Assembly: GCA_947630285.1 (NCBI GenBank)
Contig: CANRHD010000014.1
Coordinates: forward strand, 1-60,326
DNA length: 60,326 nt
Source of the DNA: an uncultured Clostridia bacterium
GTDB lineage: Bacteria; Bacillota; Clostridia; Oscillospirales; Acutalibacteraceae
Direction: 5' to 3'
Shown here: piece after piece, positions 1 through 60,326 of the stretch
Layout: each line of letters starts with the position of its first letter
How positions within the stretch are numbered: position 1 is the stretch's first letter
The notes under the pieces: model-generated
Told to the model about the DNA's origin: nothing
Database searches by the model: none
The model's input: the letters and a program-made list of their open reading frames with translations, nothing else
Translations under genes and position numbers: made by a program

Positions 1-1
1 G

Positions 2-112
2 CTCCACTCCAAAGGCGGACAAAAACATAACTTATCTGATTTATTAAAAAACTTACACACTTTTCTTGACAAAGCCGATTTACTTAGTAAAATCAACAGT
101 TTACTTTATTAA
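2..112 (+). CDS. C-terminal end of an unidentified protein (partial)
   Basis: An open frame enters from the left edge and ends at TAA 110-112. It gives 36 residues, mostly leucine- and lysine-rich helix. It would be the only plus-strand ICE gene apart from the methyltransferase at 4,623, and it converges on the minus-strand operon. The hairpin at 177-219 followed by T-rich sequence could terminate it. The fragment is too short to assign a family, and it may be a chance frame. Confidence 0.3.
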   Translation, partial: LHSKGGQKHNLSDLLKNLHTFLDKADLLSKINSLLY

Positions 113-176
113 TTTTTTTCTGCTGTAACATATTTTCAAGTGGGTAGTTCATTTCACCTATCATCATGACAGGTGG

Positions 177-225
177 CACCTGCCGCCGAGAAGGCATAGT
201 TGTCTCTTGGCGGTAGGTGTTTTTC
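177..225. terminator. Strong hairpin downstream of the HTH gene
   Basis: Arms 177-191 and 205-219 form a 15-bp stem with two G-T pairs and a 13-nt loop. On the plus strand it is followed by T-rich sequence, so it may end the plus-strand frame that stops at 112. On the minus strand it follows the HTH gene. There it is next to a second, shorter hairpin (155-159 with 171-175) whose arm covers the AGGTG in front of an ATG at 150-152. That ATG opens only 19 codons. Confidence 0.5.
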
Positions 226-237
226 ATTTTCTGTGTT

Positions 238-498
238 TCATTTTTTCTGTATTTTGTAAAGTAAACTGCTTTTGCCGCCTTTTTCACGGTATCGTTGTTC
301 AGTTGATATAAGTCCTGCTTTCCGTAAATCGTGTAGCGCTCTGCGAACAGTAGATTGCGAAAGTTTCAGTTCCTTTGCTATTGTCGGAATTGCAGGCCAA
401 CATTCGCCGTTTTTGTTTGCTCGGTCATAAAGATAGATATATACGGACACTGCACGGTGAGGCAAATCCATACGGTATAAAAAATCAAGTCTGCCCAT
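238..498 (-). CDS. Winged helix-turn-helix protein of ICE
   Basis: An 86-residue protein that is almost entirely one DNA-binding domain. The helix-turn-helix spans about residues 35-65 (pattern IAKELKLSQSTVRRAL), followed by a short wing ending in SSLLY. Its start lies inside the last codons of the coupling-protein gene (14-bp overlap), so translation is probably coupled. Small HTH_36-like proteins of this kind are common in Firmicutes ICEs as regulators or remnants of replication initiators. The exact target is unknown. Confidence 0.7.
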   Translation of the reverse strand: MGRLDFLYRMDLPHRAVSVYIYLYDRANKNGECWPAIPTIAKELKLSQSTVRRALHDLRKAGLISTEQRYREKGGKSSLLYKIQKK

Positions 499-2425
499 TT
501 TGACTCACCTCATTCGGACTTGGTTTTATTTCTTCGGCTCGGCGGCTCGGCGGTGTTGAATTTATTTGTCCACCGTTTTTCTTCTTACTTGCCGGAGAGT
601 GTTCACGAACATAGTTTTCTTTCTGACTTTTCGTACCTCCGGATTCACTGTCATTCGTATCCTGTTTTTGAAGCCAATCGGGATGATATTTCTGCACTAT
701 ACCGTCAATAATGTCCTTCTTATCGGCATATTTAACCTCTCTGTTTCCATTATCCGCTACGGTGTACGGCTTATCGTCATTAAACTTGATGCCCCATTTG
801 TAAAACAGTTTGAGCTTTACTCGCATAGGATGCACACCTGTTTTCATTACAATGAACTGACCTTTGGGCATGGATTTCAGTTCATCGGGAGTCATCAACG
901 GCCGTTCAATCATCTGCAAGGACTGTGACGGATCGTTTTTGCTCCTTGACACAGAGCCGGACATAACCGTTCTGCTCCCGAGCGCTTTGGAAAGTATTTC
1001 TGCCGAGCTGCTGTTTGGCGCAAAACCGCCGAACAAAGTTAACTGCGTATTATCTACAATAATCTCTGCGCCTTCTTTTCCGTAGTTTTTATCAAGCTGT
1101 GCAAACGATTGAATAATCGGTACAATTTGTAACCGCCTTGAACGAGAAGCTGAAAACATCATTTCTGCACTTTCTATCTTCGGCAGTGTGCCGAACTCAT
1201 CACAGAAGAATACACATCGGTTTTTGAGTTTGCCGCCTTGCTCATCTGCTACGGCAAGTATTTCTCGGTATAACTGCTGTATAATCAATGAAATCATGAA
1301 AAAGGTATTGGGGTTTTCTTCGGGCATAATTACAAATATTGCAGATTTTTCATTGCAGAACTTTTCAGCGTCTATCTCTGTATCAAAACACAAAAGCTGT
1401 TCCAATTCCGAATCAAGAAAAGAATTGAGCCTTGATAGCGCTGTACTCATAACACTTGCCATTGATTGCTCGGCAGTATTGAGCGCTGCACCTGCAAACC
1501 ATTTTGCTTTGTGATCATTCGGGAGCATTTCCATTAACTGCTGAAACTGATTTTTACCTTTGTGATTTGACGGTGCAAGTAACTCCTGAATAATTTTAAA
1601 CACCGATACAATATGCCTTTTCTCGGGTTCGCAAAATTCAGCTACAAGCAAAATGGTTGCAGTCAGCAGACCCTCGGCGGCGTCATAGAAATATGCGTTT
1701 TGACCGAATGATGCGGCGTCCATTCCCGAAAGAATAATTGTTTTTGATATGATTTTTGCATATTTCTCGGCTTTGGCTTTGTAAACCAATTCTCCGTTTG
1801 CCTGATACAAATCCATATACTTGTTGACAAGGTGCAAAAGGTTGTTTCCATTACTTCGAGTGGGATTACGCAAATCGATAACCGAAACATTGTAACCGTA
1901 TTGTTTAGCTATATTCCCGTAGTTGCGGCAGACATCGCCTTTGGTGTCGGTGGAAAGCCAGCTCATACCGCTTGCACATGCATACTCAATACACGGGTAA
2001 AGCCAATAGGCGGTTTTACCTACGCCTGCCGCACCGATCATAAGCACATGGACATCGCCTGTATCCACCATAGCGGTTGTATTATGATTTGGTCCTGTAC
2101 ATCCTACAACAATGCCTTGCGGCAAAGGTTTCTGAACAGTTTTATCGGCGTTTCGTTTTAATAAGTTTTTATTAACAATTCGGGTATATGTCGGCGTTTG
2201 GTTATTTTTTGCCTGATTACGCCATTTTTCAGGTGTAAACGGAATGTGACAGTAAGTTTTTTGTATTTCGGCTTTTGTTGCCCACCGAGCAGTGCCGTGC
2301 TGACCGTCACCGACAGTCTTTGATTTAATATTGTTTAAATTGTAGATATGAGCAAACAAGGTAATACTGCCAAGAACACAGAATATCCCGGCGGCAACCA
2401 ATATTAAATTGACAATGCCTGACAT
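485..2425 (-). CDS. VirD4/TraG-type conjugal coupling ATPase
   Basis: This 646-residue membrane ATPase should bring the relaxase-bound DNA strand to the type IV secretion channel. A hydrophobic N-terminal helix spans residues 3-27. Walker A is GAAGVGKT at 131-138 and a Walker B-like stretch ending FFCDEFG is near 406-412. A low-complexity, charged tail of about 80 residues follows the ATPase domain. Length and motifs fit the VirD4/TraG family. The gene overlaps the upstream primase gene by 22 bp and the downstream HTH gene by 14 bp, which indicates one translationally coupled unit. Confidence 0.93.
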   Translation of the reverse strand: MSGIVNLILVAAGIFCVLGSITLFAHIYNLNNIKSKTVGDGQHGTARWATKAEIQKTYCHIPFTPEKWRNQAKNNQTPTYTRIVNKNLLKRNADKTVQKPLPQGIVVGCTGPNHNTTAMVDTGDVHVLMIGAAGVGKTAYWLYPCIEYACASGMSWLSTDTKGDVCRNYGNIAKQYGYNVSVIDLRNPTRSNGNNLLHLVNKYMDLYQANGELVYKAKAEKYAKIISKTIILSGMDAASFGQNAYFYDAAEGLLTATILLVAEFCEPEKRHIVSVFKIIQELLAPSNHKGKNQFQQLMEMLPNDHKAKWFAGAALNTAEQSMASVMSTALSRLNSFLDSELEQLLCFDTEIDAEKFCNEKSAIFVIMPEENPNTFFMISLIIQQLYREILAVADEQGGKLKNRCVFFCDEFGTLPKIESAEMMFSASRSRRLQIVPIIQSFAQLDKNYGKEGAEIIVDNTQLTLFGGFAPNSSSAEILSKALGSRTVMSGSVSRSKNDPSQSLQMIERPLMTPDELKSMPKGQFIVMKTGVHPMRVKLKLFYKWGIKFNDDKPYTVADNGNREVKYADKKDIIDGIVQKYHPDWLQKQDTNDSESGGTKSQKENYVREHSPASKKKNGGQINSTPPSRRAEEIKPSPNEVSQNGQT

Positions 2426-3369
2426 CGCCTTTCACTTCCTCTCTCATCGTTTTTATTAGGCAGAAAAAAATCCGCACTTTTGTGCGGAGCATTGTTTGCA
2501 GCAAACTGTAAATCTTCATTCCAATCTTTAAGTTTAGGAACAAGAATTTCGTATTCTATACCAAGTGCGAAAAGCTTGGTACTGATTTTATTTGCCGCAG
2601 TCTGTCCAGGATCGTCACTATCGAAACATATATAAACTTTTTTAATACATGGGTTATCTTTAAGGCATTGAAAAAGCACCCTGTCCGAAACGGAGCAGGA
2701 TGCTGCATAACTGTGATTTTTCCAATTTGTTTTGTGCATAGATATGAAGCTAAGCATATCAATCGGCGCTTCAAAAAGGTATATTTTATTGCTTGAACCA
2801 AACCAATGGAAACTGTATTCAGGCTGACTGTTTGAAGTATTTCCCTTAAATGTACTTCCTTTGCCGATTCCTCGCTTGTTGGCGTGTCGGGGAACGCCGT
2901 TTTTATCAAAGCCTACAAATACCGCATTGTGGTAATCCGCCGATTCGTAAATCAAACCTTTATCTTCAAAGGCTTGATACACATCTTCGTCAATTCCTCT
3001 TGTTTGTAAAAGATAGGCTTTAACCCTTGAATTGTTTTTATTCGTCGGCGGTAATTTAAACGGCTTTACTTCCTTAACAACATGCGGAGAAGTTTTAATT
3101 GTACCGCCAATGTTACCGAGCAAATACTCAACTGCTTCGGGATAGGATTTGTTACAGAACCTGCGGACAAAATCAATTGCGTCACCGCCGACCCGTTCAT
3201 ATTGATGATACCACAAGTTACCTCTGATCGTTATTTTCTGCGAGCCGTCTTTCCATTCCCACTCTTTACCGGAGCGTTTCAAAATTTCGCCCTGACTGCG
3301 AAGAAGTTCAACAAGGTCTGTTCTACGGGCTTGTTCTTTTTGCTCATTAGAAAATCGTATAAATGACAT
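2404..3369 (-). CDS. Toprim domain primase-like protein (DUF3991/Toprim type)
   Basis: A 321-residue protein probably involved in priming or nucleic-acid processing of the transferred strand. The N-terminal half has the DUF3991-like pattern (GGDAIDFVRRF near 61-71). The C-terminal half has a Toprim fold: the conserved Glu in YLFEAPIDML near 200 and the DxD in CFDSDDPG near 250-252. A zinc-finger CHC2 motif is not evident, so it is a shortened primase-like protein rather than a full DnaG. A strong AAGGAG site precedes the ATG. It overlaps virD4 by 22 bp. Confidence 0.82.
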   Translation of the reverse strand: MSFIRFSNEQKEQARRTDLVELLRSQGEILKRSGKEWEWKDGSQKITIRGNLWYHQYERVGGDAIDFVRRFCNKSYPEAVEYLLGNIGGTIKTSPHVVKEVKPFKLPPTNKNNSRVKAYLLQTRGIDEDVYQAFEDKGLIYESADYHNAVFVGFDKNGVPRHANKRGIGKGSTFKGNTSNSQPEYSFHWFGSSNKIYLFEAPIDMLSFISMHKTNWKNHSYAASCSVSDRVLFQCLKDNPCIKKVYICFDSDDPGQTAANKISTKLFALGIEYEILVPKLKDWNEDLQFAANNAPHKSADFFLPNKNDERGSERRCQALSI

Positions 3370-3468
3370 TTTATCCTCTCCTTAAAATTTTTGTAAAATT
3401 TTTCAACTTTTTGTCACATTTTCGTCTTTTTAGCTGTTGTATGTATATGAAGGGGTTAAATATATTGT

Positions 3469-4377
3469 TTATAGGCTAAAGAACATCTTGTTTCTCGGGT
3501 GTTTTGACTCTAATATTTCACGGGTTTTACCTGTGCTTATGTGCGTGTAAATCTGCGTGGTCGCAATGGAGCTGTGCCCGAGAAATTGCTGAATATACCG
3601 TATATCAACATCTTCGTTGTGAAGTTCGGTTGCAAATGTGTGCCTGAACATATGCGGTGTAATGTGCAACGGCGCACCGACAGCCTTCGCATAATCATTC
3701 ACCATATACCGTATGGACTGCTCGGACAAGCGATTGCCCAATCTGTTTACAAGCAAATAGTTCAAATTGTATGAGCGAACGGACAGGTAATTGTTTATCA
3801 TCTTGCTCAAATCATTGCTTATGCACATAATGCGCTCCTTTGAGCCCTTGCCGAATATACGGATTGTGTTATCCCCGAGATTTATTGCTGAGATTTTTAA
3901 ATTTGACACCTCAGATACCCTCATACCTGTTGAAAACAGCAATTCAAGGACAACTATATTGTGTAAGGTTACTTCCTTTTGAAATGCGGTAAGCGATACG
4001 GAATATTGCTTGTAGGCGTAAGCGAGCATATCCTGAATACAGCTTAGCGGTATTGTCCTCGGCAGTTTAATAGGCTCTTTGTATTTGAGAATGATTTTAT
4101 GAAACGGGTTGAAATCAATAATGTCCTCAATCTCCATATATCTGTAAAAGGCTTTAACGCAGGCAATCTTTCGCTTGGCGCTTTTGGGCTTGTACCGGCT
4201 GTGCAGAATATTGATATATGAATTGAGCTCGTTTTTATCAAAGCAGTCACGCCCGTTCATAAAGATGCAAAACTGCTTTAAATCGATTTTGTAAGCCTTG
4301 AGAGTTAAATCGCTCAAACCTTTAAGCGACTTGCAGGCAATTAAATATTTATCTTTTTCTTCACTTAAATTAAACAT
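3469..4377 (-). CDS. Tyrosine recombinase (XerD-like)
   Basis: A 302-residue site-specific recombinase. All catalytic positions are visible: Arg in TGMRVSE (about 153), Lys in GKGSKER (about 180), HMFRH (His 242 and Arg 245), His in LGHSS (268) and the nucleophile Tyr in QIYTH (277). The open frame extends 40 codons upstream, but I chose the ATG at 4,377 because it has GGAGGA seven bases ahead and gives the family's normal length. The gene lies between the primase and an inverted-repeat-flanked two-gene cassette. It could be the ICE integrase, but its position next to the repeats suggests it acts on the cassette. A hairpin overlaps its ribosome-binding site. Confidence 0.9.
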   Translation of the reverse strand: MFNLSEEKDKYLIACKSLKGLSDLTLKAYKIDLKQFCIFMNGRDCFDKNELNSYINILHSRYKPKSAKRKIACVKAFYRYMEIEDIIDFNPFHKIILKYKEPIKLPRTIPLSCIQDMLAYAYKQYSVSLTAFQKEVTLHNIVVLELLFSTGMRVSEVSNLKISAINLGDNTIRIFGKGSKERIMCISNDLSKMINNYLSVRSYNLNYLLVNRLGNRLSEQSIRYMVNDYAKAVGAPLHITPHMFRHTFATELHNEDVDIRYIQQFLGHSSIATTQIYTHISTGKTREILESKHPRNKMFFSL

Positions 4378-4385
4378 AAAAAATC

Positions 4386-4417
4386 CTCCGTGTAATGATA
4401 CAAACATTATGACGGAG
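4386..4417 (-). promoter_or_regulatory. Hairpin covering the recombinase ribosome-binding site
   Basis: On the minus-strand RNA, arms at 4,417-4,412 and 4,391-4,386 (6 bp) and at 4,409-4,405 and 4,397-4,393 (5 bp) form one stem. The outer 3' arm runs into the GGAGGA that serves the ATG at 4,377. Translation of the recombinase could be held down by this fold. The same dyad could instead be a protein-binding operator. Confidence 0.5.
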
Positions 4418-4558
4418 AATGTTAAAAAAGTCGATTGAAAATGATAAATTTTTGCAAAAAGTGTGCAATTTTGTCGCTTTTTTATGCTTTTTTGCATTTG
4501 GGGTTGTTTTATTTAGCATTATGTGCTATTTAAAAATAGAAAGATTATATTTTATGTG

Positions 4559-4605
4559 AAGGATAATAAGAAATTATTTTATAATAACTATTTATTATTG
4601 TAAGA
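4559..4605 (+). repeat. Left 47-bp inverted repeat of cargo cassette
   Basis: A sequence identical, in reverse complement, to 6,355-6,401 over 47 bases. It ends 17 bp before the methyltransferase start and contains a TATAAT at 4,580-4,585 that could serve as a -10 box. It also has partial internal dyad symmetry (ATAATAA near one end, TTATTAT near the other), as recombinase core sites often do. No clear target-site duplication is visible outside it. Confidence 0.9.
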
Positions 4606-4622
4606 AAAAATTATGGTGAAAT

Positions 4623-5345
4623 ATGAGCAATATAGATCTCGAACAAGTAAAACAATTATATAATAAGATGGATAACATATGGCCACTAGATGATAAATGG
4701 TATATGCACACATATAAAGAAATATCACTGTATTTAAAGGAATTTGAAAAAGCGCATAATATCAACTCAAATACATTGATACTAAATGCTGGATCTGCTG
4801 GGAATACATATGGCATTTTAGGAAAACATTTTCATATTGATATTTCCGAAAAGCACTTACTTAATATTCCAAATTCGACGGTTGGTAATATAGAAGAAAT
4901 GCCTTTTGACGACTCGTCCTTCGATGTATGTATTTGCGTTGGCTCGGTAATAAATTACTGTGATGCTATGTGCTCTTTAGGTGAAATATATCGTGTATTA
5001 AAGCCTAAAGGACTTTTAGTTCTTGATTACGATCAAAGCAAGAGTTTCGAGTTTATTGGTACATCATACTATTCTAAAAGTGCTGAAATAATTGAAACAT
5101 TTAACAGTGGACACACCGACAAAACTTGGATATACTCAGAAGAATACATTACTTCTATATTAAAATCTTGTCATTTTATTATACAAAAAACGCATCATTA
5201 TCATTGTATTTCACCACTTGCATATCGTTTCCTAAAAGACGAAACCAAAGCAAGTAAATATGCTACTTGGGATAAACTGTTCTCTAAGCTTCCCATCTTA
5301 AAAAATATATCTTGTAATATTATTTTAACTGCTCAAAAAACTTAG
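4623..5345 (+). CDS. SAM-dependent methyltransferase, class I
   Basis: A 240-residue Rossmann-fold methyltransferase. The SAM loop is LILNAGSAGN (about 52-61), an unusual variant of the common DxGxG pattern. An acidic position is at HIDIS (71-75). The core continues with PFDDSSFDVCICVGSVINY (94-112) and VLKPKGLLVLDYD (125-137), as in Methyltransf_11-type enzymes. The substrate cannot be told. It is one of the few plus-strand genes in the ICE. It converges on the GNAT-like gene and is A+T-rich. The ribosome-binding site is weak (GGTGA close to the ATG). Confidence 0.82.
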   Translation: MSNIDLEQVKQLYNKMDNIWPLDDKWYMHTYKEISLYLKEFEKAHNINSNTLILNAGSAGNTYGILGKHFHIDISEKHLLNIPNSTVGNIEEMPFDDSSFDVCICVGSVINYCDAMCSLGEIYRVLKPKGLLVLDYDQSKSFEFIGTSYYSKSAEIIETFNSGHTDKTWIYSEEYITSILKSCHFIIQKTHHYHCISPLAYRFLKDETKASKYATWDKLFSKLPILKNISCNIILTAQKT

Positions 5346-6333
5346 AAATAAGAGGTATTCTCACGAGCAGTTTCATAGCTTTCTCTTCTGAAAATGCCAA
5401 AAAAGATAGCCATACAAATATCATTACTACAAAAATTACTAATGCTATTATTAATTCGATATTCATTTTTTTAACTGCTAATATTACCCCTAACACGATT
5501 AAAGAAAATATTACAACAAAGAATAGTGCTTGCCATAGTTTTTTATTAATCGTACTTTCGTTTGGTATAATTTTATCCTCGGCCGACATTTTTTTGAAGG
5601 GATATCCATTTAATATGATTTCAGATTCGGAGACTGCGGAAACTATCTTTTCGTAATTTTCGGTTAGCTTTTTATAATTCTCTCCTTTATCAACTTCGTT
5701 ACGAAAAAAATTACAGTCCCATTCATGATAATAGTCAAAATAAATAGATTTAACTATGTCACAATAAGATTCTTTACTAATTGTATTTGATGAATAATTC
5801 CTTTGATATATCATCAATATGGCTTCCTGCTGACTATCAAAATTGTTTTGCTCTAAACAAGGTTGAATATATAACTGATTTACAACTTTGAAACCTTCAA
5901 GTTCGAATTTGGATATCTCTTCAATCGAAACAGTACCTGTGTTTTTCGTTAAAATCTCTATTCCAATATAATCGTAGTCTAGTTTAATAGAATTGAAATA
6001 TTCTATTATTAGCATAAAAAAACTATAAAAAGCACTATGTGTTTTGTATTTTGAATCAATAATAATATAATCTATAGCTATATAGCGTGTCTTCTTTATA
6101 AATGCTAGTTCTGCATAACCGATAATTTTATTGTTCAATTCAAGTCCAAAAAAGTATGGTTGAGAACTCCTAAATTCACTTTGATGCTCGACAGTCCAAA
6201 CTATTTCATTAATACTCGTCTTTTCATTGCGTGATACCGATCTTCTGTACACATCTAATACTTCTATAAATTTTTCGTCAGTATTACTTGAGAATAATTT
6301 TAATGAATATGTTAATTTGAGATTTGCTGACAT
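5320..6333 (-). CDS. GNAT-like N-acetyltransferase with two C-terminal membrane helices
   Basis: A 337-residue protein. Residues about 20-160 resemble a GNAT fold: a strand pair in YFFGLELNNKIIGYAEL, then RYIAIDYIIIDSKYK and a helix, where acetyl-CoA would bind. No clean R/Q-x-x-G-x-G/A loop is visible, so activity is uncertain. Two hydrophobic helices follow at about 267-287 and 291-313, then a short basic tail. A strong GGAGGA supports this start. The gene converges on the methyltransferase with a 26-bp overlap, and its upstream region is the right inverted repeat. A GNAT domain with a membrane anchor is uncommon; the role may be defence or surface modification, but that is only a guess. 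Confidence 0.6.
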   Translation of the reverse strand: MSANLKLTYSLKLFSSNTDEKFIEVLDVYRRSVSRNEKTSINEIVWTVEHQSEFRSSQPYFFGLELNNKIIGYAELAFIKKTRYIAIDYIIIDSKYKTHSAFYSFFMLIIEYFNSIKLDYDYIGIEILTKNTGTVSIEEISKFELEGFKVVNQLYIQPCLEQNNFDSQQEAILMIYQRNYSSNTISKESYCDIVKSIYFDYYHEWDCNFFRNEVDKGENYKKLTENYEKIVSAVSESEIILNGYPFKKMSAEDKIIPNESTINKKLWQALFFVVIFSLIVLGVILAVKKMNIELIIALVIFVVMIFVWLSFLAFSEEKAMKLLVRIPLISKFFEQLK

Positions 6334-6354
6334 GGTGCTCCTCCGGGACTTTCA

Positions 6355-6401
6355 TCTTACAATAATAAATAGTTATTATAAAATAATTTCTTATTATCCT
6401 T
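6355..6401 (-). repeat. Right 47-bp inverted repeat of cargo cassette
   Basis: This is the exact reverse complement of 4,559-4,605. It lies 21 bp upstream of the GNAT-like gene start, so both cassette genes begin just inside identical repeats. The bases immediately outside differ from those at the left copy. Confidence 0.9.
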
Positions 6402-6470
6402 TATTTAATAAAATGACTAAATTCAAAATCATATAAGCAAAAGACAAATATTGAAATGATATTCAAAGTT

Positions 6471-6499
6471 AAAGCCCACAGAACCATTCTGCAGGCTTT
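6471..6499 (-). terminator. Hairpin after the relaxase gene
   Basis: AAAGCC (6,471-6,476) pairs with GGCTTT (6,494-6,499), and CAGAA pairs with TTCTG inside, with one internal mismatch pair. It lies just past the relaxase stop on the minus strand. The T-tract that follows is weak, so termination may be partial, and the GNAT-like gene could receive read-through. Confidence 0.45.
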
Positions 6500-6503
6500 A
6501 GTT

Positions 6504-8690
6504 TTATCCCTGTTTGAGACCGTGGGATTGTTTTTTCTCGTCGATCTTCTTGCGGAGTTTGCGGTCGGTCAAGTGCGTTTTGCCTTTGCGTTCATCTTCC
6601 AAGCGGTTTTGGATCACACGGCTGATATGACCGAGCAGGCGGAGCGAACCGAGAGTAGCCGACCAACTGCGGTTTAATTTTATGCTATGCAATAGCTGAT
6701 TCGCATACTGATTGCCGTGTTCGGCTGAAACGGTAAGGTATGCTATTGCCTTGTCATAGTCACGCTCAATTTCTTTGCCATAAAGATAAAGCTTGCCGAG
6801 TTGGTATTCTGCAAAATCATTTCCGTTTTCAGCGGCAGTTTCAAAGTTTCGGATTGCTTTTGATATATTTTTTACTGAGTCCTCGGTTAACTGTATTTTT
6901 CCTGCAAGGTAAGCGGCATAAGGATTGTTCTGCCTTGCCGCTTTTTCAAGATATTTTATCGCTTTATTCAAATCCTGCGGTATGATTTCACCCTTGTATA
7001 ACAACTTGCCGAGTAAATACTGTGCAGGAGATAAGCCATTGTCCGCCGATTCGGCAATTAAACTTATTGCTTCGGGAATGTTTTGCAAAAACAATTCACC
7101 GTCAAGGTATGCTTTGCCGAGTGTGTATTTTGCATACTTGTTTCCCTGTGCAGATGACTTTCGGAGTAAATCTTCCGCACGAATTAAATCTTGTTCTGCA
7201 TCTTCGCCTTTAAGATAAGTTTTTCCGAGCAGATATTCTGCAAATTCATTGCCCTCGCTGACCGATTCTTCAAGCCACCGCATAGCATAATCCACATTCT
7301 TAGAAACATCTTCACCCTGCAAAAACATTTTGCCGAGTCTGTACTTAGCCACACCGTATCCTAAATTTGCAGATTTAATCAATAGTTCAACAGCAGTATT
7401 GGGATTGTAAAGTCTATTTTCTCTGTTGAGATGCTCTTTGGCTCGACTGTAATATTCCCACATTAAAGATGTTTTTTCTTTATCTGTAAGCGTAGGTTCT
7501 GTTTCATCATCGCTCGGTTCGTAATCAAATTCTAAATGTTCATCTGCATTTTCTTCATCTTCAATAATTGTATGACCGGCAATAATATTCATCGCTTCCC
7601 CGATAACAGCATTTTTAATCGACTTGAATTCTTTGTTTTGTGACAGAGGAACACGCTCCGGCAGTTCGTCTGTATAGGTTTTAATGACGGATTCTCGCTG
7701 TTCATACCATAAGTCATATAATGCAGATATTCGTTCATCGGATGCAAGTTCATCTACAATCAAATCAATAATTGCTTTGACATCTGATTTCAGATAACCG
7801 TAAACTTTTTTACCTGATGTCTTAGACAATCTATCAGCAAGATTTAAAAGCATTTCATTAAGTTTAGGATTATCATATATACCGCTGTTGATCTTTGAAA
7901 TAATTTCCGCAATGACCTCACGGCTGTTTACTTTCAACTCGTCACGGTATTCGGTTTGCTTTTCATATGCGCAGAGTAAATCCTGAGCAAAAATATCTTT
8001 AGCAAATGCAGAACGCAGATTCATTACACCTTGTTTCGATAAATATGCCTGCTTTTCTTCTGTGGAATAAACCATCAGATGTACATGAGGATGATGGCTT
8101 TCATTGTGAAACGCCGCATACCATCTCAGATTCTGCATCGGGATATGAAAGTTTTCGGATATTAAACTTGTCTGCGAACGGAGCATATCTCTCCAGCGTT
8201 CGCCTTTATTAAAACCTAAGCGCTCTGCATCTTCACGCCGAAGAGATATGATAACTGTCCATACATTGCCGCTATACTGATTTAAGTTTTTCGATACCTC
8301 ATTCAGTTTTATCTGTAAGCCGTCATCGGAAAACAGACCGTGCGTACCAAACCTCTGCGCCCTCGGACGGGTTGCAATATAGTCAGCATAGGTTTTTGTC
8401 TGCATAACTTCATAGGCGTTATCTTCCATTGTGCGTGTAATAAATTCAGAGGCATTACCTACAGTCGGATTATTTAGATAGTCCTCATATTCCAAACCGT
8501 TTTTGCTGTCAGGAAAATCCGCAAGTATTTTTTGAATTAACTCCTTTTGTTTTTTGGTGGCAGGCGCAAATTTAAAGGAGTCATCTATTTTATCAACGCC
8601 CTCACGGGTGGCAATATATTTTGCATAACCGCCGATAATATTTCTGTCATTGGGTTTCAAATATTTGAATTTTGTAATCAGCTTTGCCAT
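6504..8690 (-). CDS. MobL/MobP-type conjugative relaxase with Sel1 repeats
   Basis: A 728-residue relaxase expected to nick at oriT and stay bound to the 5' end. The metal-binding histidines are at 199-204 (SHHPHVHLMVY). The N-terminal region (KYIATREGV, YIATRPRAQR) is typical of MobP/MobL relaxases in Clostridia. A middle linker is followed by about seven Sel1-like repeats (roughly 430-690; recurring YRLGKMFLQGE, YLLGKTYLKGE and similar), which usually serve protein contacts. The gene follows the MobC-like gene with a 3-bp gap. Confidence 0.9.
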   Translation of the reverse strand: MAKLITKFKYLKPNDRNIIGGYAKYIATREGVDKIDDSFKFAPATKKQKELIQKILADFPDSKNGLEYEDYLNNPTVGNASEFITRTMEDNAYEVMQTKTYADYIATRPRAQRFGTHGLFSDDGLQIKLNEVSKNLNQYSGNVWTVIISLRREDAERLGFNKGERWRDMLRSQTSLISENFHIPMQNLRWYAAFHNESHHPHVHLMVYSTEEKQAYLSKQGVMNLRSAFAKDIFAQDLLCAYEKQTEYRDELKVNSREVIAEIISKINSGIYDNPKLNEMLLNLADRLSKTSGKKVYGYLKSDVKAIIDLIVDELASDERISALYDLWYEQRESVIKTYTDELPERVPLSQNKEFKSIKNAVIGEAMNIIAGHTIIEDEENADEHLEFDYEPSDDETEPTLTDKEKTSLMWEYYSRAKEHLNRENRLYNPNTAVELLIKSANLGYGVAKYRLGKMFLQGEDVSKNVDYAMRWLEESVSEGNEFAEYLLGKTYLKGEDAEQDLIRAEDLLRKSSAQGNKYAKYTLGKAYLDGELFLQNIPEAISLIAESADNGLSPAQYLLGKLLYKGEIIPQDLNKAIKYLEKAARQNNPYAAYLAGKIQLTEDSVKNISKAIRNFETAAENGNDFAEYQLGKLYLYGKEIERDYDKAIAYLTVSAEHGNQYANQLLHSIKLNRSWSATLGSLRLLGHISRVIQNRLEDERKGKTHLTDRKLRKKIDEKKQSHGLKQG

Positions 8691-8693
8691 AAG

Positions 8694-9101
8694 TTATTCT
8701 TTCTGCCAGTCAAGTGCATCTTCAAAAGAGAAAGAGCCGTTAAGCCGTTTCACTTCTTTTACACATTCACCTTTGAGCCGTTCCAAGGATAAAGGATCAA
8801 TATCATTCGTCGCCGCAACAAGATTTTGCATAATAGCAATCTCAACCGCAAGTTTAAATAACATTTTACTGTGTCGGTTATCGCTCTCTGAAACAATGCT
8901 TTTCATGTTGGAGAGAAATGCATTTGGAAGATATGAGGTATCCTCATCAACCGTAACACGACCTGCATAATACTGAATGGCCCGTTCGATAAATTCCGAT
9001 TGACTTTTACATTTATCTTTTCTGTAATTGTTTTTTACAAGCTCCAATGTGCTTGGATATGCCCATAAAAGAAACTTTTTCTTATCTTTTGGTGCAGACA
9101 T
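8694..9101 (-). CDS. MobC-like relaxosome accessory protein
   Basis: About 135 residues. The N-terminal part (FLLWAYPSTLELVKNNYRKD, then SQSEFIERAIQYY) has the pattern of a ribbon-helix-helix DNA-binding protein. Its place directly before the relaxase gene and next to a non-coding stretch suggests it binds oriT with the relaxase. The open frame begins at 9,128, but the ATG pair at 9,104/9,101 lies just after GAAGGTG and is the more likely start. Confidence 0.68.
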   Translation of the reverse strand: MSAPKDKKKFLLWAYPSTLELVKNNYRKDKCKSQSEFIERAIQYYAGRVTVDEDTSYLPNAFLSNMKSIVSESDNRHSKMLFKLAVEIAIMQNLVAATNDIDPLSLERLKGECVKEVKRLNGSFSFEDALDWQKE

Positions 9102-9128
9102 CATTTCACCTTCGTTTAAATTTTGCAA

Positions 9129-9459
9129 CCGCTGTCAATCCGGCGTAAACACGGCGAATTTCTGCGTTACAACCGATATGATTTAGCTTTAACATATTTC
9201 AACCCACTATATAAATGCAAGGGCAAAACCGCCGAAAACGCCCACACGGTCGGCGTTGCCGTCCGATGTGAACCGAGGGGGGGAGCATTAGCAACCCACC
9301 TCATTTTCTCCTGCTTAATTTTCGACCCTGTAATATCTGTGAAACAACTGATTCATATTCTCAATATTTGCCGAAAATCGCCTGAATTTTGCCGCCTTGC
9401 TCTCGGTGGGTAAACTTTGACCTTGTCCGTAAAATCGTCACACAGTGCGACACGGCGGC
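9129..9459. other. Non-coding region, candidate origin of transfer
   Basis: No convincing gene lies in these 331 bp, placed between the MobC-like gene and the DUF6103 gene. It is richer in G+C than its surroundings and holds several dyads. AACGCC (9,237-9,242) pairs with GGCGTT (9,252-9,257), and the flanking GGC and GCC can extend this. A near-palindrome GTCACAC-A-GTGCGAC lies around 9,437-9,451. A run of seven to eight G is near 9,276. Position beside the mobilisation genes is the main reason to call it oriT; I do not recognise a nic sequence. Confidence 0.4.
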
Positions 9460-9690
9460 TCATGGGCGGTTGAAATGCTTTTCGGATTTACCCGACTTCG
9501 AATCTGTTATATAGCTTTCTGATTTCATAGATATGAACTTGCGAACGCCTGACGGAACAGTTTTGTTAAACAAAGTATCAAGCATTTTTACAATCTCATC
9601 ATCAAAATTTGAGCCTTTTTGTTCAAGATATAGTTTTGTTGCACTCAATTTTTCTTCATCATATGAAATATTGATTATTGCTTTCTTCAA
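9460..9690 (-). CDS. DUF6103-like small ICE protein
   Basis: A 76-residue conserved ICE protein of unknown function. The N-terminus reads KKAIINISYDEEKLSATKLY and the middle contains KTVPSGVRKFI, both of which I recognise from DUF6103 proteins that accompany relaxase modules in Clostridia. The open frame extends far upstream only because it shadows the neighbouring gene in another frame. I place the start at a TTG (9,690) following GAGGTGTCAGG, 10 bp after the upstream stop codon. The N-terminal stretch may be a ribbon-helix-helix strand. The tail is basic. Confidence 0.65.
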   Translation of the reverse strand: MKKAIINISYDEEKLSATKLYLEQKGSNFDDEIVKMLDTLFNKTVPSGVRKFISMKSESYITDSKSGKSEKHFNRP

Positions 9691-9700
9691 ACCTGACACC

Positions 9701-10774
9701 TCACATAGAAATATTTTCGCCGAATACTTCTGCCAACCATTCTTTCTCGTCATAATTGCAATTGCGCATATCCGTAGAATTAAGATCCATATCGCCAAAC
9801 TCGGTTTTGTCAATACAACAGTTTTGAAGACTGCCTTTATGCATTGTACAGTCATAAAATTCAGTGCCTGTAAAATCACTGTGCGTAAATATTGCAAGGT
9901 CAAAGCTACAGGCAATACACTCGGCATTTTTGAATTCGCATTCTTCTGCAGTAATATCTTCGCAATTACAATTCTGAAATTTTGTACCGTTAAAAGAAGC
10001 AAAGCAGACTTCCGCTTTGCTCAAATTGGTATTCACAAATTTTGCGCCGTCAAATATGGCATTGATTAAATTCTTACCCGATAAATTCATATCCTTAACC
10101 AAGCAGTTTGAAAAGTCAGCCTGTTCGCCGCTCATATCGTAAAGCCATAAAATATGTTTTGCACACATTATTTCAATTTCTTCAGAGGATAGCAAACGCA
10201 AATTTTTTTCATCATCGGGTCTTTGATATTGTTCGGATATTGTAACGGTACAACCGTCATCAAAAAATTCAACATCTTGAATTTCGTCTCTGTCGGATAG
10301 CATATCCATAAATAAATCTTCATTGAATCCGCTGCGCTCACATACAATCTTAACCTCGTCAAAATCAATTCTGTACTTACATTCAAGCTGACCGAGAAGT
10401 GCTTTCTGTACATAATTGTCTGCAAGACTGCGCATCTCGTCCGCAAAAGTATTCAGTGACGGATACCGCATCTGATTTATAACACTTCTTGCATTAGGAA
10501 TAAAAGCAGAGTATCGGGCGTATGCGCTGCCCTCAGATTCAACTATAACACCATCCTCTCGATTTTTGCCCAACACCAGCAAGCAATGATTTAAACCGTT
10601 TTTATCCTGATACATACAGTCGGTATTTTCAAGGATAAAATCATAATCATTCAAAAGATTCTTTGAAAAATGCTCAAAGCAATCTGAGGAAAGCTCAACA
10701 GTTTTCTCTATCACACAGGGATTTGTTTCAATTTCCGTATCTTTTCTACGGAACGGTACATTTATTATTTTCAT
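9701..10774 (-). CDS. Pentapeptide-repeat protein (DUF6329-like N-terminus)
   Basis: A 357-residue protein. Residues about 1-210 form a conserved ICE domain with no obvious catalytic motif. From about 225 onward come pentapeptide repeats of the A(D/N)LxX kind (for example LINAIFDGAKFVNTNLSKAE), which fold into a right-handed quadrilateral helix. Proteins of this type recur beside NlpC/P60 and relaxase genes in clostridial ICEs; their role is unknown. The start overlaps the stop of the NlpC/P60 gene by 4 bp (ATGA), so they are probably translated together. Confidence 0.68.
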   Translation of the reverse strand: MKIINVPFRRKDTEIETNPCVIEKTVELSSDCFEHFSKNLLNDYDFILENTDCMYQDKNGLNHCLLVLGKNREDGVIVESEGSAYARYSAFIPNARSVINQMRYPSLNTFADEMRSLADNYVQKALLGQLECKYRIDFDEVKIVCERSGFNEDLFMDMLSDRDEIQDVEFFDDGCTVTISEQYQRPDDEKNLRLLSSEEIEIMCAKHILWLYDMSGEQADFSNCLVKDMNLSGKNLINAIFDGAKFVNTNLSKAEVCFASFNGTKFQNCNCEDITAEECEFKNAECIACSFDLAIFTHSDFTGTEFYDCTMHKGSLQNCCIDKTEFGDMDLNSTDMRNCNYDEKEWLAEVFGENISM

Positions 10775-11811
10775 GAGGTTTTTTCCTTGCTTTCTTCAAT
10801 ATATTTAATATACGGAATTTTCAGCCAGTGCGTCCATCTTCCGTTTTTAAGTTTTGTTTTCACAACGCCGTACTGCGTACCCATTGCTTCAACAACTTCG
10901 CCGTTTCCCGTATATATGCCAATGTGACCTTCATGCCAAACAGCGAGACCGGGGATTTCGGGAATGGTATCTATCGTGCCCTTTTCAGACGCCGCCTGAA
11001 ACATTCCGTTTGCGGTAACATCCTGCATACCGTTTGAGCCGACATTGATTTTTCCGCTTTGGGTATCATACCAGCCGTAGCCTTTGATTAACCCAACACA
11101 GTCGGCGGTTCGTTTGCCGAGCCAGTTAGCTCTGATAAATTCATCATAGTCGGTAACATGACTTCCGAATACGGATTCAAGCCGCTCAAGCTCAGCCTCG
11201 TCAAGAAGTTTTCCGTGCGAACCCCAAACATAGCCCCAACCTGACTCTTGGGCGTGCATTGCCCACTTTACCAAATCGATATTGTTTTTTGTTGAAAGAT
11301 CAGTATAATCGGAAGTGTCAATATATAAAGAGCGAATATTGCCCATGACATTGCTAAAATCTTCGGAAGTAAGCTGTGTACCGAATGCCGAATTAACAGA
11401 GTAGACTAACTGTTCATCTGTTTGGTTTTCAGAAAAACAAGAGACAAGCTTATCGACAAAATTAGGACTAAAGGAATAATCATAAAGCGCAAGTACATAC
11501 AGCACCTGCGCTTCTTTTACTCTGCCGTTAAAGCCTGCCGATTTCATTTTATCGTCAATGCTGTTCATAGTATCTTCGACAAATCGAAGCTTAACTTTTT
11601 CTTCTGCGGATAAATTTTGAACGACCATTGTCTGCAAGCGGTCCGTGTCAATATTAATATCGCTGTTAAACATACCGATAACCGCAACAATGGGCATAAC
11701 GATTATGATAATAATTCCAAGCACTATACCACCGATTATTTTTAATGCTTTTTTATCTGTTAGGATATATACAGCAAATTTTTTTAGGGCTGCACTTATG
11801 GCGGCAGACAT
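10771..11811 (-). CDS. NlpC/P60 peptidoglycan hydrolase of the conjugation apparatus
   Basis: A 346-residue membrane-anchored wall hydrolase that should open peptidoglycan for the transfer channel, in the role of VirB1. One membrane helix spans about 24-47. The C-terminal NlpC/P60 domain carries the nucleophile Cys in TADCVGL (238) and the His in HEGHIGIY (296). The middle region (about 75-170) resembles the lysozyme-adjacent part of related CwlT-like proteins, but I see no clear lysozyme catalytic motif. It overlaps virB4 by one base (TAATG). Confidence 0.87.
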   Translation of the reverse strand: MSAAISAALKKFAVYILTDKKALKIIGGIVLGIIIIIVMPIVAVIGMFNSDINIDTDRLQTMVVQNLSAEEKVKLRFVEDTMNSIDDKMKSAGFNGRVKEAQVLYVLALYDYSFSPNFVDKLVSCFSENQTDEQLVYSVNSAFGTQLTSEDFSNVMGNIRSLYIDTSDYTDLSTKNNIDLVKWAMHAQESGWGYVWGSHGKLLDEAELERLESVFGSHVTDYDEFIRANWLGKRTADCVGLIKGYGWYDTQSGKINVGSNGMQDVTANGMFQAASEKGTIDTIPEIPGLAVWHEGHIGIYTGNGEVVEAMGTQYGVVKTKLKNGRWTHWLKIPYIKYIEESKEKTS

Positions 11812-13646
11812 TAACGACCACCCGCTTTTCCAAACAATGCGGATTTATATTCGGGAGCAAAGACCTGCAATAAATATCTTTCGTTTCCGCAACGGTATAG
11901 GCAAGTACCCCGTTCGGGATATTTTATAAGTTCAAATTCAGACGGCTCAACCTGTAAGGCGTCCATATATTCTTTGGGATTGATCTGTCCGGCGTTGAAT
12001 AAGAACTGATGCGTCGGAATAGAAAATAACGGTTTTGTAAACTCTCGAATTGAAGGTATTAAAAAATCCTCAATATTCTGACTTGCCAGAATGATTGAGG
12101 AATCTTTTTTACGCACCCGCTTCATAGCGTTGCGGATATATTCAATTGCCGTCATGTTCGTAAGGAAGAGATACAGCTCATCTATTGATGCCGCCGTGTT
12201 GCCTTTGCCGAGAAGCTGGTTTGACATAAATGAGAGAATGTTAAACAGCATAGCGTCTTTTAAGCGCTTGTTCGTATCCAATAAGCCTTTCACGCCGAAC
12301 ACAAGAAATGCGTCATCGGTGATATTGGTGTGGCCGTTGAAATACTTACTTTCCGCACCTACGCACATGGAGTGAATACCGAGGCACACCTCTTGGAGTG
12401 TTTCTTCTGTATACAGATATTTTTGCCTGCTGTCATAGGTCATAAATTCTTCTTCGCACAGGTTATAGAAATCCTCCATAACAGGATAATCAGCCGGCTT
12501 CAGCTTGCTGTAATCAGTACTGTCGGTAATGCCGAACCGGTCATACAGCTTGGAAAGCAAAATTTCAATCGTATCAATCTGTGTATCGGAAAAATCCTTG
12601 TAGCTTCGGAAAAAATCTTTTAAAAATGCAATATGCTGTGAAAGTCTTGTCACTTTCTTAAATGCCGCAGGGCAGGCGGTATCATCGCTGTCATCACCGC
12701 CCACGCCGAAAGACTTGGGTTCTAAAGGATTGATCGTGTATTTGCCCGACATAAAGTCAATATAACAGCCGCCGAGTGCATTCGTCAGTTCTTCGTATTC
12801 CGACTCCGGATCAAGGCAGATAATGCTTTTACCTGATTCACGAATGTTGGTTAGTATCAGTTTTAGCAGATAACTTTTGCCCTGACCGCTGTTACCTAAA
12901 ATGAGGATATTGCTTGTGGTTTTATCTTCTGCTCGGCGGTCGAAGTCTACAAGGATATTTGTGCCGAATTTATCTCTGCCGATATATATTCCCTGAGGGT
13001 CGGTCTTACCCGAAAAATTAAAAGGATACAAGTTTGCTACCGAGCTTGCCGGTAACACCCGTTCATACTGAGCACCGAACTGATTTGCGCCCACGGGCAG
13101 AACAGAGAGGAAGCCCTCTTTCTGACGGAGAGTTAAACGGTCTACCGAAATTTTGGAGCGTGTAAGTTCCATTGCGATTTCGCTCTGCAATTCTTTAAGT
13201 GCGTCCATATTCTTTGCCTTTAATTCAATAAATACGGAGCAGTGGAGTAGAGGCTCTTTGTTCTTTCTGAGATTTGCAAGCAGTTCCACTACATCTTGAA
13301 GATTACCCTCGGCTTCAATCGTTTCGTTTACATCGTTACCGCCTGATTTCAGCTTGTTCCTGCGTGTGGCATTTTGAATAATTTTTCTCTGTTCCATACT
13401 TTCCACCAAGCGGTGATAAATGCGAAGTGTAACGCCGCTTCTGTCGCCGAGCTGAGATAAAATTGCCTGTTCCTCGGTGGTAGGTGGATATTCTCTTATA
13501 GCCCAAACACAGCGGTAACTGTCACCAACGATATAATGGTCTGAAAAGAATTTGACAGTGCCGGGCAGTATCATATCAAAAAAATCTTTAGTACGAATTT
13601 CCTCGGCCTGTTCGGGCGTTAATATTTTCGGTTTTTTCTTTATCAT
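11811..13646 (-). CDS. VirB4-type conjugal transfer ATPase
   Basis: A 611-residue ATPase powering the type IV secretion channel. Walker A is GNSGQGKS at 251-258. SIICLDPESEYEEL follows, as in VirB4/TraC proteins, and DELYLFLTN (about 490) and ILASQNIEDFL mark the C-terminal ATPase core. The N-terminal half is the usual VirB4 domain. Four-base ATGA overlap with the upstream gene and one-base overlap with the downstream one indicate a tight operon. Confidence 0.95.
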   Translation of the reverse strand: MIKKKPKILTPEQAEEIRTKDFFDMILPGTVKFFSDHYIVGDSYRCVWAIREYPPTTEEQAILSQLGDRSGVTLRIYHRLVESMEQRKIIQNATRRNKLKSGGNDVNETIEAEGNLQDVVELLANLRKNKEPLLHCSVFIELKAKNMDALKELQSEIAMELTRSKISVDRLTLRQKEGFLSVLPVGANQFGAQYERVLPASSVANLYPFNFSGKTDPQGIYIGRDKFGTNILVDFDRRAEDKTTSNILILGNSGQGKSYLLKLILTNIRESGKSIICLDPESEYEELTNALGGCYIDFMSGKYTINPLEPKSFGVGGDDSDDTACPAAFKKVTRLSQHIAFLKDFFRSYKDFSDTQIDTIEILLSKLYDRFGITDSTDYSKLKPADYPVMEDFYNLCEEEFMTYDSRQKYLYTEETLQEVCLGIHSMCVGAESKYFNGHTNITDDAFLVFGVKGLLDTNKRLKDAMLFNILSFMSNQLLGKGNTAASIDELYLFLTNMTAIEYIRNAMKRVRKKDSSIILASQNIEDFLIPSIREFTKPLFSIPTHQFLFNAGQINPKEYMDALQVEPSEFELIKYPERGTCLYRCGNERYLLQVFAPEYKSALFGKAGGR

Positions 13647-14248
13647 TCACTTTCACCATCCTTATTAAAATCAAAAAACTGTTCGCCGTCTGCATCAGGC
13701 ATCTGTTCGCCGTTCATACTCGCTTCAAAATACAGCGCCAGAAAACGCTTTATTTCATTTTCTTTCATACGGTGCGTTTCAAAGCCCTGTTCGGATATGA
13801 CTTTCTCGATGCGGTTAGCGGTGTCAAAGGTTTGCTTATCCTTTGTGTTTTTTAGTCTTGCGACAAACAAAAACTGCCTTGCCGTTGCCATTTCCATCTG
13901 AATGTGGTCAAGGAAATCAATATCCTTTTTAATAATCTTTCTTACTTTTGGGTTGTATTCTTCGGATAATCTTTTCTGCAAATATGCTTTGTTATCGTCA
14001 AAGCATTCCGAAGAATCTGTACAGGTAATTTCAATATCGGGAATTGAGGACAAAATCATCATCAGATGTCTTATTTTAATCTCGACATTCGTGCGAGACA
14101 GCACCGAGATATTGGTCGGAGATACAAGATAAAACAAAAGCTCGCCTTTGTTTGTAGCGAGTCCGTACTTTGTAAATGTTTTAACGCCGATAAGCTCCTG
14201 CACCGAGCGTCCCTTTTTCCTTTTCTGTTGTTTTTCTTTTATTGGCAA
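13643..14248 (-). CDS. Conserved conjugation-operon protein, unknown function
   Basis: A 201-residue soluble protein. It starts with a very basic tail (KEKQQKRKKGR), then has a region reading FYLVSPTNISVLS and a charged helical second half, with no catalytic motif. The start is a TTG preceded by GGAGGTGA with good spacing. It sits between the VirB3-like and VirB4 genes and overlaps the latter by 4 bp. In this ICE family a protein of this size at this place looks like a partner or split-off N-terminal part of VirB4. That role is inferred from context only. Confidence 0.6.
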   Translation of the reverse strand: MPIKEKQQKRKKGRSVQELIGVKTFTKYGLATNKGELLFYLVSPTNISVLSRTNVEIKIRHLMMILSSIPDIEITCTDSSECFDDNKAYLQKRLSEEYNPKVRKIIKKDIDFLDHIQMEMATARQFLFVARLKNTKDKQTFDTANRIEKVISEQGFETHRMKENEIKRFLALYFEASMNGEQMPDADGEQFFDFNKDGESE

Positions 14249-14254
14249 GAAAAG

Positions 14255-14515
14255 TCACCTCCAAATAAATTCTTGTTGTGTAGATATAAAGTACCGCACA
14301 GCGTAGCGGATAAAATCCAGTACCGTCGTTTCATCCATACGGACAGTTAAAAAACCGTAACACAAGGTCACGGCAGCGGGGATTACAAATCTTGTCTGTA
14401 CTAAAATCACAACGGAAAGCAATGCGGAAATTCCCAATATGCAAAAATCTTTCAAACTCCAAAGCCATAGATTTGCTGTGGCTCTTAAATTTTGAGGATA
14501 TAAATACTGTGTCAT
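14255..14515 (-). CDS. VirB3/PrgI-like small membrane protein
   Basis: An 86-residue protein with two adjacent hydrophobic helices (about 25-57), an N-terminus reading YLYPQNLRATANLWLW and a C-terminal soluble part. Size, topology and position before the VirB4 gene match VirB3 or PrgI-like components of Gram-positive type IV secretion. An AACGAGGTGATAAC region provides the ribosome-binding site. A terminator-like hairpin lies directly upstream. Confidence 0.68.
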   Translation of the reverse strand: MTQYLYPQNLRATANLWLWSLKDFCILGISALLSVVILVQTRFVIPAAVTLCYGFLTVRMDETTVLDFIRYAVRYFISTQQEFIWR

Positions 14516-14540
14516 TTTGTTATCACCTCGTTCTTAATAG

Positions 14541-14568
14541 AAAAAGCCATCGCATAAAACGATGGCTT
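14541..14568 (-). terminator. Terminator or attenuator before the VirB3-like gene
   Basis: AAGCCATCG (14,544-14,552) and CGATGGCTT (14,560-14,568) form a perfect 9-bp stem with a 7-nt loop. On the minus strand it runs straight into TTTTT. It lies after the HipA-like gene and only about 30 bp before the next start, so it ends the hipBA message and may limit read-through into virB3-virB4. Confidence 0.72.
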
Positions 14569-14616
14569 ATATAAAATATTCTGTTACACAGGTATTATCG
14601 GGGCCGGCGCTCTTTT

Positions 14617-15504
14617 TTATATCATTTCATATGCAGGACAAATAATCAAACTCAACCTTGCCGAAATATATTTTTTATAAAATTCCTTTTGCAAATCGGA
14701 GATATATGGAACGCTGTCAATAAACGCTTTAATCTCATTTATATTGATTTGCTCATAAATATGTTTTACCGCTTTATTGCAGTCCTCATATTCAGCGTTT
14801 AAAAGAAAATCATAATAGTTTATTTTATTACCGTGCAGTTTTATTGCAGAAGTCGGGAATCTGTAAATCCGCAGATTCAGTGTTTCCTTATCATTTAACA
14901 CCGCCTGCATTACCGAATCGTCCGCTTGCGGCAATAAACAACTTCCGCAGTCATATACAGGAGCAATCTCACGCTTTTTCGTTTTCGGATCATATATAAA
15001 TCCCCAGTTTCCATTGTGACGGTCAAAGTTTCCGAGCAAGGCGTCCGCAACAAACATATTCCAGAAATGCTCTTTCAAAACAATCGGATCAACATACTGC
15101 TGTTTTTCAATGGTTTCCAAAATATCCTCAAGCTCCGTACCGCTTCCGTTTGAATCAGAATCCAAAACAGTATTTTTTATGGAGCAAAAATCATAAAACT
15201 GCTTGCCGTCTTCTGTAAAATCAAGACAAGCGCAGACTACCTTTTCTTTGCCGTTTACGATAAAAGTACCGAGCATGGTTTCCTGTGCCTTTATGCCGAG
15301 CATATTGAAAATACTGCTTGCAATGTGCTCGCTGATACAGCTGTTTGTATTGGACAGTTCAGTCGGCTTTCCGTTACCCGACGGCGGAAACTTCAGCATA
15401 TATGTTCTGCCGTCATACTCAACTGCTATTTTCTTCCCGTTTGCACCGTTAAATGCTCTGTCAAGCACACGCGGACAATTTGTAAAATCTATTTTTTTGT
15501 TCAT
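14617..15504 (-). CDS. HipA/CtkA-like protein kinase
   Basis: About 295 residues. Kinase features of the HipA superfamily, CtkA branch, are visible. The catalytic loop is ALLGNFDRHNGNW (near 157-169) with the Asp and Asn. The metal-binding Asp is in APVYDCGS (about 185). Upstream, SNTNSCISEHIAS occupies the place where HipA proteins bind nucleotide or autophosphorylate. I chose the ATG at 15,504 because AAAGGAG lies seven bases ahead; another ATG at 15,522 overlaps the HTH gene's stop. Paired with the upstream XRE protein it forms a HipBA-type unit, likely a toxin-antitoxin or regulatory kinase module that stabilises the ICE. Confidence 0.8.
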   Translation of the reverse strand: MNKKIDFTNCPRVLDRAFNGANGKKIAVEYDGRTYMLKFPPSGNGKPTELSNTNSCISEHIASSIFNMLGIKAQETMLGTFIVNGKEKVVCACLDFTEDGKQFYDFCSIKNTVLDSDSNGSGTELEDILETIEKQQYVDPIVLKEHFWNMFVADALLGNFDRHNGNWGFIYDPKTKKREIAPVYDCGSCLLPQADDSVMQAVLNDKETLNLRIYRFPTSAIKLHGNKINYYDFLLNAEYEDCNKAVKHIYEQININEIKAFIDSVPYISDLQKEFYKKYISARLSLIICPAYEMI

Positions 15505-15518
15505 ATCCGAACTCCTTT

Positions 15519-15932
15519 TCATAAATATTTTTGACGCAGATAATCGGCATGTTCCGGTGTGATTGCGCCGTCATTGATGACCGCTATGTTGATACTGCCG
15601 TACAACTCGCCCCAAAGGCAGTCAAGAATGGGAGATTTGTTTTTAAGACCGTCTTTGTATGCGTCCAGATCATGCTGTAGATATGCAGGCAAACCGTATT
15701 CATATGACTTTTCCCGTTCTGTTTCTCTGATGCCGCTTTCAATAAGCATTTCCATTGATACGCCAAGAGCGCCGGCCAATTTATATACCGTTTCGGCGGA
15801 ACATTTTTCAAGCTTAGTTTTTCCGCTGCAAATATCGTTAAGCGTGGCATGAGGGATACCGGCATCAACAGCCAATCTGTATTTAGTCATATTTCTCTTT
15901 TTGAGCAAACTATCTATAATCATACGATACAC
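15519..15932 (-). CDS. XRE-family HTH protein, HipB-like partner
   Basis: A 137-residue protein. An XRE helix-turn-helix occupies about residues 5-65 (MTKYRLAVDAGIPHATLNDICSG-type pattern, then AETVYKLAGALGVSMEMLI). A C-terminal extension ends in AITPEHADYLRQKYL. It is directly upstream of the HipA-like kinase and should neutralise or repress it. A dyad overlapping its own promoter suggests autoregulation. The pair is inserted between the VirB6-like and VirB3-like genes of the transfer operon. Confidence 0.82.
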   Translation of the reverse strand: MYRMIIDSLLKKRNMTKYRLAVDAGIPHATLNDICSGKTKLEKCSAETVYKLAGALGVSMEMLIESGIRETEREKSYEYGLPAYLQHDLDAYKDGLKNKSPILDCLWGELYGSINIAVINDGAITPEHADYLRQKYL

Positions 15933-15941
15933 CTCTCTATT

Positions 15942-15998
15942 ATTATATCGGCATACCGAAATAATATCAATAGAAATATGATATTTTTTTATTGATAT
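15942..15998 (-). promoter_or_regulatory. hipBA promoter with operator dyad
   Basis: On the minus strand, TTGATA (15,970-15,965) and TATAAT (15,947-15,942) are separated by exactly 17 bases. A 9-bp perfect inverted repeat (ATATCAATA at 15,964-15,972, TATTGATAT at 15,990-15,998) covers the -35 box. This is where a HipB-like repressor would be expected to bind. Confidence 0.72.
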
Positions 15999-16001
15999 AA
16001 G

Positions 16002-16934
16002 CTATTTTGTTGCTCTCGCCACAGATCGAGTAAGATTTACTGCCGTAGTCGTTGCGTGAACAACGCTCATCATATTAACCTTAACGCTTGAGTCGAGTCC
16101 GAACTGCTGTGCAATTCTCGGTACTTCGTTGGCAGCAAGCATGATGCCGAGACCTAACAGCATATTATTGGGGAATGTTAAGAGACCGAGAAACAGCAAG
16201 GTTGTCTGCATAAAGGCTGTTAAGCACAGTGCGGCAATCTGTTTCATCCACTGATTAAATCCGTCTGTATATCCTCTCGGAACGGAGAACATATACAGCG
16301 AGCCGACTGCCATTTGTATAAGCAGAATACCCCCTCGCTTTATATTCGCAAAAAATATCTTTATTACGCAGTAAGCAAAAGCTATGAGCGCAAGAAGATT
16401 AAAAAGGTTAAATGTCACCTGTGCGGATACCTCAAAACTGCCTTGCAGTACGCTCATACTTTGACCTGCCATATCAAGCGACTGAGTGCCTGCAAAAATT
16501 CGTGATAAATCGTGTGAGAAAGTGTTTTGCAGACTGATGCAAAATTTATACAATTCAACAGGTAATACTCCAATGAGTGAACAGGCAAAAAAGCCTTTTA
16601 ATATATTGATTGCCGTTGTTTTAATATTGGCCCTGCCGCACTGATATTCAATCGCCACATCAAAAACAGCAACTGCTGTGCCTACGGCAAAAAGAGACCA
16701 GCCGAATAGCGTAAACAGCTTTATGGTTGCCTTTACCCAGTCAAGATCAAATATATCTGCGCCCATGTTGCCCATCATAGTGAAAAAGTCTGCAACTGCA
16801 CCGTAAATCGTTTCATAAAACCATTGCAGCATTGCATTCCAAATAACATTTGAGATTTGCTGCCCAAGCGTATCAAACACGCTGCCTATTGCATCTCCTA
16901 AGCCGGAGATTATATCACCTAACCAATCAAACAA
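16002..16934 (-). CDS. VirB6/TrbL-type conjugal transfer membrane protein
   Basis: A polytopic membrane protein of about 310 residues, with an amphipathic N-terminus and at least five hydrophobic segments (around 70-95, 110-130, 180-205, 210-230 and 235-265). It has the TrbL/VirB6 pattern of inner-membrane channel proteins. The open frame begins at a TTG at 16,949, but GGAGGTG inside that stretch precedes a second TTG at 16,934 with proper spacing, which I prefer. Its neighbours are the VirB2-like gene upstream and the inserted hipBA pair downstream. Confidence 0.82.
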   Translation of the reverse strand: MFDWLGDIISGLGDAIGSVFDTLGQQISNVIWNAMLQWFYETIYGAVADFFTMMGNMGADIFDLDWVKATIKLFTLFGWSLFAVGTAVAVFDVAIEYQCGRANIKTTAINILKGFFACSLIGVLPVELYKFCISLQNTFSHDLSRIFAGTQSLDMAGQSMSVLQGSFEVSAQVTFNLFNLLALIAFAYCVIKIFFANIKRGGILLIQMAVGSLYMFSVPRGYTDGFNQWMKQIAALCLTAFMQTTLLFLGLLTFPNNMLLGLGIMLAANEVPRIAQQFGLDSSVKVNMMSVVHATTTAVNLTRSVARATK

Positions 16935-16951
16935 GTTATTCACCTCCAAAG

Positions 16952-16976
16952 AGCCGTACCGGTTTTCAGTACGGCT
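16952..16976 (-). other. Intercistronic hairpin between VirB2-like and VirB6-like genes
   Basis: AGCCGTAC (16,952-16,959) and GTACGGCT (16,969-16,976) form a perfect 8-bp stem with a 9-nt loop. No T-run follows on the minus strand, so it is more likely an RNA-processing or stability element than a terminator. The ribosome-binding site of the VirB6-like gene follows directly. Confidence 0.5.
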
Positions 16977-16987
16977 ATATTAACCGG

Positions 16988-17323
16988 TTAGAGAATTGAC
17001 CAGATATACAGCGGTGCTGTGAGAGTAAAGATAAGGCAGGCAAAGAGAATTGCAGGTGCGGCAAATTCAAACTGGCCGTGCTTTCGGTATTCAAAATACG
17101 AAGTGCCGACCTTTACAAAAAACAATATAGCCAATATCATATCCACTACAGGGAAGACGACATTGTTTACAACTGTTTTAATCTGTGACTGTGCAGCTTT
17201 CCATGTACTTTCTATAGCGCTTGCCACATCTCCGGCGGCAAATGCTGTTACCGAAAAGCAGACGGTAATTAATACGAATATCAGCGCACAGAGCAGAATA
17301 CTTAATACTTTCTTCTTTTTCAT
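16988..17323 (-). CDS. VirB2-like pilin subunit (DUF3852-like)
   Basis: A 111-residue protein with a signal peptide (about 1-30, KKKKVLSILLCALIFVLI ending near AFAA) and two hydrophobic helices (about 54-70 and 88-108) around a short basic loop. This is the usual VirB2/TrbC pilin layout, and I recognise the DUF3852 family of clostridial ICEs. GGAGGAAAT precedes the ATG. It overlaps the end of the DUF4406 gene by 4 bp and is followed by the VirB6-like gene. Confidence 0.75.
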   Translation of the reverse strand: MKKKKVLSILLCALIFVLITVCFSVTAFAAGDVASAIESTWKAAQSQIKTVVNNVVFPVVDMILAILFFVKVGTSYFEYRKHGQFEFAAPAILFACLIFTLTAPLYIWSIL

Positions 17324-17661
17324 AGGGTATTTCCTCCGATCTTTTTTGTTATTTCATTGTCCGTAATCCTGCGGATACGAATATTAAGATTTTTGCAAAA
17401 CTGTATTTCGGCTCTCATACCTTCGGTTTCTTCATTGCCGAAAATCCACATTTCATCACAGAACCATAAAAGGCTTAGACCTGCCGACATACCGATTTCA
17501 CGCTCTTTAGGTATGATGTCATTCAGGCAGAGCGCATAAAAATGCGGTACGACCGGAGCCGTACCGCACAACAATGCAAACCTTGCATATTGCTTAACTT
17601 TTTTAAGATTTTCTTTGACATCACCGCCGAGAGGAGCGCAAATATATACCTTACGCATCAT
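17320..17661 (-). CDS. DUF4406/nucleoside deoxyribosyltransferase-like protein
   Basis: A 113-residue protein starting KVYICAPLGGDVKEN, typical of DUF4406 and related nucleoside 2-deoxyribosyltransferase-like folds. The middle reads VVPHFYALCLND and the later part DEMWIFGNEETEGMRAEI, where the family has an Asp and a nucleotide-contacting Glu. Its role in an ICE is unknown. The start overlaps the stop of the surface-protein gene (ATGATG), so the two are translationally coupled. Confidence 0.72.
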   Translation of the reverse strand: MMRKVYICAPLGGDVKENLKKVKQYARFALLCGTAPVVPHFYALCLNDIIPKEREIGMSAGLSLLWFCDEMWIFGNEETEGMRAEIQFCKNLNIRIRRITDNEITKKIGGNTL

Positions 17662-20600
17662 TCGCTGTCATCGTCCTTTTTCTTCTTGAAACAGATAACG
17701 GCGGCGGAAACAAGACCGCCTAAGGCGACAGCTCCCAATCCGAACCAAAAGCCGAGATTTCTGTCATCACCTGTTTGGGGAATCTTAGGCATCAGTGAAA
17801 TGAGTTTTACGGTTTGACCGTCATCGTTAATATCTGCATGCACCGCTATTTCAACAGTATCATGATAAAGCGTTTCAAATACAACAAGCTGCGTATCAGC
17901 CTTTATATACTTTGCATCAAAGTTAAATGAAACGGTTACCTCGCCGCCGCTTTTTTCGGAGATGAATGCGGCCTCGCTTGTAACAGGCTTTGCGTCAATC
18001 TCAAACGGCTTTCCTGTGGATTTATCCATAAGAACGCCCTTGATTGTATATTCCTTGCCGGGTGTAAGGTTGGTGAATTTTATTTTATCGACAATGGTGA
18101 TATTACCCTTAGCGGTCGCTTCTTTTTTACCGTTTGCTTTTGCTGTTGTATGAATTTCAGGCACTTTCACAGTTACGGTCTGACCCTTATCGTCAATATC
18201 AGCGTGCACGGCAAGCTGTTTTGAATTCTTGCAAAGAGTTTCAAAAACTACAATATCCGTATCAGCCTTAATATATTTACTGTCAAATACAAATTCAACT
18301 GCTGCCGTTCCGCTCGGCTCTGTCGGAATAAAGTTGGTTTCTGCTGTTACGGTTTCGCCGTTTATAACAAGTTCCTTGCCTGTGCTTTTATCCATTAACA
18401 CGCCCTTGAGCGTGTATTCCTTATTCGGTATAAGGTGTTCGTACTCAACCGTATCGGTTAATGTGAATACCTCTGTTGCACATATTTCTTTTTCACCGTC
18501 AACAGCGGCAGTCGTTTTTAGTTCGGGTATTCTATCGTTAACTGCCGTGATTTCAATTATCTGTTCATTGTCGGTAACTGTGATATGGTGAATATCCTCG
18601 CTTGATAAATAATTTTCGGCAGGTTGTAATTCCTTGACTATCCACTCGCCGAACGGAATATTTTCAAATACAAAAATGCCGTCCTTATCTGTTTTGGCAG
18701 TAAGAATGGCATTGCCTTTTATATATTCTGTTTCATCGGCATTGAAAAGTCCGAATATAGCGCCATCTATGGTTTCTTCGGTTTCACGGTCAATCTTTAT
18801 GCCCTTAATCGTACCGTAAATAAGGTCATTTTCTATAGGCTCACCGTCATTTAGATTGATTTCGTAAATATCAATATCCTGTCCTTTGTATTCGGTTTCA
18901 AACTCATACTTTTTATCGGAAAGGATATAATGCTCATCTGTTGCTATCTCTTTTACATAAAACTTATAACCGATTGGCAAATCACAGTTGAATGTGAGAT
19001 TGCCGTTTTCATTACAATTACCATAAGTGATTAACGCATCTTCAGGAATAATAGAACCATTGGCCGCAGAGATATTTTCACCGGCATATATGCCAAACTG
19101 AACAGATAAAATTTCATTATTCATTCCGAATTTAAATATATTATCCTGAGATAATTCCTTTAACAGCGAAACAGATACTTTCTGTCTGTGGTTGAATACG
19201 GAAAGCGCCGTTGAGGTAATTTTAACATCCTGACCTGCGTAGGTTAATTCAACATCGTACTGCTTATCAGCATTTACATATCCGTTCGGAGAAGTCTTTT
19301 CGATTACTGTATATCTGCCAAGATACAATTCTTTTGATTTTGCAATTCCTTTGCCGTCAGTTGTAATTTCATCAACAAGCTCGCCCTTGTAGGCTCTGAC
19401 TGTTCCGTCAAGGGTAGTTATATCTTCGGCGGCATAGATTTGGAATACTGCATTTGCAAGAGTCCCTTTTTCATATCTCGGTGAATAGGTTACAGGAAAC
19501 GCAATGTCGTTTCCGTTTTCGTCAGTATATCCGCCGCCGAGCATTCCGACGGATGAGAAAACATCTCCCTCTTTGGTAATCTCAATTATACCTTTCTGCG
19601 CCATATCACTTGCCTTAACTTTTACAACGGTAACGCCTGTATCGGTTGAGCTGTTTTCCTGCGTTATTTTAAACGGAATAAGTGTGGAATCAAGCACATA
19701 ACCGTAGGGAGCTTTAACTTCCTTTAAGAAATAATTACCAAACGGTAATTTTTCAGGTGTAATAAGATAACCCTCTGAATTCGTATAAAAAGTGTGGATT
19801 TCAGTTACTTTTGGATAGGTGAACTGCATTGAAATTCTATGATTATTACTGTCATAAATTTCAAAAGCAGCGCCCTCATATGCAATCTGCTTGCCTGTTT
19901 CTTTATCAAGTTTTACTATTTTGAGATACGATTCAAAGTTAGCGTTGTTAATTAAAAACTTGTATTCTTTCATATCGGTGTCGATATACACTTCAAAGTC
20001 CTTAATCTTTTCTCTGCCGTTCCAGCCCTTAGTCTGATGCACGGTATATACGCCGTAAGGAAGCAATTTTGAGCTTGCAAAGCCGTCTTCATCACAAATA
20101 ACGGTATCACGCTCGTCCTTATCTGCCTTTGCAAAGGAGCCTGACGATTTTAGATAAATCTGAAATTCAGCGCCTTTTTCGGGAGTTTCAATTTGCGTTG
20201 AGCCGTCATCGGTGTGCTTAATAATTGCAATTTTACCCTTGATTACCTGCTCAATCACATTTTTTGATATACCGTTATATTCAATAGTATATATCTTTGG
20301 ATCAGCGCCAACCCTGTGCACTGTTTCATCTACAAGATAGCCTTCACTTGCGGTGATTTCTTTAATCGTCCAGTCATCGCCGCAGGCATAGTATTTTGTT
20401 GTAAACTGTCCGTTTGCGTCTGTGGAGTAAGTGTCTACAAGCTCGCCGCTCTTGTAAATACCGTAAACTGCGCCTGCAAGAGAAGCGTCACCCTGAGGAT
20501 TGCCTTTTTCCGAATCTCTTTTTGTAACGGTAACACGAAATTTTTTGAAAATATTCTCAAAGTTTTTGTTTGTTACCTTATTCCACTCAATGGTTGCTGT

Positions 20601-22091
20601 CTGCTTTTCCGGCACGACATAGCGAATTTCGGTATCAACTTCTTCAAGAGTATATCCCGAACCGATTAAAACATCTTTAAAATATGCCTTACCGCTTTTA
20701 TCTGTAACTGCGTATTCGTCAACCTTTAATCCGGAAAGCGAAGTTCCGTACAGATGAAATTTAACGCCCTCATTTATACCGTCCTCGCTGATTTTAGTAA
20801 CAGTGAGATTGCCTCGTTTCAGCTTATTGCTAAAGGTAACGGTTGCGGTTTGTCCCGAAACAACTGTTACACGGCGTGTTTCCTGCGGTTCATATTTATT
20901 CTCTGTTTGCTCGGTCACAGTGTAAACACCGGGCATAAGGTTGTCAATTTGAATCTGACCGTCCTTTGCTGTTTTAACAGTTTTGTCAATTCCGTTACCC
21001 TGAACTCGAAATGAAACGCCGTCAACCTTGCCGTCCTCTGAGGTTTTCACAATCTTAGCAGAACCGTAAGAAACTTTAATTTTAACATACGCCTTCACAG
21101 GGTCGCTGACGGATTGTGCATAGGTGACCATATCTTGAGAACCTTTACCGGGCGTATAAATGCCGTCTGTCCAAGTGATTAAGCCTTTTCTCTGTGAGTT
21201 CTTTTTCGAAGCGGTAATGCTTACTGCATCGCTTGGTGCAGTGTTTGCTGTAATTGTCAGTTTGTTTCCTGACACAGAGAATTTAAGGCTTTCGTTATTT
21301 GAAGAAAAATTGTAATCCCCCAAAACACCGTTTGAATCGGTAAGAACAGATATATACTGTTTGCCGTCCCATTGCATTTCAACAGTTTTTGCCTTGCCTG
21401 CAGACCTTGCGCAGAAGGAGGGTACTTTTGTGTGATTTTGAACAGATTTTTCAATATCCGAATAGTGTTTTAAAATCTGACTGCGTATCGGATTGTTTTC
21501 TTTAATAAAATCCAATACTCTGTCACAGTTTCCGGTATCGACATGGTTGAAATTTTCATTTCGTTCACCGACAATCGTTTCCCAAATTAAAATCTGTGTA
21601 GCTATTGCAAAAGAAAGTTTATCAGCGCCGGAAGCGTCCTGCGTTTTCCACTCTGTTGAAAGATTTCCTGTATAGCCGTATTGCAAAATTCTGCCGATAA
21701 ATATCTTTATTTCGTCACCGCCGATTGTACGGTTAAATTCGGACGGAAAGTTGTTCCAAAAGTTTTCGTCCTTTTGTGTAAAGGTATCGCCGGTGTACTG
21801 TCCTGTTCCGGGTTCAATGCAGTAGCATATTTTACCCGTATATGAGCCTATGGCACGAAGTGCCATAGTGTCTGACGCTCCGCCTGTATTCCAGCCGTTC
21901 ATATATTTCAGGTCTTTGTGGCCCCAGCCGGAAAGGTTTGCTTCTCCGCTGCGGGGAAATTCCACGATATATACATCCGCCTTTTCACCGACAGCGGCAA
22001 ATACCGTTGTACCGGGTTCCACAAAGAAAGATACACATAAAATTAACGCAAGTAAAAAGGAAATACTGCGTTTAAAAATATTTGTTTTCAT
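17658..22091 (-). CDS. VaFE/SpaA-repeat cell-wall-anchored surface protein
   Basis: A 1477-residue sortase substrate. It has a signal peptide (about 1-32), then a thioester (TQxA) domain whose Cys is in ICYCIEPG and whose Gln is in ATQILIWE. At least seven SpaA/Cna-B-like repeats with isopeptide-type Lys/Glu patterns follow. Two VaFE repeats (VVFETL) come next, then the sorting signal IPQTGD, a hydrophobic helix and a basic tail. It should form a covalently locked adhesin stalk that brings cells together for conjugation or binds host or bacterial surfaces. It starts after GGAGGTAATAAC and ends overlapping the DUF4406 gene. Confidence 0.9.
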   Translation of the reverse strand: MKTNIFKRSISFLLALILCVSFFVEPGTTVFAAVGEKADVYIVEFPRSGEANLSGWGHKDLKYMNGWNTGGASDTMALRAIGSYTGKICYCIEPGTGQYTGDTFTQKDENFWNNFPSEFNRTIGGDEIKIFIGRILQYGYTGNLSTEWKTQDASGADKLSFAIATQILIWETIVGERNENFNHVDTGNCDRVLDFIKENNPIRSQILKHYSDIEKSVQNHTKVPSFCARSAGKAKTVEMQWDGKQYISVLTDSNGVLGDYNFSSNNESLKFSVSGNKLTITANTAPSDAVSITASKKNSQRKGLITWTDGIYTPGKGSQDMVTYAQSVSDPVKAYVKIKVSYGSAKIVKTSEDGKVDGVSFRVQGNGIDKTVKTAKDGQIQIDNLMPGVYTVTEQTENKYEPQETRRVTVVSGQTATVTFSNKLKRGNLTVTKISEDGINEGVKFHLYGTSLSGLKVDEYAVTDKSGKAYFKDVLIGSGYTLEEVDTEIRYVVPEKQTATIEWNKVTNKNFENIFKKFRVTVTKRDSEKGNPQGDASLAGAVYGIYKSGELVDTYSTDANGQFTTKYYACGDDWTIKEITASEGYLVDETVHRVGADPKIYTIEYNGISKNVIEQVIKGKIAIIKHTDDGSTQIETPEKGAEFQIYLKSSGSFAKADKDERDTVICDEDGFASSKLLPYGVYTVHQTKGWNGREKIKDFEVYIDTDMKEYKFLINNANFESYLKIVKLDKETGKQIAYEGAAFEIYDSNNHRISMQFTYPKVTEIHTFYTNSEGYLITPEKLPFGNYFLKEVKAPYGYVLDSTLIPFKITQENSSTDTGVTVVKVKASDMAQKGIIEITKEGDVFSSVGMLGGGYTDENGNDIAFPVTYSPRYEKGTLANAVFQIYAAEDITTLDGTVRAYKGELVDEITTDGKGIAKSKELYLGRYTVIEKTSPNGYVNADKQYDVELTYAGQDVKITSTALSVFNHRQKVSVSLLKELSQDNIFKFGMNNEILSVQFGIYAGENISAANGSIIPEDALITYGNCNENGNLTFNCDLPIGYKFYVKEIATDEHYILSDKKYEFETEYKGQDIDIYEINLNDGEPIENDLIYGTIKGIKIDRETEETIDGAIFGLFNADETEYIKGNAILTAKTDKDGIFVFENIPFGEWIVKELQPAENYLSSEDIHHITVTDNEQIIEITAVNDRIPELKTTAAVDGEKEICATEVFTLTDTVEYEHLIPNKEYTLKGVLMDKSTGKELVINGETVTAETNFIPTEPSGTAAVEFVFDSKYIKADTDIVVFETLCKNSKQLAVHADIDDKGQTVTVKVPEIHTTAKANGKKEATAKGNITIVDKIKFTNLTPGKEYTIKGVLMDKSTGKPFEIDAKPVTSEAAFISEKSGGEVTVSFNFDAKYIKADTQLVVFETLYHDTVEIAVHADINDDGQTVKLISLMPKIPQTGDDRNLGFWFGLGAVALGGLVSAAVICFKKKKDDDSE

Positions 22092-22114
22092 TGGTTATTA
22101 CCTCCGTTGTAATA

Positions 22115-22146
22115 GAAAAAACGCGCCGCTTTTCTGCGATGCGCGT
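22115..22146 (-). terminator. Terminator before the surface-protein gene
   Basis: ACGCGC (22,121-22,126) pairs with GCGCGT (22,141-22,146), with an inner GC pair. On the minus strand the stem is followed by six T. It separates the lipoprotein gene from the large surface-protein gene. The downstream TCTATTA-AACG-AGGT-AATAAC resembles the leader of the VirB3-like gene. Confidence 0.7.
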
Positions 22147-22164
22147 AAGATTATATGTTTTGTT

Positions 22165-22854
22165 TTAAGCGTAACCGATATAGATTTCATAAGAATTGTC
22201 TGCAACTTTTTCTGCCCATATCCATACATCTGTTATATCTTCATCTTTGGCATAGCGATTGAGTCTGCTTTTTATATCCCGTTCGAGATATTTGCATTTT
22301 GAGTTTGCAGGGATCGGATTATCCCAGCAGTCGACTGCCGAGCTTTCAAGCCTTAATCCTACGCTTTTAGCATAGTTTTTAGCGTAGTTTATCCAATAAT
22401 TAATATCAAATTCAGGTTCGGCAGGTTTGGCTGTTGGTTTTTCTGCAGGTTCAGTAGTTTCGGATGCCTTTTCTTGCCGGGCAGTTGTCTGTACCGACTT
22501 TTGAACAGATGATGTTGTCGGTATATCTGTATTCTCGGACGGGGCATACTGCTTTTTCTGCATATCCCGTTTCTCAGTCTGAGACAGCTGCTTGGCATTT
22601 TGATTTGCAACTTTAGCAACAGATTCGGTATGCAGTACGGTTGTTTCTTTTTCTGTTGTAATTTTATTATCAGTAACCGTAGAAGAATTTTCGGCAGCGG
22701 CGCCATCGCTTGTTTCGGCGTCCGATGTTACGCCTGCCGAAGAAGTATCTGCCATATCTGTTTCTTTGCAATTAACTGTTTGTGTATGGCCGCATCCTGC
22801 AAGTGTTATCAGAATTAATGCTGCAAGCATTGCGGATAAAATTCTGCTTTTCAT
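22165..22854 (-). CDS. Putative lipoprotein of ICE
   Basis: A 229-residue exported protein with a lipoprotein signal peptide ending in the lipobox LAGC (Cys about 21). A long Ser/Thr/Glu-rich, low-complexity linker (about 25-145) follows, then a small C-terminal domain (DINYWINYAKNYAKSVGLRLE to YEIYIGYA) with no motif I recognise. GAGGTG precedes the ATG. It lies between the SpoVG-like gene and the surface-protein gene, so it may assist mating-pair contact. This role is inferred from position only. Confidence 0.7.
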   Translation of the reverse strand: MKSRILSAMLAALILITLAGCGHTQTVNCKETDMADTSSAGVTSDAETSDGAAAENSSTVTDNKITTEKETTVLHTESVAKVANQNAKQLSQTEKRDMQKKQYAPSENTDIPTTSSVQKSVQTTARQEKASETTEPAEKPTAKPAEPEFDINYWINYAKNYAKSVGLRLESSAVDCWDNPIPANSKCKYLERDIKSRLNRYAKDEDITDVWIWAEKVADNSYEIYIGYA

Positions 22855-22919
22855 AGCTTGTCACCTCAAACACAAGAATACCGACAAATTTTCAAAAGTC
22901 CAGACAATTTTTTAAAATA

Positions 22920-23288
22920 CTACATGGACGGCTGTATATCTGCCGTCTCTGCTTCATCTTCGGGCAGATTATCCATATCCTGTTCCTCGCTGAGCTTCGC
23001 CTCATATGCTTCGGTGACCTTATCAATTAACTCATTGCGTGCTTTGGCAGTAATCGGATGGCAGATATCGCTGTACTGCATTTTTCCGTCTTTTTTATAG
23101 CTGTTTGACGGCATAGAGACGAAAAGACCTTTAACCGAATCAATAACCTTGATGCCGTGAACGGCAAAAGCACCGCCTATATTGACAGATGCGTATGCCT
23201 TAATGTTTGAATCTTCCTGATCGACAAGACGGTCAATTCTCGCCGTGATATTTGAAAGCGGTTGCTTTTGTTCTTTTTTCTTTGCCAT
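22920..23288 (-). CDS. SpoVG-family protein
   Basis: 122 residues. The central part (IKAYASVNIGGAFAVHGIKVIDSVKGLFVSMPS, given here in pieces: IKAYASVNIGGAF, VHGIKVIDS, GLFVSMPS) followed by DICHPI and ITAKARNELI matches SpoVG, a small nucleic-acid-binding regulator. An acidic tail of about 25 residues is added. SpoVG homologues are frequent in clostridial ICEs, where they probably act as gene regulators. It sits 21 bp after the DUF3846 gene in the same direction. Confidence 0.85.
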   Translation of the reverse strand: MAKKKEQKQPLSNITARIDRLVDQEDSNIKAYASVNIGGAFAVHGIKVIDSVKGLFVSMPSNSYKKDGKMQYSDICHPITAKARNELIDKVTEAYEAKLSEEQDMDNLPEDEAETADIQPSM

Positions 23289-23309
23289 AATGTTTTCTCC
23301 TGTCTTTAA

Positions 23310-23678
23310 TTAAATTGAATAAAAGGTAATGCCCATATCGGCTTCCACCTCATCCTGTGATATATCTTCAGGCTCTGCGAACCTGTCCATATATTTTACC
23401 GTTTCGCTGTCCGTGAGGGAACGAAAGTTTTCCCCACCGTCACCGACTACGAAAAATGTTCCTGCAATGATACTGCTACCGTCATGGATTCTGCGGTTGC
23501 CCTCTAAGCCCCGTAGCTTACCTTCTTCATTACAGATAATCATCGTACCGTCACCGTTATATACAACCTCAATATATCCGTCAACTGCTTTTTGCAATGC
23601 GGACAATTCATCATCAATTTTAGCTACATACGGCGATTTGTGCGGTTCGACCATTACAACAGTTAATTTTTCAGACAT
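23310..23678 (-). CDS. DUF3846 protein
   Basis: 122 residues: VVMVEPHKSPYVAKIDDELSALQ, then YIEVVYNGDGTMIICNEEGKL, then NRRIHDGSSIIAGTFFVVGD, which is the DUF3846 pattern. Function is unknown. This family is a steady marker of ICE regulatory blocks in Clostridia. It overlaps the upstream AbrB-like gene by 8 bp. Confidence 0.78.
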   Translation of the reverse strand: MSEKLTVVMVEPHKSPYVAKIDDELSALQKAVDGYIEVVYNGDGTMIICNEEGKLRGLEGNRRIHDGSSIIAGTFFVVGDGGENFRSLTDSETVKYMDRFAEPEDISQDEVEADMGITFYSI

Positions 23679-23988
23679 TTAATTCACCGTCCAATTTAGT
23701 ATTTTGCTGTTCTGCCCAACGGACAGACAAATGCACTAAAGCCGCTCTTTGCTGTTCGGGAGAGAGACCGTTTAGAAAATCAAAGAGCGTAACTTCATCT
23801 TCTTTTAACGGAGGTTGACTTTGTTTGCAGTTGTTGCAGAGCTTTTCACGCTTAACAATCACCGACCTGCCGTCTGCTGTTTCTGTAAATGACAGCACAT
23901 CGTTATACTTAAACCCCACTCTCTGCCTGATTTCAAAGGGGATAGTAATTCTTCCCCGTTTGCCGAGAATGCGAAATGTTTTATTCAT
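23671..23988 (-). CDS. AbrB/SpoVT-like transcriptional regulator
   Basis: About 105 residues. The N-terminal swapped-hairpin domain reads FRILGKRGRITIPFEIRQRVG, the hallmark of AbrB/MazE DNA-binding proteins. A CNNC motif near 52 and a C-terminal helical part follow. The open frame extends to 24,063, but the ATG at 23,988 follows GAGAGGGAT and starts the domain correctly. It overlaps the upstream Cys-rich AbrB-like gene by 8 bp. Confidence 0.78.
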   Translation of the reverse strand: MNKTFRILGKRGRITIPFEIRQRVGFKYNDVLSFTETADGRSVIVKREKLCNNCKQSQPPLKEDEVTLFDFLNGLSPEQQRAALVHLSVRWAEQQNTKLDGELNV

Positions 23989-24253
23989 CAAAATATCCCT
24001 CTCTTTCCTCACAGCCGTTACAGCAAGGGCAGTGTTCGCAATTTCCATCGCAGTTGATTTCACTCATAGGACAATGCTTACAGTTGCCGTCACAGACAAA
24101 ATCTTCTGCATTTTTTACTGTGTTGATAATGATTTTGCCGTTTCCGGCACTCATCTGAACAACGCTTTCTTCGCCAATGCCTGCTTCTTCAAGCATTTCA
24201 ACCGGCACTGAAAAGAGGATATATTCGGCCGTGTTCATTTTTGAATTTTGCAT
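23981..24253 (-). CDS. AbrB-like protein with Cys-rich C-terminus
   Basis: About 90 residues. The first part (YILFSVPVEMLEEAGIGEESVVQMSAGNGKIIINTV) resembles an AbrB-type fold; pieces are YILFSVPVEMLEEAG and VQMSAGNGKIIINTV. The C-terminal 40 residues hold ten cysteines, including CDGNCxHCP twice, which suggests bound metal. I chose the ATG at 24,253, eight bases after AAAGGAG. It overlaps the Dam gene by 19 bp and the next AbrB-like gene by 8 bp. Possibly a redox- or metal-sensing regulator. Confidence 0.68.
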   Translation of the reverse strand: MQNSKMNTAEYILFSVPVEMLEEAGIGEESVVQMSAGNGKIIINTVKNAEDFVCDGNCKHCPMSEINCDGNCEHCPCCNGCEEREGYFDE

Positions 24254-25212
24254 ATGATGCACTCCTTTAAAATTTTTTCATAGTCAAAATCGCCGTTGTC
24301 CTGTAATTCAAAAATTGTTAATTGCTGCGGCTTTGCTTTTTCCCGTTCGTACAAATCATAATTACCGATAAGCAGTTCTTTGTATTCTTTGCCTGCCTCA
24401 TAACGCTGTACCATTGAATGTGTACGGGAAAAGTCAAATATCGAAAAGCCGTTATACAACTTGCGGATTTCCTCGCAGTCGTTGTAGGACAGCAGAAATT
24501 TACCTTTTATGCTTTTCAGCGTATCCCGAAGCCTTACATGGTCATCCCACTCAAACCCAACTTCATACATATCCTCGGTAGATAAATACGGGGGATCAAG
24601 ATAGAAAAACGCATCAGTCCTGTCGTAATGTTTAATGAGCGTTTCAAAGTCCTGATTTTCAACGACGACATTTGCCATACGCTCTTGTAATTGTGAAATT
24701 AATCCGAACAATCTGCTTAAATCAAAGGGCTGTGAGGAATAGGATTTTCCGCTGCTTGAATAGCTGAAACGAAGCAGTTTTAAGAACATAGCGGCTCTGC
24801 GTACATCGTAATCCGCAGTAATTCTATTCCGTATTTCTTTTAGTTCTCTTGCTTCGGGAGGAGGAAATATGAGTTCTGTCAGCCGTAATTCCTCGGTCAG
24901 ATATTTATCGTCAAAATGCTCGTTTTCAAAGAAACGGCGGACAGCGATAAAATCCTCACGGGAGTTTAAATGACAGAAACCGAGTTCACGGATCACCGCC
25001 ATTGTGCGTTCTTTCATACATCGGAACAGATTGGCTAAATTCCTGTCAAAGTCGTTATATACCTCAAATGGACATATTTCGGGATTGCCGAGCAGTACGC
25101 TGCCCGAACCGCCGAAAACATCAATGAATCTGCCGTATTTCAAAGGAAACAGCGCATACAGGATATTGAGAATTGCCGTTTTGTTGCCAACTCTTGATAC
25201 AGGGGTTTTCAT
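24235..25212 (-). CDS. DNA adenine methylase (Dam/D12 class)
   Basis: About 325 residues. The SAM-binding motif DVFGGSGS is at about 31-38 and the catalytic YLDPPY at about 204-209, both typical of N6-adenine methylases of the D12/Dam class; the target site cannot be read. KTPVSRVGNKT starts the domain. I take the ATG at 25,212, which follows GAGGTG, over the upstream in-frame start at 25,245. The leader contains a terminator and a hairpin hiding this ribosome-binding site. The enzyme may protect transferred DNA from restriction. Confidence 0.87.
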   Translation of the reverse strand: MKTPVSRVGNKTAILNILYALFPLKYGRFIDVFGGSGSVLLGNPEICPFEVYNDFDRNLANLFRCMKERTMAVIRELGFCHLNSREDFIAVRRFFENEHFDDKYLTEELRLTELIFPPPEARELKEIRNRITADYDVRRAAMFLKLLRFSYSSSGKSYSSQPFDLSRLFGLISQLQERMANVVVENQDFETLIKHYDRTDAFFYLDPPYLSTEDMYEVGFEWDDHVRLRDTLKSIKGKFLLSYNDCEEIRKLYNGFSIFDFSRTHSMVQRYEAGKEYKELLIGNYDLYEREKAKPQQLTIFELQDNGDFDYEKILKECIICKIQK

Positions 25213-25218
25213 ATGGAA

Positions 25219-25303
25219 CACCTCGCTTTCAATACGAGGTATCAACTGCCGTTAAAACAAAAAAAGCGGTACCAATCTTGTCTTAAACAACAATTGATAC
25301 CGC
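25219..25303 (-). promoter_or_regulatory. Transcription attenuator/RNA switch before the Dam gene
   Basis: On the minus-strand RNA, segment A (25,303-25,293) pairs with B (25,276-25,266) over 11 bp, followed by seven U (25,265-25,259): an intrinsic terminator. Segment C (25,253-25,238) can instead pair with A (25,301-25,286) over 16 uninterrupted pairs including three G-U pairs. The end of C (25,240-25,235) also pairs with 25,225-25,220, hiding the GAGGTG of the Dam gene. Thus A:C pairing would prevent termination and weaken the masking hairpin. The trigger is unknown. Confidence 0.65.
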
Positions 25304-25312
25304 CGATAGTTT

Positions 25313-25453
25313 TTATTCTTTATTCTGTTTTTCTAAAAGGCTTTGAATGGTCTGTTCGTAATAATTAACTCTGTTTATCTGCAAACAGCAAAGAAATACA
25401 GTTGTAATACAGCTCCCGAGTATCAGACCGATAATCAGCATTGCTATTGACAT
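25313..25453 (-). CDS. Small membrane protein (DUF3789-like)
   Basis: A 46-residue protein with one hydrophobic helix (MLIIGLILGSCITTVFLCCL) and a short charged tail, matching the tiny DUF3789-like proteins of clostridial ICEs. The start at 25,453 is internal to a longer open frame and overlaps the stop of the upstream gene. Function unknown. The attenuator of the Dam gene begins 10 bp after its stop codon. Confidence 0.55.
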   Translation of the reverse strand: MSIAMLIIGLILGSCITTVFLCCLQINRVNYYEQTIQSLLEKQNKE

Positions 25454-25454
25454 T

Positions 25455-26051
25455 TCACATCTCTTCGAACCCCATAGAATCGTCCATATCTTCGTCTGTA
25501 CTTTCATCGCTGCCCGTAATGTTTACATATTCGCCGATAATGCAAAGAGCTTCGTCATAACTGCATGAAGAACGAATACGGTCACGCATTTCTACTGCCT
25601 GTTGGGTCATACCGTTTTGGCGAAGTGTTCTTGACGCAATTCCCATAAGATTGAATATATTGCCGTCCTCGCCGATCAGTTTGCAGTCGGGCTTTTTCTG
25701 TTCCAATGCTTTTTCGGGGATAAAACCGCTGAGCCTGTTATCTACATAGTCGGACAGCCATATGCCGCCGAAGTTTTCGTGCGTCTGCAAACGCCACACA
25801 GCGAGCTTGCCGATATCAAGCTTTACATTTTCGGAAAACAGAAACAGCAGATTGGTAAGTCCCTCATTTTCAAAGGCGAGGCAGTTTTCCGCCTTAAATT
25901 TTGTACCGTCAAGCAGAATATTTGATTCGATGAGCATATCGTTCATGCCGTCTACCCATTCCTGCAATTCTCCGCCGCAGCCTTGTAAAATCAAGCCCTC
26001 ACAGCCGTTCATTTTACGAAGTTCATCTGTGTTGATTGTCTTTACGCTCAT
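25455..26051 (-). CDS. Conserved ICE protein, unknown function
   Basis: A 198-residue soluble protein starting with VKTINTDELRKMNGCEGLIL and containing LQGCGGELQEWVDGMN and AVWRLQTHENFGGIWLSDYV, patterns I have seen in ICEs of Clostridia next to YubB-like and Dam genes. The C-terminal 20 residues are strongly acidic. No catalytic motif is visible. It begins within the stop of the YubB/LPD28 gene (ATGA overlap). Confidence 0.6.
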   Translation of the reverse strand: MSVKTINTDELRKMNGCEGLILQGCGGELQEWVDGMNDMLIESNILLDGTKFKAENCLAFENEGLTNLLFLFSENVKLDIGKLAVWRLQTHENFGGIWLSDYVDNRLSGFIPEKALEQKKPDCKLIGEDGNIFNLMGIASRTLRQNGMTQQAVEMRDRIRSSCSYDEALCIIGEYVNITGSDESTDEDMDDSMGFEEM

Positions 26052-27112
26052 AACTGAATACCTCCGCTTTGCTGATACTCATTCTCGTCCTGTTCAAATT
26101 CACCGCATATATATTTACCAAGAGTTAATTTTTTACCCATAAAGTTCGGCTCTGAATCTTCAGTGAATGAAATATACGCCTGTTTTCCGAAATCTATTGG
26201 TTCATCTGTGATAACGGAGCCGGCATGATTGACTGTGACTTTCGGCTCAACAGATGCAAATCTGCCGTCATCACCCTCACGCAGGTCATAGCAATAAAGA
26301 CCTTTAGGAATATCAGCATCAGTTAATCTATCGTTTGAAAACAGGGCAGGCTTTTTGAAAAGATCAATCAAATCATATTCTTCATTTTCAATATTGATAT
26401 ATCTGTTTTCCGCTTTATTCATCATTAAATCAAAATTTAAAGGATCGTAATCCCATACTTTAAAAGCAAATTCAGTAGCCTCTATTTCGCTTTCGGGATA
26501 ATATTCCTCGGTACATTCACCGCCGCTGTAACATTTTCGCCCGCAGTTTTGACCGATATCTTCATCTGCCCACTCATGTTCAAAACTGATGTCGGGATAC
26601 ATTTGGGCTAATTTTTGGATTACAGGATGCGGAGCAGACCAAGCTGTCTGAAAGTGTAAATTATCGCTTTCACTGTAATCAGCGCCTTCATCATAACCGT
26701 AGGCATTCCATTTCGTACCCCAATTGTTTATACTCCATTCATACCAAGTGGGAGCACCGTAATCCTGAATGTTATTCCAAGCGGTTTTTCCGAGTTCCCA
26801 CTCATCTTCTTTAATATTTGGCCTTTGCTTTAAAAATATTTTTTCAGATTCGGCAAGTGACACCGCCGAAATTTTCAAAACATCGGTTTCTTTTCTGTCA
26901 AAAAGACATTCGCTGATAAATTCTTTATACAGCTTTAATCCTTTGTCTGTTCTGCTGCCTGCTTCAATATTCAGACTTTCGGGCATAGGGACAATTTTAT
27001 TAAAATCCACTGTGCCCAATCCGTAGTCATCATTCTTGATTGCTTCAAGCATTTCACGGGTTTTCTGTTCGTCACCTTTTAGGGTGATAATGTTTTCTAC
27101 ATGATTCGGCAT
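26048..27112 (-). CDS. YubB ferredoxin-fold protein with LPD28-like domain
   Basis: A 354-residue protein. The N-terminal part (PNHVENIITLKGDEQKTREML, and WYEWSINNWGTKWNAY near 120-136) is the YubB/DUF1281 ferredoxin-like pattern found on plasmids and ICEs. From about 240 (EYDLIDLFKKPALFSNDRL to YISFTEDSEPNFMG) it looks like LPD28, a large-polyvalent-protein-associated domain. Function is unknown; polyvalent proteins often protect entering DNA. AAGGAG precedes the ATG. Confidence 0.68.
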   Translation of the reverse strand: MPNHVENIITLKGDEQKTREMLEAIKNDDYGLGTVDFNKIVPMPESLNIEAGSRTDKGLKLYKEFISECLFDRKETDVLKISAVSLAESEKIFLKQRPNIKEDEWELGKTAWNNIQDYGAPTWYEWSINNWGTKWNAYGYDEGADYSESDNLHFQTAWSAPHPVIQKLAQMYPDISFEHEWADEDIGQNCGRKCYSGGECTEEYYPESEIEATEFAFKVWDYDPLNFDLMMNKAENRYINIENEEYDLIDLFKKPALFSNDRLTDADIPKGLYCYDLREGDDGRFASVEPKVTVNHAGSVITDEPIDFGKQAYISFTEDSEPNFMGKKLTLGKYICGEFEQDENEYQQSGGIQL

Positions 27113-27118
27113 TTGTTT

Positions 27119-27619
27119 TTACTCCTTCAAAATGCTGTATTTTTGATTTACTGTTTTAATTCGGGATAATATATCCACCAAAATCGGCACCATAATACTG
27201 TTGCCCGCAAGTTTATATAGCTTGGAATCAGAAAGACCGACTTGAATCGTTCGGATAGGGGGAACATATTCAAAGACGAAAAATGCAGGATGCTTTGCTT
27301 CAAGTATTCGGGCAAGCTCAAAGAACAAAGTTCCTCTTTCATCCTCAAACGCCAGTCTTCGTCCGGCTGCTGAAAAGGCGACGCACGGGAAGCCGCCGAC
27401 AAGAAGGTCAAAATCAGGGATTTCATCTGTATTGACGGTTCTTGCGTTATCATAATAAATCTCTCCTCCGGTGTTGTACAAAGTGCGATAGGCGGCTATG
27501 GCTGTAGGATCGTTATCACAGTATCCTACAAACTCAAAACCGCCTATCTGTTCTGCTGCACTGCGAAATGCGCTCATTCCGCAGAACATATCCAATACTC
27601 GAATGGACATATACATCAA
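27119..27619 (-). pseudogene. C5-cytosine DNA methyltransferase with internal deletion
   Basis: 166 residues, about half the usual size. Present are motif I (LDMFCGMSAF), motif II (DNDPTAIAAY), the catalytic motif IV (GGFPCVAFSAAGRR) and the beginning of motif VI (FVFEYVPP, where ENV is expected). The protein then jumps to motif X (SDSKLYKLAGNSIMVP). Motif VIII, the target-recognition domain and motif IX are missing, so it should be unable to methylate a specific site. The reading frame is kept across the deletion (near 27,245). It may be a relic, or a protein kept for another use. Confidence 0.75.
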
Positions 27620-27646
27620 ATCTATGTTTCTTTTTCAATCTACACC

Positions 27647-27940
27647 TCACATTCCGAGGACGGGAGCATTTTCCTCGTCCATATTTTCATTTTCTTCAGC
27701 CAGTTCCTCATCGGTTAGTTTTCTGAATAAGTCCTCGCCTGGGACAATGCCGAGCGACCTGCCGTTGTCAAAATCACAGTGCAGAGTGCCGATATCATCG
27801 ACAACCCTGACAGTACCCCTTGTATTATCCTCAACGGGACTTGGGTCGTCGCCCATGCTCAAAAGCATTATTCTTGTCCCGGGCGGATAACAGCTTTTCA
27901 TACGCTCGGCAAATCTCTTTTCTGCTTCAAATCTGTTCAT
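27647..27940 (-). CDS. DUF4314 protein
   Basis: 97 residues. The core reads YPPGTRIMLLSMGDDPSPVEDNTRG and VDDIGTLHCDFDNGRSLG, the DUF4314 pattern of a small beta-barrel-like domain; the tail is acidic. It is the first gene of the ICE's rightmost minus-strand operon. AAAGGAG precedes the ATG, and two terminator-like hairpins lie just upstream. Confidence 0.75.
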   Translation of the reverse strand: MNRFEAEKRFAERMKSCYPPGTRIMLLSMGDDPSPVEDNTRGTVRVVDDIGTLHCDFDNGRSLGIVPGEDLFRKLTDEELAEENENMDEENAPVLGM

Positions 27941-27972
27941 AATCTTTCAGCTCCTTTTTTGATTTAAAAATG

Positions 27973-28018
27973 AAAAAAGCCAACCGTTTGAATGATTTAC
28001 ATTCATAAACGATTGGCT
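27973..28018 (-). terminator. Terminator/attenuator before the DUF4314 gene
   Basis: AGCCAA (27,978-27,983) and its 3' partner TTGGCT (28,013-28,018) close a long stem. It has about 12 pairs, a two-base bulge and five more pairs. On the minus strand it is followed by TTTTTTC. It lies only about 35 bp ahead of the DUF4314 start, so it may be an attenuator. Confidence 0.65.
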
Positions 28019-28029
28019 ATGTATATATG

Positions 28030-28065
28030 AAAAAAGGCAGATAGATTTTTTGATTTCTATCTGCC
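28030..28065 (-). terminator. Second terminator hairpin at the ICE right end
   Basis: GGCAGATAGA (28,036-28,045) pairs with TCTATCTGCC (28,056-28,065) over 10 bp with a 10-nt loop. On the minus strand six T follow. It sits in tandem with the hairpin at 27,978-28,018. Confidence 0.72.
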
Positions 28066-28159
28066 GGAATGTGTTTAATATTTAATTATGTTGGAGTTCA
28101 AATCTCTCCACAAAGGGAATTTGTCCATTTTACATCTACGAAACGGACTCTCGAAAAAT

Positions 28160-28201
28160 CGCCGTATAAAACGGCGAAACCCCCGATAGATCGGGGGTTT
28201 C
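28160..28201 (-). terminator. Terminator of the tRNA operon
   Basis: GAAACCCCCGAT (28,176-28,187) and its exact complement (28,190-28,201) form a 12-bp stem. A second 6-bp hairpin (28,160-28,165 with 28,171-28,176) follows on the minus strand and runs into ATTTTTC. It lies about 30 bp past the 3' end of tRNA-Gln. Confidence 0.75.
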
Positions 28202-28231
28202 TGTGGCTGCATCTTTTTTGTAGCCGATTTT

Positions 28232-28306
28232 TGGCTGGGGTGGCAGGATTCGAACCTACGAATGCAGCAGTCAAAGTGCTGTGTCTTACCGCTTGACGAC
28301 ACCCCA
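28232..28306 (-). tRNA. tRNA-Gln (anticodon TTG)
   Basis: A full cloverleaf can be drawn. The acceptor stem is TGGGGTG/CACCCCA, the anticodon loop CTTTGAC gives TTG, the T-arm contains GGTTCGAATCC, the discriminator is G, and CCA is encoded. It is the last of three tRNA genes and faces the ICE with its 3' end, a common ICE attachment target. Confidence 0.95.
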
Positions 28307-28378
28307 ATATTAAATTGTCTGCGCTGATATGTTTTATAGTGAAACCTCCGCCGAATCATAGAAGCGACGGAGGGAAAG

Positions 28379-28456
28379 TGGGGTGGAATATCGGATTCGA
28401 ACCGATGGTCTCCAGTGCCACAAACTGGCGCTTTAACCAACTAAGCTAATCCCACC
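28379..28456 (-). tRNA. tRNA-His (anticodon GTG)
   Basis: Acceptor stem GTGGGAT/ATTCCAC with the extra G-1 opposite discriminator C, as in bacterial tRNA-His. Anticodon loop TTGTGGC gives GTG, and the T-loop is TTCGAAT. CCA is encoded. It lies about 70 bp upstream of tRNA-Gln in the same transcript. Confidence 0.95.
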
Positions 28457-28464
28457 ATATCTTT

Positions 28465-28541
28465 TGGCGCGCTGAGAGGGACTCGAACCCCCGACCCTCT
28501 GCTTAGAAGGCAGATGCTCTATCCAGCTGAGCTATCAGCGC
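28465..28541 (-). tRNA. tRNA-Arg (anticodon TCT)
   Basis: Acceptor stem GCGCTGA/TCAGCGC, D-arm AGCTCAGCTGGATAGAGC, anticodon loop TTCTAAG giving TCT, T-loop TTCGAGT and encoded CCA. It is the first gene of the three-tRNA operon and decodes AGA/AGG. Confidence 0.95.
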
Positions 28542-28559
28542 ATTAATGAATGCTTGATT

Positions 28560-28588
28560 ATTATATACGCACAGAGGGGATTTGTCAA
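28560..28588 (-). promoter_or_regulatory. Promoter of the Arg-His-Gln tRNA operon
   Basis: On the minus strand, TTGACA (28,588-28,583) and TATAAT (28,565-28,560) are perfect consensus boxes 17 bases apart, about 20 bp before tRNA-Arg. Confidence 0.9.
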
Positions 28589-28669
28589 GATTAAAACACA
28601 AAACTTTTTATAAAACGGCCTTTTATTTTATATGACGGCCTATATTTATTGTAAAAGTTTTTTCGGCAG

Positions 28670-28698
28670 TTGATTTAATATGCTTAAAATGCTATACT
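28670..28698 (+). promoter_or_regulatory. Promoter of the phosphoribosyltransferase gene
   Basis: TTGATT (28,670-28,675) and TATACT (28,693-28,698) with a 17-bp spacer, 33 bp upstream of the ATG at 28,732. Confidence 0.75.
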
Positions 28699-28731
28699 TA
28701 ATTAAGAATTTTATTGCGAAGGGTGATATTT

Positions 28732-29289
28732 ATGGTACATCATATTAAAATAGCCGGTCTTGAAAGGGATTTGCCCATATGCAAGCTTAGCGACGACCTG
28801 AGCATAGGTGCGTTTGTTATTTTCGGAGATGTTGAACTGACATGCGCCTGCGCCGGCGCTCTGCTTGAAAAAGCCCCCGAATTTGATTATATGGTAGCGC
28901 CCGAGGCTAAGGCTATTCCGCTCGTTCACGAAATGGCGAGGCAGAGCGGCAGGAACGAATATTTCCTTGTCCGCAAAAAGAAAAAGGCTTATATGAACGG
29001 CGTCTTTGAAACGGACGACACCTCAATTACAACCACGGGTACGCAAAAGCTCTATATGGACGGTGCGGACGCCGCCAAAATCAAGGGCAAAAGGGTTCTT
29101 ATAATTGACGATGTTATCTCGACGGGCGGCTCGGTAAAGGCGGTTGAAAACCTTGTAAATCAGGCAGGGGGCATAATAGCCGGAAAAATGTTCATAATTG
29201 CCGAGGGCGACGCCGCAAAGAGGGACGATATTATTTATCTTGAGTCCATACCGCTGTTTAACGGCGACGGAACGGTAAAAAATGCTTAA
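28732..29289 (+). CDS. Phosphoribosyltransferase family protein (Apt-like)
   Basis: A 185-residue type I phosphoribosyltransferase. The PRPP-binding loop is RVLIIDDVISTGGSVKAV (about 122-139), preceded by a flexible-loop-like basic stretch VRKKKKAYMNG and followed by GDAAKRDDIIYLESIPLF. The N-terminus resembles adenine phosphoribosyltransferases and PurR-like relatives, so the base is probably a purine; the exact substrate is uncertain. The start at 28,732 follows GAAGGGTG; an in-frame start 18 bp upstream lacks this site. It is transcribed alone, ending at a good terminator. Confidence 0.83.
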   Translation: MVHHIKIAGLERDLPICKLSDDLSIGAFVIFGDVELTCACAGALLEKAPEFDYMVAPEAKAIPLVHEMARQSGRNEYFLVRKKKKAYMNGVFETDDTSITTTGTQKLYMDGADAAKIKGKRVLIIDDVISTGGSVKAVENLVNQAGGIIAGKMFIIAEGDAAKRDDIIYLESIPLFNGDGTVKNA

Positions 29290-29299
29290 AAATATAACG

Positions 29300-29337
29300 G
29301 GCAATGTACTTTAACGGGTACATTGCCAATTTTTTTG
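29300..29337 (+). terminator. Terminator after the phosphoribosyltransferase gene
   Basis: GGCAATGTAC (29,300-29,309) and GTACATTGCC (29,318-29,327) form a perfect 10-bp stem, followed by AATTTTTTT. Confidence 0.9.
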
Positions 29338-29339
29338 TA

Positions 29340-29368
29340 TTGACACAGAACAAATGTTCGGTTACAAT
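29340..29368 (+). promoter_or_regulatory. dinB promoter with LexA (SOS) box
   Basis: TTGACA (29,340-29,345) and TACAAT (29,363-29,368) are 17 bp apart. Inside the spacer is GAAC-AAAT-GTTC (29,348-29,359), a match to the Firmicutes LexA box. Binding of LexA there would block RNA polymerase, so the gene should be induced by DNA damage. Confidence 0.88.
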
Positions 29369-29395
29369 GTAAACACTCCTACTTTAGATACGGAA

Positions 29396-30643
29396 GTGAT
29401 TTTTACGCATAGGGTGATTTTTCATTGTGACCTGAATAATTTTTATGCGTCCGTTGAAGCGGTCCGCAATCCTGCGCTCAGGGGAAAGGCCGTTGCGGTA
29501 TGCGGAAGAACGGAGGACAGACACGGCATAGTGCTTGCAAAATCCGAAAAGGCCAAAAAATACGGGGTTAAAACGGGCGATGTAATTTGGCAGGCAAAGA
29601 AAAAATGCAGTGAGCTCATTATTGTAGAGCCCGATTTTGACGAGTATGTAAAATACGGAAAAATCGTGCGCCGTATTTATTATAATTACACCGATTTAAT
29701 TGAGCCTTTCGGGCTTGACGAGTGCTGGCTCGATGTAACGGCAAGCGAAAAGATATTCGGCTCCGACTATGAAACGGCATATAAAATCAAAGAACAGGTG
29801 AAAAGGGAAACGGGGCTTACCGTTTCCGTGGGCGTATCCTTTAACAAGGTTTTTGCAAAGCTCGGAAGCGACCTTAAAAAGCCCGACGCCATAACCGTTA
29901 TAAGGGAAGAAAATTTTAAGGATAAAATTTGGGGTCTGCCTGCCTGCAATATGCTTTGGGTGGGAAGAAGCACGGACAAAACTTTAAAAAAATACGGAAT
30001 AAGAACCATAGGCGATATAGCCAAAACAAGCCCCGAAATACTCTCCTCGATTTTCGGGAAAAACGGCTATACGCTTTGGCAATGCGCCAACGGCTACGAA
30101 TGTTCGGAGGTCTCCGAATTCGGAAGCGCTCCCGAGATAAAAAGCGTAGGCAGAGGCTGTACGCTCGTTTCCGACCTTGAAAGCGATGAGGAGGTATGGC
30201 GTGTACTGCTCACCCTTTCGCACAGCGTATCACGGCATTTGCGTGACGACGGCTTTATTGCCTCGGGCGTTCAGATAAGCGTTAAAAGCAATGATTTAAA
30301 GTGCGTGCAGTTTCAAAAAAAGCTGTGCTTTGCGACCCAAAATTCAAGGGAAATCGCAGATTGCGCCTATTCTCTTTACCTTGAGCGCTACGATAAAAAT
30401 TTGCCCGTCAGGGCGCTTACCGTGAGGGCGATAGATTTGCTTGCGGAAAACTCTTCTCAGCAGTTAAGTATGACATTTGATATAAACAAGCATATGCGCT
30501 GTGAAATAATAGAAAAGACTGCGCTTGAGCTCAATAAAAAATACGGCAGACAAATACTTTTTGAGGCGTCGCTTTTAAATGATACAAAGTTTCCGTCCGA
30601 CAAAACCGACGAGGTGCTGCTTCCGTCAGGACGCCGCAGATAA
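29396..30643 (+). CDS. dinB: DNA polymerase IV (Y-family translesion polymerase)
   Basis: About 415 residues. The palm motif HCDLNNFYASVEA starts the protein, and GLDECWLDVT carries the catalytic DE. SVGVSFNKVFAKLGSDLKKPD and a helix-hairpin-helix thumb (YGIRTIGDIAKTSPE) follow, then a little-finger domain. It copies damaged templates with low fidelity. The open frame extends to an ATG at 29,354, but that lies inside the LexA box and before the -10 box. The true start is therefore downstream, probably a GTG at 29,396 or 29,414. I see no beta-clamp motif at the very C-terminus. Confidence 0.92.
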   Translation: MIFTHRVIFHCDLNNFYASVEAVRNPALRGKAVAVCGRTEDRHGIVLAKSEKAKKYGVKTGDVIWQAKKKCSELIIVEPDFDEYVKYGKIVRRIYYNYTDLIEPFGLDECWLDVTASEKIFGSDYETAYKIKEQVKRETGLTVSVGVSFNKVFAKLGSDLKKPDAITVIREENFKDKIWGLPACNMLWVGRSTDKTLKKYGIRTIGDIAKTSPEILSSIFGKNGYTLWQCANGYECSEVSEFGSAPEIKSVGRGCTLVSDLESDEEVWRVLLTLSHSVSRHLRDDGFIASGVQISVKSNDLKCVQFQKKLCFATQNSREIADCAYSLYLERYDKNLPVRALTVRAIDLLAENSSQQLSMTFDINKHMRCEIIEKTALELNKKYGRQILFEASLLNDTKFPSDKTDEVLLPSGRRR

Positions 30644-30727
30644 AAACCGCTTTCCCAAAAGGCGGAAAAACGGTTTAAACAGGGCTTTTTGATTTTATAG
30701 CGGTAATTTTACTTAAATTTAAAAAAA

Positions 30728-32713
30728 TTACTCTATCATAGCGGAAAATTCGCTCTCGGAAATGATGTTTACGCCAAGCTGTCTTGCCTTGTCAAGCTTA
30801 CTGCCCGCCGCTTCGCCTGCGAGGACATAATCGGTTTTCTTTGAAACGGAGGAAGAGGTCTTTCCGCCGTAATTTTCGATTATTTCGGAGGCCTGCGTTC
30901 TCGTAAAGTTCGTAAGCGTGCCTGTAAGGACAAAGGTTTTGCCCTCAAACCTGTTGTCGATTACCTTTTTTTCGCTGTTCATATTGACGCCCAGCCCCTT
31001 CAAATCCTCAATAAGCTCCTTTGTTTGCTCAAGGGAAAAGAAGTCAATAACGGCGTCCGCCATAATTTCGCCGAAGCCGTCAATGGACAGTATGCTTTCC
31101 CTGTCCGCATTGATAAGGGAGTCGATATTGTTAAAGTTATCCGCAAGGAGCTTTGCCGCCTTTTGACCTATATGGCGTATTCCCAATGCAAAAATGAGCT
31201 TGCCGAGGTCGTTTGATTTTGATTTTTCAACGGCATTTTTCAGGTTGTCGGCGCTCTTTTTGCCGAAGCCCTCAAATTTGGATATTTTTTCGTAGTCAAG
31301 CCTGTAAATATCCGCCGCCGTTTTAATAAGATTTTCCTTTACGAAAAGCTCAAGCACTGCGTCGCCCAGACCCTCAATATCCATAGCGTCTCTCGAACAG
31401 AAGTGTATTAAATTCCTGAGAAGCTGTGCAGGGCAGTCGGGATTACTGCATCTGACCGCCGCCTCTCCGCTGTCCCTTGAAACGGGAGCGCCGCAGGAGG
31501 GGCAGAATTTTGGCATTTCATATTCCTCGGTATTTTCTCCGTGCTTTGAAACACAGAGTATTTCGGGTATAATATCTCCGGCTTTTCTTACAATTACGCT
31601 GTCGCCTATGCAAATTCCCTTTTCCTTGATAAAATCCTCGTTGTGAAGCGTTGCACGGCTTACCGTAGAGCCTGCGAGAAGCACGGGTTCAAGCACCGCT
31701 GTCGGGGCGAGTATTCCCGTCCTGCCTACGGAAATTTCAATATCGACAAGCTTTGTCTCCTTTTCCTCCGGAGGGTATTTCCACGCAAGCGCCCATTTTG
31801 GGAATTTTGCGGTGCTTCCGAGCATTTCCCTGTGGCGGAAGCTGTTTACCTTAATAACTGCGCCGTCTATATCAAATTCAAGCGTGCCCCTTATTTTGCC
31901 TATTCTGTCAAGCTCCTGTATCACTTCGTCTATGCTTGAAAATTCATTGTAAAACGGAACGGTTTTAAAGCCGAGGCTTTTAATGTAGTCGAGCGACTGC
32001 TTGTGATTGGTTATCTCTTTGCCGTCAAGCTGTTGGATATTAAAAACAAAGATGTCAAGCCCTCTCTGTGCCGCTATTTTTGAGTCCTTTTGTCTAAGGC
32101 TTCCTGCGGCGGCGTTTCTCGGGTTCTTAAAGGGCTTTTCATCGTTTAATTCCTGCTTTTTTACTATCTCAAAAAAGCTTTGCCTTGGCATATATACTTC
32201 GCCGCGCACTTCAATAAACGGGATCTTTTCGTTTAAGGAAAGCGGAATACTGCGGACGGTTTTAAGGTTTGCCGTGACATCTTCTCCGACTGTTCCGTCG
32301 CCCCTGGTAGAACCTCTTGAGATTATGCCGTCGGAATATTCAAGCGAAACGGACAGACCGTCGATTTTAGGCTCTACAACATAAGTTGCGTCAGGGCATA
32401 CTTCACGAACCCTCTTGTCAAAATCATACACTTCGGAAATGTTGAAAGCGTCCTGCAAGCTCTCCATTTTTACGATGTGCGTTACGCTCTTAAACAAATT
32501 TTCATCGGCAAAGCCGCCCACTCTGTGCGTGGGTGAATCGGCCGTAAGAAGCTGAGGGTATTCCTGCTCGATACCGTTGAGCTCTCGCATAAGCATATCG
32601 TACTCATAGTCCTCTATATCGCTTTCGTTTTCAACATAATATCGATAAATATGGTGGTTCAATTCTTTGCGGAGCGTTTCGGCTCTCGCTTTTTTTTGCT
32701 CATAATCGGTCAT
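30728..32713 (-). CDS. ligA: NAD-dependent DNA ligase
   Basis: 661 residues, normal length. Domain order: an Ia region binding NMN, the adenylation motif EPKIDGLSVS with the active Lys, an OB fold, and a four-Cys zinc finger (CPSCGAP...CSNPDCPAQ). Helix-hairpin-helix repeats follow, then a C-terminal BRCT domain (GKTFVLTGTLTNFTR). It seals nicks in replication and repair. The ATG at 32,713 follows GGGGTGA; an upstream in-frame start at 32,776 is less likely. It converges on dinB and diverges from the carboxypeptidase gene. Confidence 0.96.
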   Translation of the reverse strand: MTDYEQKKARAETLRKELNHHIYRYYVENESDIEDYEYDMLMRELNGIEQEYPQLLTADSPTHRVGGFADENLFKSVTHIVKMESLQDAFNISEVYDFDKRVREVCPDATYVVEPKIDGLSVSLEYSDGIISRGSTRGDGTVGEDVTANLKTVRSIPLSLNEKIPFIEVRGEVYMPRQSFFEIVKKQELNDEKPFKNPRNAAAGSLRQKDSKIAAQRGLDIFVFNIQQLDGKEITNHKQSLDYIKSLGFKTVPFYNEFSSIDEVIQELDRIGKIRGTLEFDIDGAVIKVNSFRHREMLGSTAKFPKWALAWKYPPEEKETKLVDIEISVGRTGILAPTAVLEPVLLAGSTVSRATLHNEDFIKEKGICIGDSVIVRKAGDIIPEILCVSKHGENTEEYEMPKFCPSCGAPVSRDSGEAAVRCSNPDCPAQLLRNLIHFCSRDAMDIEGLGDAVLELFVKENLIKTAADIYRLDYEKISKFEGFGKKSADNLKNAVEKSKSNDLGKLIFALGIRHIGQKAAKLLADNFNNIDSLINADRESILSIDGFGEIMADAVIDFFSLEQTKELIEDLKGLGVNMNSEKKVIDNRFEGKTFVLTGTLTNFTRTQASEIIENYGGKTSSSVSKKTDYVLAGEAAGSKLDKARQLGVNIISESEFSAMIE

Positions 32714-32803
32714 AGTATCACCCCGGCAATATTTTATCACACAAATATCATTTTTACAATGCCAATCATCATACACATTATTAAGAAATTTCGGAGGTGT
32801 GTT

Positions 32804-33958
32804 ATGAGAAAGGTAACAGCAATTATAATATCCGTATGCGTCTTAATCACGGCTTTTATTATTCCTTCCTTTGCAGGGAATTATCCCGAAATGAAGGTCG
32901 AAGCCGATGCAAAGGCCGCCGTTTTGATGGATGCGGCCACGGGCAGGGTGCTTATGGCGAAAAATGCCGATGAAAAAATGTATCCTGCCTCCGTTACAAA
33001 AATTATGAGCCTGTTGCTGATAAGCGAGGCCGTTGACAGCGGTAAAATCTCCCTTACCGATGTTGTGACCGCAAGTGCGGAGGCCTGCTCAAAGGGCGGC
33101 TCGCAGATATGGCTTAAAGAGGGGGAGCAGATGAGCGTTGACGATTTGCTCAAAGCAACCGCAATAGCCAGCGCAAACGACGCCTGTACCGCTCTGGGAG
33201 AATTTTTGGCAGGCGACGACGCTTCGTTTGTAAAGATGATGAACGACAGGGCAAAACAGCTTGGAATGAAAAACACAAACTTTGAAAACTGCACGGGACT
33301 TGACGACACCGCAAAAAATCATCTTACAACGGCATACGACATAGCGCTTATGTCAAGAGAGCTTATAAAGCATAAGCTTGTGCTTAATTATACCACAACA
33401 TGGATGGACTCTTTGAGAGCTGGAAAAACAGAGCTTGTAAACACAAATAAGCTTGTAAAGAGCTATAAGGGAATTACGGGTCTTAAAACAGGCACAACCT
33501 CAAAGGCCGGCTGCTGCGTAAGCGCAACGGCGCAGAGGGACGGACTCAGCCTTATAGCCGTGGTTCTGGGCAGTGAAAACAGCAAACAGCGCTTTGCGGC
33601 GGCAAAGGCTATGCTTGACTGGGGATTTGCAAACTATGCCTGCGTAAGTCTCAATGCAGATAAATCCCTGCTTACGAATATCAATGTAATATCGGGCTTT
33701 GAAAAGACGGTGAGGCCGGTCGTTTCGGGTCAAACAAAGGTGCTTGTAAAAAAGGGCGAGGAAAACAATATAGAAACAAAGGTGAATTTGCCCGTAGATG
33801 TAGAGGCGCCCGTGGAAAAGGGGCAGGTGCTCGGCGAGGTGAAATTCACCCTTAAAAATAAGGAAATAGGCAGTCTGAAGCTGTATGCGGAAAAGGAAAT
33901 CAAAAAGATGACTTTTTCAGAGCAGTTTCGCAGGTTTATAGTTTCCGTTTGCAAATAA
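32804..33958 (+). CDS. D-alanyl-D-alanine carboxypeptidase (PBP5-like)
   Basis: A 384-residue class C low-molecular-weight penicillin-binding protein that trims the terminal D-Ala from peptidoglycan stem peptides. It has a signal peptide (about 1-24). The active-site motifs are SVTK (Ser about 60), SAND (about 122-125) and KTGT (about 226-229). A beta-rich PBP5_C domain and an amphipathic C-terminal helix for membrane attachment follow. The ATG at 32,804 follows GGAGGTG; the longer open frame upstream overlaps the divergent ligA promoter region. Confidence 0.93.
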   Translation: MRKVTAIIISVCVLITAFIIPSFAGNYPEMKVEADAKAAVLMDAATGRVLMAKNADEKMYPASVTKIMSLLLISEAVDSGKISLTDVVTASAEACSKGGSQIWLKEGEQMSVDDLLKATAIASANDACTALGEFLAGDDASFVKMMNDRAKQLGMKNTNFENCTGLDDTAKNHLTTAYDIALMSRELIKHKLVLNYTTTWMDSLRAGKTELVNTNKLVKSYKGITGLKTGTTSKAGCCVSATAQRDGLSLIAVVLGSENSKQRFAAAKAMLDWGFANYACVSLNADKSLLTNINVISGFEKTVRPVVSGQTKVLVKKGEENNIETKVNLPVDVEAPVEKGQVLGEVKFTLKNKEIGSLKLYAEKEIKKMTFSEQFRRFIVSVCK

Positions 33959-34045
33959 TTTTAAAGCCGCATTTTATTACTGCACATCGAAAAGCATAAT
34001 TGTCATATAAAAATTTTATATTTTAAAAAAAATAACAAATAATTG

Positions 34046-34074
34046 TTGAAAAAATATCTCACTTAGGGTAAAAT
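34046..34074 (+). promoter_or_regulatory. pgi promoter
   Basis: TTGAAA (34,046-34,051) and TAAAAT (34,069-34,074) with a 17-bp spacer, about 58 bp ahead of the pgi ATG. The rest of the 173-bp gap after the carboxypeptidase gene is A+T-rich and shows nothing else clear. Confidence 0.75.
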
Positions 34075-34131
34075 AAATCTATATCATTTCCGATAAAGAT
34101 TTAGGCGTGTGAAAAAGGAGATTAAAATTTA

Positions 34132-35469
34132 ATGGCAGTAAGGCTTAATACAAAGCATCTCAAGGGCTTTGTTTCTCAGGAGGATTTTGACGGTATTGCG
34201 GCTCAGATAAGAGAGTCCGACAAAAAGCTTATGAGTAAAACAGGCGAGGGAAGCGATTTTTTAGGCTGGATAGATCTTCCGGTAAATTATGATAAAGATG
34301 AATTTGCAAGAATAAAAAAGGCGGCTGCGAAAATACAGTCCGATTCGCAGGTGTTGATAGTTATAGGCATCGGCGGAAGCTATTTGGGCGCAAGGGCGGC
34401 TATTGAGTTTTGCAAGTCGCAGAACTACAATATACTTGCAAAGGATACTCCGCAGATATTTTTCAGCGGCAACAGCATAAGCTCGTCCGCACTTTCGGAG
34501 CTTATCTCAATTTGTGAGGAAAAGGATTTTTCCGTAAATGTAATTTCAAAATCGGGCACAACTACCGAGCCTGCGGTTTCTTTCAGGATTTTCAGGGAGC
34601 TTCTTGAAAAAAAGTACGGTAAGCAGGGTGCGGCAAAAAGGATATATGTCACAACCGACAGGGCAAAGGGGACTTTAAAGGAGCTTTCCGACAAGGAGGG
34701 CTATGAAACCTTTGTCGTTCCCGACGATGTCGGCGGCAGATATTCCGTTTTAACCGCCGTGGGCTTGCTTCCCATTGCGGCGGCAGGCTGTGATATAGAT
34801 AAAATGATGCAGGGTGCGGCGGATGCAAGGAACGCCTATACCGACCCCGATATAGAAAAAAACGACTGCTATAAATATGCGGCGGCAAGGAACATTCTCT
34901 ATAAAAAGGGCAAATCGGTTGAGATGATGGTTGCCTACGAACCCGACTATACCATGATGAACGAGTGGTTTAAACAGCTTTTCGGCGAGTCGGAGGGAAA
35001 GAACGGAAAAGGTCTTTTCCCGTCCTCGGCTGTCTTTTCTACCGACCTCCACTCTATGGGTCAGTATATCCAGCAGGGCGAGAGGCTTTTGTTTGAAACC
35101 GCCGTTGTCTTTGACAAACCTAAGCATGTTGTCGAAATAGGCACGGACGAAAAAAATGCGGACGGCCTTAACTTCCTCGCAGGCAAGACTATGGACTTTG
35201 TAAACAGAAAGGCTTTTGAGGGTACGGTGTTGGCACATTGCGACGGCGGCGTGCCTAATATCGTTCTTGAAATTCCCGAAATGAACGAGTACGAATTCGG
35301 TTACCTTGTCTATTTCCTTGAAAAGGCATGCGCCGTTTCGGGCTATACTCTCGGCGTCAATCCGTTTGACCAGCCGGGCGTTGAAAGCTACAAGAAAAAT
35401 ATGTTTGCGCTTTTAGGCAAGCCCGGTTATGAGGCTCAGAGGGAAGAGCTTGAAAAAAGACTCTCTTAA
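34132..35469 (+). CDS. pgi: Glucose-6-phosphate isomerase
   Basis: 445 residues, the compact form common in Firmicutes. It interconverts glucose 6-phosphate and fructose 6-phosphate in glycolysis. Visible are the sugar-phosphate loop [14 protein letters not shown] (about 77-90), SKSGTTTEP (about 141-149), [12 protein letters not shown] (about 203-214) and the C-terminal [10 protein letters not shown] with the catalytic Lys. GGAG lies before the ATG. It has its own promoter. Confidence 0.96.
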
Positions 35470-35518
35470 TTCAGTAAAACACCGCAGGGCGGTTAAATAA
35501 AATACAGGAGGAGATAAA

Positions 35519-35938
35519 ATGATATCTCTTATTATCGGCCATAAAGGCTCGGGAAAAACAAAAATTTTGGTTGACCATGTAAACAGCGCTGTCGCTGAGT
35601 CAAGCGGCAATGTAATTTGCGTTGAAAAGGAGACTAAGCTTACATACGATGTCAATTATCGTGCAAGGCTTGTTTCTACGGACAATTTCTCCGTTGAGGG
35701 ATTTGACGCATTTTACGGCTTTTTAAGCGGTATATGCGCAGGCGACCATGATATTACCGACATCTTTGTTGACGCTACCTTCAGAATTTGCGGCAGGGAC
35801 TATGAGGCCCTTGCGGACTTTATGAAAAAGGTTGACGCTCTTTCAAAGATTTCCAATATCAAGTTTACATTTACCATTTCAACCGATATGGAAAATCTTC
35901 CCGAAAGAATGTTTGAGTACTGCAAAAAAATCAACTGA
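35519..35938 (+). CDS. Small P-loop protein, unknown function
   Basis: 139 residues. A Walker A motif (GHKGSGKT, about 7-14) opens the protein. A Walker B-like strand (DITDIFVDATFRI, about 79-91) follows, then a C-terminal strand KFTFTISTD where ATPases often have a sensor. It is much shorter than most P-loop ATPases and has no added domain. It lies between pgi and the DUF177 gene, preceded by AGGAGGAG and followed by a strong terminator. I do not recognise a named family. Confidence 0.72.
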   Translation: MISLIIGHKGSGKTKILVDHVNSAVAESSGNVICVEKETKLTYDVNYRARLVSTDNFSVEGFDAFYGFLSGICAGDHDITDIFVDATFRICGRDYEALADFMKKVDALSKISNIKFTFTISTDMENLPERMFEYCKKIN

Positions 35939-35947
35939 TTTTATTTT

Positions 35948-35977
35948 ACCGCCGCTCGTGTTCGGGCGGCGGTTTTT
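35948..35977 (+). terminator. Terminator after the small P-loop gene
   Basis: ACCGCCGC (35,948-35,955) and GCGGCGGT (35,966-35,973) form an 8-bp G+C stem followed by TTTTT. Confidence 0.9.
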
Positions 35978-36019
35978 GCCTTAATACTCAAAAAATTTGC
36001 TCCAAATTTGAATTTTCGG

Positions 36020-36048
36020 TTGACAAAATACGATATTATGTATATAAT
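36020..36048 (+). promoter_or_regulatory. Promoter of the DUF177-rpmF operon
   Basis: TTGACA (36,020-36,025) and TATAAT (36,043-36,048) are both exact consensus, 17 bp apart, 30 bp before the ATG at 36,079. Confidence 0.92.
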
Positions 36049-36078
36049 ACTTTTTGCGTTAGTTTGACGAGGTATATT

Positions 36079-36552
36079 ATGTTTATTGAACTTGAACCGA
36101 TTTTTAACAACGAGGGCTCCTGTAAGGAGTTTGAGTACGAATTTGTCCCCGAGGACTGTGCGGAAATAGCAGTCGCAAGGGTTAAGGGTTCTGTTAAAAA
36201 TCAAACGGGCATAGTTTCATTAACAGCTGAGGTCAGCTTTTTAATTGATGCGTTGTGCGACCGCTGCGCCGCACCTGTAAAGGAAGAAAATACCATTGAC
36301 ATCAGTCATATTTTGGTTTCACAGCTAAATGACTCCGACAACGATAATTTTTTTCTTATAGACAGTATGCATTTTAATCTTGACGAGCTTATCAGAGAAG
36401 ATATACTTTTATCATTACCTACCAAAATTTTGTGCCGTGACGATTGCAAGGGTTTATGCCCGTATTGCGGCGCAAATTTAAACGAGAAACAGTGCGGCTG
36501 TAAAAAGCCCGTTGACCCGAGGCTTGAGGCGCTTAAAAAATTTCTCGATTAG
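36079..36552 (+). CDS. DUF177/YceD family protein
   Basis: About 157 residues. The family pairs almost everywhere with rpmF and is linked to 23S rRNA metabolism in bacteria and chloroplasts. Visible are a CDRC pair in the middle and the C-terminal signature CRDDCKGLCPYCGANLNEK, which probably binds zinc. The ATG at 36,079 follows GAGG; an upstream in-frame TTG gives five more residues. rpmF follows after 40 bp. Confidence 0.87.
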   Translation: MFIELEPIFNNEGSCKEFEYEFVPEDCAEIAVARVKGSVKNQTGIVSLTAEVSFLIDALCDRCAAPVKEENTIDISHILVSQLNDSDNDNFFLIDSMHFNLDELIREDILLSLPTKILCRDDCKGLCPYCGANLNEKQCGCKKPVDPRLEALKKFLD

Positions 36553-36592
36553 TTTTGTTGTTTAATTTCGTATTATAAAGGAGAGCTGAAAA

Positions 36593-36778
36593 ATGGCAGT
36601 ACCGAAGAGAAGAGTTTCCAAGGCAAGAAGAGACAAAAGACGCTCGGCAGTATGGAAGATGAAAGCGCCTGAAATCCAGAAGTGCCCTAACTGCGGCGAG
36701 TACAAGAGAGCGCACAGGGTTTGCGCCGTTTGCGGTTATTACAACGGCAGACAGGTAATTGTTAAGGAAGAGGCTTGA
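36593..36778 (+). CDS. rpmF: 50S ribosomal protein L32
   Basis: 61 residues starting AVPKRRVSKARRDKRR, with a CxxC...CxxC zinc ribbon (CPNCGEY and CAVCGYY). This is the zinc-binding form of L32. AAAGGAG precedes the ATG. It is co-transcribed with DUF177 and followed by a terminator. Confidence 0.97.
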   Translation: MAVPKRRVSKARRDKRRSAVWKMKAPEIQKCPNCGEYKRAHRVCAVCGYYNGRQVIVKEEA

Positions 36779-36806
36779 TTGCGTTCTTTGTTACATTGTA
36801 AGTATT

Positions 36807-36839
36807 AAGGTGGAGAAGGCGAATCTTCCCCGCCTTTTT
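36807..36839 (+). terminator. Terminator after rpmF
   Basis: AAGGTGGAGAAG (36,807-36,818) pairs with CTTCCCCGCCTT (36,825-36,836) with one mismatch and one G-T pair, then TTTTT. Confidence 0.8.
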
Positions 36840-36864
36840 ATCGTGTGTGAAACGGGGTGAGCTT

Positions 36865-38178
36865 TTGGCAGTAAAAATCAACGGTGTAAAACCTTTTTCA
36901 AAATGCTGGTTTCACGGCGTCAGAGCCGGCGACCGCCTGCTCGATGTTGACGGCAATGAAATTGAGGATATACTCGACTATGATTTTTATATGAGCTTTT
37001 TGCCTGTCAAAATGACTTTCGGGCGAAAGGACGGCAAAACCGTTTCGTTTACGGTAAACAGCGAAAATACGGGGCTTATTTTCAATACCTACCTTATGGA
37101 CGAACAGCGCCAATGCAAAAACAAATGTATTTTTTGCTTTATAGACCAGATGCCCAAGGGAATGAGGGAAAGTCTTTATTTTAAAGACGACGACTCACGG
37201 CTTTCGTTCCTGTTCGGCAACTATATTACGCTTACAAATATCACCGAGCATGAGATAGACAGAATAATCTCCATGCACATAAGCCCCATAAATATATCCG
37301 TGCATACCATGAACCCGGAGCTCAGGGTAAAAATGATGAACAACAGATTTGCCGGCGAAAGGCTTTCCGTTATTAAACGCCTTGCTGACGCCGGTATAAA
37401 AATAAACACCCAGCTTGTGCTGTGTCCCGGAATTAACGACGGCGACGAGCTTCGGTACAGTATAGAGGAGCTTGCCAAGCTTTACCCCTCGGTTCAGAGC
37501 ATAGCCTGCGTTCCCGTGGGGCTTACAAAATTCAGAGAGGGTCTGTTTGAAATTCAGCCTTATACAAAGCAGACCGCAGGTCAAACCATTGATATAATCG
37601 AAAATTTTTCAAATAAATTTAAAAAAGAGCACGGCATAAGGCTGTGTTATCCGTCCGATGAGTTCTTTTTACTTGCACAAAGAGCCATGCCCGATGAGGA
37701 TTACTATGACGACTATCCTCAAATAGATAACGGCGTGGGAATGTGGACCTCATTAAAAAATGAATTTATAAATGCGCTTGAAAGCGCCGCCGTTCGGCCG
37801 GTTAACAAAAGCATATCCCTTGCGACGGGCGAGGCGGCTTATCCGCTTATGGCGGAGCTCAGCGAAATGGCGGGCAAAAAATTCGGCGTTAAAATCAGCG
37901 TCTATAAAATTATAAATAACTTTTTCGGAGAAAAAATAACCGTCGCAGGGCTTCTTACGGGAAAAGACCTGTTAGAGCAGTTAAAGGGCAGGGAGCTCGG
38001 CGAAAAATTACTCATACCGCTCGCCATGACTGTAGATTATACTTCCCGTTCTACGCAAAACAATAAATTTCTTGATGATATTACGCTCAGGCAGGCGGAA
38101 GAAATTTTGGGAGTACCCGTAATTCCCACCGCAGGCAACGGCGGAGAGCTGCTTAAAAATATGTTGGGGGTGGAATAA
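36865..38178 (+). CDS. DUF512 radical-SAM/PDZ protein
   Basis: About 437 residues. An N-terminal PDZ-like domain (GVRAGDRLLDVDGNEI) is followed by a radical-SAM-type cluster (CKNKCIFCFIDQMPKGMR), then the DUF512 domain. The family lies next to der in many Clostridia; its reaction is not known to me. A TTG at 36,865 follows GGGGTGA at good spacing and gives the usual N-terminus; a GTG at 36,847 is the alternative. Its stop overlaps the der start (TAATG). Confidence 0.85.
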   Translation: MAVKINGVKPFSKCWFHGVRAGDRLLDVDGNEIEDILDYDFYMSFLPVKMTFGRKDGKTVSFTVNSENTGLIFNTYLMDEQRQCKNKCIFCFIDQMPKGMRESLYFKDDDSRLSFLFGNYITLTNITEHEIDRIISMHISPINISVHTMNPELRVKMMNNRFAGERLSVIKRLADAGIKINTQLVLCPGINDGDELRYSIEELAKLYPSVQSIACVPVGLTKFREGLFEIQPYTKQTAGQTIDIIENFSNKFKKEHGIRLCYPSDEFFLLAQRAMPDEDYYDDYPQIDNGVGMWTSLKNEFINALESAAVRPVNKSISLATGEAAYPLMAELSEMAGKKFGVKISVYKIINNFFGEKITVAGLLTGKDLLEQLKGRELGEKLLIPLAMTVDYTSRSTQNNKFLDDITLRQAEEILGVPVIPTAGNGGELLKNMLGVE

Positions 38179-39518
38179 TGTCAAAGCCTGTAGTTGCCGT
38201 CGTAGGCAGACCTAATGTCGGAAAAAGCACGCTTTTTAATAAACTGATAGGCAAAAGACTTTCCATAGTAGACGATACTCCGGGCGTTACAAGGGACCGT
38301 ATTTACGGCGAGTGCGAATGGCTCGGACACAATATGCTGCTTGTTGATACGGGCGGCATAGAGCCTTATTCCGATGATGTAATTCTTTCCCAAATGCGCC
38401 GTCAGGCACAGCTTGCCATAGACAGCGCAGATGTAATCATACTCGTCACCGATGTGCGTTCGGGCGTTGTCGCAACGGATATGGAGGTTGCTGCCATACT
38501 CCAAAAAAGCGGAAAGCCCATCGTCTTATGCGTGAACAAGTGCGATACAATAGGCGAGGTGCCTGCCGATTTTTATGAGTTTTACAACTTGGGTCTCGGC
38601 GACCCGATAGCGGTTTCGGCGGTTCACGGCCACGGAACGGGCGATCTGCTCGACGAGGTGCTGAAATATCTTCCTGACGGAGGTAATGATAACGAGGACG
38701 AAAGCATAATCAAGGTTGCCGTTATAGGTAAGCCGAATGTAGGTAAATCTTCACTTATTAACGCCATTTCCGGAGAAGAAAGGGCTATAGTTTCAAACAT
38801 TGCCGGCACCACGAGGGACACTACCGATACGGTAATAGAAAATAAGACGGGTAAATTCCTTTTTATAGACACGGCAGGGCTCCGGCGTAAGAGCAAGGTG
38901 GACGACCAGATAGAGAAATATTCCGTCATAAGGGCGAGAATGGCTGTCGAAAGAGCCGATGTGTGCGTTATTATGATTGACGCCACCGAGGGCTTTACCG
39001 AACAGGACTCCAAGGTTGCGGGAATAGCCCACGAACAGGGCAAGGCTTGTATAATAGCCGTCAATAAATGGGACGCAGTCGAAAAGGACGGGCACACCAT
39101 GGATTCCGAAAGGAAAAAGCTTATGAATGATTTTTCCTTTATGAGCTATGCTCCGATAATCTTCATTTCGGCCAAAACGGGGCAAAGGCTTGACAGGCTT
39201 TACGAGCTTATAAAATTTGTCGATGAGCAAAACGCCATGAGGATTTCCACGGGCAAATTAAACGAGGTTCTTGCGGCGGCAACAACAAGGGTTCAGCCGC
39301 CGTCGGACAAGGGCAAAAGGCTTAAAATTTATTACATTACCCAGGCTTCAACCCGTCCGCCCACATTTGTCTGCTTTGTAAACAGTAAGGATTTGTTCCA
39401 TTACAGCTATCAGAGATACATTGACAATCAGATAAGAGAGGTTTTCGGCCTTGAGGGAACGCCTACAAGATTCGTCATAAGGGAAAGAGAAAAAAACGGC
39501 AAAAAAGATTACAAATAA
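38178..39518 (+). CDS. der: Ribosome-assembly GTPase Der (EngA)
   Basis: 446 residues with two GTPase domains in tandem and a C-terminal KH-like domain. G1 motifs are GRPNVGKST (about 9-17) and GKPNVGKSS (about 183-191); NKCD and NKWD give the guanine-specific motifs. It assists 50S subunit maturation. It is co-translated with the DUF512 gene and ends at a terminator. Confidence 0.97.
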   Translation: MSKPVVAVVGRPNVGKSTLFNKLIGKRLSIVDDTPGVTRDRIYGECEWLGHNMLLVDTGGIEPYSDDVILSQMRRQAQLAIDSADVIILVTDVRSGVVATDMEVAAILQKSGKPIVLCVNKCDTIGEVPADFYEFYNLGLGDPIAVSAVHGHGTGDLLDEVLKYLPDGGNDNEDESIIKVAVIGKPNVGKSSLINAISGEERAIVSNIAGTTRDTTDTVIENKTGKFLFIDTAGLRRKSKVDDQIEKYSVIRARMAVERADVCVIMIDATEGFTEQDSKVAGIAHEQGKACIIAVNKWDAVEKDGHTMDSERKKLMNDFSFMSYAPIIFISAKTGQRLDRLYELIKFVDEQNAMRISTGKLNEVLAAATTRVQPPSDKGKRLKIYYITQASTRPPTFVCFVNSKDLFHYSYQRYIDNQIREVFGLEGTPTRFVIREREKNGKKDYK

Positions 39519-39528
39519 ATATTTTCGC

Positions 39529-39556
39529 AAGAGGCAAATTATTTGCCTCTTTTTTC
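39529..39556 (+). terminator. Terminator after der
   Basis: AAGAGGCAAAT (39,529-39,539) and ATTTGCCTCTT (39,541-39,551) are exact complements; the T-run continues to 39,555. Confidence 0.9.
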
Positions 39557-39585
39557 TTGCTTATTACGGCCGTTTGTAGTATAAT
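39557..39585 (+). promoter_or_regulatory. ruvC promoter
   Basis: TTGCTT (39,557-39,562) and TATAAT (39,580-39,585) with a 17-bp spacer, about 35 bp before the ruvC start. No LexA box is visible, so ruvC does not look SOS-controlled from here. Confidence 0.8.
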
Positions 39586-39620
39586 TTCTTAAATACACTA
39601 AAATGGAGTATTGTGTAAAA

Positions 39621-40121
39621 ATGATAATTTTGGGTATCGACCCCGGGTATGCCATTGTCGGTTACGGAGTCATAAAATATGAGGCAAACCGTTTCGGCGT
39701 TCTTGACTACGGCGCTATTACTACCGAGGCCGGAACACCCTTTGTTGAAAGGCTTGACGCCATATATAACGAGCTTAATACGATTTTTGAAAAGTACAGA
39801 CCCGAAGCTATGGCGATTGAAAAGCTTTTTTACAACACCAATGCCAAAACGGTTATTGATGTCGCCCAGGCAAGGGGAGTTACCGTGCTTGCGGCTCACC
39901 GCCACGGCGCAGAGATTTACGAGTACACTCCGCTTCAGGTAAAGCAGAGCGTTGTGGGCTACGGCAGGGCGGAAAAAAAGCAGGTTCAGGAAATGACAAG
40001 GATAATTTTAAAGCTTGAAAAAATCCCTAAGCCCGACGATACCGCAGACGCCCTTGCGATGGCTATTTGCCATGCCCATTCAAGCGGCTCGCTTATGGGA
40101 AGGCTGAAAAATATTAAATAA
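39621..40121 (+). CDS. ruvC: Holliday-junction endonuclease RuvC
   Basis: About 166 residues. RNase H-fold acidic residues are visible: Asp in LGIDPGY (about 7), Glu in AIEKLFY (about 67) and the pair in [10 protein letters not shown] (about 139-142). It resolves Holliday junctions with RuvAB. The ATG at 39,621 starts the family's usual MIILGIDPG; an upstream ATG at 39,603 would add six residues. Confidence 0.96.
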
Positions 40122-40133
40122 AAGGAAATTGTT

Positions 40134-40739
40134 ATGTTTTATTCTTTGACAGGCGAGGTTGTATATTTTGACGCCCAATGTGCGGCAATCGACTGCAACG
40201 GCGTGGCGTTTAAATGCTTTGCAACCGCAAATACTCTGAAAAATATCGCAAAAATCGGCGATAGGGTTACTCTGTTTACATTTTTGAGCGTCAAAGAGGA
40301 CGCCCTTGATCTATTCGGCTTTTATACCATGCAGGAGCTTGAATGCTTTAAGCTTTTGCTTACGGTAAACGGCGTCGGCGCAAAAATGGCTGTCGCCATA
40401 CTTTCGGAGCTTGACCCCGAGGAGCTTGCAATTTCGGTAGCGGCAAACGATTCAAAGGCTATAGCAAGGGCAAACGGCGTCGGCTCAAAGAGAGCGCAGA
40501 GAATTATACTCGAATTAAAGGATAAGCTTGCAAAAGGGCTTGAACTCGGTGAAACGGGCGCAAAAGCAGAGGCCGCCGCCTCCGCCGCAACGGTCGGCAA
40601 CGCCTCGCAGGCCGTTTCTGCGCTTATAATGCTCGGCTATTCCCAAACAGATGCGGCGGTCGCCGTGGGCGGACTTGATAAAAATTTAAGCGTCGAGGAA
40701 ATGATAAAGCTTGCGCTGAAAAGTCTTTCATCTCTGTAG
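40134..40739 (+). CDS. ruvA: Holliday-junction branch-migration subunit RuvA
   Basis: 201 residues: an N-terminal OB domain (FYSLTGEVVYFD), two helix-hairpin-helix motifs (LLTVNGVGAKMAVAIL and IARANGVGSKRAQRIIL) and a C-terminal domain that contacts RuvB. It begins 12 bp after ruvC. Downstream, the order ruvA-ruvB is broken by a sensor-kinase gene. Confidence 0.96.
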   Translation: MFYSLTGEVVYFDAQCAAIDCNGVAFKCFATANTLKNIAKIGDRVTLFTFLSVKEDALDLFGFYTMQELECFKLLLTVNGVGAKMAVAILSELDPEELAISVAANDSKAIARANGVGSKRAQRIILELKDKLAKGLELGETGAKAEAAASAATVGNASQAVSALIMLGYSQTDAAVAVGGLDKNLSVEEMIKLALKSLSSL

Positions 40740-40754
40740 ACATGAGGAAAATTT

Positions 40755-42074
40755 ATGGAAACGGTGGATTTATACAGCTTTTTCCCCTGGGCATGGCTAC
40801 TGCACCTTGTGCGTGCGCTTGTGTCTTTTAATACGGTTCATGTTATATTAAAAAGCAAATACAACAGTTTTGTTACATTTTTGGCGGTTGTGGTTCCTGC
40901 AATGCTGTTTTCGTTTTTTACCGTAAACCCGAAGGTCACAACGCCGGATAACGAATTAATCGTTATGCTGCTGTATTATTTGCTCTTGTTTGTATGCGTT
41001 GCGTTTATATGCGAGGGAAAATTGTTTTCAAAGGTTTTTGCCTGCGTGTGCAGCATATTAAGCTATATGGGCGGAGCGATTTTGTATCAGCTGATTGTTG
41101 CGGTTGACAGCGAAAAGGTTATGTTGTATGAGATGACGCTTAATCAACTGTTAATAATGGAACTGTCCGTACTCTCGTTTTCGCTTTTGTTTACCGCTTT
41201 TATAAAATTTATTAAAATAAAGAAAATTAAATCATTCGCATATAATTCAAAACTTATCTTTTTCTTTTTATTTCCGCTGACTCATATTATATGGCTGTTG
41301 TTTTTTATAAGAATGATTCGGTTTATAGAAAATTATAAGCTTATCATATTTGTATTTGCAGTCAATCTTTTATTCTTTTTGATAGATTTTTTGCTCATTT
41401 TCTTAATAGATTATGTGGAAAAAATTGAGGATATTAATCTGAAAAGAGAAAAAGAACTGGTACGCAGCAGGCTTGATTATCAGCAGATATTAATGCTAAA
41501 AAAGGAAAAACAGGAATTCAGAAAAATTAAGCATGATATTTCAAACATTATCTCAACTGCTATAGGCTTTATAGAAATAAATAAATCAGAAAAGGCATTG
41601 GAAATATTAAAAAGCACAGGCGACGACCTTGAGGGGCTTGCCGGTTTTTCGGTCTGTTCAAACGAAACGGTAAATACCGTAATTTTTATAAAGCGTCAGC
41701 AGGCCTTGGAAAACGATATACAGCTTTTAACTAAAATAGACGAAAGCTTTAATATATTAATAGACGATTACGACCTTTGCAGGGTTCTTAACAATTTAAT
41801 TGATAACGCTTTGAACGCCGCATCCGAGCTTAACGGAGAAAAAGTTTGCAGTCTTTATGTCTGTGCGGACGAGGAAAAAATAATCATAAAAAGCGAAAAC
41901 AGATTTTTGCAAAAAATATCCGAAAAAGCAAAGAAAACCAAGGAACACGGCAACGGAATCGGCATAATAAAAGAAACGGTTAAAAAGTACGGCGGCAGTT
42001 ACTGCGCTTATCAGGAAAACAATATTTGGTTTACCGAAACGCATATGCTTAACAAAAAACCGGCTTTGGGGTAA
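40755..42074 (+). CDS. GHKL sensor histidine kinase, AgrC-like (orphan)
   Basis: 439 residues. Six or seven hydrophobic helices fill about 1-225, followed by a coiled linker. The H-box is FRKIKHDISN (His about 262), the N-box NNLIDNALNAA (about 344-354) and the G-box HGNGIGIIK (about 398-406). This is the layout of AgrC/ComD-type peptide-sensing kinases. No response regulator or peptide gene is near. It sits in the ruvA-ruvB operon with 15- and 24-bp gaps, and the membrane part is A+T-rich, which suggests a later insertion. Confidence 0.87.
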   Translation: METVDLYSFFPWAWLLHLVRALVSFNTVHVILKSKYNSFVTFLAVVVPAMLFSFFTVNPKVTTPDNELIVMLLYYLLLFVCVAFICEGKLFSKVFACVCSILSYMGGAILYQLIVAVDSEKVMLYEMTLNQLLIMELSVLSFSLLFTAFIKFIKIKKIKSFAYNSKLIFFFLFPLTHIIWLLFFIRMIRFIENYKLIIFVFAVNLLFFLIDFLLIFLIDYVEKIEDINLKREKELVRSRLDYQQILMLKKEKQEFRKIKHDISNIISTAIGFIEINKSEKALEILKSTGDDLEGLAGFSVCSNETVNTVIFIKRQQALENDIQLLTKIDESFNILIDDYDLCRVLNNLIDNALNAASELNGEKVCSLYVCADEEKIIIKSENRFLQKISEKAKKTKEHGNGIGIIKETVKKYGGSYCAYQENNIWFTETHMLNKKPALG

Positions 42075-42098
42075 TTACATATTTAATAGGAGCAGAAT

Positions 42099-43142
42099 AT
42101 GGATTTTGACAACGAAAACAGGATTGTTTCGCCTGATTTGAATGAAGTTGACAGCGATATTGAAATTTCATTACGGCCTAAAACCTTTTCCGAATATATA
42201 GGCCAGGAAAAGGCGAAAGAAAATTTAAAAATTTATATTAACGCCGCAAAGTCAAGGGGAGATGTGCTTGACCATGTGTTGCTTTACGGCCCTCCCGGGC
42301 TCGGCAAAACAACCCTTGCCGGCATAATTGCAAATGAAATGGGCGTGCAGATGAGGGTAACCTCCGGCCCCGCTATTGAAAAACAGGGTGACCTTGCGGC
42401 TCTGCTTACAAATTTAAATGACGGCGATGTGCTTTTTATCGACGAAATACACCGCCTTTCACGAAGCGTTGAAGAGGTCTTGTATCCGGCAATGGAGGAT
42501 AACGCCCTTGACATAATTATAGGCAAAGGCCCTTCGGCAAGGTCGATAAGGCTTGATTTGCCCCGTTTTACCCTTGTCGGAGCCACCACGAGAGCCGGTC
42601 AGCTATCCGCTCCGCTGCGAGACAGGTTCGGCGTGGTTTTACGCCTTGAGATGTATTCTCCCGAAGAGCTGGCGCAGATAGTTAAACGGAGCGCCGGAAT
42701 ACTCGGCATTGCGGCAGACGAGGAGGGTGCGCTTGAGATAGCCTCCCGTTCGAGGGGTACTCCGAGAATAGCGAACAGGCTGTTAAAGCGTTCCCGTGAT
42801 TTTGCGGAGGTTATGGGCAACGGGGTAATAACCGTTGACGCCGCTAAAATCGCCCTGAGCAGAATGGAAATAGACGAACTCGGTCTTGACCTTGTTGACA
42901 GGCTCTTGCTCACCTCGATGATTAAAAACTATAACGGCGGACCTGTGGGGCTTGAAACGATAGCCGCAACCATAGGGGAGGAAGCGGTAACCATTGAAGA
43001 TGTTTACGAACCGTATCTTATGCAGATAGGTTTTATATCAAAGACCCCGAGGGGCAGAATAGTAACCGCACCGGCGTATGAGCATTTGGGGATACCTTTT
43101 AATGCGAATGCCGATAACGGTCAGCAAAAATTTGATTTATAG
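42099..43142 (+). CDS. ruvB: Holliday-junction branch-migration helicase RuvB
   Basis: 347 residues. AAA+ motor: Walker [10 protein letters not shown] (about 65-73), Walker B FIDEIHRL (about 113-120) and sensor 1 VGATTRAG, then a winged-helix C-terminal domain ([20 protein letters not shown]). It forms hexameric rings on RuvA-bound junctions. GGAG precedes the ATG, and glmM follows 12 bp after the stop. Confidence 0.97.
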
Positions 43143-43154
43143 GAGTAAATGATA

Positions 43155-44504
43155 ATGGGCAGATTATTCGGAACAGACGGCGCAAGGGGCGTTGCAAACA
43201 GCGAGCTTTCATGCGAGCTTGCCATGAAAATAGGCAGGGCGGCGGCTATGGTTTTAACGGAAAGCTGTTCGCACAAACCAAAGGTTTTAATCGGTATGGA
43301 CACAAGGGCGTCGTCGCATATGCTTGCTTCGGCAATAGGCGCAGGGCTTTGCTCTGTGGGCGCCGATGTGCTGATAGTCGATGTAGTGCCTACTCCTGCG
43401 GTTGCGTTTCTCGTAAAGGAATACGAATACGACGCAGGCGTTATGATTTCGGCGTCGCACAATCCCTGCGAGTACAACGGCATTAAGATTTTCCAGTATA
43501 ACGGCTATAAATTGCCCGATGAGCTTGAGAACGAAATAGAGGAGATTATTCTTGACGAAACAAAGGTTCCGCCCGTGGTACTCGGCGGCGATGTGGGAAG
43601 AATACATTTTTCAAATACCGCCGTTGACGACTATATTTTCCATCTCGCAATGACCTCGGACGGAGATTTCAAGGGAATGAAAATTGCCATCGACTGCGCA
43701 AACGGCTCGGCTTCCGTTACGGCAAGGGCTCTTTTCAGCAGGCTCGGCGCAGAGTGCCATATCATAAACGACTGCCCCAACGGCACCAATATCAATGAAA
43801 ACTGCGGTTCGACGCATCTTGAAATGCTCCGTGAATTTGTTGTTGACAACAAGTGCGATATGGGCTTCGCCTTTGACGGGGACGCCGACAGAATGCTATT
43901 AATCGACGAGAACGGCAATGTCGTTGACGGAGATAAAATCATCGCAATTTGCGCTAAATATATGAAAAATAACGGCAAGCTCAATAACAACACCGCCGTT
44001 GTAACGGTTATGAGCAACATGGGCTTTTTCGAGTTCTGCGAGAACAACGGTATTAACTGCGTAAAAACCAAGGTCGGCGACAGATATGTTCTTGAGGAAA
44101 TGGTTAAAAACGATTATTCTATCGGCGGCGAGCAGTCCGGCCATATTATTTTCCTTGACCACGCAACAACGGGCGACGGTCAAATGTCCGCAATCCAGGT
44201 GCTGAATGTTATTAAGAGAACGGGCAAAAAGGTTTCCGAGCTTGCAGACGAAATGAAAGTATTTCCCCAGGTTCTCATCAATGTCCGTGTTTCCAATTTC
44301 GGCAAGACAAGGCTTGAAAAGGACAAGGAGGTTCAGCTTGCAATAAATAAGGCCGGCGAAGAGCTCGGGGCGGACGGAAGAGTGCTTGTGCGTGTTTCGG
44401 GTACAGAGCCGCTTGTCCGTGTAATGCTTGAGGGCAAGGATTACGACAAAATAAAATATCTTGCAGAGTGTATTGCAAAGGTAGTTGAAGAAAGGTTAGT
44501 TTAA
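43155..44504 (+). CDS. glmM: Phosphoglucosamine mutase
   Basis: 449 residues. It converts glucosamine 6-phosphate to glucosamine 1-phosphate for UDP-GlcNAc and the cell wall. Visible: GRLFGTDGARG at the start, the phosphoserine loop ISASHNP (Ser about 99), the metal loop FDGDADRM (about 238-245) and the C-terminal phosphate-binding RVSGTEPLVRVM. I take the second ATG (43,155), spaced nine bases from AGGAG. Its stop overlaps the next start. Confidence 0.95.
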   Translation: MGRLFGTDGARGVANSELSCELAMKIGRAAAMVLTESCSHKPKVLIGMDTRASSHMLASAIGAGLCSVGADVLIVDVVPTPAVAFLVKEYEYDAGVMISASHNPCEYNGIKIFQYNGYKLPDELENEIEEIILDETKVPPVVLGGDVGRIHFSNTAVDDYIFHLAMTSDGDFKGMKIAIDCANGSASVTARALFSRLGAECHIINDCPNGTNINENCGSTHLEMLREFVVDNKCDMGFAFDGDADRMLLIDENGNVVDGDKIIAICAKYMKNNGKLNNNTAVVTVMSNMGFFEFCENNGINCVKTKVGDRYVLEEMVKNDYSIGGEQSGHIIFLDHATTGDGQMSAIQVLNVIKRTGKKVSELADEMKVFPQVLINVRVSNFGKTRLEKDKEVQLAINKAGEELGADGRVLVRVSGTEPLVRVMLEGKDYDKIKYLAECIAKVVEERLV

Positions 44505-45367
44505 TGCGTTATTCTTCTTCGTGGAAAGATTATGAACTGATTGACTGCTCGGGCGGCGAACGCCTTGAACGCTGGGGCGGCGTAATATTAATTCGCCCCG
44601 ACCCCCAGGTGATTTGGAACACTCCTAAAACCCACCCTCTGTGGAATAAGGCGGACGCAGTTTACCATCGTTCAAATTCCGGCGGAGGCAACTGGGAAAT
44701 AAAAAATAAAATTCCAAAAATTTGGCAGATAAAATACAATGACCTTAGCTTTAATGTAAAAAATATGGGCTTTAAGCATACGGGCGTTTTTCCCGAACAG
44801 GCGGTAAATTGGGACTATACCGCCGAGCTTATAAGGAGCGCAAAAAGACCCGTTAAGGCGCTTAATTTGTTCGCCTATACGGGCGCCGCAACTGTAGCCT
44901 GCCTTAAGGCCGGCGCAGAGGTAGTGCATGTGGACGCTTCCAAAGGTATGGTTTTGTGGGCAAAGGAAAATGCGCTCTCCTCCGGGGTGGCGGACAGAAA
45001 GGTGCGCTGGATAGTTGACGACTGCATTAAATTTGTACGCCGTGAAATCAGAAGGGGCAATAAATACGACATTATCATTATGGACCCTCCGTCCTACGGC
45101 AGGGGTCCCGGCGGCGAGGTCTGGAAGCTTGAGGACGAAATTTATAATTTTACCGAGCTTTGCGCCGAGCTGCTTTCCGACAAAGCCTTGATGATGCTTA
45201 TAAATTCATATACAACGGGACTTTCACCGTCCGTTATGAAATACATTTTGGCTTCGGTAATTTCACCGAAGCTCGGCGGCAGGGTTGACAGCGATGAAAT
45301 CGGCCTGCCCGTAACCCGTTCGGGCTTGATTTTACCCTGCGGAGCTTCCGCAATATGGCACAGATAA
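44504..45367 (+). CDS. SAM-dependent RNA methyltransferase (RlmI-like)
   Basis: 287 residues. The Rossmann core reads KALNLFAYTGAATVACLKAGAEVVHVD (in pieces: ALNLFAYTGAATVACL and AEVVHVDAS), then the catalytic-type DPPSYGRG. This resembles the C-terminal domain of RlmI/RlmL 23S rRNA methyltransferases; the PUA domain is absent. Target nucleotide unknown. It is coupled to glmM (TAATG) and followed by the EcfA genes. Confidence 0.82.
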   Translation: MRYSSSWKDYELIDCSGGERLERWGGVILIRPDPQVIWNTPKTHPLWNKADAVYHRSNSGGGNWEIKNKIPKIWQIKYNDLSFNVKNMGFKHTGVFPEQAVNWDYTAELIRSAKRPVKALNLFAYTGAATVACLKAGAEVVHVDASKGMVLWAKENALSSGVADRKVRWIVDDCIKFVRREIRRGNKYDIIIMDPPSYGRGPGGEVWKLEDEIYNFTELCAELLSDKALMMLINSYTTGLSPSVMKYILASVISPKLGGRVDSDEIGLPVTRSGLILPCGASAIWHR

Positions 45368-45383
45368 GTAAAGGAAAATTCTA

Positions 45384-46238
45384 ATGGAAAATATTGTTGA
45401 ATTTCAAAATATCAGCTTCCGTTACAGCGAGGACGAGGGAGAGGAAAAGCTTCCCCTTGCCGTAGACGGGGTTTCGCTCGGCATAAAGGCAGGCGAATGT
45501 GTGGCGGTGCTCGGACATAACGGTTCGGGCAAAAGCACGCTCGCAAAGCTTTCAAACTCAATACTTATACCTACAGAAGGCAAGGTTATGGTTAAGGGTA
45601 TGGATACGGCTGATGAAAATTTATCGTATGACATTAGGAAAACCGTCGGCGTGGTTTTTCAAAACCCCGACAATCAAATTGTAGCCTCCATAGTCGAGGA
45701 AGATGTTGCGTTCGGGCCCGAAAACCTGGGGCTTCCTCGGGAAGAAATCCGCAGGCGTGTTGACGATGCGCTGAAGGCCGTGGATATGTACGAGTACCGC
45801 ACTCACGAATCGCACAAGCTCTCGGGCGGTCAAAAGCAGAGGGTCGCAATAGCCGGCATTATTGCCATGAGGCCCGAATGTATATTTTTTGACGAACCCA
45901 CGGCTATGCTTGACCCAAAGGGCAGAAAAGAGGTTATGGACACCATCTTCAGACTTAATCGGGAGTATAACATAACCGTAGTATATATTACGCATTTTAT
46001 GGACGAAGCGGCGCTTGCAGACAGGGTCGTTGTAATGGATAACGCCAAGATTTTGCTTGACGGAAAGCCCAAAGAGGTGTTTAAAAACGACAGTCTGTTA
46101 AAAAAAATAGGGCTTGATGTTCCCTCGTGCGCATATCTCGCAAAAGAGCTTAGGAGGGAAAATATCAATATACCCGAGGACATACTTACAAGGGAAGAAT
46201 TTACACAGAGCGTTTTAAAGTTACTTGGAGAAAAATAA
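45384..46238 (+). CDS. ecfA1: ECF transporter ATPase EcfA1
   Basis: 284 residues of an ABC ATPase: Walker A GHNGSGKST (about 43-51), Q-loop VVFQNPDNQIVAS, signature LSGGQKQR and Walker B IFFDEPTAMLD. The Q-loop with NPDNQ is typical of ECF ATPases. With EcfA2 and EcfT it makes the shared energising module for vitamin uptake through exchangeable S-components. Confidence 0.94.
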   Translation: MENIVEFQNISFRYSEDEGEEKLPLAVDGVSLGIKAGECVAVLGHNGSGKSTLAKLSNSILIPTEGKVMVKGMDTADENLSYDIRKTVGVVFQNPDNQIVASIVEEDVAFGPENLGLPREEIRRRVDDALKAVDMYEYRTHESHKLSGGQKQRVAIAGIIAMRPECIFFDEPTAMLDPKGRKEVMDTIFRLNREYNITVVYITHFMDEAALADRVVVMDNAKILLDGKPKEVFKNDSLLKKIGLDVPSCAYLAKELRRENINIPEDILTREEFTQSVLKLLGEK

Positions 46239-47105
46239 ATGGCAATAATTCAGACTGAAAATTTATCATATGTTTATTCCGAGGGCACACCCTTTCGCAA
46301 AACGGCTATTGACAATATAAATATTTCAATAGAGGAGGGCGAGTTCGTCGGAATAATCGGACATACGGGTTCGGGCAAAAGCACGCTGGTGCAGCATTTG
46401 AACGGGCTTTTAAAGCCCACCTCGGGCAGGGTCCTGTTTAACGGTCAGGATATAAACTCGTCCAAGGAGTTTACAAGAACCGTACGCTTCAGCGTAGGGC
46501 TCTGTTTTCAGTACCCGGAGTATCAGCTTTTTGAAAGCACGGTGTATAGGGACATAGCCTTTGGGCCTAAGAATATGGGCCTCTCCGAAAAAGAAATCGA
46601 GGAGCATGTTTTAAAGGCGGCGGATTTTGTCGGCCTTAAAAAAGAGATGCTCAACAAATCGCCGTTTGACTTGTCGGGAGGAGAAAAGCGAAGGGTTGCG
46701 ATAGCCGGCGTCATAGCTATGGAGCCTAAGGTTCTGATACTTGACGAGCCCACCGCCGGACTTGATCCGCAGGGCAGGGATACTATATCCGATATGATAG
46801 ATAACTACCGCATATCGACGGGCAGTACCGTAATTGTCGTCTCTCACAGCATGGAAGATGTTGCAAAAAATGCGAGCAAGGTGCTCGTTATGAACAGGGG
46901 AAAGGTTGAGTTTTTTACCGGGGTAAAAGAGGTGTTCTCAAACTATGAACGCCTTGTAGAAATAGGCCTTAATGTCCCTCAGATTACGGGCATTTTTATA
47001 GATTTAAAATCAAGGGGCTACGATGTGAGAACCGATATTTACACCGTTGCCGAAGCCAAAAAAGAGCTCGTCCGCCTTTTCAGGGAAAGGGGTGCGCTCA
47101 AATGA
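46239..47105 (+). CDS. ecfA2: ECF transporter ATPase EcfA2
   Basis: 288 residues of an ABC ATPase: Walker A GHTGSGKST, Q-loop LCFQYPEYQLFE, signature LSGGEKRR and Walker B LILDEPTAGLD. It starts directly after the ecfA1 stop and overlaps ecfT by 4 bp (ATGA). Confidence 0.94.
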   Translation: MAIIQTENLSYVYSEGTPFRKTAIDNINISIEEGEFVGIIGHTGSGKSTLVQHLNGLLKPTSGRVLFNGQDINSSKEFTRTVRFSVGLCFQYPEYQLFESTVYRDIAFGPKNMGLSEKEIEEHVLKAADFVGLKKEMLNKSPFDLSGGEKRRVAIAGVIAMEPKVLILDEPTAGLDPQGRDTISDMIDNYRISTGSTVIVVSHSMEDVAKNASKVLVMNRGKVEFFTGVKEVFSNYERLVEIGLNVPQITGIFIDLKSRGYDVRTDIYTVAEAKKELVRLFRERGALK

Positions 47106-47959
47106 TAAAGGATATTACGATAGGTCAGTTTTTCCCGGGCAATTCAATAATTCACAGGCTTGACCCGAGAATGAAGCTTGTACTTACCTTTATTTATATA
47201 ATCGCCATATTTCTTTGCAAAAATTTCCTTGCAATGGGAACTATGCTGTTATTTTTGATTTTAACGGTGTTGCTTTCCAAAATTTCTTTAAAGCTTATAG
47301 CAAAAAGCATCAAGCCTGTTTTTATAATAGTTTTGATAACCTCCGTTTTGCAGATAGTTTACAACAACAAGGGCATAACCCTTTTGGAATTGGGCAGGCT
47401 TCACATCACAACGGGCGGAATATTTACTGCGGTTTTCACAACGGTCAGAATAGTTGCGCTTGTGGTTGCAAGCTCTCTGCTTACCTATACGACCTCGCCC
47501 ACGCTTTTAACCGACGCCATAGAAAGACTTTTTTCGCCGTTGAAAATTGTTAAAATCAATGTTCACTCAATAGCCATGATGATGACCATAGCGTTAAGAT
47601 TTATACCCACGCTTATAGATGAAGTCGATAAAATAATGTCGGCGCAGAAATCAAGGGGCGCAGACCTTGAAAGCGGCAATATTATTCAGAGGGGCAAGGC
47701 TCTTGTACCCGTTTTTGTACCGCTTTTTATAAACTCCTTTTCAAGAGCCTACGAGCTTGCGTTTGCAATGGAGTGCAGATGCTATAAGGGCGGCGAGGGC
47801 AGAACAAGACTAAAAGAAATGAAGCTTGCGGCAAGGGATTACATTGCGCTTTTTGCCATTCTTGCCTGCTGCGGCGTTATCATACTTTCAAACAGGCTTA
47901 TTACCGCGCCCGAGCAGTACAGTAATATACTTGATTCATTTTTGCGCTTTGTGCTTTAA
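47102..47959 (+). CDS. ecfT: ECF transporter transmembrane protein EcfT
   Basis: 285 residues with several hydrophobic segments (about 27-70, 75-95, 105-130 and 245-265). The coupling-helix motif SRGADLESG (about 185-193) contacts the ATPases. RLDPRMKL near the N-terminus is a family hallmark. It anchors S-components; bioY lies about 6 kb downstream. Confidence 0.93.
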   Translation: MIKDITIGQFFPGNSIIHRLDPRMKLVLTFIYIIAIFLCKNFLAMGTMLLFLILTVLLSKISLKLIAKSIKPVFIIVLITSVLQIVYNNKGITLLELGRLHITTGGIFTAVFTTVRIVALVVASSLLTYTTSPTLLTDAIERLFSPLKIVKINVHSIAMMMTIALRFIPTLIDEVDKIMSAQKSRGADLESGNIIQRGKALVPVFVPLFINSFSRAYELAFAMECRCYKGGEGRTRLKEMKLAARDYIALFAILACCGVIILSNRLITAPEQYSNILDSFLRFVL

Positions 47960-47973
47960 AACGGTGGCGGCAT

Positions 47974-48714
47974 ATGAAAAATTATCTGTTTGAAATAATG
48001 TACGACGGGAGCGCATATCACGGCTGGCAGGTGCAGGAAAACGCCGTAACCGTACAGGAAAAAATACAGGATGCGGTTGAACGGATTTTCGGCGTGCGCT
48101 ACGGCGTTACGGGCTGCAGCAGAACGGACAGCGGAGTTCATGCAAATTCGTTTTGCTTTAATATGAGAACGCCTGCCGAGCTTGACTGCGCTAAAACGGT
48201 CAGGTCTTTAAATGCGGTACTGCCGTATGATATTTCGGTTCTCTCCTGTCGGGAGGTGAGCGCAGATTTTCACGCAAGGTATGACTGCATATCCAAGCAG
48301 TATGTCTATTTAATATGGAATACGCCTACAAGAAATCCCTTTTATGTAAACAGGGCTTTTCATTATCCGTTCGGGCTTGATATAAATATGCTCGGCGGCG
48401 AGGCGGAGGCTTTTCTCGGAACGCATGATTTTTCGGCATTCTGTGCCTCCGGCTCAAGCGTTGAAGATAAAATACGGACAGTTAAAAGCATAGAACTGAA
48501 AAAGAGCGGCGATTTGGTAAAGCTCTATATCGAGGCCGACGGCTTTTTGTATAATATGGTGCGTATAATTACCGGAACGCTGTTGGATATAAATTCCGGA
48601 AAAATACAAAAGGGTAAAATCCCGTTTATTATCGAAACCGGAGACAGGAATTTGGCAGGGAAAACCGCTCCTGCCTGCGGACTGTATCTCAATAAAGTCA
48701 ATTATAATATATAA
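47974..48714 (+). CDS. truA: tRNA pseudouridine(38-40) synthase
   Basis: 246 residues. The catalytic Asp is in TGCSRTDSGVHA (about 52), preceded by YHGWQVQENAVTVQ. Both are TruA signatures. It modifies the anticodon arm of many tRNAs. It is 14 bp after ecfT, an order common in Firmicutes. Confidence 0.95.
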   Translation: MKNYLFEIMYDGSAYHGWQVQENAVTVQEKIQDAVERIFGVRYGVTGCSRTDSGVHANSFCFNMRTPAELDCAKTVRSLNAVLPYDISVLSCREVSADFHARYDCISKQYVYLIWNTPTRNPFYVNRAFHYPFGLDINMLGGEAEAFLGTHDFSAFCASGSSVEDKIRTVKSIELKKSGDLVKLYIEADGFLYNMVRIITGTLLDINSGKIQKGKIPFIIETGDRNLAGKTAPACGLYLNKVNYNI

Positions 48715-48725
48715 CGGTGGGTCAG

Positions 48726-49982
48726 ATGAAAGAAGAAAAGAAAAAAGCTGTTAATAACAACAAAAAAAGCGAAAAAAAGCCTGCGAAAAAGCGCTCTTCC
48801 GGCTCTGTCGGACGGGGGATCATTATACCTGTCATAAAAGTAATTCTTGTAGTGGCGGTGGTGCTTATTTTGCTTTTGGTCGCCGCAGACAGGTTCGGTA
48901 ATATCAGCTTTTCAAACATAGGCGATTATTTCAGCGGACTTGTTTCCGGCGCAAAAAGCGGTTCGGGTTATCCGTATTACTTTGAAAGCAACACTCCCGA
49001 CAATGTCATAAAGATAGGCGGCAATCTACTCGTTGTGAAAAATGACGGAGCGTTTGTTTTGGACTCAACCGCAAAAAAAATATCCGAAAGTCAGTTTACC
49101 TATTCAAACGCCCTGGCGCAAAGCGTAAATTCAAGGGCAATTATATACGACGCCGGCGGAGTAAATTACAGGGTCGTTTCAAAGACAAGGCTTCTTTACG
49201 AAAAAGCCTTGGACAGCAAAATTATCACCGCTTCGCTCGGTAAGGACGGAAGTGCGGCGGTCGCCGTAAGGGGTACCTCCGCAATGTCGAGGCTGTTGGT
49301 TTACAACAAAAACCAAAAGCTTGTCTACGATTGGTCGTGCGCCAAGGAAAACATAATTTCCACAGCCGTTTCCGACAACGGAAAGTGCGCCGCCGTCTCG
49401 ATAGTCGGCACGGAAAACGGAGAGCTTTATTCAAAGGTTTTGTTCTTTGACTTTGACTACTCCGAACCGCTGTATGTTTATGACTTCGGAGAAAAAATCG
49501 TTGCCCGCGTCAGCTTTGTAAACGGCAACAGGATTATGGCAAGCGGCGAGAAGGTACTGAGCTTTATTAAAGGCGAAAAGGATAAAGAAGATATAGATCT
49601 TTCTCTGAACACCCTTTCGTGCATTTATACGGCAGAGGACAATATGACGGTTGCGGTGCTTTCAAAGTACGGCAGTTCAACCGTAAAAATCTTAAAGGGA
49701 TATTCAAAGAGCGGCAGGGAGCTGTTTTCTGTCGAAATTAATTCCAATGTCAGAAGCGTCTCCTGTTCGGGCGGATATATAAGCGTTTTGACGGACAGAC
49801 AGCTTTTAAGCTTTAACAAAAGGGGCAAGAGCGTAGGCTCCTCCGAAGTGCCCAGCGACGGAATTTCCTGCTTCACCAACGGAAGCAGTACATATGTATT
49901 AACAACAGGCTCTGTTGAAAAGTACAGAACCTTCGGAAAAAGCGAAAAGGCAAATACAACCCAAAGCGCTCAGGCAAAATAA
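48726..49982 (+). CDS. DUF5711-like membrane-anchored protein
   Basis: 418 residues. A very lysine-rich cytoplasmic N-terminus (about 1-35) is followed by one membrane helix (about 38-58). The external part is long and rich in beta strands with WD40/propeller-like repeats (for example LLVVKNDGAFVLDST, LLVYNKNQKLVYDWS). I recognise the DUF5711 pattern common in Oscillospirales. Function unknown. The ATG at 48,726 follows GGTGGG; it starts 11 bp after truA. Confidence 0.7.
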   Translation: MKEEKKKAVNNNKKSEKKPAKKRSSGSVGRGIIIPVIKVILVVAVVLILLLVAADRFGNISFSNIGDYFSGLVSGAKSGSGYPYYFESNTPDNVIKIGGNLLVVKNDGAFVLDSTAKKISESQFTYSNALAQSVNSRAIIYDAGGVNYRVVSKTRLLYEKALDSKIITASLGKDGSAAVAVRGTSAMSRLLVYNKNQKLVYDWSCAKENIISTAVSDNGKCAAVSIVGTENGELYSKVLFFDFDYSEPLYVYDFGEKIVARVSFVNGNRIMASGEKVLSFIKGEKDKEDIDLSLNTLSCIYTAEDNMTVAVLSKYGSSTVKILKGYSKSGRELFSVEINSNVRSVSCSGGYISVLTDRQLLSFNKRGKSVGSSEVPSDGISCFTNGSSTYVLTTGSVEKYRTFGKSEKANTTQSAQAK

Positions 49983-50001
49983 TAATTTGTTATTAAATTT
50001 G

Positions 50002-50030
50002 TTGCTTGTTATTCACAGTTTTGATACAAT
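50002..50030 (+). promoter_or_regulatory. cvpA promoter
   Basis: TTGCTT (50,002-50,007) and TACAAT (50,025-50,030) with a 17-bp spacer, 34 bp ahead of the cvpA start. Confidence 0.7.
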
Positions 50031-50063
50031 TAAATTGTAAAATATTATTAGGGAGGTATTGTT

Positions 50064-50792
50064 ATGGGAATTATTCTGGATATTATTTTGGTCGCAGTTA
50101 TAATTTTAACGGTTGCCGTTTCCGCCAAAAGAGGGGTTATCACAACCGTTTTGAGCTTAGTTGCCTTTGCGGCGGCGGTTATAATTGCTTCGTTTTCCGC
50201 AAAGCCTGTTGCAGAGGCGGCGTATAATACCTTTTTATCAAATCCTATTCAGGACAAAATACAGGAAAGCATACCTTCAAATTCAGCTTTAAATTATGCC
50301 GAAAAGGCGCAGATAGTTATGGACAATATACCCGATTTTGCGAAGAAATACGCCGAAAAGGCCGGGCTTGACATTTCCGCCCTGTCTTCGCAGATTTCAA
50401 AAGCAGGTATAGGCAACAATTCCGAGCTTTCAAAAAATCTTGAAAGTGAATTTGTTAAGCCCGTAACCGTTTTGGTCTTAAAGAGCATTATGTTCTTTTT
50501 GTTGACTATAGCGCTTGCAATAATTTTAAGATTAATCGCTAAGGCAATAGGGGAGAGCATTAAGCATTTCCCGCTTGTAGGTACGGCGGACGCCGTAGCA
50601 GGCGCCGCAATAGGAATTTTGGAGGGTGCGGTAATCGTGTTTGTCATCTGCTGTCTTTTGACTTATATGAAGCCTCAAATTAAAGAGCCTGAAATAAGCC
50701 GTGCCGTCAGCGAATCATCAATAGTCGGTTTTACGGAGAGCTTCGGCCCTATGGAGGTAATAACCTCTGCGGAAGCTTTGTTCCAAAAATAA
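50064..50792 (+). CDS. CvpA family membrane protein
   Basis: 242 residues with four hydrophobic segments (about 3-22, 28-46, 138-156 and 180-202) and the CvpA hallmark KRGVITTVLSLVAFAAA near the start. The family includes a protein needed for colicin V export in E. coli and envelope homeostasis elsewhere. AGGGAGGT precedes the ATG. pgsA follows after 33 bp. Confidence 0.8.
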   Translation: MGIILDIILVAVIILTVAVSAKRGVITTVLSLVAFAAAVIIASFSAKPVAEAAYNTFLSNPIQDKIQESIPSNSALNYAEKAQIVMDNIPDFAKKYAEKAGLDISALSSQISKAGIGNNSELSKNLESEFVKPVTVLVLKSIMFFLLTIALAIILRLIAKAIGESIKHFPLVGTADAVAGAAIGILEGAVIVFVICCLLTYMKPQIKEPEISRAVSESSIVGFTESFGPMEVITSAEALFQK

Positions 50793-50825
50793 AACAAAAA
50801 AATATAATAAACGGAAGGTGTTTTT

Positions 50826-51482
50826 ATGGAAGAAAAAGTTAGCCTAAAGGAAAATCTGCATGCAATTTTTGAAGGTTGTATGACCGTGCCGAATTTGCTG
50901 TCTGTAATCAGAATTTGTCTTATACCCGTTTTTGCGGTTGTATATATTAAAGGCTATATATGGTGGTCAATACTTATTCTTGCGGTTTCCGGTCTTTCGG
51001 ATTTCTTTGACGGGAAAATAGCGAGAAAATTCAACCAGGTTTCAAACCTCGGAAAATTGCTTGACCCCATAGCGGATAAGCTGACTATTTTTGCAATAGC
51101 CATTGTGCTTTTTATAAAGTTTAAAAATGCTCAGAGCTTGTCAATGAGGGCGTTTGCGTGGGTATTTTTGCTCTTTATTGCAAAAGATATTATTATGCTT
51201 GTCGGCGGTTCGGTAATAATTGCAATGGGTATGCGTCCGACCCCTGCCGAAATATACGGCAAGGTGGCGACATTCGTTTTTTATATTGTAATGCTTCTCA
51301 TTTTGGCATTCGGACCCGAGGTAGGGGCAATAAGCGGTATAAACCCTGCATATACTTTACCTGAAAAAGCAATGTTTGTGCTTGTTGTAATCGCAGTAAT
51401 ATTAACATTTGTAGCCCTTATCAGTTATATTCCGGGAGCGGCTAAGCAGATTTTAGGCAAGGATAAAAAAGAAGAGAAATAA
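50826..51482 (+). CDS. pgsA: CDP-diacylglycerol-glycerol-3-phosphate 3-phosphatidyltransferase
   Basis: 218 residues. The CDP-alcohol phosphotransferase signature D-x2-DG-x2-AR-x8-G-x3-D-x3-D is complete (DFFDGKIAR ... GKLLDPIAD, about 60-86), followed by membrane helices. It makes phosphatidylglycerol phosphate. The N-terminal 20 residues before TVPNLLSVIRI are slightly longer than usual. Confidence 0.92.
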   Translation: MEEKVSLKENLHAIFEGCMTVPNLLSVIRICLIPVFAVVYIKGYIWWSILILAVSGLSDFFDGKIARKFNQVSNLGKLLDPIADKLTIFAIAIVLFIKFKNAQSLSMRAFAWVFLLFIAKDIIMLVGGSVIIAMGMRPTPAEIYGKVATFVFYIVMLLILAFGPEVGAISGINPAYTLPEKAMFVLVVIAVILTFVALISYIPGAAKQILGKDKKEEK

Positions 51483-51506
51483 ACTATTTAGCGAGGATTT
51501 CAGCAA

Positions 51507-53804
51507 ATGAAAAATATGCTTTGCAGCAGATGCCACAAGAACCCTGCTGTGTTCTTTATTTCAAAGGTTGACGGCGACAAAACCACAAACGAAGGCCTTT
51601 GTATTCAATGTGCGATGGAGCTTAACATCGGTCCCGTTAAGCAGATAATGGAAAGTATGGGCATTACCGAGGACGAGATGGAAGAAGTTTCCGAGCAGAT
51701 GAAACAAATAATGGAAAGCGACGGCGAGGACGGTTTTCAGCCGGGCGGAGCTATGCCCCTTTCTTTTTTGCAGGGAATGTTCGGCAATAAACCCGAGGAC
51801 GGCGAAGCGGAAACGGAGGCCTCCGGCTCTACCGAAACTAAGGAAGAACCCAAGGGCAGAAAGAAGAAAAAAGGCGAAAAGAATAAAAAGAGAAAGTACC
51901 TTAACCTTTACTGCACGGATTTAACGCAGAGGGCAAAGGACGGTCAGCTTGACAATATAATCGGCAGGGAAAAGGAGATAGCCCGTACCGAGCAGATACT
52001 TTGCCGCAGAACAAAAAACAACCCCTGCCTTATAGGCGAACCCGGCGTAGGTAAAACCGCCATTGCGGAGGGGCTTGCAATTAAAATTGCCGGCGGCGAT
52101 GTACCGGCTAAGCTTGCCAATAAGGAAATACACCTGCTTGATTTAACTGCGCTTGTCGCAGGCACGCAGTTCAGAGGCCAGTTTGAGTCAAGAATTAAGG
52201 GGCTTATTGAGGAGGTAAAGGCCGAGGGTAATATAATTCTGTTTATCGACGAGGTGCATAATCTTGTCGGAACGGGCGACGCCGAGGGTACCATGAACGC
52301 CGCAAATATACTTAAACCTGCGCTTTCAAGGGGAGAGATACAGGTAATCGGCGCAACCACCTTTAACGAGTACCGCAAAAACATCGAAAAAGACGCCGCT
52401 CTTGAAAGAAGATTTCAGCCCGTAAAGGTTGAAGAACCCTCTATAGCGGACTCTTATCAAATGCTGTTGGGCATTAAAAAATACTATGAGGATTTCCACA
52501 AGGTCCGGATTGCCGACAACCTTGTTTTTAAGGCGGTAACGCTTTCCGAAAGATATATTACGGACAGATTTTTGCCCGATAAGGCTATCGACCTTTTGGA
52601 CGAAGCCTGCACCTGCGCAAATTTAAGGAACAAGTCCATAAGCGAGTATGAAATGCTGCTCGACGATATTTCATCGCTTAAAGAGGAGGAAGATGAGCTT
52701 TCCTCGGAAACCGGCGAGGAAATTGACTACGAAAGGCTCGCTCAAATCAGGGCGGAACTGCTCAACGCCGAAAATAGGCTTCCCACCGTCAAGGAAAAGG
52801 CAAGCGACAACAAGGTGCTTGAATCCGACTTGGCAACGGTAATCAACCTTTGGACGGGAATACCCGCCTCAAAAGTCGTTGAGGGCGATTTAAAACGCCT
52901 TGCCGGACTTGAGGCGAGGCTCAAGGAGCATTTGATAGGCCAGGACGAGGCGGTGGACCTTGTTTCCGCCGCAATTAAACGCAGCAGAGTACAGCTTTCG
53001 CTTCAAAAAAGGCCTGCTTCGTTTATCTTTGTAGGCCCTACGGGCGTGGGTAAAACCGAGCTTGTAAAAAGGCTTTCCATGGAGCTTTTCGACACTCCCG
53101 AAACTATGATTAGATTTGATATGTCGGAGTTTATGGAAAAACATTCTGTTTCAAGGCTTATCGGTTCGCCTCCCGGATATGTGGGCTATGACGAGGCCGG
53201 TCAGCTTACCGAAAAGGTCAGGAGAAAGCCGTATTCCATTATACTTTTCGATGAAATAGAAAAAGCGCATCCCGATGTTATGAATATACTTTTGCAAATT
53301 CTTGACGAGGGCAAAACAAACGACGCCCACGGCAGGAGCGTAAGCTTTGCAAACACCGTAATAATTATGACATCAAACGCCGGAAGCGACAGAAAAGCAA
53401 ACGCCCTCGGCTTCGGCAAGGATAAGGGCGAGGTAAAGAAAGAGACGGCGATAAAGGCGCTCAACGAATTTTTGCGTCCCGAGTTTATAGGCAGGGTCGA
53501 TGAAATAGTCGTCTTTAACGAACTTAACGAGGAAAATTACGAAAAAATTGCCGGCCTGATGCTGTCCGAGCTCGGCGACTCGCTTAAGGACAGGGGAATT
53601 GAGCTTGAGTACTCCGACGGCGTTACAGAACTGCTTGTATCAAAAATGAGCGGCGATGTAAGGGGCGCAAGAGATTTGCGTAATGTTATAAGGAGAAATG
53701 TTGAAGACAAAATTTCTTCTTATATAGTAGATAACTGTGACGATGTTATAACAAAGGTAACGCTCACGGGAAAGGACAATGAAATAGTTTTAGGCGTTGA
53801 ATAA
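51507..53804 (+). CDS. Clp ATPase (ClpC-like) with McsA-type zinc N-terminus
   Basis: 765 residues. Instead of the usual Clp-N repeats, the protein begins with two CxxC pairs (MLCSRCHKNPAVFF and GLCIQCAMEL), as in McsA, then an acidic and lysine-rich linker to about 130. Two AAA+ domains follow: GEPGVGKTA with FIDEVHNLVG, and GPTGVGKTE with LFDEIEKAHPD. A short middle domain lies between them. NALGFGK near 635 is in the position of the ClpP-docking loop, so it probably feeds ClpP. The zinc part may bind adaptors or substrates. It overlaps bioY by one base. Confidence 0.87.
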   Translation: MKNMLCSRCHKNPAVFFISKVDGDKTTNEGLCIQCAMELNIGPVKQIMESMGITEDEMEEVSEQMKQIMESDGEDGFQPGGAMPLSFLQGMFGNKPEDGEAETEASGSTETKEEPKGRKKKKGEKNKKRKYLNLYCTDLTQRAKDGQLDNIIGREKEIARTEQILCRRTKNNPCLIGEPGVGKTAIAEGLAIKIAGGDVPAKLANKEIHLLDLTALVAGTQFRGQFESRIKGLIEEVKAEGNIILFIDEVHNLVGTGDAEGTMNAANILKPALSRGEIQVIGATTFNEYRKNIEKDAALERRFQPVKVEEPSIADSYQMLLGIKKYYEDFHKVRIADNLVFKAVTLSERYITDRFLPDKAIDLLDEACTCANLRNKSISEYEMLLDDISSLKEEEDELSSETGEEIDYERLAQIRAELLNAENRLPTVKEKASDNKVLESDLATVINLWTGIPASKVVEGDLKRLAGLEARLKEHLIGQDEAVDLVSAAIKRSRVQLSLQKRPASFIFVGPTGVGKTELVKRLSMELFDTPETMIRFDMSEFMEKHSVSRLIGSPPGYVGYDEAGQLTEKVRRKPYSIILFDEIEKAHPDVMNILLQILDEGKTNDAHGRSVSFANTVIIMTSNAGSDRKANALGFGKDKGEVKKETAIKALNEFLRPEFIGRVDEIVVFNELNEENYEKIAGLMLSELGDSLKDRGIELEYSDGVTELLVSKMSGDVRGARDLRNVIRRNVEDKISSYIVDNCDDVITKVTLTGKDNEIVLGVE

Positions 53805-54367
53805 TGGATAATATCAGATTAAATAAAAACAGCAGGGTTTTGGATATGGTGTTGGTATCTGTGTTTGCGGTGCTTATCGCATTGTGTTCGTGGATAACAA
53901 TACCCGTGGCCGTCCCCTTTACCATGCAGACATTCGGAATTTTCTGCGCTCTGGGTGTTCTCGGCGGCAAAAGGGGAACGCTCTCTGTAATAATATACAT
54001 TCTTTTGGGCGCAGTCGGTTTACCTGTGTTTTCGGGCTTTAAGGGCGGAGTTTCCGCACTTTTCGGGGTAACCGGCGGCTACATAGCAGGGTTCGTATTT
54101 ACCGCATTGGGCTATTGGCTTATTACCAAAATTTTCGGTACAAAAAAATATGTTAAAATTATTGCCATGGCGGCAGGTCTGCTTTTGTGCTATGCGTTCG
54201 GCACGGCATGGTTTGTACTGGTTTATTCAAAAACAAACGGTGCAATCGGGGTTTTGCAGGCGCTGTCAATGTGCGTTTTTCCCTTTATAATTCCCGATGC
54301 GGTTAAAATTGCCCTTGCGGTTTTTGTCTCAAACGCAGTCCGTGAAAAATTAAGAACAGCAGGCTGA
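53804..54367 (+). CDS. bioY: Biotin transporter S-component
   Basis: 187 residues with about six hydrophobic helices. Family hallmarks are PFTMQTFGIFCALGVLGGKRG and GGVSALFGVTGGYIAGF (in pieces: FTMQTFGIF, GGVSALFGVTGGYIAGF). BioY binds biotin and works with EcfA1-EcfA2-EcfT, which are encoded upstream. The start overlaps the Clp gene stop (TAATG). Confidence 0.93.
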   Translation: MDNIRLNKNSRVLDMVLVSVFAVLIALCSWITIPVAVPFTMQTFGIFCALGVLGGKRGTLSVIIYILLGAVGLPVFSGFKGGVSALFGVTGGYIAGFVFTALGYWLITKIFGTKKYVKIIAMAAGLLLCYAFGTAWFVLVYSKTNGAIGVLQALSMCVFPFIIPDAVKIALAVFVSNAVREKLRTAG

Positions 54368-54407
54368 TAAGACGGGCTTTATAGGCCGATAAAATATCAA
54401 ATTTCAC

Positions 54408-54436
54408 TTGACAATCATAAAGATATTTGATAATAT
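54408..54436 (+). promoter_or_regulatory. tRNA-Gly promoter
   Basis: TTGACA (54,408-54,413) and TAATAT (54,431-54,436) with a 17-bp spacer, 19 bp before the tRNA. Confidence 0.85.
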
Positions 54437-54454
54437 ATTCTCCGTTGAATAAAT

Positions 54455-54529
54455 GCGGGTGTAGTTCAATGGTTAGAATCCCAGCCTTCCAAGCTGGTCG
54501 TGTGGGTTCGATTCCCATCACCCGCTCCA
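54455..54529 (+). tRNA. tRNA-Gly (anticodon TCC)
   Basis: Acceptor stem GCGGGTG/CACCCGC closes the cloverleaf. Anticodon loop CTTCCAA gives TCC, the T-arm contains GGGTTCGATTCCC, the discriminator is T, and CCA is encoded. It is a single-gene unit with its own promoter and terminator. Confidence 0.96.
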
Positions 54530-54570
54530 AAAATCGGCCTACTCATATGAGTTTGGCCGATTTTACTTTT
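54530..54570 (+). terminator. Terminator after tRNA-Gly
   Basis: AAAATCGGCC (54,530-54,539) and GGCCGATTTT (54,555-54,564) pair perfectly around an inner palindrome ACTCATATGAGT (54,541-54,552); T-rich sequence follows. Confidence 0.88.
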
Positions 54571-54627
54571 TCACTGTTCTTGACAAGCTTCAGAAGGCGG
54601 TAATTCAAAAATTCGGAGGTATTTGAA

Positions 54628-55131
54628 ATGAGTGAATTAAAGAACAAAAAAAGCTTGGTTATTTATTTTTCCAGGGAAGATGAAAATTATGCCGTAGGAT
54701 ATGTTACTAAAGGAAATACGGAATATATTGCCGAATATGTAAGGGATATTGTTGACGCCGACTTGTTTAAGGCAGAACCGCTGATACCTTACAGTAAAGA
54801 ATACGGTAAGTGTATTGAAGAAGCAAAGCAAAGAATAGGAAACGCCCCTATTAAAAATAAATTAAACGATATTTGTAAATATGAAGTCATTTATATTATG
54901 ACGCCGGTATATTGGGGAAGCTATGCCCCTGAAATAGAAACGGCCGTAAAAAATTTAGATTTTACAGGTAAAACGGTAAGAATAGTAACAACACATGAGG
55001 GGTCGGGACTTGCAAATGTTGTCAAAGACATTAAAAAGCTTTGCGTCGGGGCAAATGTTTTAAACGACAGTATTGCTATAAAGGGAACTGAATGTGCAAG
55101 GGCAAAAAGTAAAATAGAAATGTGGATTTAA
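54628..55131 (+). CDS. Flavodoxin-like protein
   Basis: 167 residues. The N-terminal strand and phosphate loop read KSLVIYFSREDENY...TKGNTEYIA, and YIMTPVYWGSYAPEIETAV fits the flavin-facing 50s loop. This is the Flavodoxin_4 pattern of FMN-binding electron carriers or quinone reductases. Redox partner unknown. AAATTCGGAGGT precedes the ATG. Confidence 0.83.
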   Translation: MSELKNKKSLVIYFSREDENYAVGYVTKGNTEYIAEYVRDIVDADLFKAEPLIPYSKEYGKCIEEAKQRIGNAPIKNKLNDICKYEVIYIMTPVYWGSYAPEIETAVKNLDFTGKTVRIVTTHEGSGLANVVKDIKKLCVGANVLNDSIAIKGTECARAKSKIEMWI

Positions 55132-55190
55132 AAAATTACAAATTGTATAGGTAAATTCGTTGCTTATAAATATCAAAAAGGAGAAGCGTT

Positions 55191-56114
55191 GTGAAAAAGA
55201 TAAAAAGTGAAGCTGCAAAGAAATTAAATATTTTATTAATCGCCGTGCTTGTAATTTGTTTGGGCGCTTCGGGACTTTTGAATATTTACTTATACAGGAC
55301 TAACAAAAGAGTGAAAAATTCGGTAGTATATTCGCTGTCGGACGACTATCTTTTAAACCAAATAATTATAACGAAAAACACCAAGGAGAACGAGAAAAAG
55401 TTAAGCGAATTTAAATATGCCGCCGACGATAAAGACGGTAATTTAAACTATGCCGCTAACGGCGGATTTTCGTTTTCGAACGCTGAAATAATCAAAAAGG
55501 TTCAAAAAATAAACCAGTTGCCCGATTATCCTAACGGCTGTGAGGCGGCAAGCGCAACCATGATGTTAAATTATTTCGGCGTAAAAATCACCTTAAAAGA
55601 ATTTATCGAGGAATATCTGCCGACCAAGGACATCTATCAGGAGGACGGTTCACGGTTCGGGCCCGACCCGTCTGTTTACTACGCCGGCAACCCGGCAAGC
55701 AAGGAGCACGGCTGGGGCTGTTACGAACCGGTAATTGAAAACACGGTAAACAGGATACTTTACGATAAAAACATACAAAACCTCTGCGTTGAGAATTTAA
55801 ACCAAAAGCCGATAAGCGAACTGCTGTATTATTATCCAGTTGTCATATGGGTAATTAACGATTACAGCGAGGCCGAAGGCTTCTCCCAATGGTACAGCTA
55901 TGATAAAAAGAAAACCTATACATATTCAAACAAAACCCACGCCGTGCTTTTGACGGGGCAGGACAAGGATTTTTATTACATTGCCGACCCTTTAAAGAGC
56001 GAAGAGATAACAAAGGTTGAAAAAAGTAAGCTCGAAAAGAGCTATGACTCTATGGGCAGGCAGGCTGTTACGATTTGTAATATTAATAATGCTGTTTATA
56101 TAAATTCAAATTGA
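55191..56114 (+). CDS. Membrane-anchored C39-like cysteine peptidase
   Basis: 307 residues. An N-terminal membrane helix (about 12-32) anchors an external domain. The peptidase C39_2 motifs are DYPNGCEAASATMML (Cys about 116), THAVLLTGQ (His about 250) and ADPL (Asp about 264). Such proteins cut peptides or act at the cell wall; the substrate is unknown. The start is GTG, seven bases after AAAGGAG. Confidence 0.8.
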   Translation: MKKIKSEAAKKLNILLIAVLVICLGASGLLNIYLYRTNKRVKNSVVYSLSDDYLLNQIIITKNTKENEKKLSEFKYAADDKDGNLNYAANGGFSFSNAEIIKKVQKINQLPDYPNGCEAASATMMLNYFGVKITLKEFIEEYLPTKDIYQEDGSRFGPDPSVYYAGNPASKEHGWGCYEPVIENTVNRILYDKNIQNLCVENLNQKPISELLYYYPVVIWVINDYSEAEGFSQWYSYDKKKTYTYSNKTHAVLLTGQDKDFYYIADPLKSEEITKVEKSKLEKSYDSMGRQAVTICNINNAVYINSN

Positions 56115-56130
56115 TTTTTGGGGAAAATAA

Positions 56131-56159
56131 TTTACTTTAAGGCATTTTTGTGATATATT
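56131..56159 (+). promoter_or_regulatory. Promoter of the gene at 56,194
   Basis: TTTACT (56,131-56,136) and TATATT (56,154-56,159) with a 17-bp spacer, 34 bp before the ATG. Confidence 0.6.
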
Positions 56160-56193
56160 GTTTTACAATGGTGAATTATAGGAGGAAAAGCAT

Positions 56194-56922
56194 ATGAAGA
56201 AGAAATCAAAATTAAAGGCGATAGTTGCCGTTGTCGCCGTTGTGGTAGCGGTGATTGTGGCGGTATTGGCTTTTAAGGTTACATCAGATCTTAAAAAAGA
56301 GAAAGAGCTTAATAACGAAATAGAATCGTTATATTCTTTGTTAAACACCTATCCGCTTGATTACGAGGCTTTGGATAAGAAATTATCCGCTGTTGTCACT
56401 ACGGACGATTATGCAAAGGTAGAAAAGGCCATTAAGGAGTATTCTGCGGACTTTGTAGACAATATGAAGCAGTTTGACGAATTGATAAACGATGAAACCT
56501 TAACAAATGCGGTAAGCGTTGAAAATATCAAGAAGGACGGCCCGGATTTTGCCGAAACGAAAAAGAATTTGAGCCAATCCAAGGCTTCTTTGGAAAAGGT
56601 TTTAACCAATATTTCCGATTACCTCACCGAGGAGACTGCCATGTCCTACATAAAGGATATTGAATTGGACGACTATTATAAAGACCTCTATAAGCAATAT
56701 GCGCTCGGCGACAATTTATCGGAAATGCAGTCGGCCAGAGATGAAATTATGAAAAGCTTAAATGATGTTAAGGCTCTTATAGAAAATGAAGAAGAGACTA
56801 TCAATTTCCTCGTTAAAAATAAGGGAAAGTGGGAGGTTGAGGACAATCAGCTCGTATTTTATTCCGAAGCATTGACAAAGCAGTATAACGATATAATATC
56901 AAAAATAAAAGTGTCGGAATAA
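56194..56922 (+). CDS. Membrane-anchored helical protein, unknown function
   Basis: 242 residues. A basic start (KKKSKLK) is followed by one membrane helix made almost only of Ala and Val (about 8-28). An external part of about 210 residues is charged and mostly helical, with heptad-like stretches (ELNNEIESLYSLLNTY, SLNDVKALIENEEETINFL). No motif I recognise. TAGGAGGAA precedes the ATG. It has its own promoter and ends at a bidirectional terminator shared with the beta-galactosidase gene. Confidence 0.75.
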   Translation: MKKKSKLKAIVAVVAVVVAVIVAVLAFKVTSDLKKEKELNNEIESLYSLLNTYPLDYEALDKKLSAVVTTDDYAKVEKAIKEYSADFVDNMKQFDELINDETLTNAVSVENIKKDGPDFAETKKNLSQSKASLEKVLTNISDYLTEETAMSYIKDIELDDYYKDLYKQYALGDNLSEMQSARDEIMKSLNDVKALIENEEETINFLVKNKGKWEVEDNQLVFYSEALTKQYNDIISKIKVSE

Positions 56923-57017
56923 CAAAAACGCTCAGCCCGTCATAGGCGGTGTATCGTTTTTGGGAGTTTAAGTCTTTCAAGCACTACAAATTATATTTTT
57001 AACAGTTCACCAAAATA

Positions 57018-57050
57018 AAAACTCGAACCTTTTGCGGTTCGAGTTTTTGC
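57018..57050. terminator. Bidirectional terminator between convergent genes
   Basis: AAACTCGAACC (57,019-57,029) and GGTTCGAGTTT (57,036-57,046) pair over 11 bp. T-rich sequence lies on both sides, so it can end the plus-strand gene and the minus-strand beta-galactosidase gene. Confidence 0.9.
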
Positions 57051-57072
57051 TGTATGTTCTCAAAATTTCGCT

Positions 57073-60000
57073 TTATATAACGGGCTTTACAACAAACTTA
57101 AATTTAATTCCGTCATTAAATGTAAATCTGTACTGCGGCAGGGTGTCCGGCCCACAGCTGTTAGAGCCTACGCCTCTGTAAAATCCGTCTACGCTCAGGA
57201 AGGTTGTATGCTCGTCGCAAAGCTCCTCCCTGTGCTGTGCCTTAACAAGGGCGGACTGCGTATAGTTGTGAACGCTGAAGCTGAATTTCGGAGCGCCCAA
57301 AATCATAATTCCCTTGCCCTTGCCGTCGGTCAGGCTGAGATATTTTACGCCGCCGTGGTTTCCGTTATCCTGCGGCATAATGTAAGGCTCGTGCATTTCC
57401 CCGACAGAGGCTTTGTAAACGCCGATTTTTGTATGGCGGTTAAAGTCGCAGACATTTTCCTTGGGGCCTCTGCCGTAGTATTCAACGCTTTTGAATTCTT
57501 CGGGCAGTTCAACGGTAAGGCCGAACCTCGGAATATCCTTATCGGAGAAAGCAAATCTTGAAAGCGAAGCGGTAATCTCAATAGTGCCGTCGGAATAAAT
57601 TGCGTATTTTATAACGCTTTCGTAGAGTTTGGTTTTTTCGGATACAATGTTGTATTTAACCGAAACAAAAACATTGCCGCCCCGTTTCTCATACGAAATA
57701 TCCTTAAACACGGCCTCCGCTTTTTCAAGGCGCTTTTTGTTCCATTTTGTTGACCAGCCGTGAGTATCGTTGTCGATGGGCGCTCTGAAAACATTGGGCA
57801 AGAAGCCCTTTGCGCCGCCGGCAGGATTGGGATTTATAAGCTCCGTTTCGCCTGCGGTGTAGCTGAGTAATTCGCCCGTCGTTTTGGAAAAAACAATTTT
57901 TCCGCCGGAGTATGCAATGCCTATGCTGTCGCTTGACTCCATAACGGTAAGCGGATTTTCCGAAGAAACGATAAACTCGCTTGGAACATCTCGCAACACT
58001 ATCTGCTCGCTTGCAATTTCAAAGCCGCTTTCGTCCTTGTAATAAATATTAAGCTGATAATCTGCGCCGCCGTCCTCAAGCTCAACGGGTAAGGCTACAA
58101 AAGCCGTCTGGCAGGGGAGTATATCCTTTTTAAAGCTTCCCGACTGCACGCCGACGCCGTCCTTGCAAAGCTCCCATTCAAAGGTTATGTAATCTGTGCT
58201 TTTAAAGAAGTTTGTATTGGTAAAATTATAGTGGCTGTCGTCAACCCTTTCGCACATTACGGGGCGGTAGACGGCTTTCATTTCATATGCGCCCGTGTGA
58301 GGGGTTCTGTCGGGATACATAAGTCCGTCAACACAGAAGTTGCTGTCGTGCTTTCTTTCCTTATGATCTCCGCCGTAAGTATATTCAAATTGATATTTGC
58401 TGCCGGCGTCGCTTAAATCGTGCCATGCGGCATGATCGGCCCATTCCCAAATACAGCCGCCCATAAGGTTTTCGTATTTGTAAAAAATCTTCCAATAATC
58501 CTCAAGACAGCCGGGGCCTACGCCCATTGCGTGGCAGTACTCGCACAGGAAAAGCGGCCTGCCGATATATTTTTTGCCCCTTGTATGCTTTCCCGTCTTT
58601 TCACACAGCTCGGAGCTTGTATACATCTCGGAAATTACATCGTAGCCTACTCGCTTTGTCCTTATTGCGCCCTCGTAATGCACGGGAATTTCGGGGCAAA
58701 TACCGTTTAAGAACATATAGCAAACATCTTGGCAGCGGTAGCCTCCCGATTCGTTCCCGAGCGACCACATCGTTATGGACGGGTGGTTCCTGTCACGGTA
58801 ATACATACGGCAGACCCTGTCCATATACCTGTTCGCCCATTTCAGGTCGTTGCTTAAGAGATTGGGCTTGTGTACCGAGTTGGGGCCGATGCTTCCGCAG
58901 CCGTGCGCCTCAATGTCCGCCTCGTCAACTACATAAAATCCCATAATGTCCGCAAGAGTCAGGAGCATGGGGTCGGGCGGATAATGCGAGGTTCTTATTG
59001 CGTTTACATTAAACTGCTTCATAAGCTTTAAATCGGTTTCGATTTCATTCGCAGTCATAACATATCCGTTTTTAGGGTTTGTATCGTGGTGGTTTACGCC
59101 CTTGAATTTAATGGACTTGTTGTTAAATCTGAAAATTTCGCTGAAAATTTCAACCGTCTTAAAGCCTGTATAATTTCTAATAACGCTTACGGTTTTGCCG
59201 TCCTTTATTAAAGAAATATACATTTCATATACCGTGGGGATTTCTGCGTTCCATTCCTTAACGCAGAGATTATTAAACATAAAATCAACATCGTCAAAAG
59301 CAGGCTGCTCGTCGCTTGCGATAAGCTTTTTGCCGTCGTAAAGCTCGCATTTGATTTTATATCCGTTGTATTTTCCCACGGCGTTTACGCATACGCTCAG
59401 GTCGTAGTTTGAACCGCCGACCCGTTTCGTTTTTATTTCGTAGTCGTTTATATAAATTTCGTCGTATTCGTACAGCAAAACATCTCTGAAAATGCCGTTT
59501 TCACGGAACATATCCTGACATTCAAGGTATGTGCCGGTACACCATTTGCGTACAACTGCGACAAGCTCGTTTTCACCCTTTTTAACGCCTGCGCTTATGT
59601 CAAATTCCGCCGTGTTGTGCGAACCCTCGCTGTAGCCTATAAATTCGCCGTTTAAATATAAATCGAGGCAGGAGGCGACGCCGAGGAAAGATATTATAAA
59701 GTTTTTGTCCTTAACGCTGTCAAGCTCAAAGGTCTTTCTGTAAACGCCGACCGCAAAATCCTCCGGAAGCTCCGGGGGATAAAGCTCAAATTCATACCTT
59801 GTGTTAAGGTAGACGGGAGGCTGATAACCCGTGCGCTGCCAGGTGGAGGGAACGCTTACTTTTTTAAACTGAACCCTGCTTGTGTCAAAGCAGTTGGGCA
59901 AAACGCTCATTTTGTCGTAATATTTAAAATCCCATTCTCCCGAAAGCACGGTTACCGTGTCGCTTTTATAGCGCTCTGTAAGGCAGGTGGAAGCCTTAAG

Positions 60001-60105
60001 GGAACGCAGGCTCTTAAAGGGAATGGCATACGCTCTGGGTTTAAGCTTGTTGATTTCAAAAACATCAAAGTTCCTGTAATTGTCGTTAATTATTGAATAT
60101 TTCAT
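57073..60105 (-). CDS. Beta-galactosidase, glycoside hydrolase family 2 (LacZ type)
   Basis: 1010 residues, the length of E. coli LacZ. Domain order: a jelly-roll sugar-binding domain, an immunoglobulin-like domain, and a TIM barrel with the acid/base Glu in SLGNESGGY (about 451) and the nucleophile Glu in FLCEYCHAMG (about 523). A second Ig-like domain and the large Bgal_small_N domain (from about 740) follow. NAIRTSHYPPDP is also family-typical. It splits lactose or other beta-galactosides. No signal peptide, so it is cytoplasmic. The ATG at 60,105 follows AAAGGAGGAT. No transporter is in the window. Confidence 0.95.
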   Translation of the reverse strand: MKYSIINDNYRNFDVFEINKLKPRAYAIPFKSLRSLKASTCLTERYKSDTVTVLSGEWDFKYYDKMSVLPNCFDTSRVQFKKVSVPSTWQRTGYQPPVYLNTRYEFELYPPELPEDFAVGVYRKTFELDSVKDKNFIISFLGVASCLDLYLNGEFIGYSEGSHNTAEFDISAGVKKGENELVAVVRKWCTGTYLECQDMFRENGIFRDVLLYEYDEIYINDYEIKTKRVGGSNYDLSVCVNAVGKYNGYKIKCELYDGKKLIASDEQPAFDDVDFMFNNLCVKEWNAEIPTVYEMYISLIKDGKTVSVIRNYTGFKTVEIFSEIFRFNNKSIKFKGVNHHDTNPKNGYVMTANEIETDLKLMKQFNVNAIRTSHYPPDPMLLTLADIMGFYVVDEADIEAHGCGSIGPNSVHKPNLLSNDLKWANRYMDRVCRMYYRDRNHPSITMWSLGNESGGYRCQDVCYMFLNGICPEIPVHYEGAIRTKRVGYDVISEMYTSSELCEKTGKHTRGKKYIGRPLFLCEYCHAMGVGPGCLEDYWKIFYKYENLMGGCIWEWADHAAWHDLSDAGSKYQFEYTYGGDHKERKHDSNFCVDGLMYPDRTPHTGAYEMKAVYRPVMCERVDDSHYNFTNTNFFKSTDYITFEWELCKDGVGVQSGSFKKDILPCQTAFVALPVELEDGGADYQLNIYYKDESGFEIASEQIVLRDVPSEFIVSSENPLTVMESSDSIGIAYSGGKIVFSKTTGELLSYTAGETELINPNPAGGAKGFLPNVFRAPIDNDTHGWSTKWNKKRLEKAEAVFKDISYEKRGGNVFVSVKYNIVSEKTKLYESVIKYAIYSDGTIEITASLSRFAFSDKDIPRFGLTVELPEEFKSVEYYGRGPKENVCDFNRHTKIGVYKASVGEMHEPYIMPQDNGNHGGVKYLSLTDGKGKGIMILGAPKFSFSVHNYTQSALVKAQHREELCDEHTTFLSVDGFYRGVGSNSCGPDTLPQYRFTFNDGIKFKFVVKPVI

Positions 60106-60128
60106 AATATCCTCCTTTAAGCAAAATA

Positions 60129-60157
60129 ATTCTATCATATATTGTTTATATTTGCAA
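60129..60157 (-). promoter_or_regulatory. Beta-galactosidase promoter
   Basis: On the minus strand, TTGCAA (60,157-60,152) and TAGAAT (60,134-60,129) have a 17-bp spacer, 24 bp ahead of the ATG. Confidence 0.72.
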
Positions 60158-60178
60158 TTATTTAAAGCTATTTCTTTT

Positions 60179-60229
60179 AACTTTTTGAATTAATAAAATA
60201 AGCTATTGGCTTTGTCAATTCAAAAAGTT
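60179..60229. repeat. 13-bp perfect inverted repeat upstream of the beta-galactosidase promoter
   Basis: AACTTTTTGAATT (60,179-60,191) and AATTCAAAAAGTT (60,217-60,229) are exact complements, 25 bp apart. They lie upstream of the -35 box. They could be a regulator-binding site or the end of a transcript entering from the right. The remaining bases to the window edge hold no gene I can support. Confidence 0.55.
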
Positions 60230-60326
60230 GTTGTGTAATAAAAGGCTTATATGTATGTGTTAAAATGATATGAACCAATAAAAAAGAGAAGCAACTTCAA
60301 AATATGGTATAATGTAATTACCAAAC

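Follow-up and report, generated by a model that had tools for sequence, protein, structure and literature searches.

In the G segment of phage Mu and its kin (the Gin/Cin/Min systems), alternative genes lie between inverted sites and are read by turns from a fixed transcription start; these inversions are carried out by serine recombinases, depend on an enhancer and involve tail-fibre genes. To our knowledge, the known inversion switches mostly flip a promoter or a part of a gene. Tyrosine recombinases acting at inverted repeats operate the RecV switches of Clostridioides difficile and the PsrA inversion of hsdS in pneumococcus (PMC5903667). Gene modules between inverted Xer-type sites are found in various Acinetobacter plasmids; the sites of these pdif (dif) modules are 28 bp long, with two 11-bp arms and a 6-bp centre, and are bound by XerC and XerD (PMC6449649).

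Here we describe a locus in a stretch of 60,326 nucleotides (contig CANRHD010000014.1 of an uncultured Clostridia bacterium, GCA_947630285.1; the whole stretch is called the window below), in which a two-gene cassette at 4559–6401 adjoins a tyrosine recombinase gene. We consider it probable that the recombinase inverts this cassette at short core sites, thereby swapping the partner that is expressed, and that cassettes are exchanged over time. A search of the open-access PMC literature (subscription papers being outside its scope) found no description of such a cassette system.

The recombinase and its paired sites

The recombinase gene (3469..4377, minus strand) encodes an XerC/D-like tyrosine recombinase of 302 a.a. 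from a conserved start at 4377 (the ORF is complete and open back to 4497), with an E-value of 8e-41 for Phage_integrase. It scores below the cut-offs of both equivalog models (233.1 bits vs. 335.15 for XerC, and 219.8 vs. 329.6 bits for XerD), but the XerD cut-off may be strict for this group, because none of the five matches to this model in genome G000 exceeds it. The C-terminal motif HPRN is invariant in the alignment of the recombinase family (22 out of 22 rows); the recombinase of locus L139 has HPRS instead. The conserved block around the gene (from about −205 to +900) is found in differing contexts. In the window, it sits inside a conjugative element with genes for a TraG-like protein and a MobP3 relaxase, and this element resumes beyond the far side of the cassette with the relaxase gene (6504..8690, minus strand; a MobP3 relaxase with Sel1 repeats; E-value of 6e-113 for NCBIfam MobP3, over the cut-off).

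The cassette is bounded by 47-nt repeats at 4559–4605 (plus strand) and 6355–6401 (minus strand) that are exact reverse complements. They form the centre of a 59-nt inverted pair (92%), which is the longest among the pairs listed in the region 3000–9000. With up to three mismatches allowed, a 45-nt probe of the repeat matches the window at just these two sites (none in 100 shuffles), and a 67-nt probe has only two sites, both cassette ends, across the 2.03-Mb genome. Within each repeat lies a 19-bp palindromic core (4561–4579 and 6381–6399) and, 2 nt further in, a weaker core-like 19-mer recognized by eye (4582–4600 and 6360–6378); a tandem layout resembling this one was also seen by eye at L088. 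The core consensus over loci is RGATAAY-N5-RTTATCY, from which the window core deviates at two positions. Both window cores have the spacer AAGAA, in inverted orientation, and the left core is 183 nt away from the conserved recombinase start. A sequence-only reading of the window had already pointed out a complete XerD-like recombinase gene just outside 47-bp perfect inverted repeats with partial internal dyad symmetry; gene and repeats are borne out, the former short of the equivalog cut-offs, and the dyad resolves into the core and its weaker neighbor.

We surveyed 45 recombinase loci, which are not independent: L040/L041, L043/L045, L046/L090, L052/L086 and L128/L129 each come from the same genome, and L135/L136 and L130/L131 are near relatives. 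A core is found within 420 bp of the recombinase gene in 32 loci (including L060, whose contig stops on the final base of a whole core); the contig ends inside the core in five (L040, L051, L127, L129 and L134); and eight have none, although in three of these the contig runs out no more than 250 bp from the recombinase. The core accompanies recombinases that share just ∼38–53% identity, and the cores of two Aliarcobacter species are 3–4 positions off the consensus. Searching for partners (up to two mismatches, within 9 kb) gave 25 further core-like matches, 13 of which have the same spacer in inverted orientation and none in direct orientation (the other 12 are unrelated), where 0.02 spacer matches are expected by chance at equal base frequencies and 0.1 with the real spacer composition. 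The 5-nt spacer thus agrees at both ends of a cassette and varies between loci. For ten of the 37 cores there is no partner and no contig break, and relaxing the search for 14 single cores brought up no partner that convinced. Four unpaired sites look empty (L044, L047, L048 and L131), three loci hold something other than a simple convergent pair (L066, L050 and L090), L135 has lost its core side and has an IS-like ORF in its place, and at L238 the examined stretch holds a cassette but no recombinase.

A query of viral contigs with the single recombinase sequence found nothing. A member of this recombinase family with paired cores is present on an IMG/VR contig (L153), where one core lies inside an ORF, in a tail-protein region as judged by eye.

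Cassette genes and their exchange

On the recombinase side the window cassette carries a gene for a SAM-dependent methyltransferase (MTase; 4623..5345, plus strand; Methyltransf_11, E-value of 3.1e-10), and on the far side a gene for a GNAT-like protein of 337 a.a. with a hydrophobic C-terminal part (5320..6333, minus strand). The two ORFs converge, with an overlap of 26 nt, and the G+C content of the cassette is 29.7% vs. 42.1% for the window. The methyltransferase and the convergent, A+T-rich arrangement had been recognized correctly from the sequence; of the proposed GNAT-like membrane protein, the GNAT label is upheld because a relative at L151 (27.6% identity, E-value of 2e-28) exceeds the Acetyltransf_1 cut-off with 21.9 bits (the window protein itself has 18.1 bits, below the cut-off of 20.7), and the membrane part is a reading by eye. 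The window MTase shares 40–43% identity with MTases in three other cassettes, and the GNAT-like protein 26–29% with its counterparts in three other cassettes.

A search for the same two-gene unit elsewhere, one of the checks suggested earlier, found the pair within cassettes on three plasmids, the sole carriers of either gene among 72,556 plasmids. The MTase and the GNAT-like protein probably act in one process, as the pair recurs in two phyla. The cassette DNA had no match among plasmids, and the GNAT-like protein had none in the genome contigs collection and two weak ones beyond the window in 300 family genomes. A further MTase relative in genome G146 (L004/L239, 34%) was not counted as a cassette, there being no cores or recombinase in 17 kb.

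The cargo of sister cassettes differs. For example, L148 carries a Thoeris-like pair (ThsA, E-value of 2.7e-97, with a TIR partner matching PDC-S66 at 4e-13 and ThsB at 3e-7), L066 has bSEFIR-like cargo (bSEFIR, E-value of 2.6e-16), and NTPase genes are also found among the cargo elsewhere. With the PADLOC models, the window MTase matches mad2 only (E-value of 7e-4) and the GNAT-like protein nothing; a PADLOC search with ten proteins gave no strong match.

Different cassettes are found between like flanks on closed plasmids, three in Streptococcus and two in Aliarcobacter, and the core in genome G413 is empty while its filled counterpart has a 99.6% identical flank. With platforms in Clostridia, Streptococcus and Campylobacterota, the window locus is a member of a wider cassette system. 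As these plasmids and the empty/filled pair show, the sites are, over the longer term, also the places of gain, loss and exchange of whole cassettes, by a route that we infer.

Orientation and transcription

The geometry of the sites, two inverted copies of the neighboring recombinase's site, and contig breaks in relatives suggest that the recombinase pairs the sites and inverts the cassette between them. In 14 of the 37 loci with a core, the contig ends inside the core or no more than 54 bp beyond it toward the cassette; on the other side, no contig of the 37 ends within 450 bp. In genome G310, one contig breaks off 22 nt inward, precisely at the point of divergence between the two cassette ends, and another begins 8 nt outside (the flanks diverge at 9), so that the breaks fit the divergence points of two orientations to 0–1 nt. 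Genomes G307 and G003 each have two contigs that end at the same core. Such breaks suggest mixed orientations. The partner next to the recombinase also differs between species: it is the MTase in the window and in S. salivarius, but the GNAT gene in A. faecis. Likewise, of an ATP-grasp gene and its NTPase partner, the former adjoins the recombinase in L061, L063, L138 and L140, and the latter in L147. No near-identical cassettes in opposite orientations were found; those of NU10/S. equinus and of S. salivarius SALI-10/LAB813 are the same way round. The best reading of these sequences, as the sequence-only reading had proposed, is an inversion that exchanges the genes facing the two flanks; it is largely supported by the inverted spacers, the contig breaks and the pairs found either way round.

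Both genes begin just inside the sites and would rely on transcription from the flank that they face. Start codons lie inside the core by a median of 22 nt (39 hand-listed ends with a clear inward start; the list omits both ends of L066, all of L145, L146, L238 and L240, and one end each of L050, L062, L090, L096 and L136). We reject a simple promoter inverton, as the segment is coding and its starts lie this close to the core.

A candidate outward promoter lies in the recombinase-side flank (4504..4532, plus strand; TTGTTT-N17-TATTTA with a TG before the −10), where the TTG is invariant in 15 aligned upstream regions and TTGACA is found in L044, L047 and L053. The best promoter match on this flank is another hexamer pair (P = 0.275), and neither this nor the match on the other window flank (P = 0.61) is significant. 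A plain consensus scan of the window region gave no excess of matches over shuffles; it includes a possible promoter of the recombinase gene itself (4406..4434, minus strand; TCGACT-N17-CATAAT), of which the TCGAC stretch is kept in the 15 upstream regions. On the far side, a terminator-like hairpin behind the relaxase gene (6470..6500, minus strand; score of 20.5) reads toward the cassette and ends 70 nt outside the core, and is absent from the matches of a stricter scan.

We scanned 23 hand-listed paired cassettes (L145 and L146 were dropped as near-duplicates, and the left flank of L086 was too short, leaving 45 flanks), with a terminator threshold (score 12) fixed before the result and shuffles that preserve single-base composition only. 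Inward terminators are found on 12 of the 45 flanks (0.94 expected), in 11 cassettes: ten of these have them on one flank only and one (L062) on both. This pattern suggests that inversion chooses which gene is expressed. Promoter matches with P < 0.05 are found on six flanks (∼2 expected), and for five of these the flank across the cassette holds a terminator. Relatives showing both signals thus have a promoter on one flank and a terminator on the other, and inversion would swap the expressed partner, here the MTase or the GNAT-like protein.

The cores might instead serve cassette capture and exchange, with inversion as a side effect, both flanks transcribing and both genes always on. Gene pairs are conserved as pairs, and one of them is Thoeris-like; Thoeris is thought to require both its genes, and so fits poorly with strict either/or expression. 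The exchange of cassettes between fixed flanks points the same way, and the weak promoter matches leave room for a promoter on either flank. The one-flank terminators, their position opposite the promoter matches and the mixed orientations suggested by contig breaks argue against constant expression of both genes, which we regard as unlikely.

An integron-like platform, where a single site captures circular cassettes that are read from a platform promoter, would account for variable cargo that starts just past a recombinase-linked site with a start codon near, and for the four empty-looking sites; but it is very improbable, as the cassette-end sites are inverted rather than direct (13 vs. 0), the paired loci hold one cassette per platform and no arrays, and the integron-integrase (IntI) model gives the recombinase 99.5 bits vs. 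a cut-off of 265. Hardly credible is a fixed transposon-like unit with long terminal inverted repeats beside an unrelated integrase of the conjugative element: the recombinase does lie in such an element and the cassette does differ in G+C, but the core travels with divergent recombinases across contexts, a domain search found no resemblance to a transposase in either cassette gene, and spacers agree at the two ends of a locus but differ from locus to locus. The mobile cargo element named earlier as the main alternative to inversion therefore survives in part: cassettes are exchanged at cores, but a plain terminal-repeat transposon is disfavored.

Possible function and comparison with known systems

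A role in conflict or defence is likely for the cassette system, and putative for the window pair, in view of the cargo found elsewhere (Thoeris-like, bSEFIR-like and NTPase genes). It is a more doubtful suggestion that these are mobile immune/conflict cassettes crossing phyla, which a dedicated recombinase both swaps between platforms and flips, so that any one of the sister cells expresses a small-molecule enzyme or its sensor/effector partner, never the two together. If true, enzyme-on and receptor-on cells would divide the making and the sensing of a signal; alternatively, a costly system would stay split into halves that do no harm until the cassette flips.

What is inverted here seems to be entire pairs of convergent genes, by a tyrosine recombinase dedicated to them, on a platform that takes differing pairs; this links phase variation with gene-cassette exchange. 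An HPRN recombinase with paired RGATAAY-N5-RTTATCY cores provides a search rule for new two-gene conflict systems, and culturable oral streptococci carry closed plasmids with cassettes, so the system is testable now.

Sister cassettes carry genes like those of Thoeris and bSEFIR, whereas no defence model fits the window pair well. Integrons likewise have a recombinase beside a site that receives variable genes, but here the sites are paired and inverted, there is one cassette, and the recombinase is not IntI by model score. As in the pdif modules, cassettes between inverted sites are exchanged between replicons (the Streptococcus and Aliarcobacter plasmids); the differences are the 19-bp core with its 5-nt spacer and the dedicated adjoining recombinase. 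The RecV and PsrA cases, as described, invert a promoter-type switch or parts of hsdS, whereas here whole unrelated convergent genes, varying by locus, would be inverted. The likeness to the Mu G segment lies in inverted sites and in alternative genes that would take turns at a fixed transcription start; unlike it, the cassette system has a tyrosine recombinase of the XerC/D kind, carries enzymes and NTPases as cargo, and has cassettes that can be exchanged.

The window cassette and its core site

The repeats at 4559-4605 and 6355-6401, read from the sequence alone as perfect inverted copies of 47 nt, are exact reverse complements with correct coordinates, and they have no further copy in the window or the 2.03-Mb genome. 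Between them lie two genes that are indeed convergent and overlap by 26 nt: a methyltransferase ORF (4623-5345, + strand) and a GNAT-like protein ORF (5320-6333, - strand). The adjacent recombinase (3469-4377, - strand) had been called XerD-like; it is XerC/D-like, but scores under both the XerC and the XerD equivalog cut-offs. The unit's surroundings are a conjugative element, with genes for TraG-like, Toprim and MobP3 relaxase proteins on its flanks. The MobP3 relaxase ORF (6504-8690) includes Sel1 repeats, in four stretches within one reading frame. Also on the element, a HipA-like ORF adjoins a helix-turn-helix ORF (14617-15932; by eye a HipA/HipB-type pair). A 1477-aa repetitive surface protein (17658-22091) has, by eye, pilin-like repeats and, at its C-terminus, a sorting-like signal. 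A cluster of tRNA-Gln, tRNA-His and tRNA-Arg genes (28232-28541), near the edge between the element and housekeeping genes, is perhaps the element's integration end.

Fourteen relatives of the recombinase were retrieved from genome_contigs. The DNA common to them is the recombinase gene plus ∼200 bp upstream, and in 12 of them the block terminates in a palindrome or the contig ends within the palindrome, which is absent from the other two (L041 and L052). Beyond the palindrome the sequences are mostly unlike (L044 and L047 are similar). Its consensus is RGATAAY-N5-RTTATCY (the core, with N5 as spacer). The core is also found with recombinases only ∼38-53% identical to that of the window; the closer clade has it 5' of the recombinase gene, the more distant clade mostly 3' of it. 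Streptococcus cores are 2 positions off the full consensus and Aliarcobacter cores 3-4 positions. By eye, the outer part of each window repeat is largely this core, and most of the remainder is a second, weaker copy 2 nt further inward; the tandem core layout at locus L088 resembles this (also by eye).

Paired cores and probable cassette inversion

We collected 45 recombinase-bearing loci (the window, 14 from genome_contigs, 13 and 15 genome regions, L086 and L090), which are not independent, as several come from one genome or from close relatives. In 32 loci (31 from the main core count, plus L060) a core, allowing up to 2 mismatches, lies no further than 420 bp from the recombinase, and the contig end falls inside the core in five more (L040, L051, L127, L129 and L134). 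Eight loci have no core (L041, L052, L056, L058, L067, L133, L135 and L137); in L058, L067 and L133 the contig ends less than 250 bp from the recombinase. Among 25 further core-like matches within 9 kb, 13 have the same 5-nt spacer in inverted orientation, none has it in direct orientation and 12 are unrelated; 0.1 spacer matches are expected by chance given the spacer composition. More core pairs (L041, L088, L089, L096, L142-L148, L151, L238 and L240) are in stretches without a recombinase, or on plasmids or phage-like contigs. The spacer varies between most loci, as would be expected of a strand-exchange overlap region.

Three loci have other features. At L141 (genome G600, contig C4, 4707-5700) a recombinase frame with eight internal stops adjoins a perfect unpaired core. 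At L088 (genome G003, contig C11, 4429-9717) a third core, 1.6 kb past the cassette pair and near the contig end, matches the core at the end of the G003 recombinase contig, C34. A 126-kb phage-like contig (L153, IMGVR_UViG_3300006204_000004, 7935-13706) encodes a recombinase of the window's family (47%) and has inverted cores at 9322 and 12675, the latter inside a 554-aa ORF, which by eye suggests tail-protein inversion via the same core site.

A core, whole or truncated, is present at 37 loci. In 14 of them the contig breaks off within the core or no more than 54 bp beyond it towards the cassette, and at none of the 37 does a contig stop within 450 bp on the recombinase's other side. In genome G310, the cassette and both cores are on contig C10 and the distal flank (beyond the cassette end far from the recombinase) is contig C33: going inward, the two cassette ends match perfectly over 22 nt, exactly the length after which C33 stops; the two outer flanks match perfectly over 9 nt, and C10 begins 8 nt outside. 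This pattern is the trace that an assembler would leave when a sample holds both orientations. In G307 and G003, two contigs each end at one same core, with the intervening cassette missing. Contig breaks at cores might in principle also come from low coverage or short k-mers; 10 of the 37 cores lack both a partner and a contig break, and the cassettes compared included no near-identical pair in opposite orientations. Taking the sequence evidence together, we consider it likely that the cassette undergoes inversion.

Flanking signals and a proposed readout

Start codons of cassette genes lie a median of 22 nt inside the core, and within 40 nt in 28 of 39 hand-listed ends, so there is little promoter room inside most of those ends; in the Streptococcus cassettes and L059 the ribosome-binding site falls within the inverted repeat. 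Of 45 flanks, 12 have a terminator-like hairpin directed at the cassette, where single-base shuffles predict 0.94; 11 cassettes have any such hairpin, and in 10 of these it is confined to one flank. Promoter matches with p<0.05, a weaker signal, are found on six of the 45 flanks (L066, L090, L136, L140, L088 and L096), with a terminator on the opposite flank in five of the six cases. The promoter flank is faced by the ATP-grasp gene in L096 and by the NTPase gene in L140, two cassettes of the same family (75% and 61% identity). The Streptococcus distal flank has an extended -10 (TGGTATACT) 2 nt from the core, beyond the range covered by terminator scoring; the promoter scan of this flank is not significant. 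As for the window, a terminator-like hairpin (6470-6500) sits in its distal flank, and a TTG...TGCTATTTA element, conserved but weak, in the flank beside the recombinase; with the cassette oriented as assembled, the methyltransferase would therefore be the partner that is expressed. We lean towards a readout in which the flank would determine expression of the gene facing it.

Exchange and cargo of cassettes

Three different cassettes (L142/L146, L143 and L144/L145) occupy closed Streptococcus plasmids that share a replicon type (rep_cluster_199), the recombinase-side flank and ∼200-280 bp of distal flank, homology stopping within ∼10-20 nt inside the cores. Two Aliarcobacter plasmids (L151 and L240) share 97.8% identity on the recombinase side and 90% in the distal flank, and their cassettes are different. 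Only one core is present in G413, a one-contig genome; the gut contig MT835475.1 matches the two sides of this core at 99.6% (9.2 kb) and 95% (1.5 kb), with a 2.1-kb cassette at the very core position that is empty in G413. Simple integration of a circle does not account for this, since the centre of one filled site, of the two, is inverted compared with the empty site; recombination between near-symmetric sites, wrongly aligned, would explain the difference.

A search for the window's two-gene unit elsewhere, proposed in the sequence-only reading, recovered convergent methyltransferase/GNAT pairs between inverted cores in other genomes. In Streptococcus salivarius SALI-10 and LAB813 (identical sequences) and in A. 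faecis a recombinase adjoins the pair, with 41-43% identity for the methyltransferase and 27-28% for the GNAT-like protein; no other record in a set of 72,556 plasmids has a relative of either (E ≤1e-25 for the methyltransferase, E ≤1e-5 for the GNAT-like protein). A fourth pair between inverted cores (L238, genome G300, contig C5, 6597-8356; 39% and 27.6%) has no recombinase in the 16 kb examined; G300 has two recombinase copies elsewhere in the genome. The gene adjoining the recombinase is the methyltransferase in the window and Streptococcus, and the GNAT-like gene in A. faecis; this is not a flip of one arrangement, since the A. faecis recombinase gene faces the opposite way (3' end towards the cassette, 5' end in the others).

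Searches of the open-access PMC literature found no description of such a cassette system. Other cassettes encode an ATP-grasp-type protein and a predicted NTPase (L061, L063, L088, L096, L138, L140 and L147; many NTPase labels are under curated cut-offs, the L063 and L096 labels come from BLAST to scanned relatives, and the 816-aa partner in L138 has no Pfam match and is linked to that of L088 by a weak BLAST match alone), a carbamoyltransferase and an AAA protein (L041 and L062, the latter also labelled by BLAST to scanned relatives), an SHMT-like and a TPR or AAA-TPR protein (L089 and L143), a radical SAM and a pentapeptide protein (L043), a polyprenyl synthase and a 330-aa protein (L142), a spermidine-synthase-like and a 286-aa protein (L136), or a pyruvyltransferase and a glycosyltransferase (both by eye) with a TIR-like protein (L059; TIR label under curated cut-offs). 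L086 (genome G310, contig C10, 49-6499) has two homologous radical-SAM operons facing each other (each begins with a radical-SAM gene, the two being 54% identical), apparently a switch between two versions of one pathway. Outside the convergent scheme are L066 (genes all in one direction, one encoding a bSEFIR-like protein), L050 (a single gene) and L090 (mixed). We read the recurring theme as a small-molecule-type enzyme facing a sensor/effector-type protein. In L148 (MT835475.1, 5586-7687), a ThsA-like protein (E 2.7e-97) faces a TIR protein, convergent and between inverted cores, and this pair is Thoeris-like.
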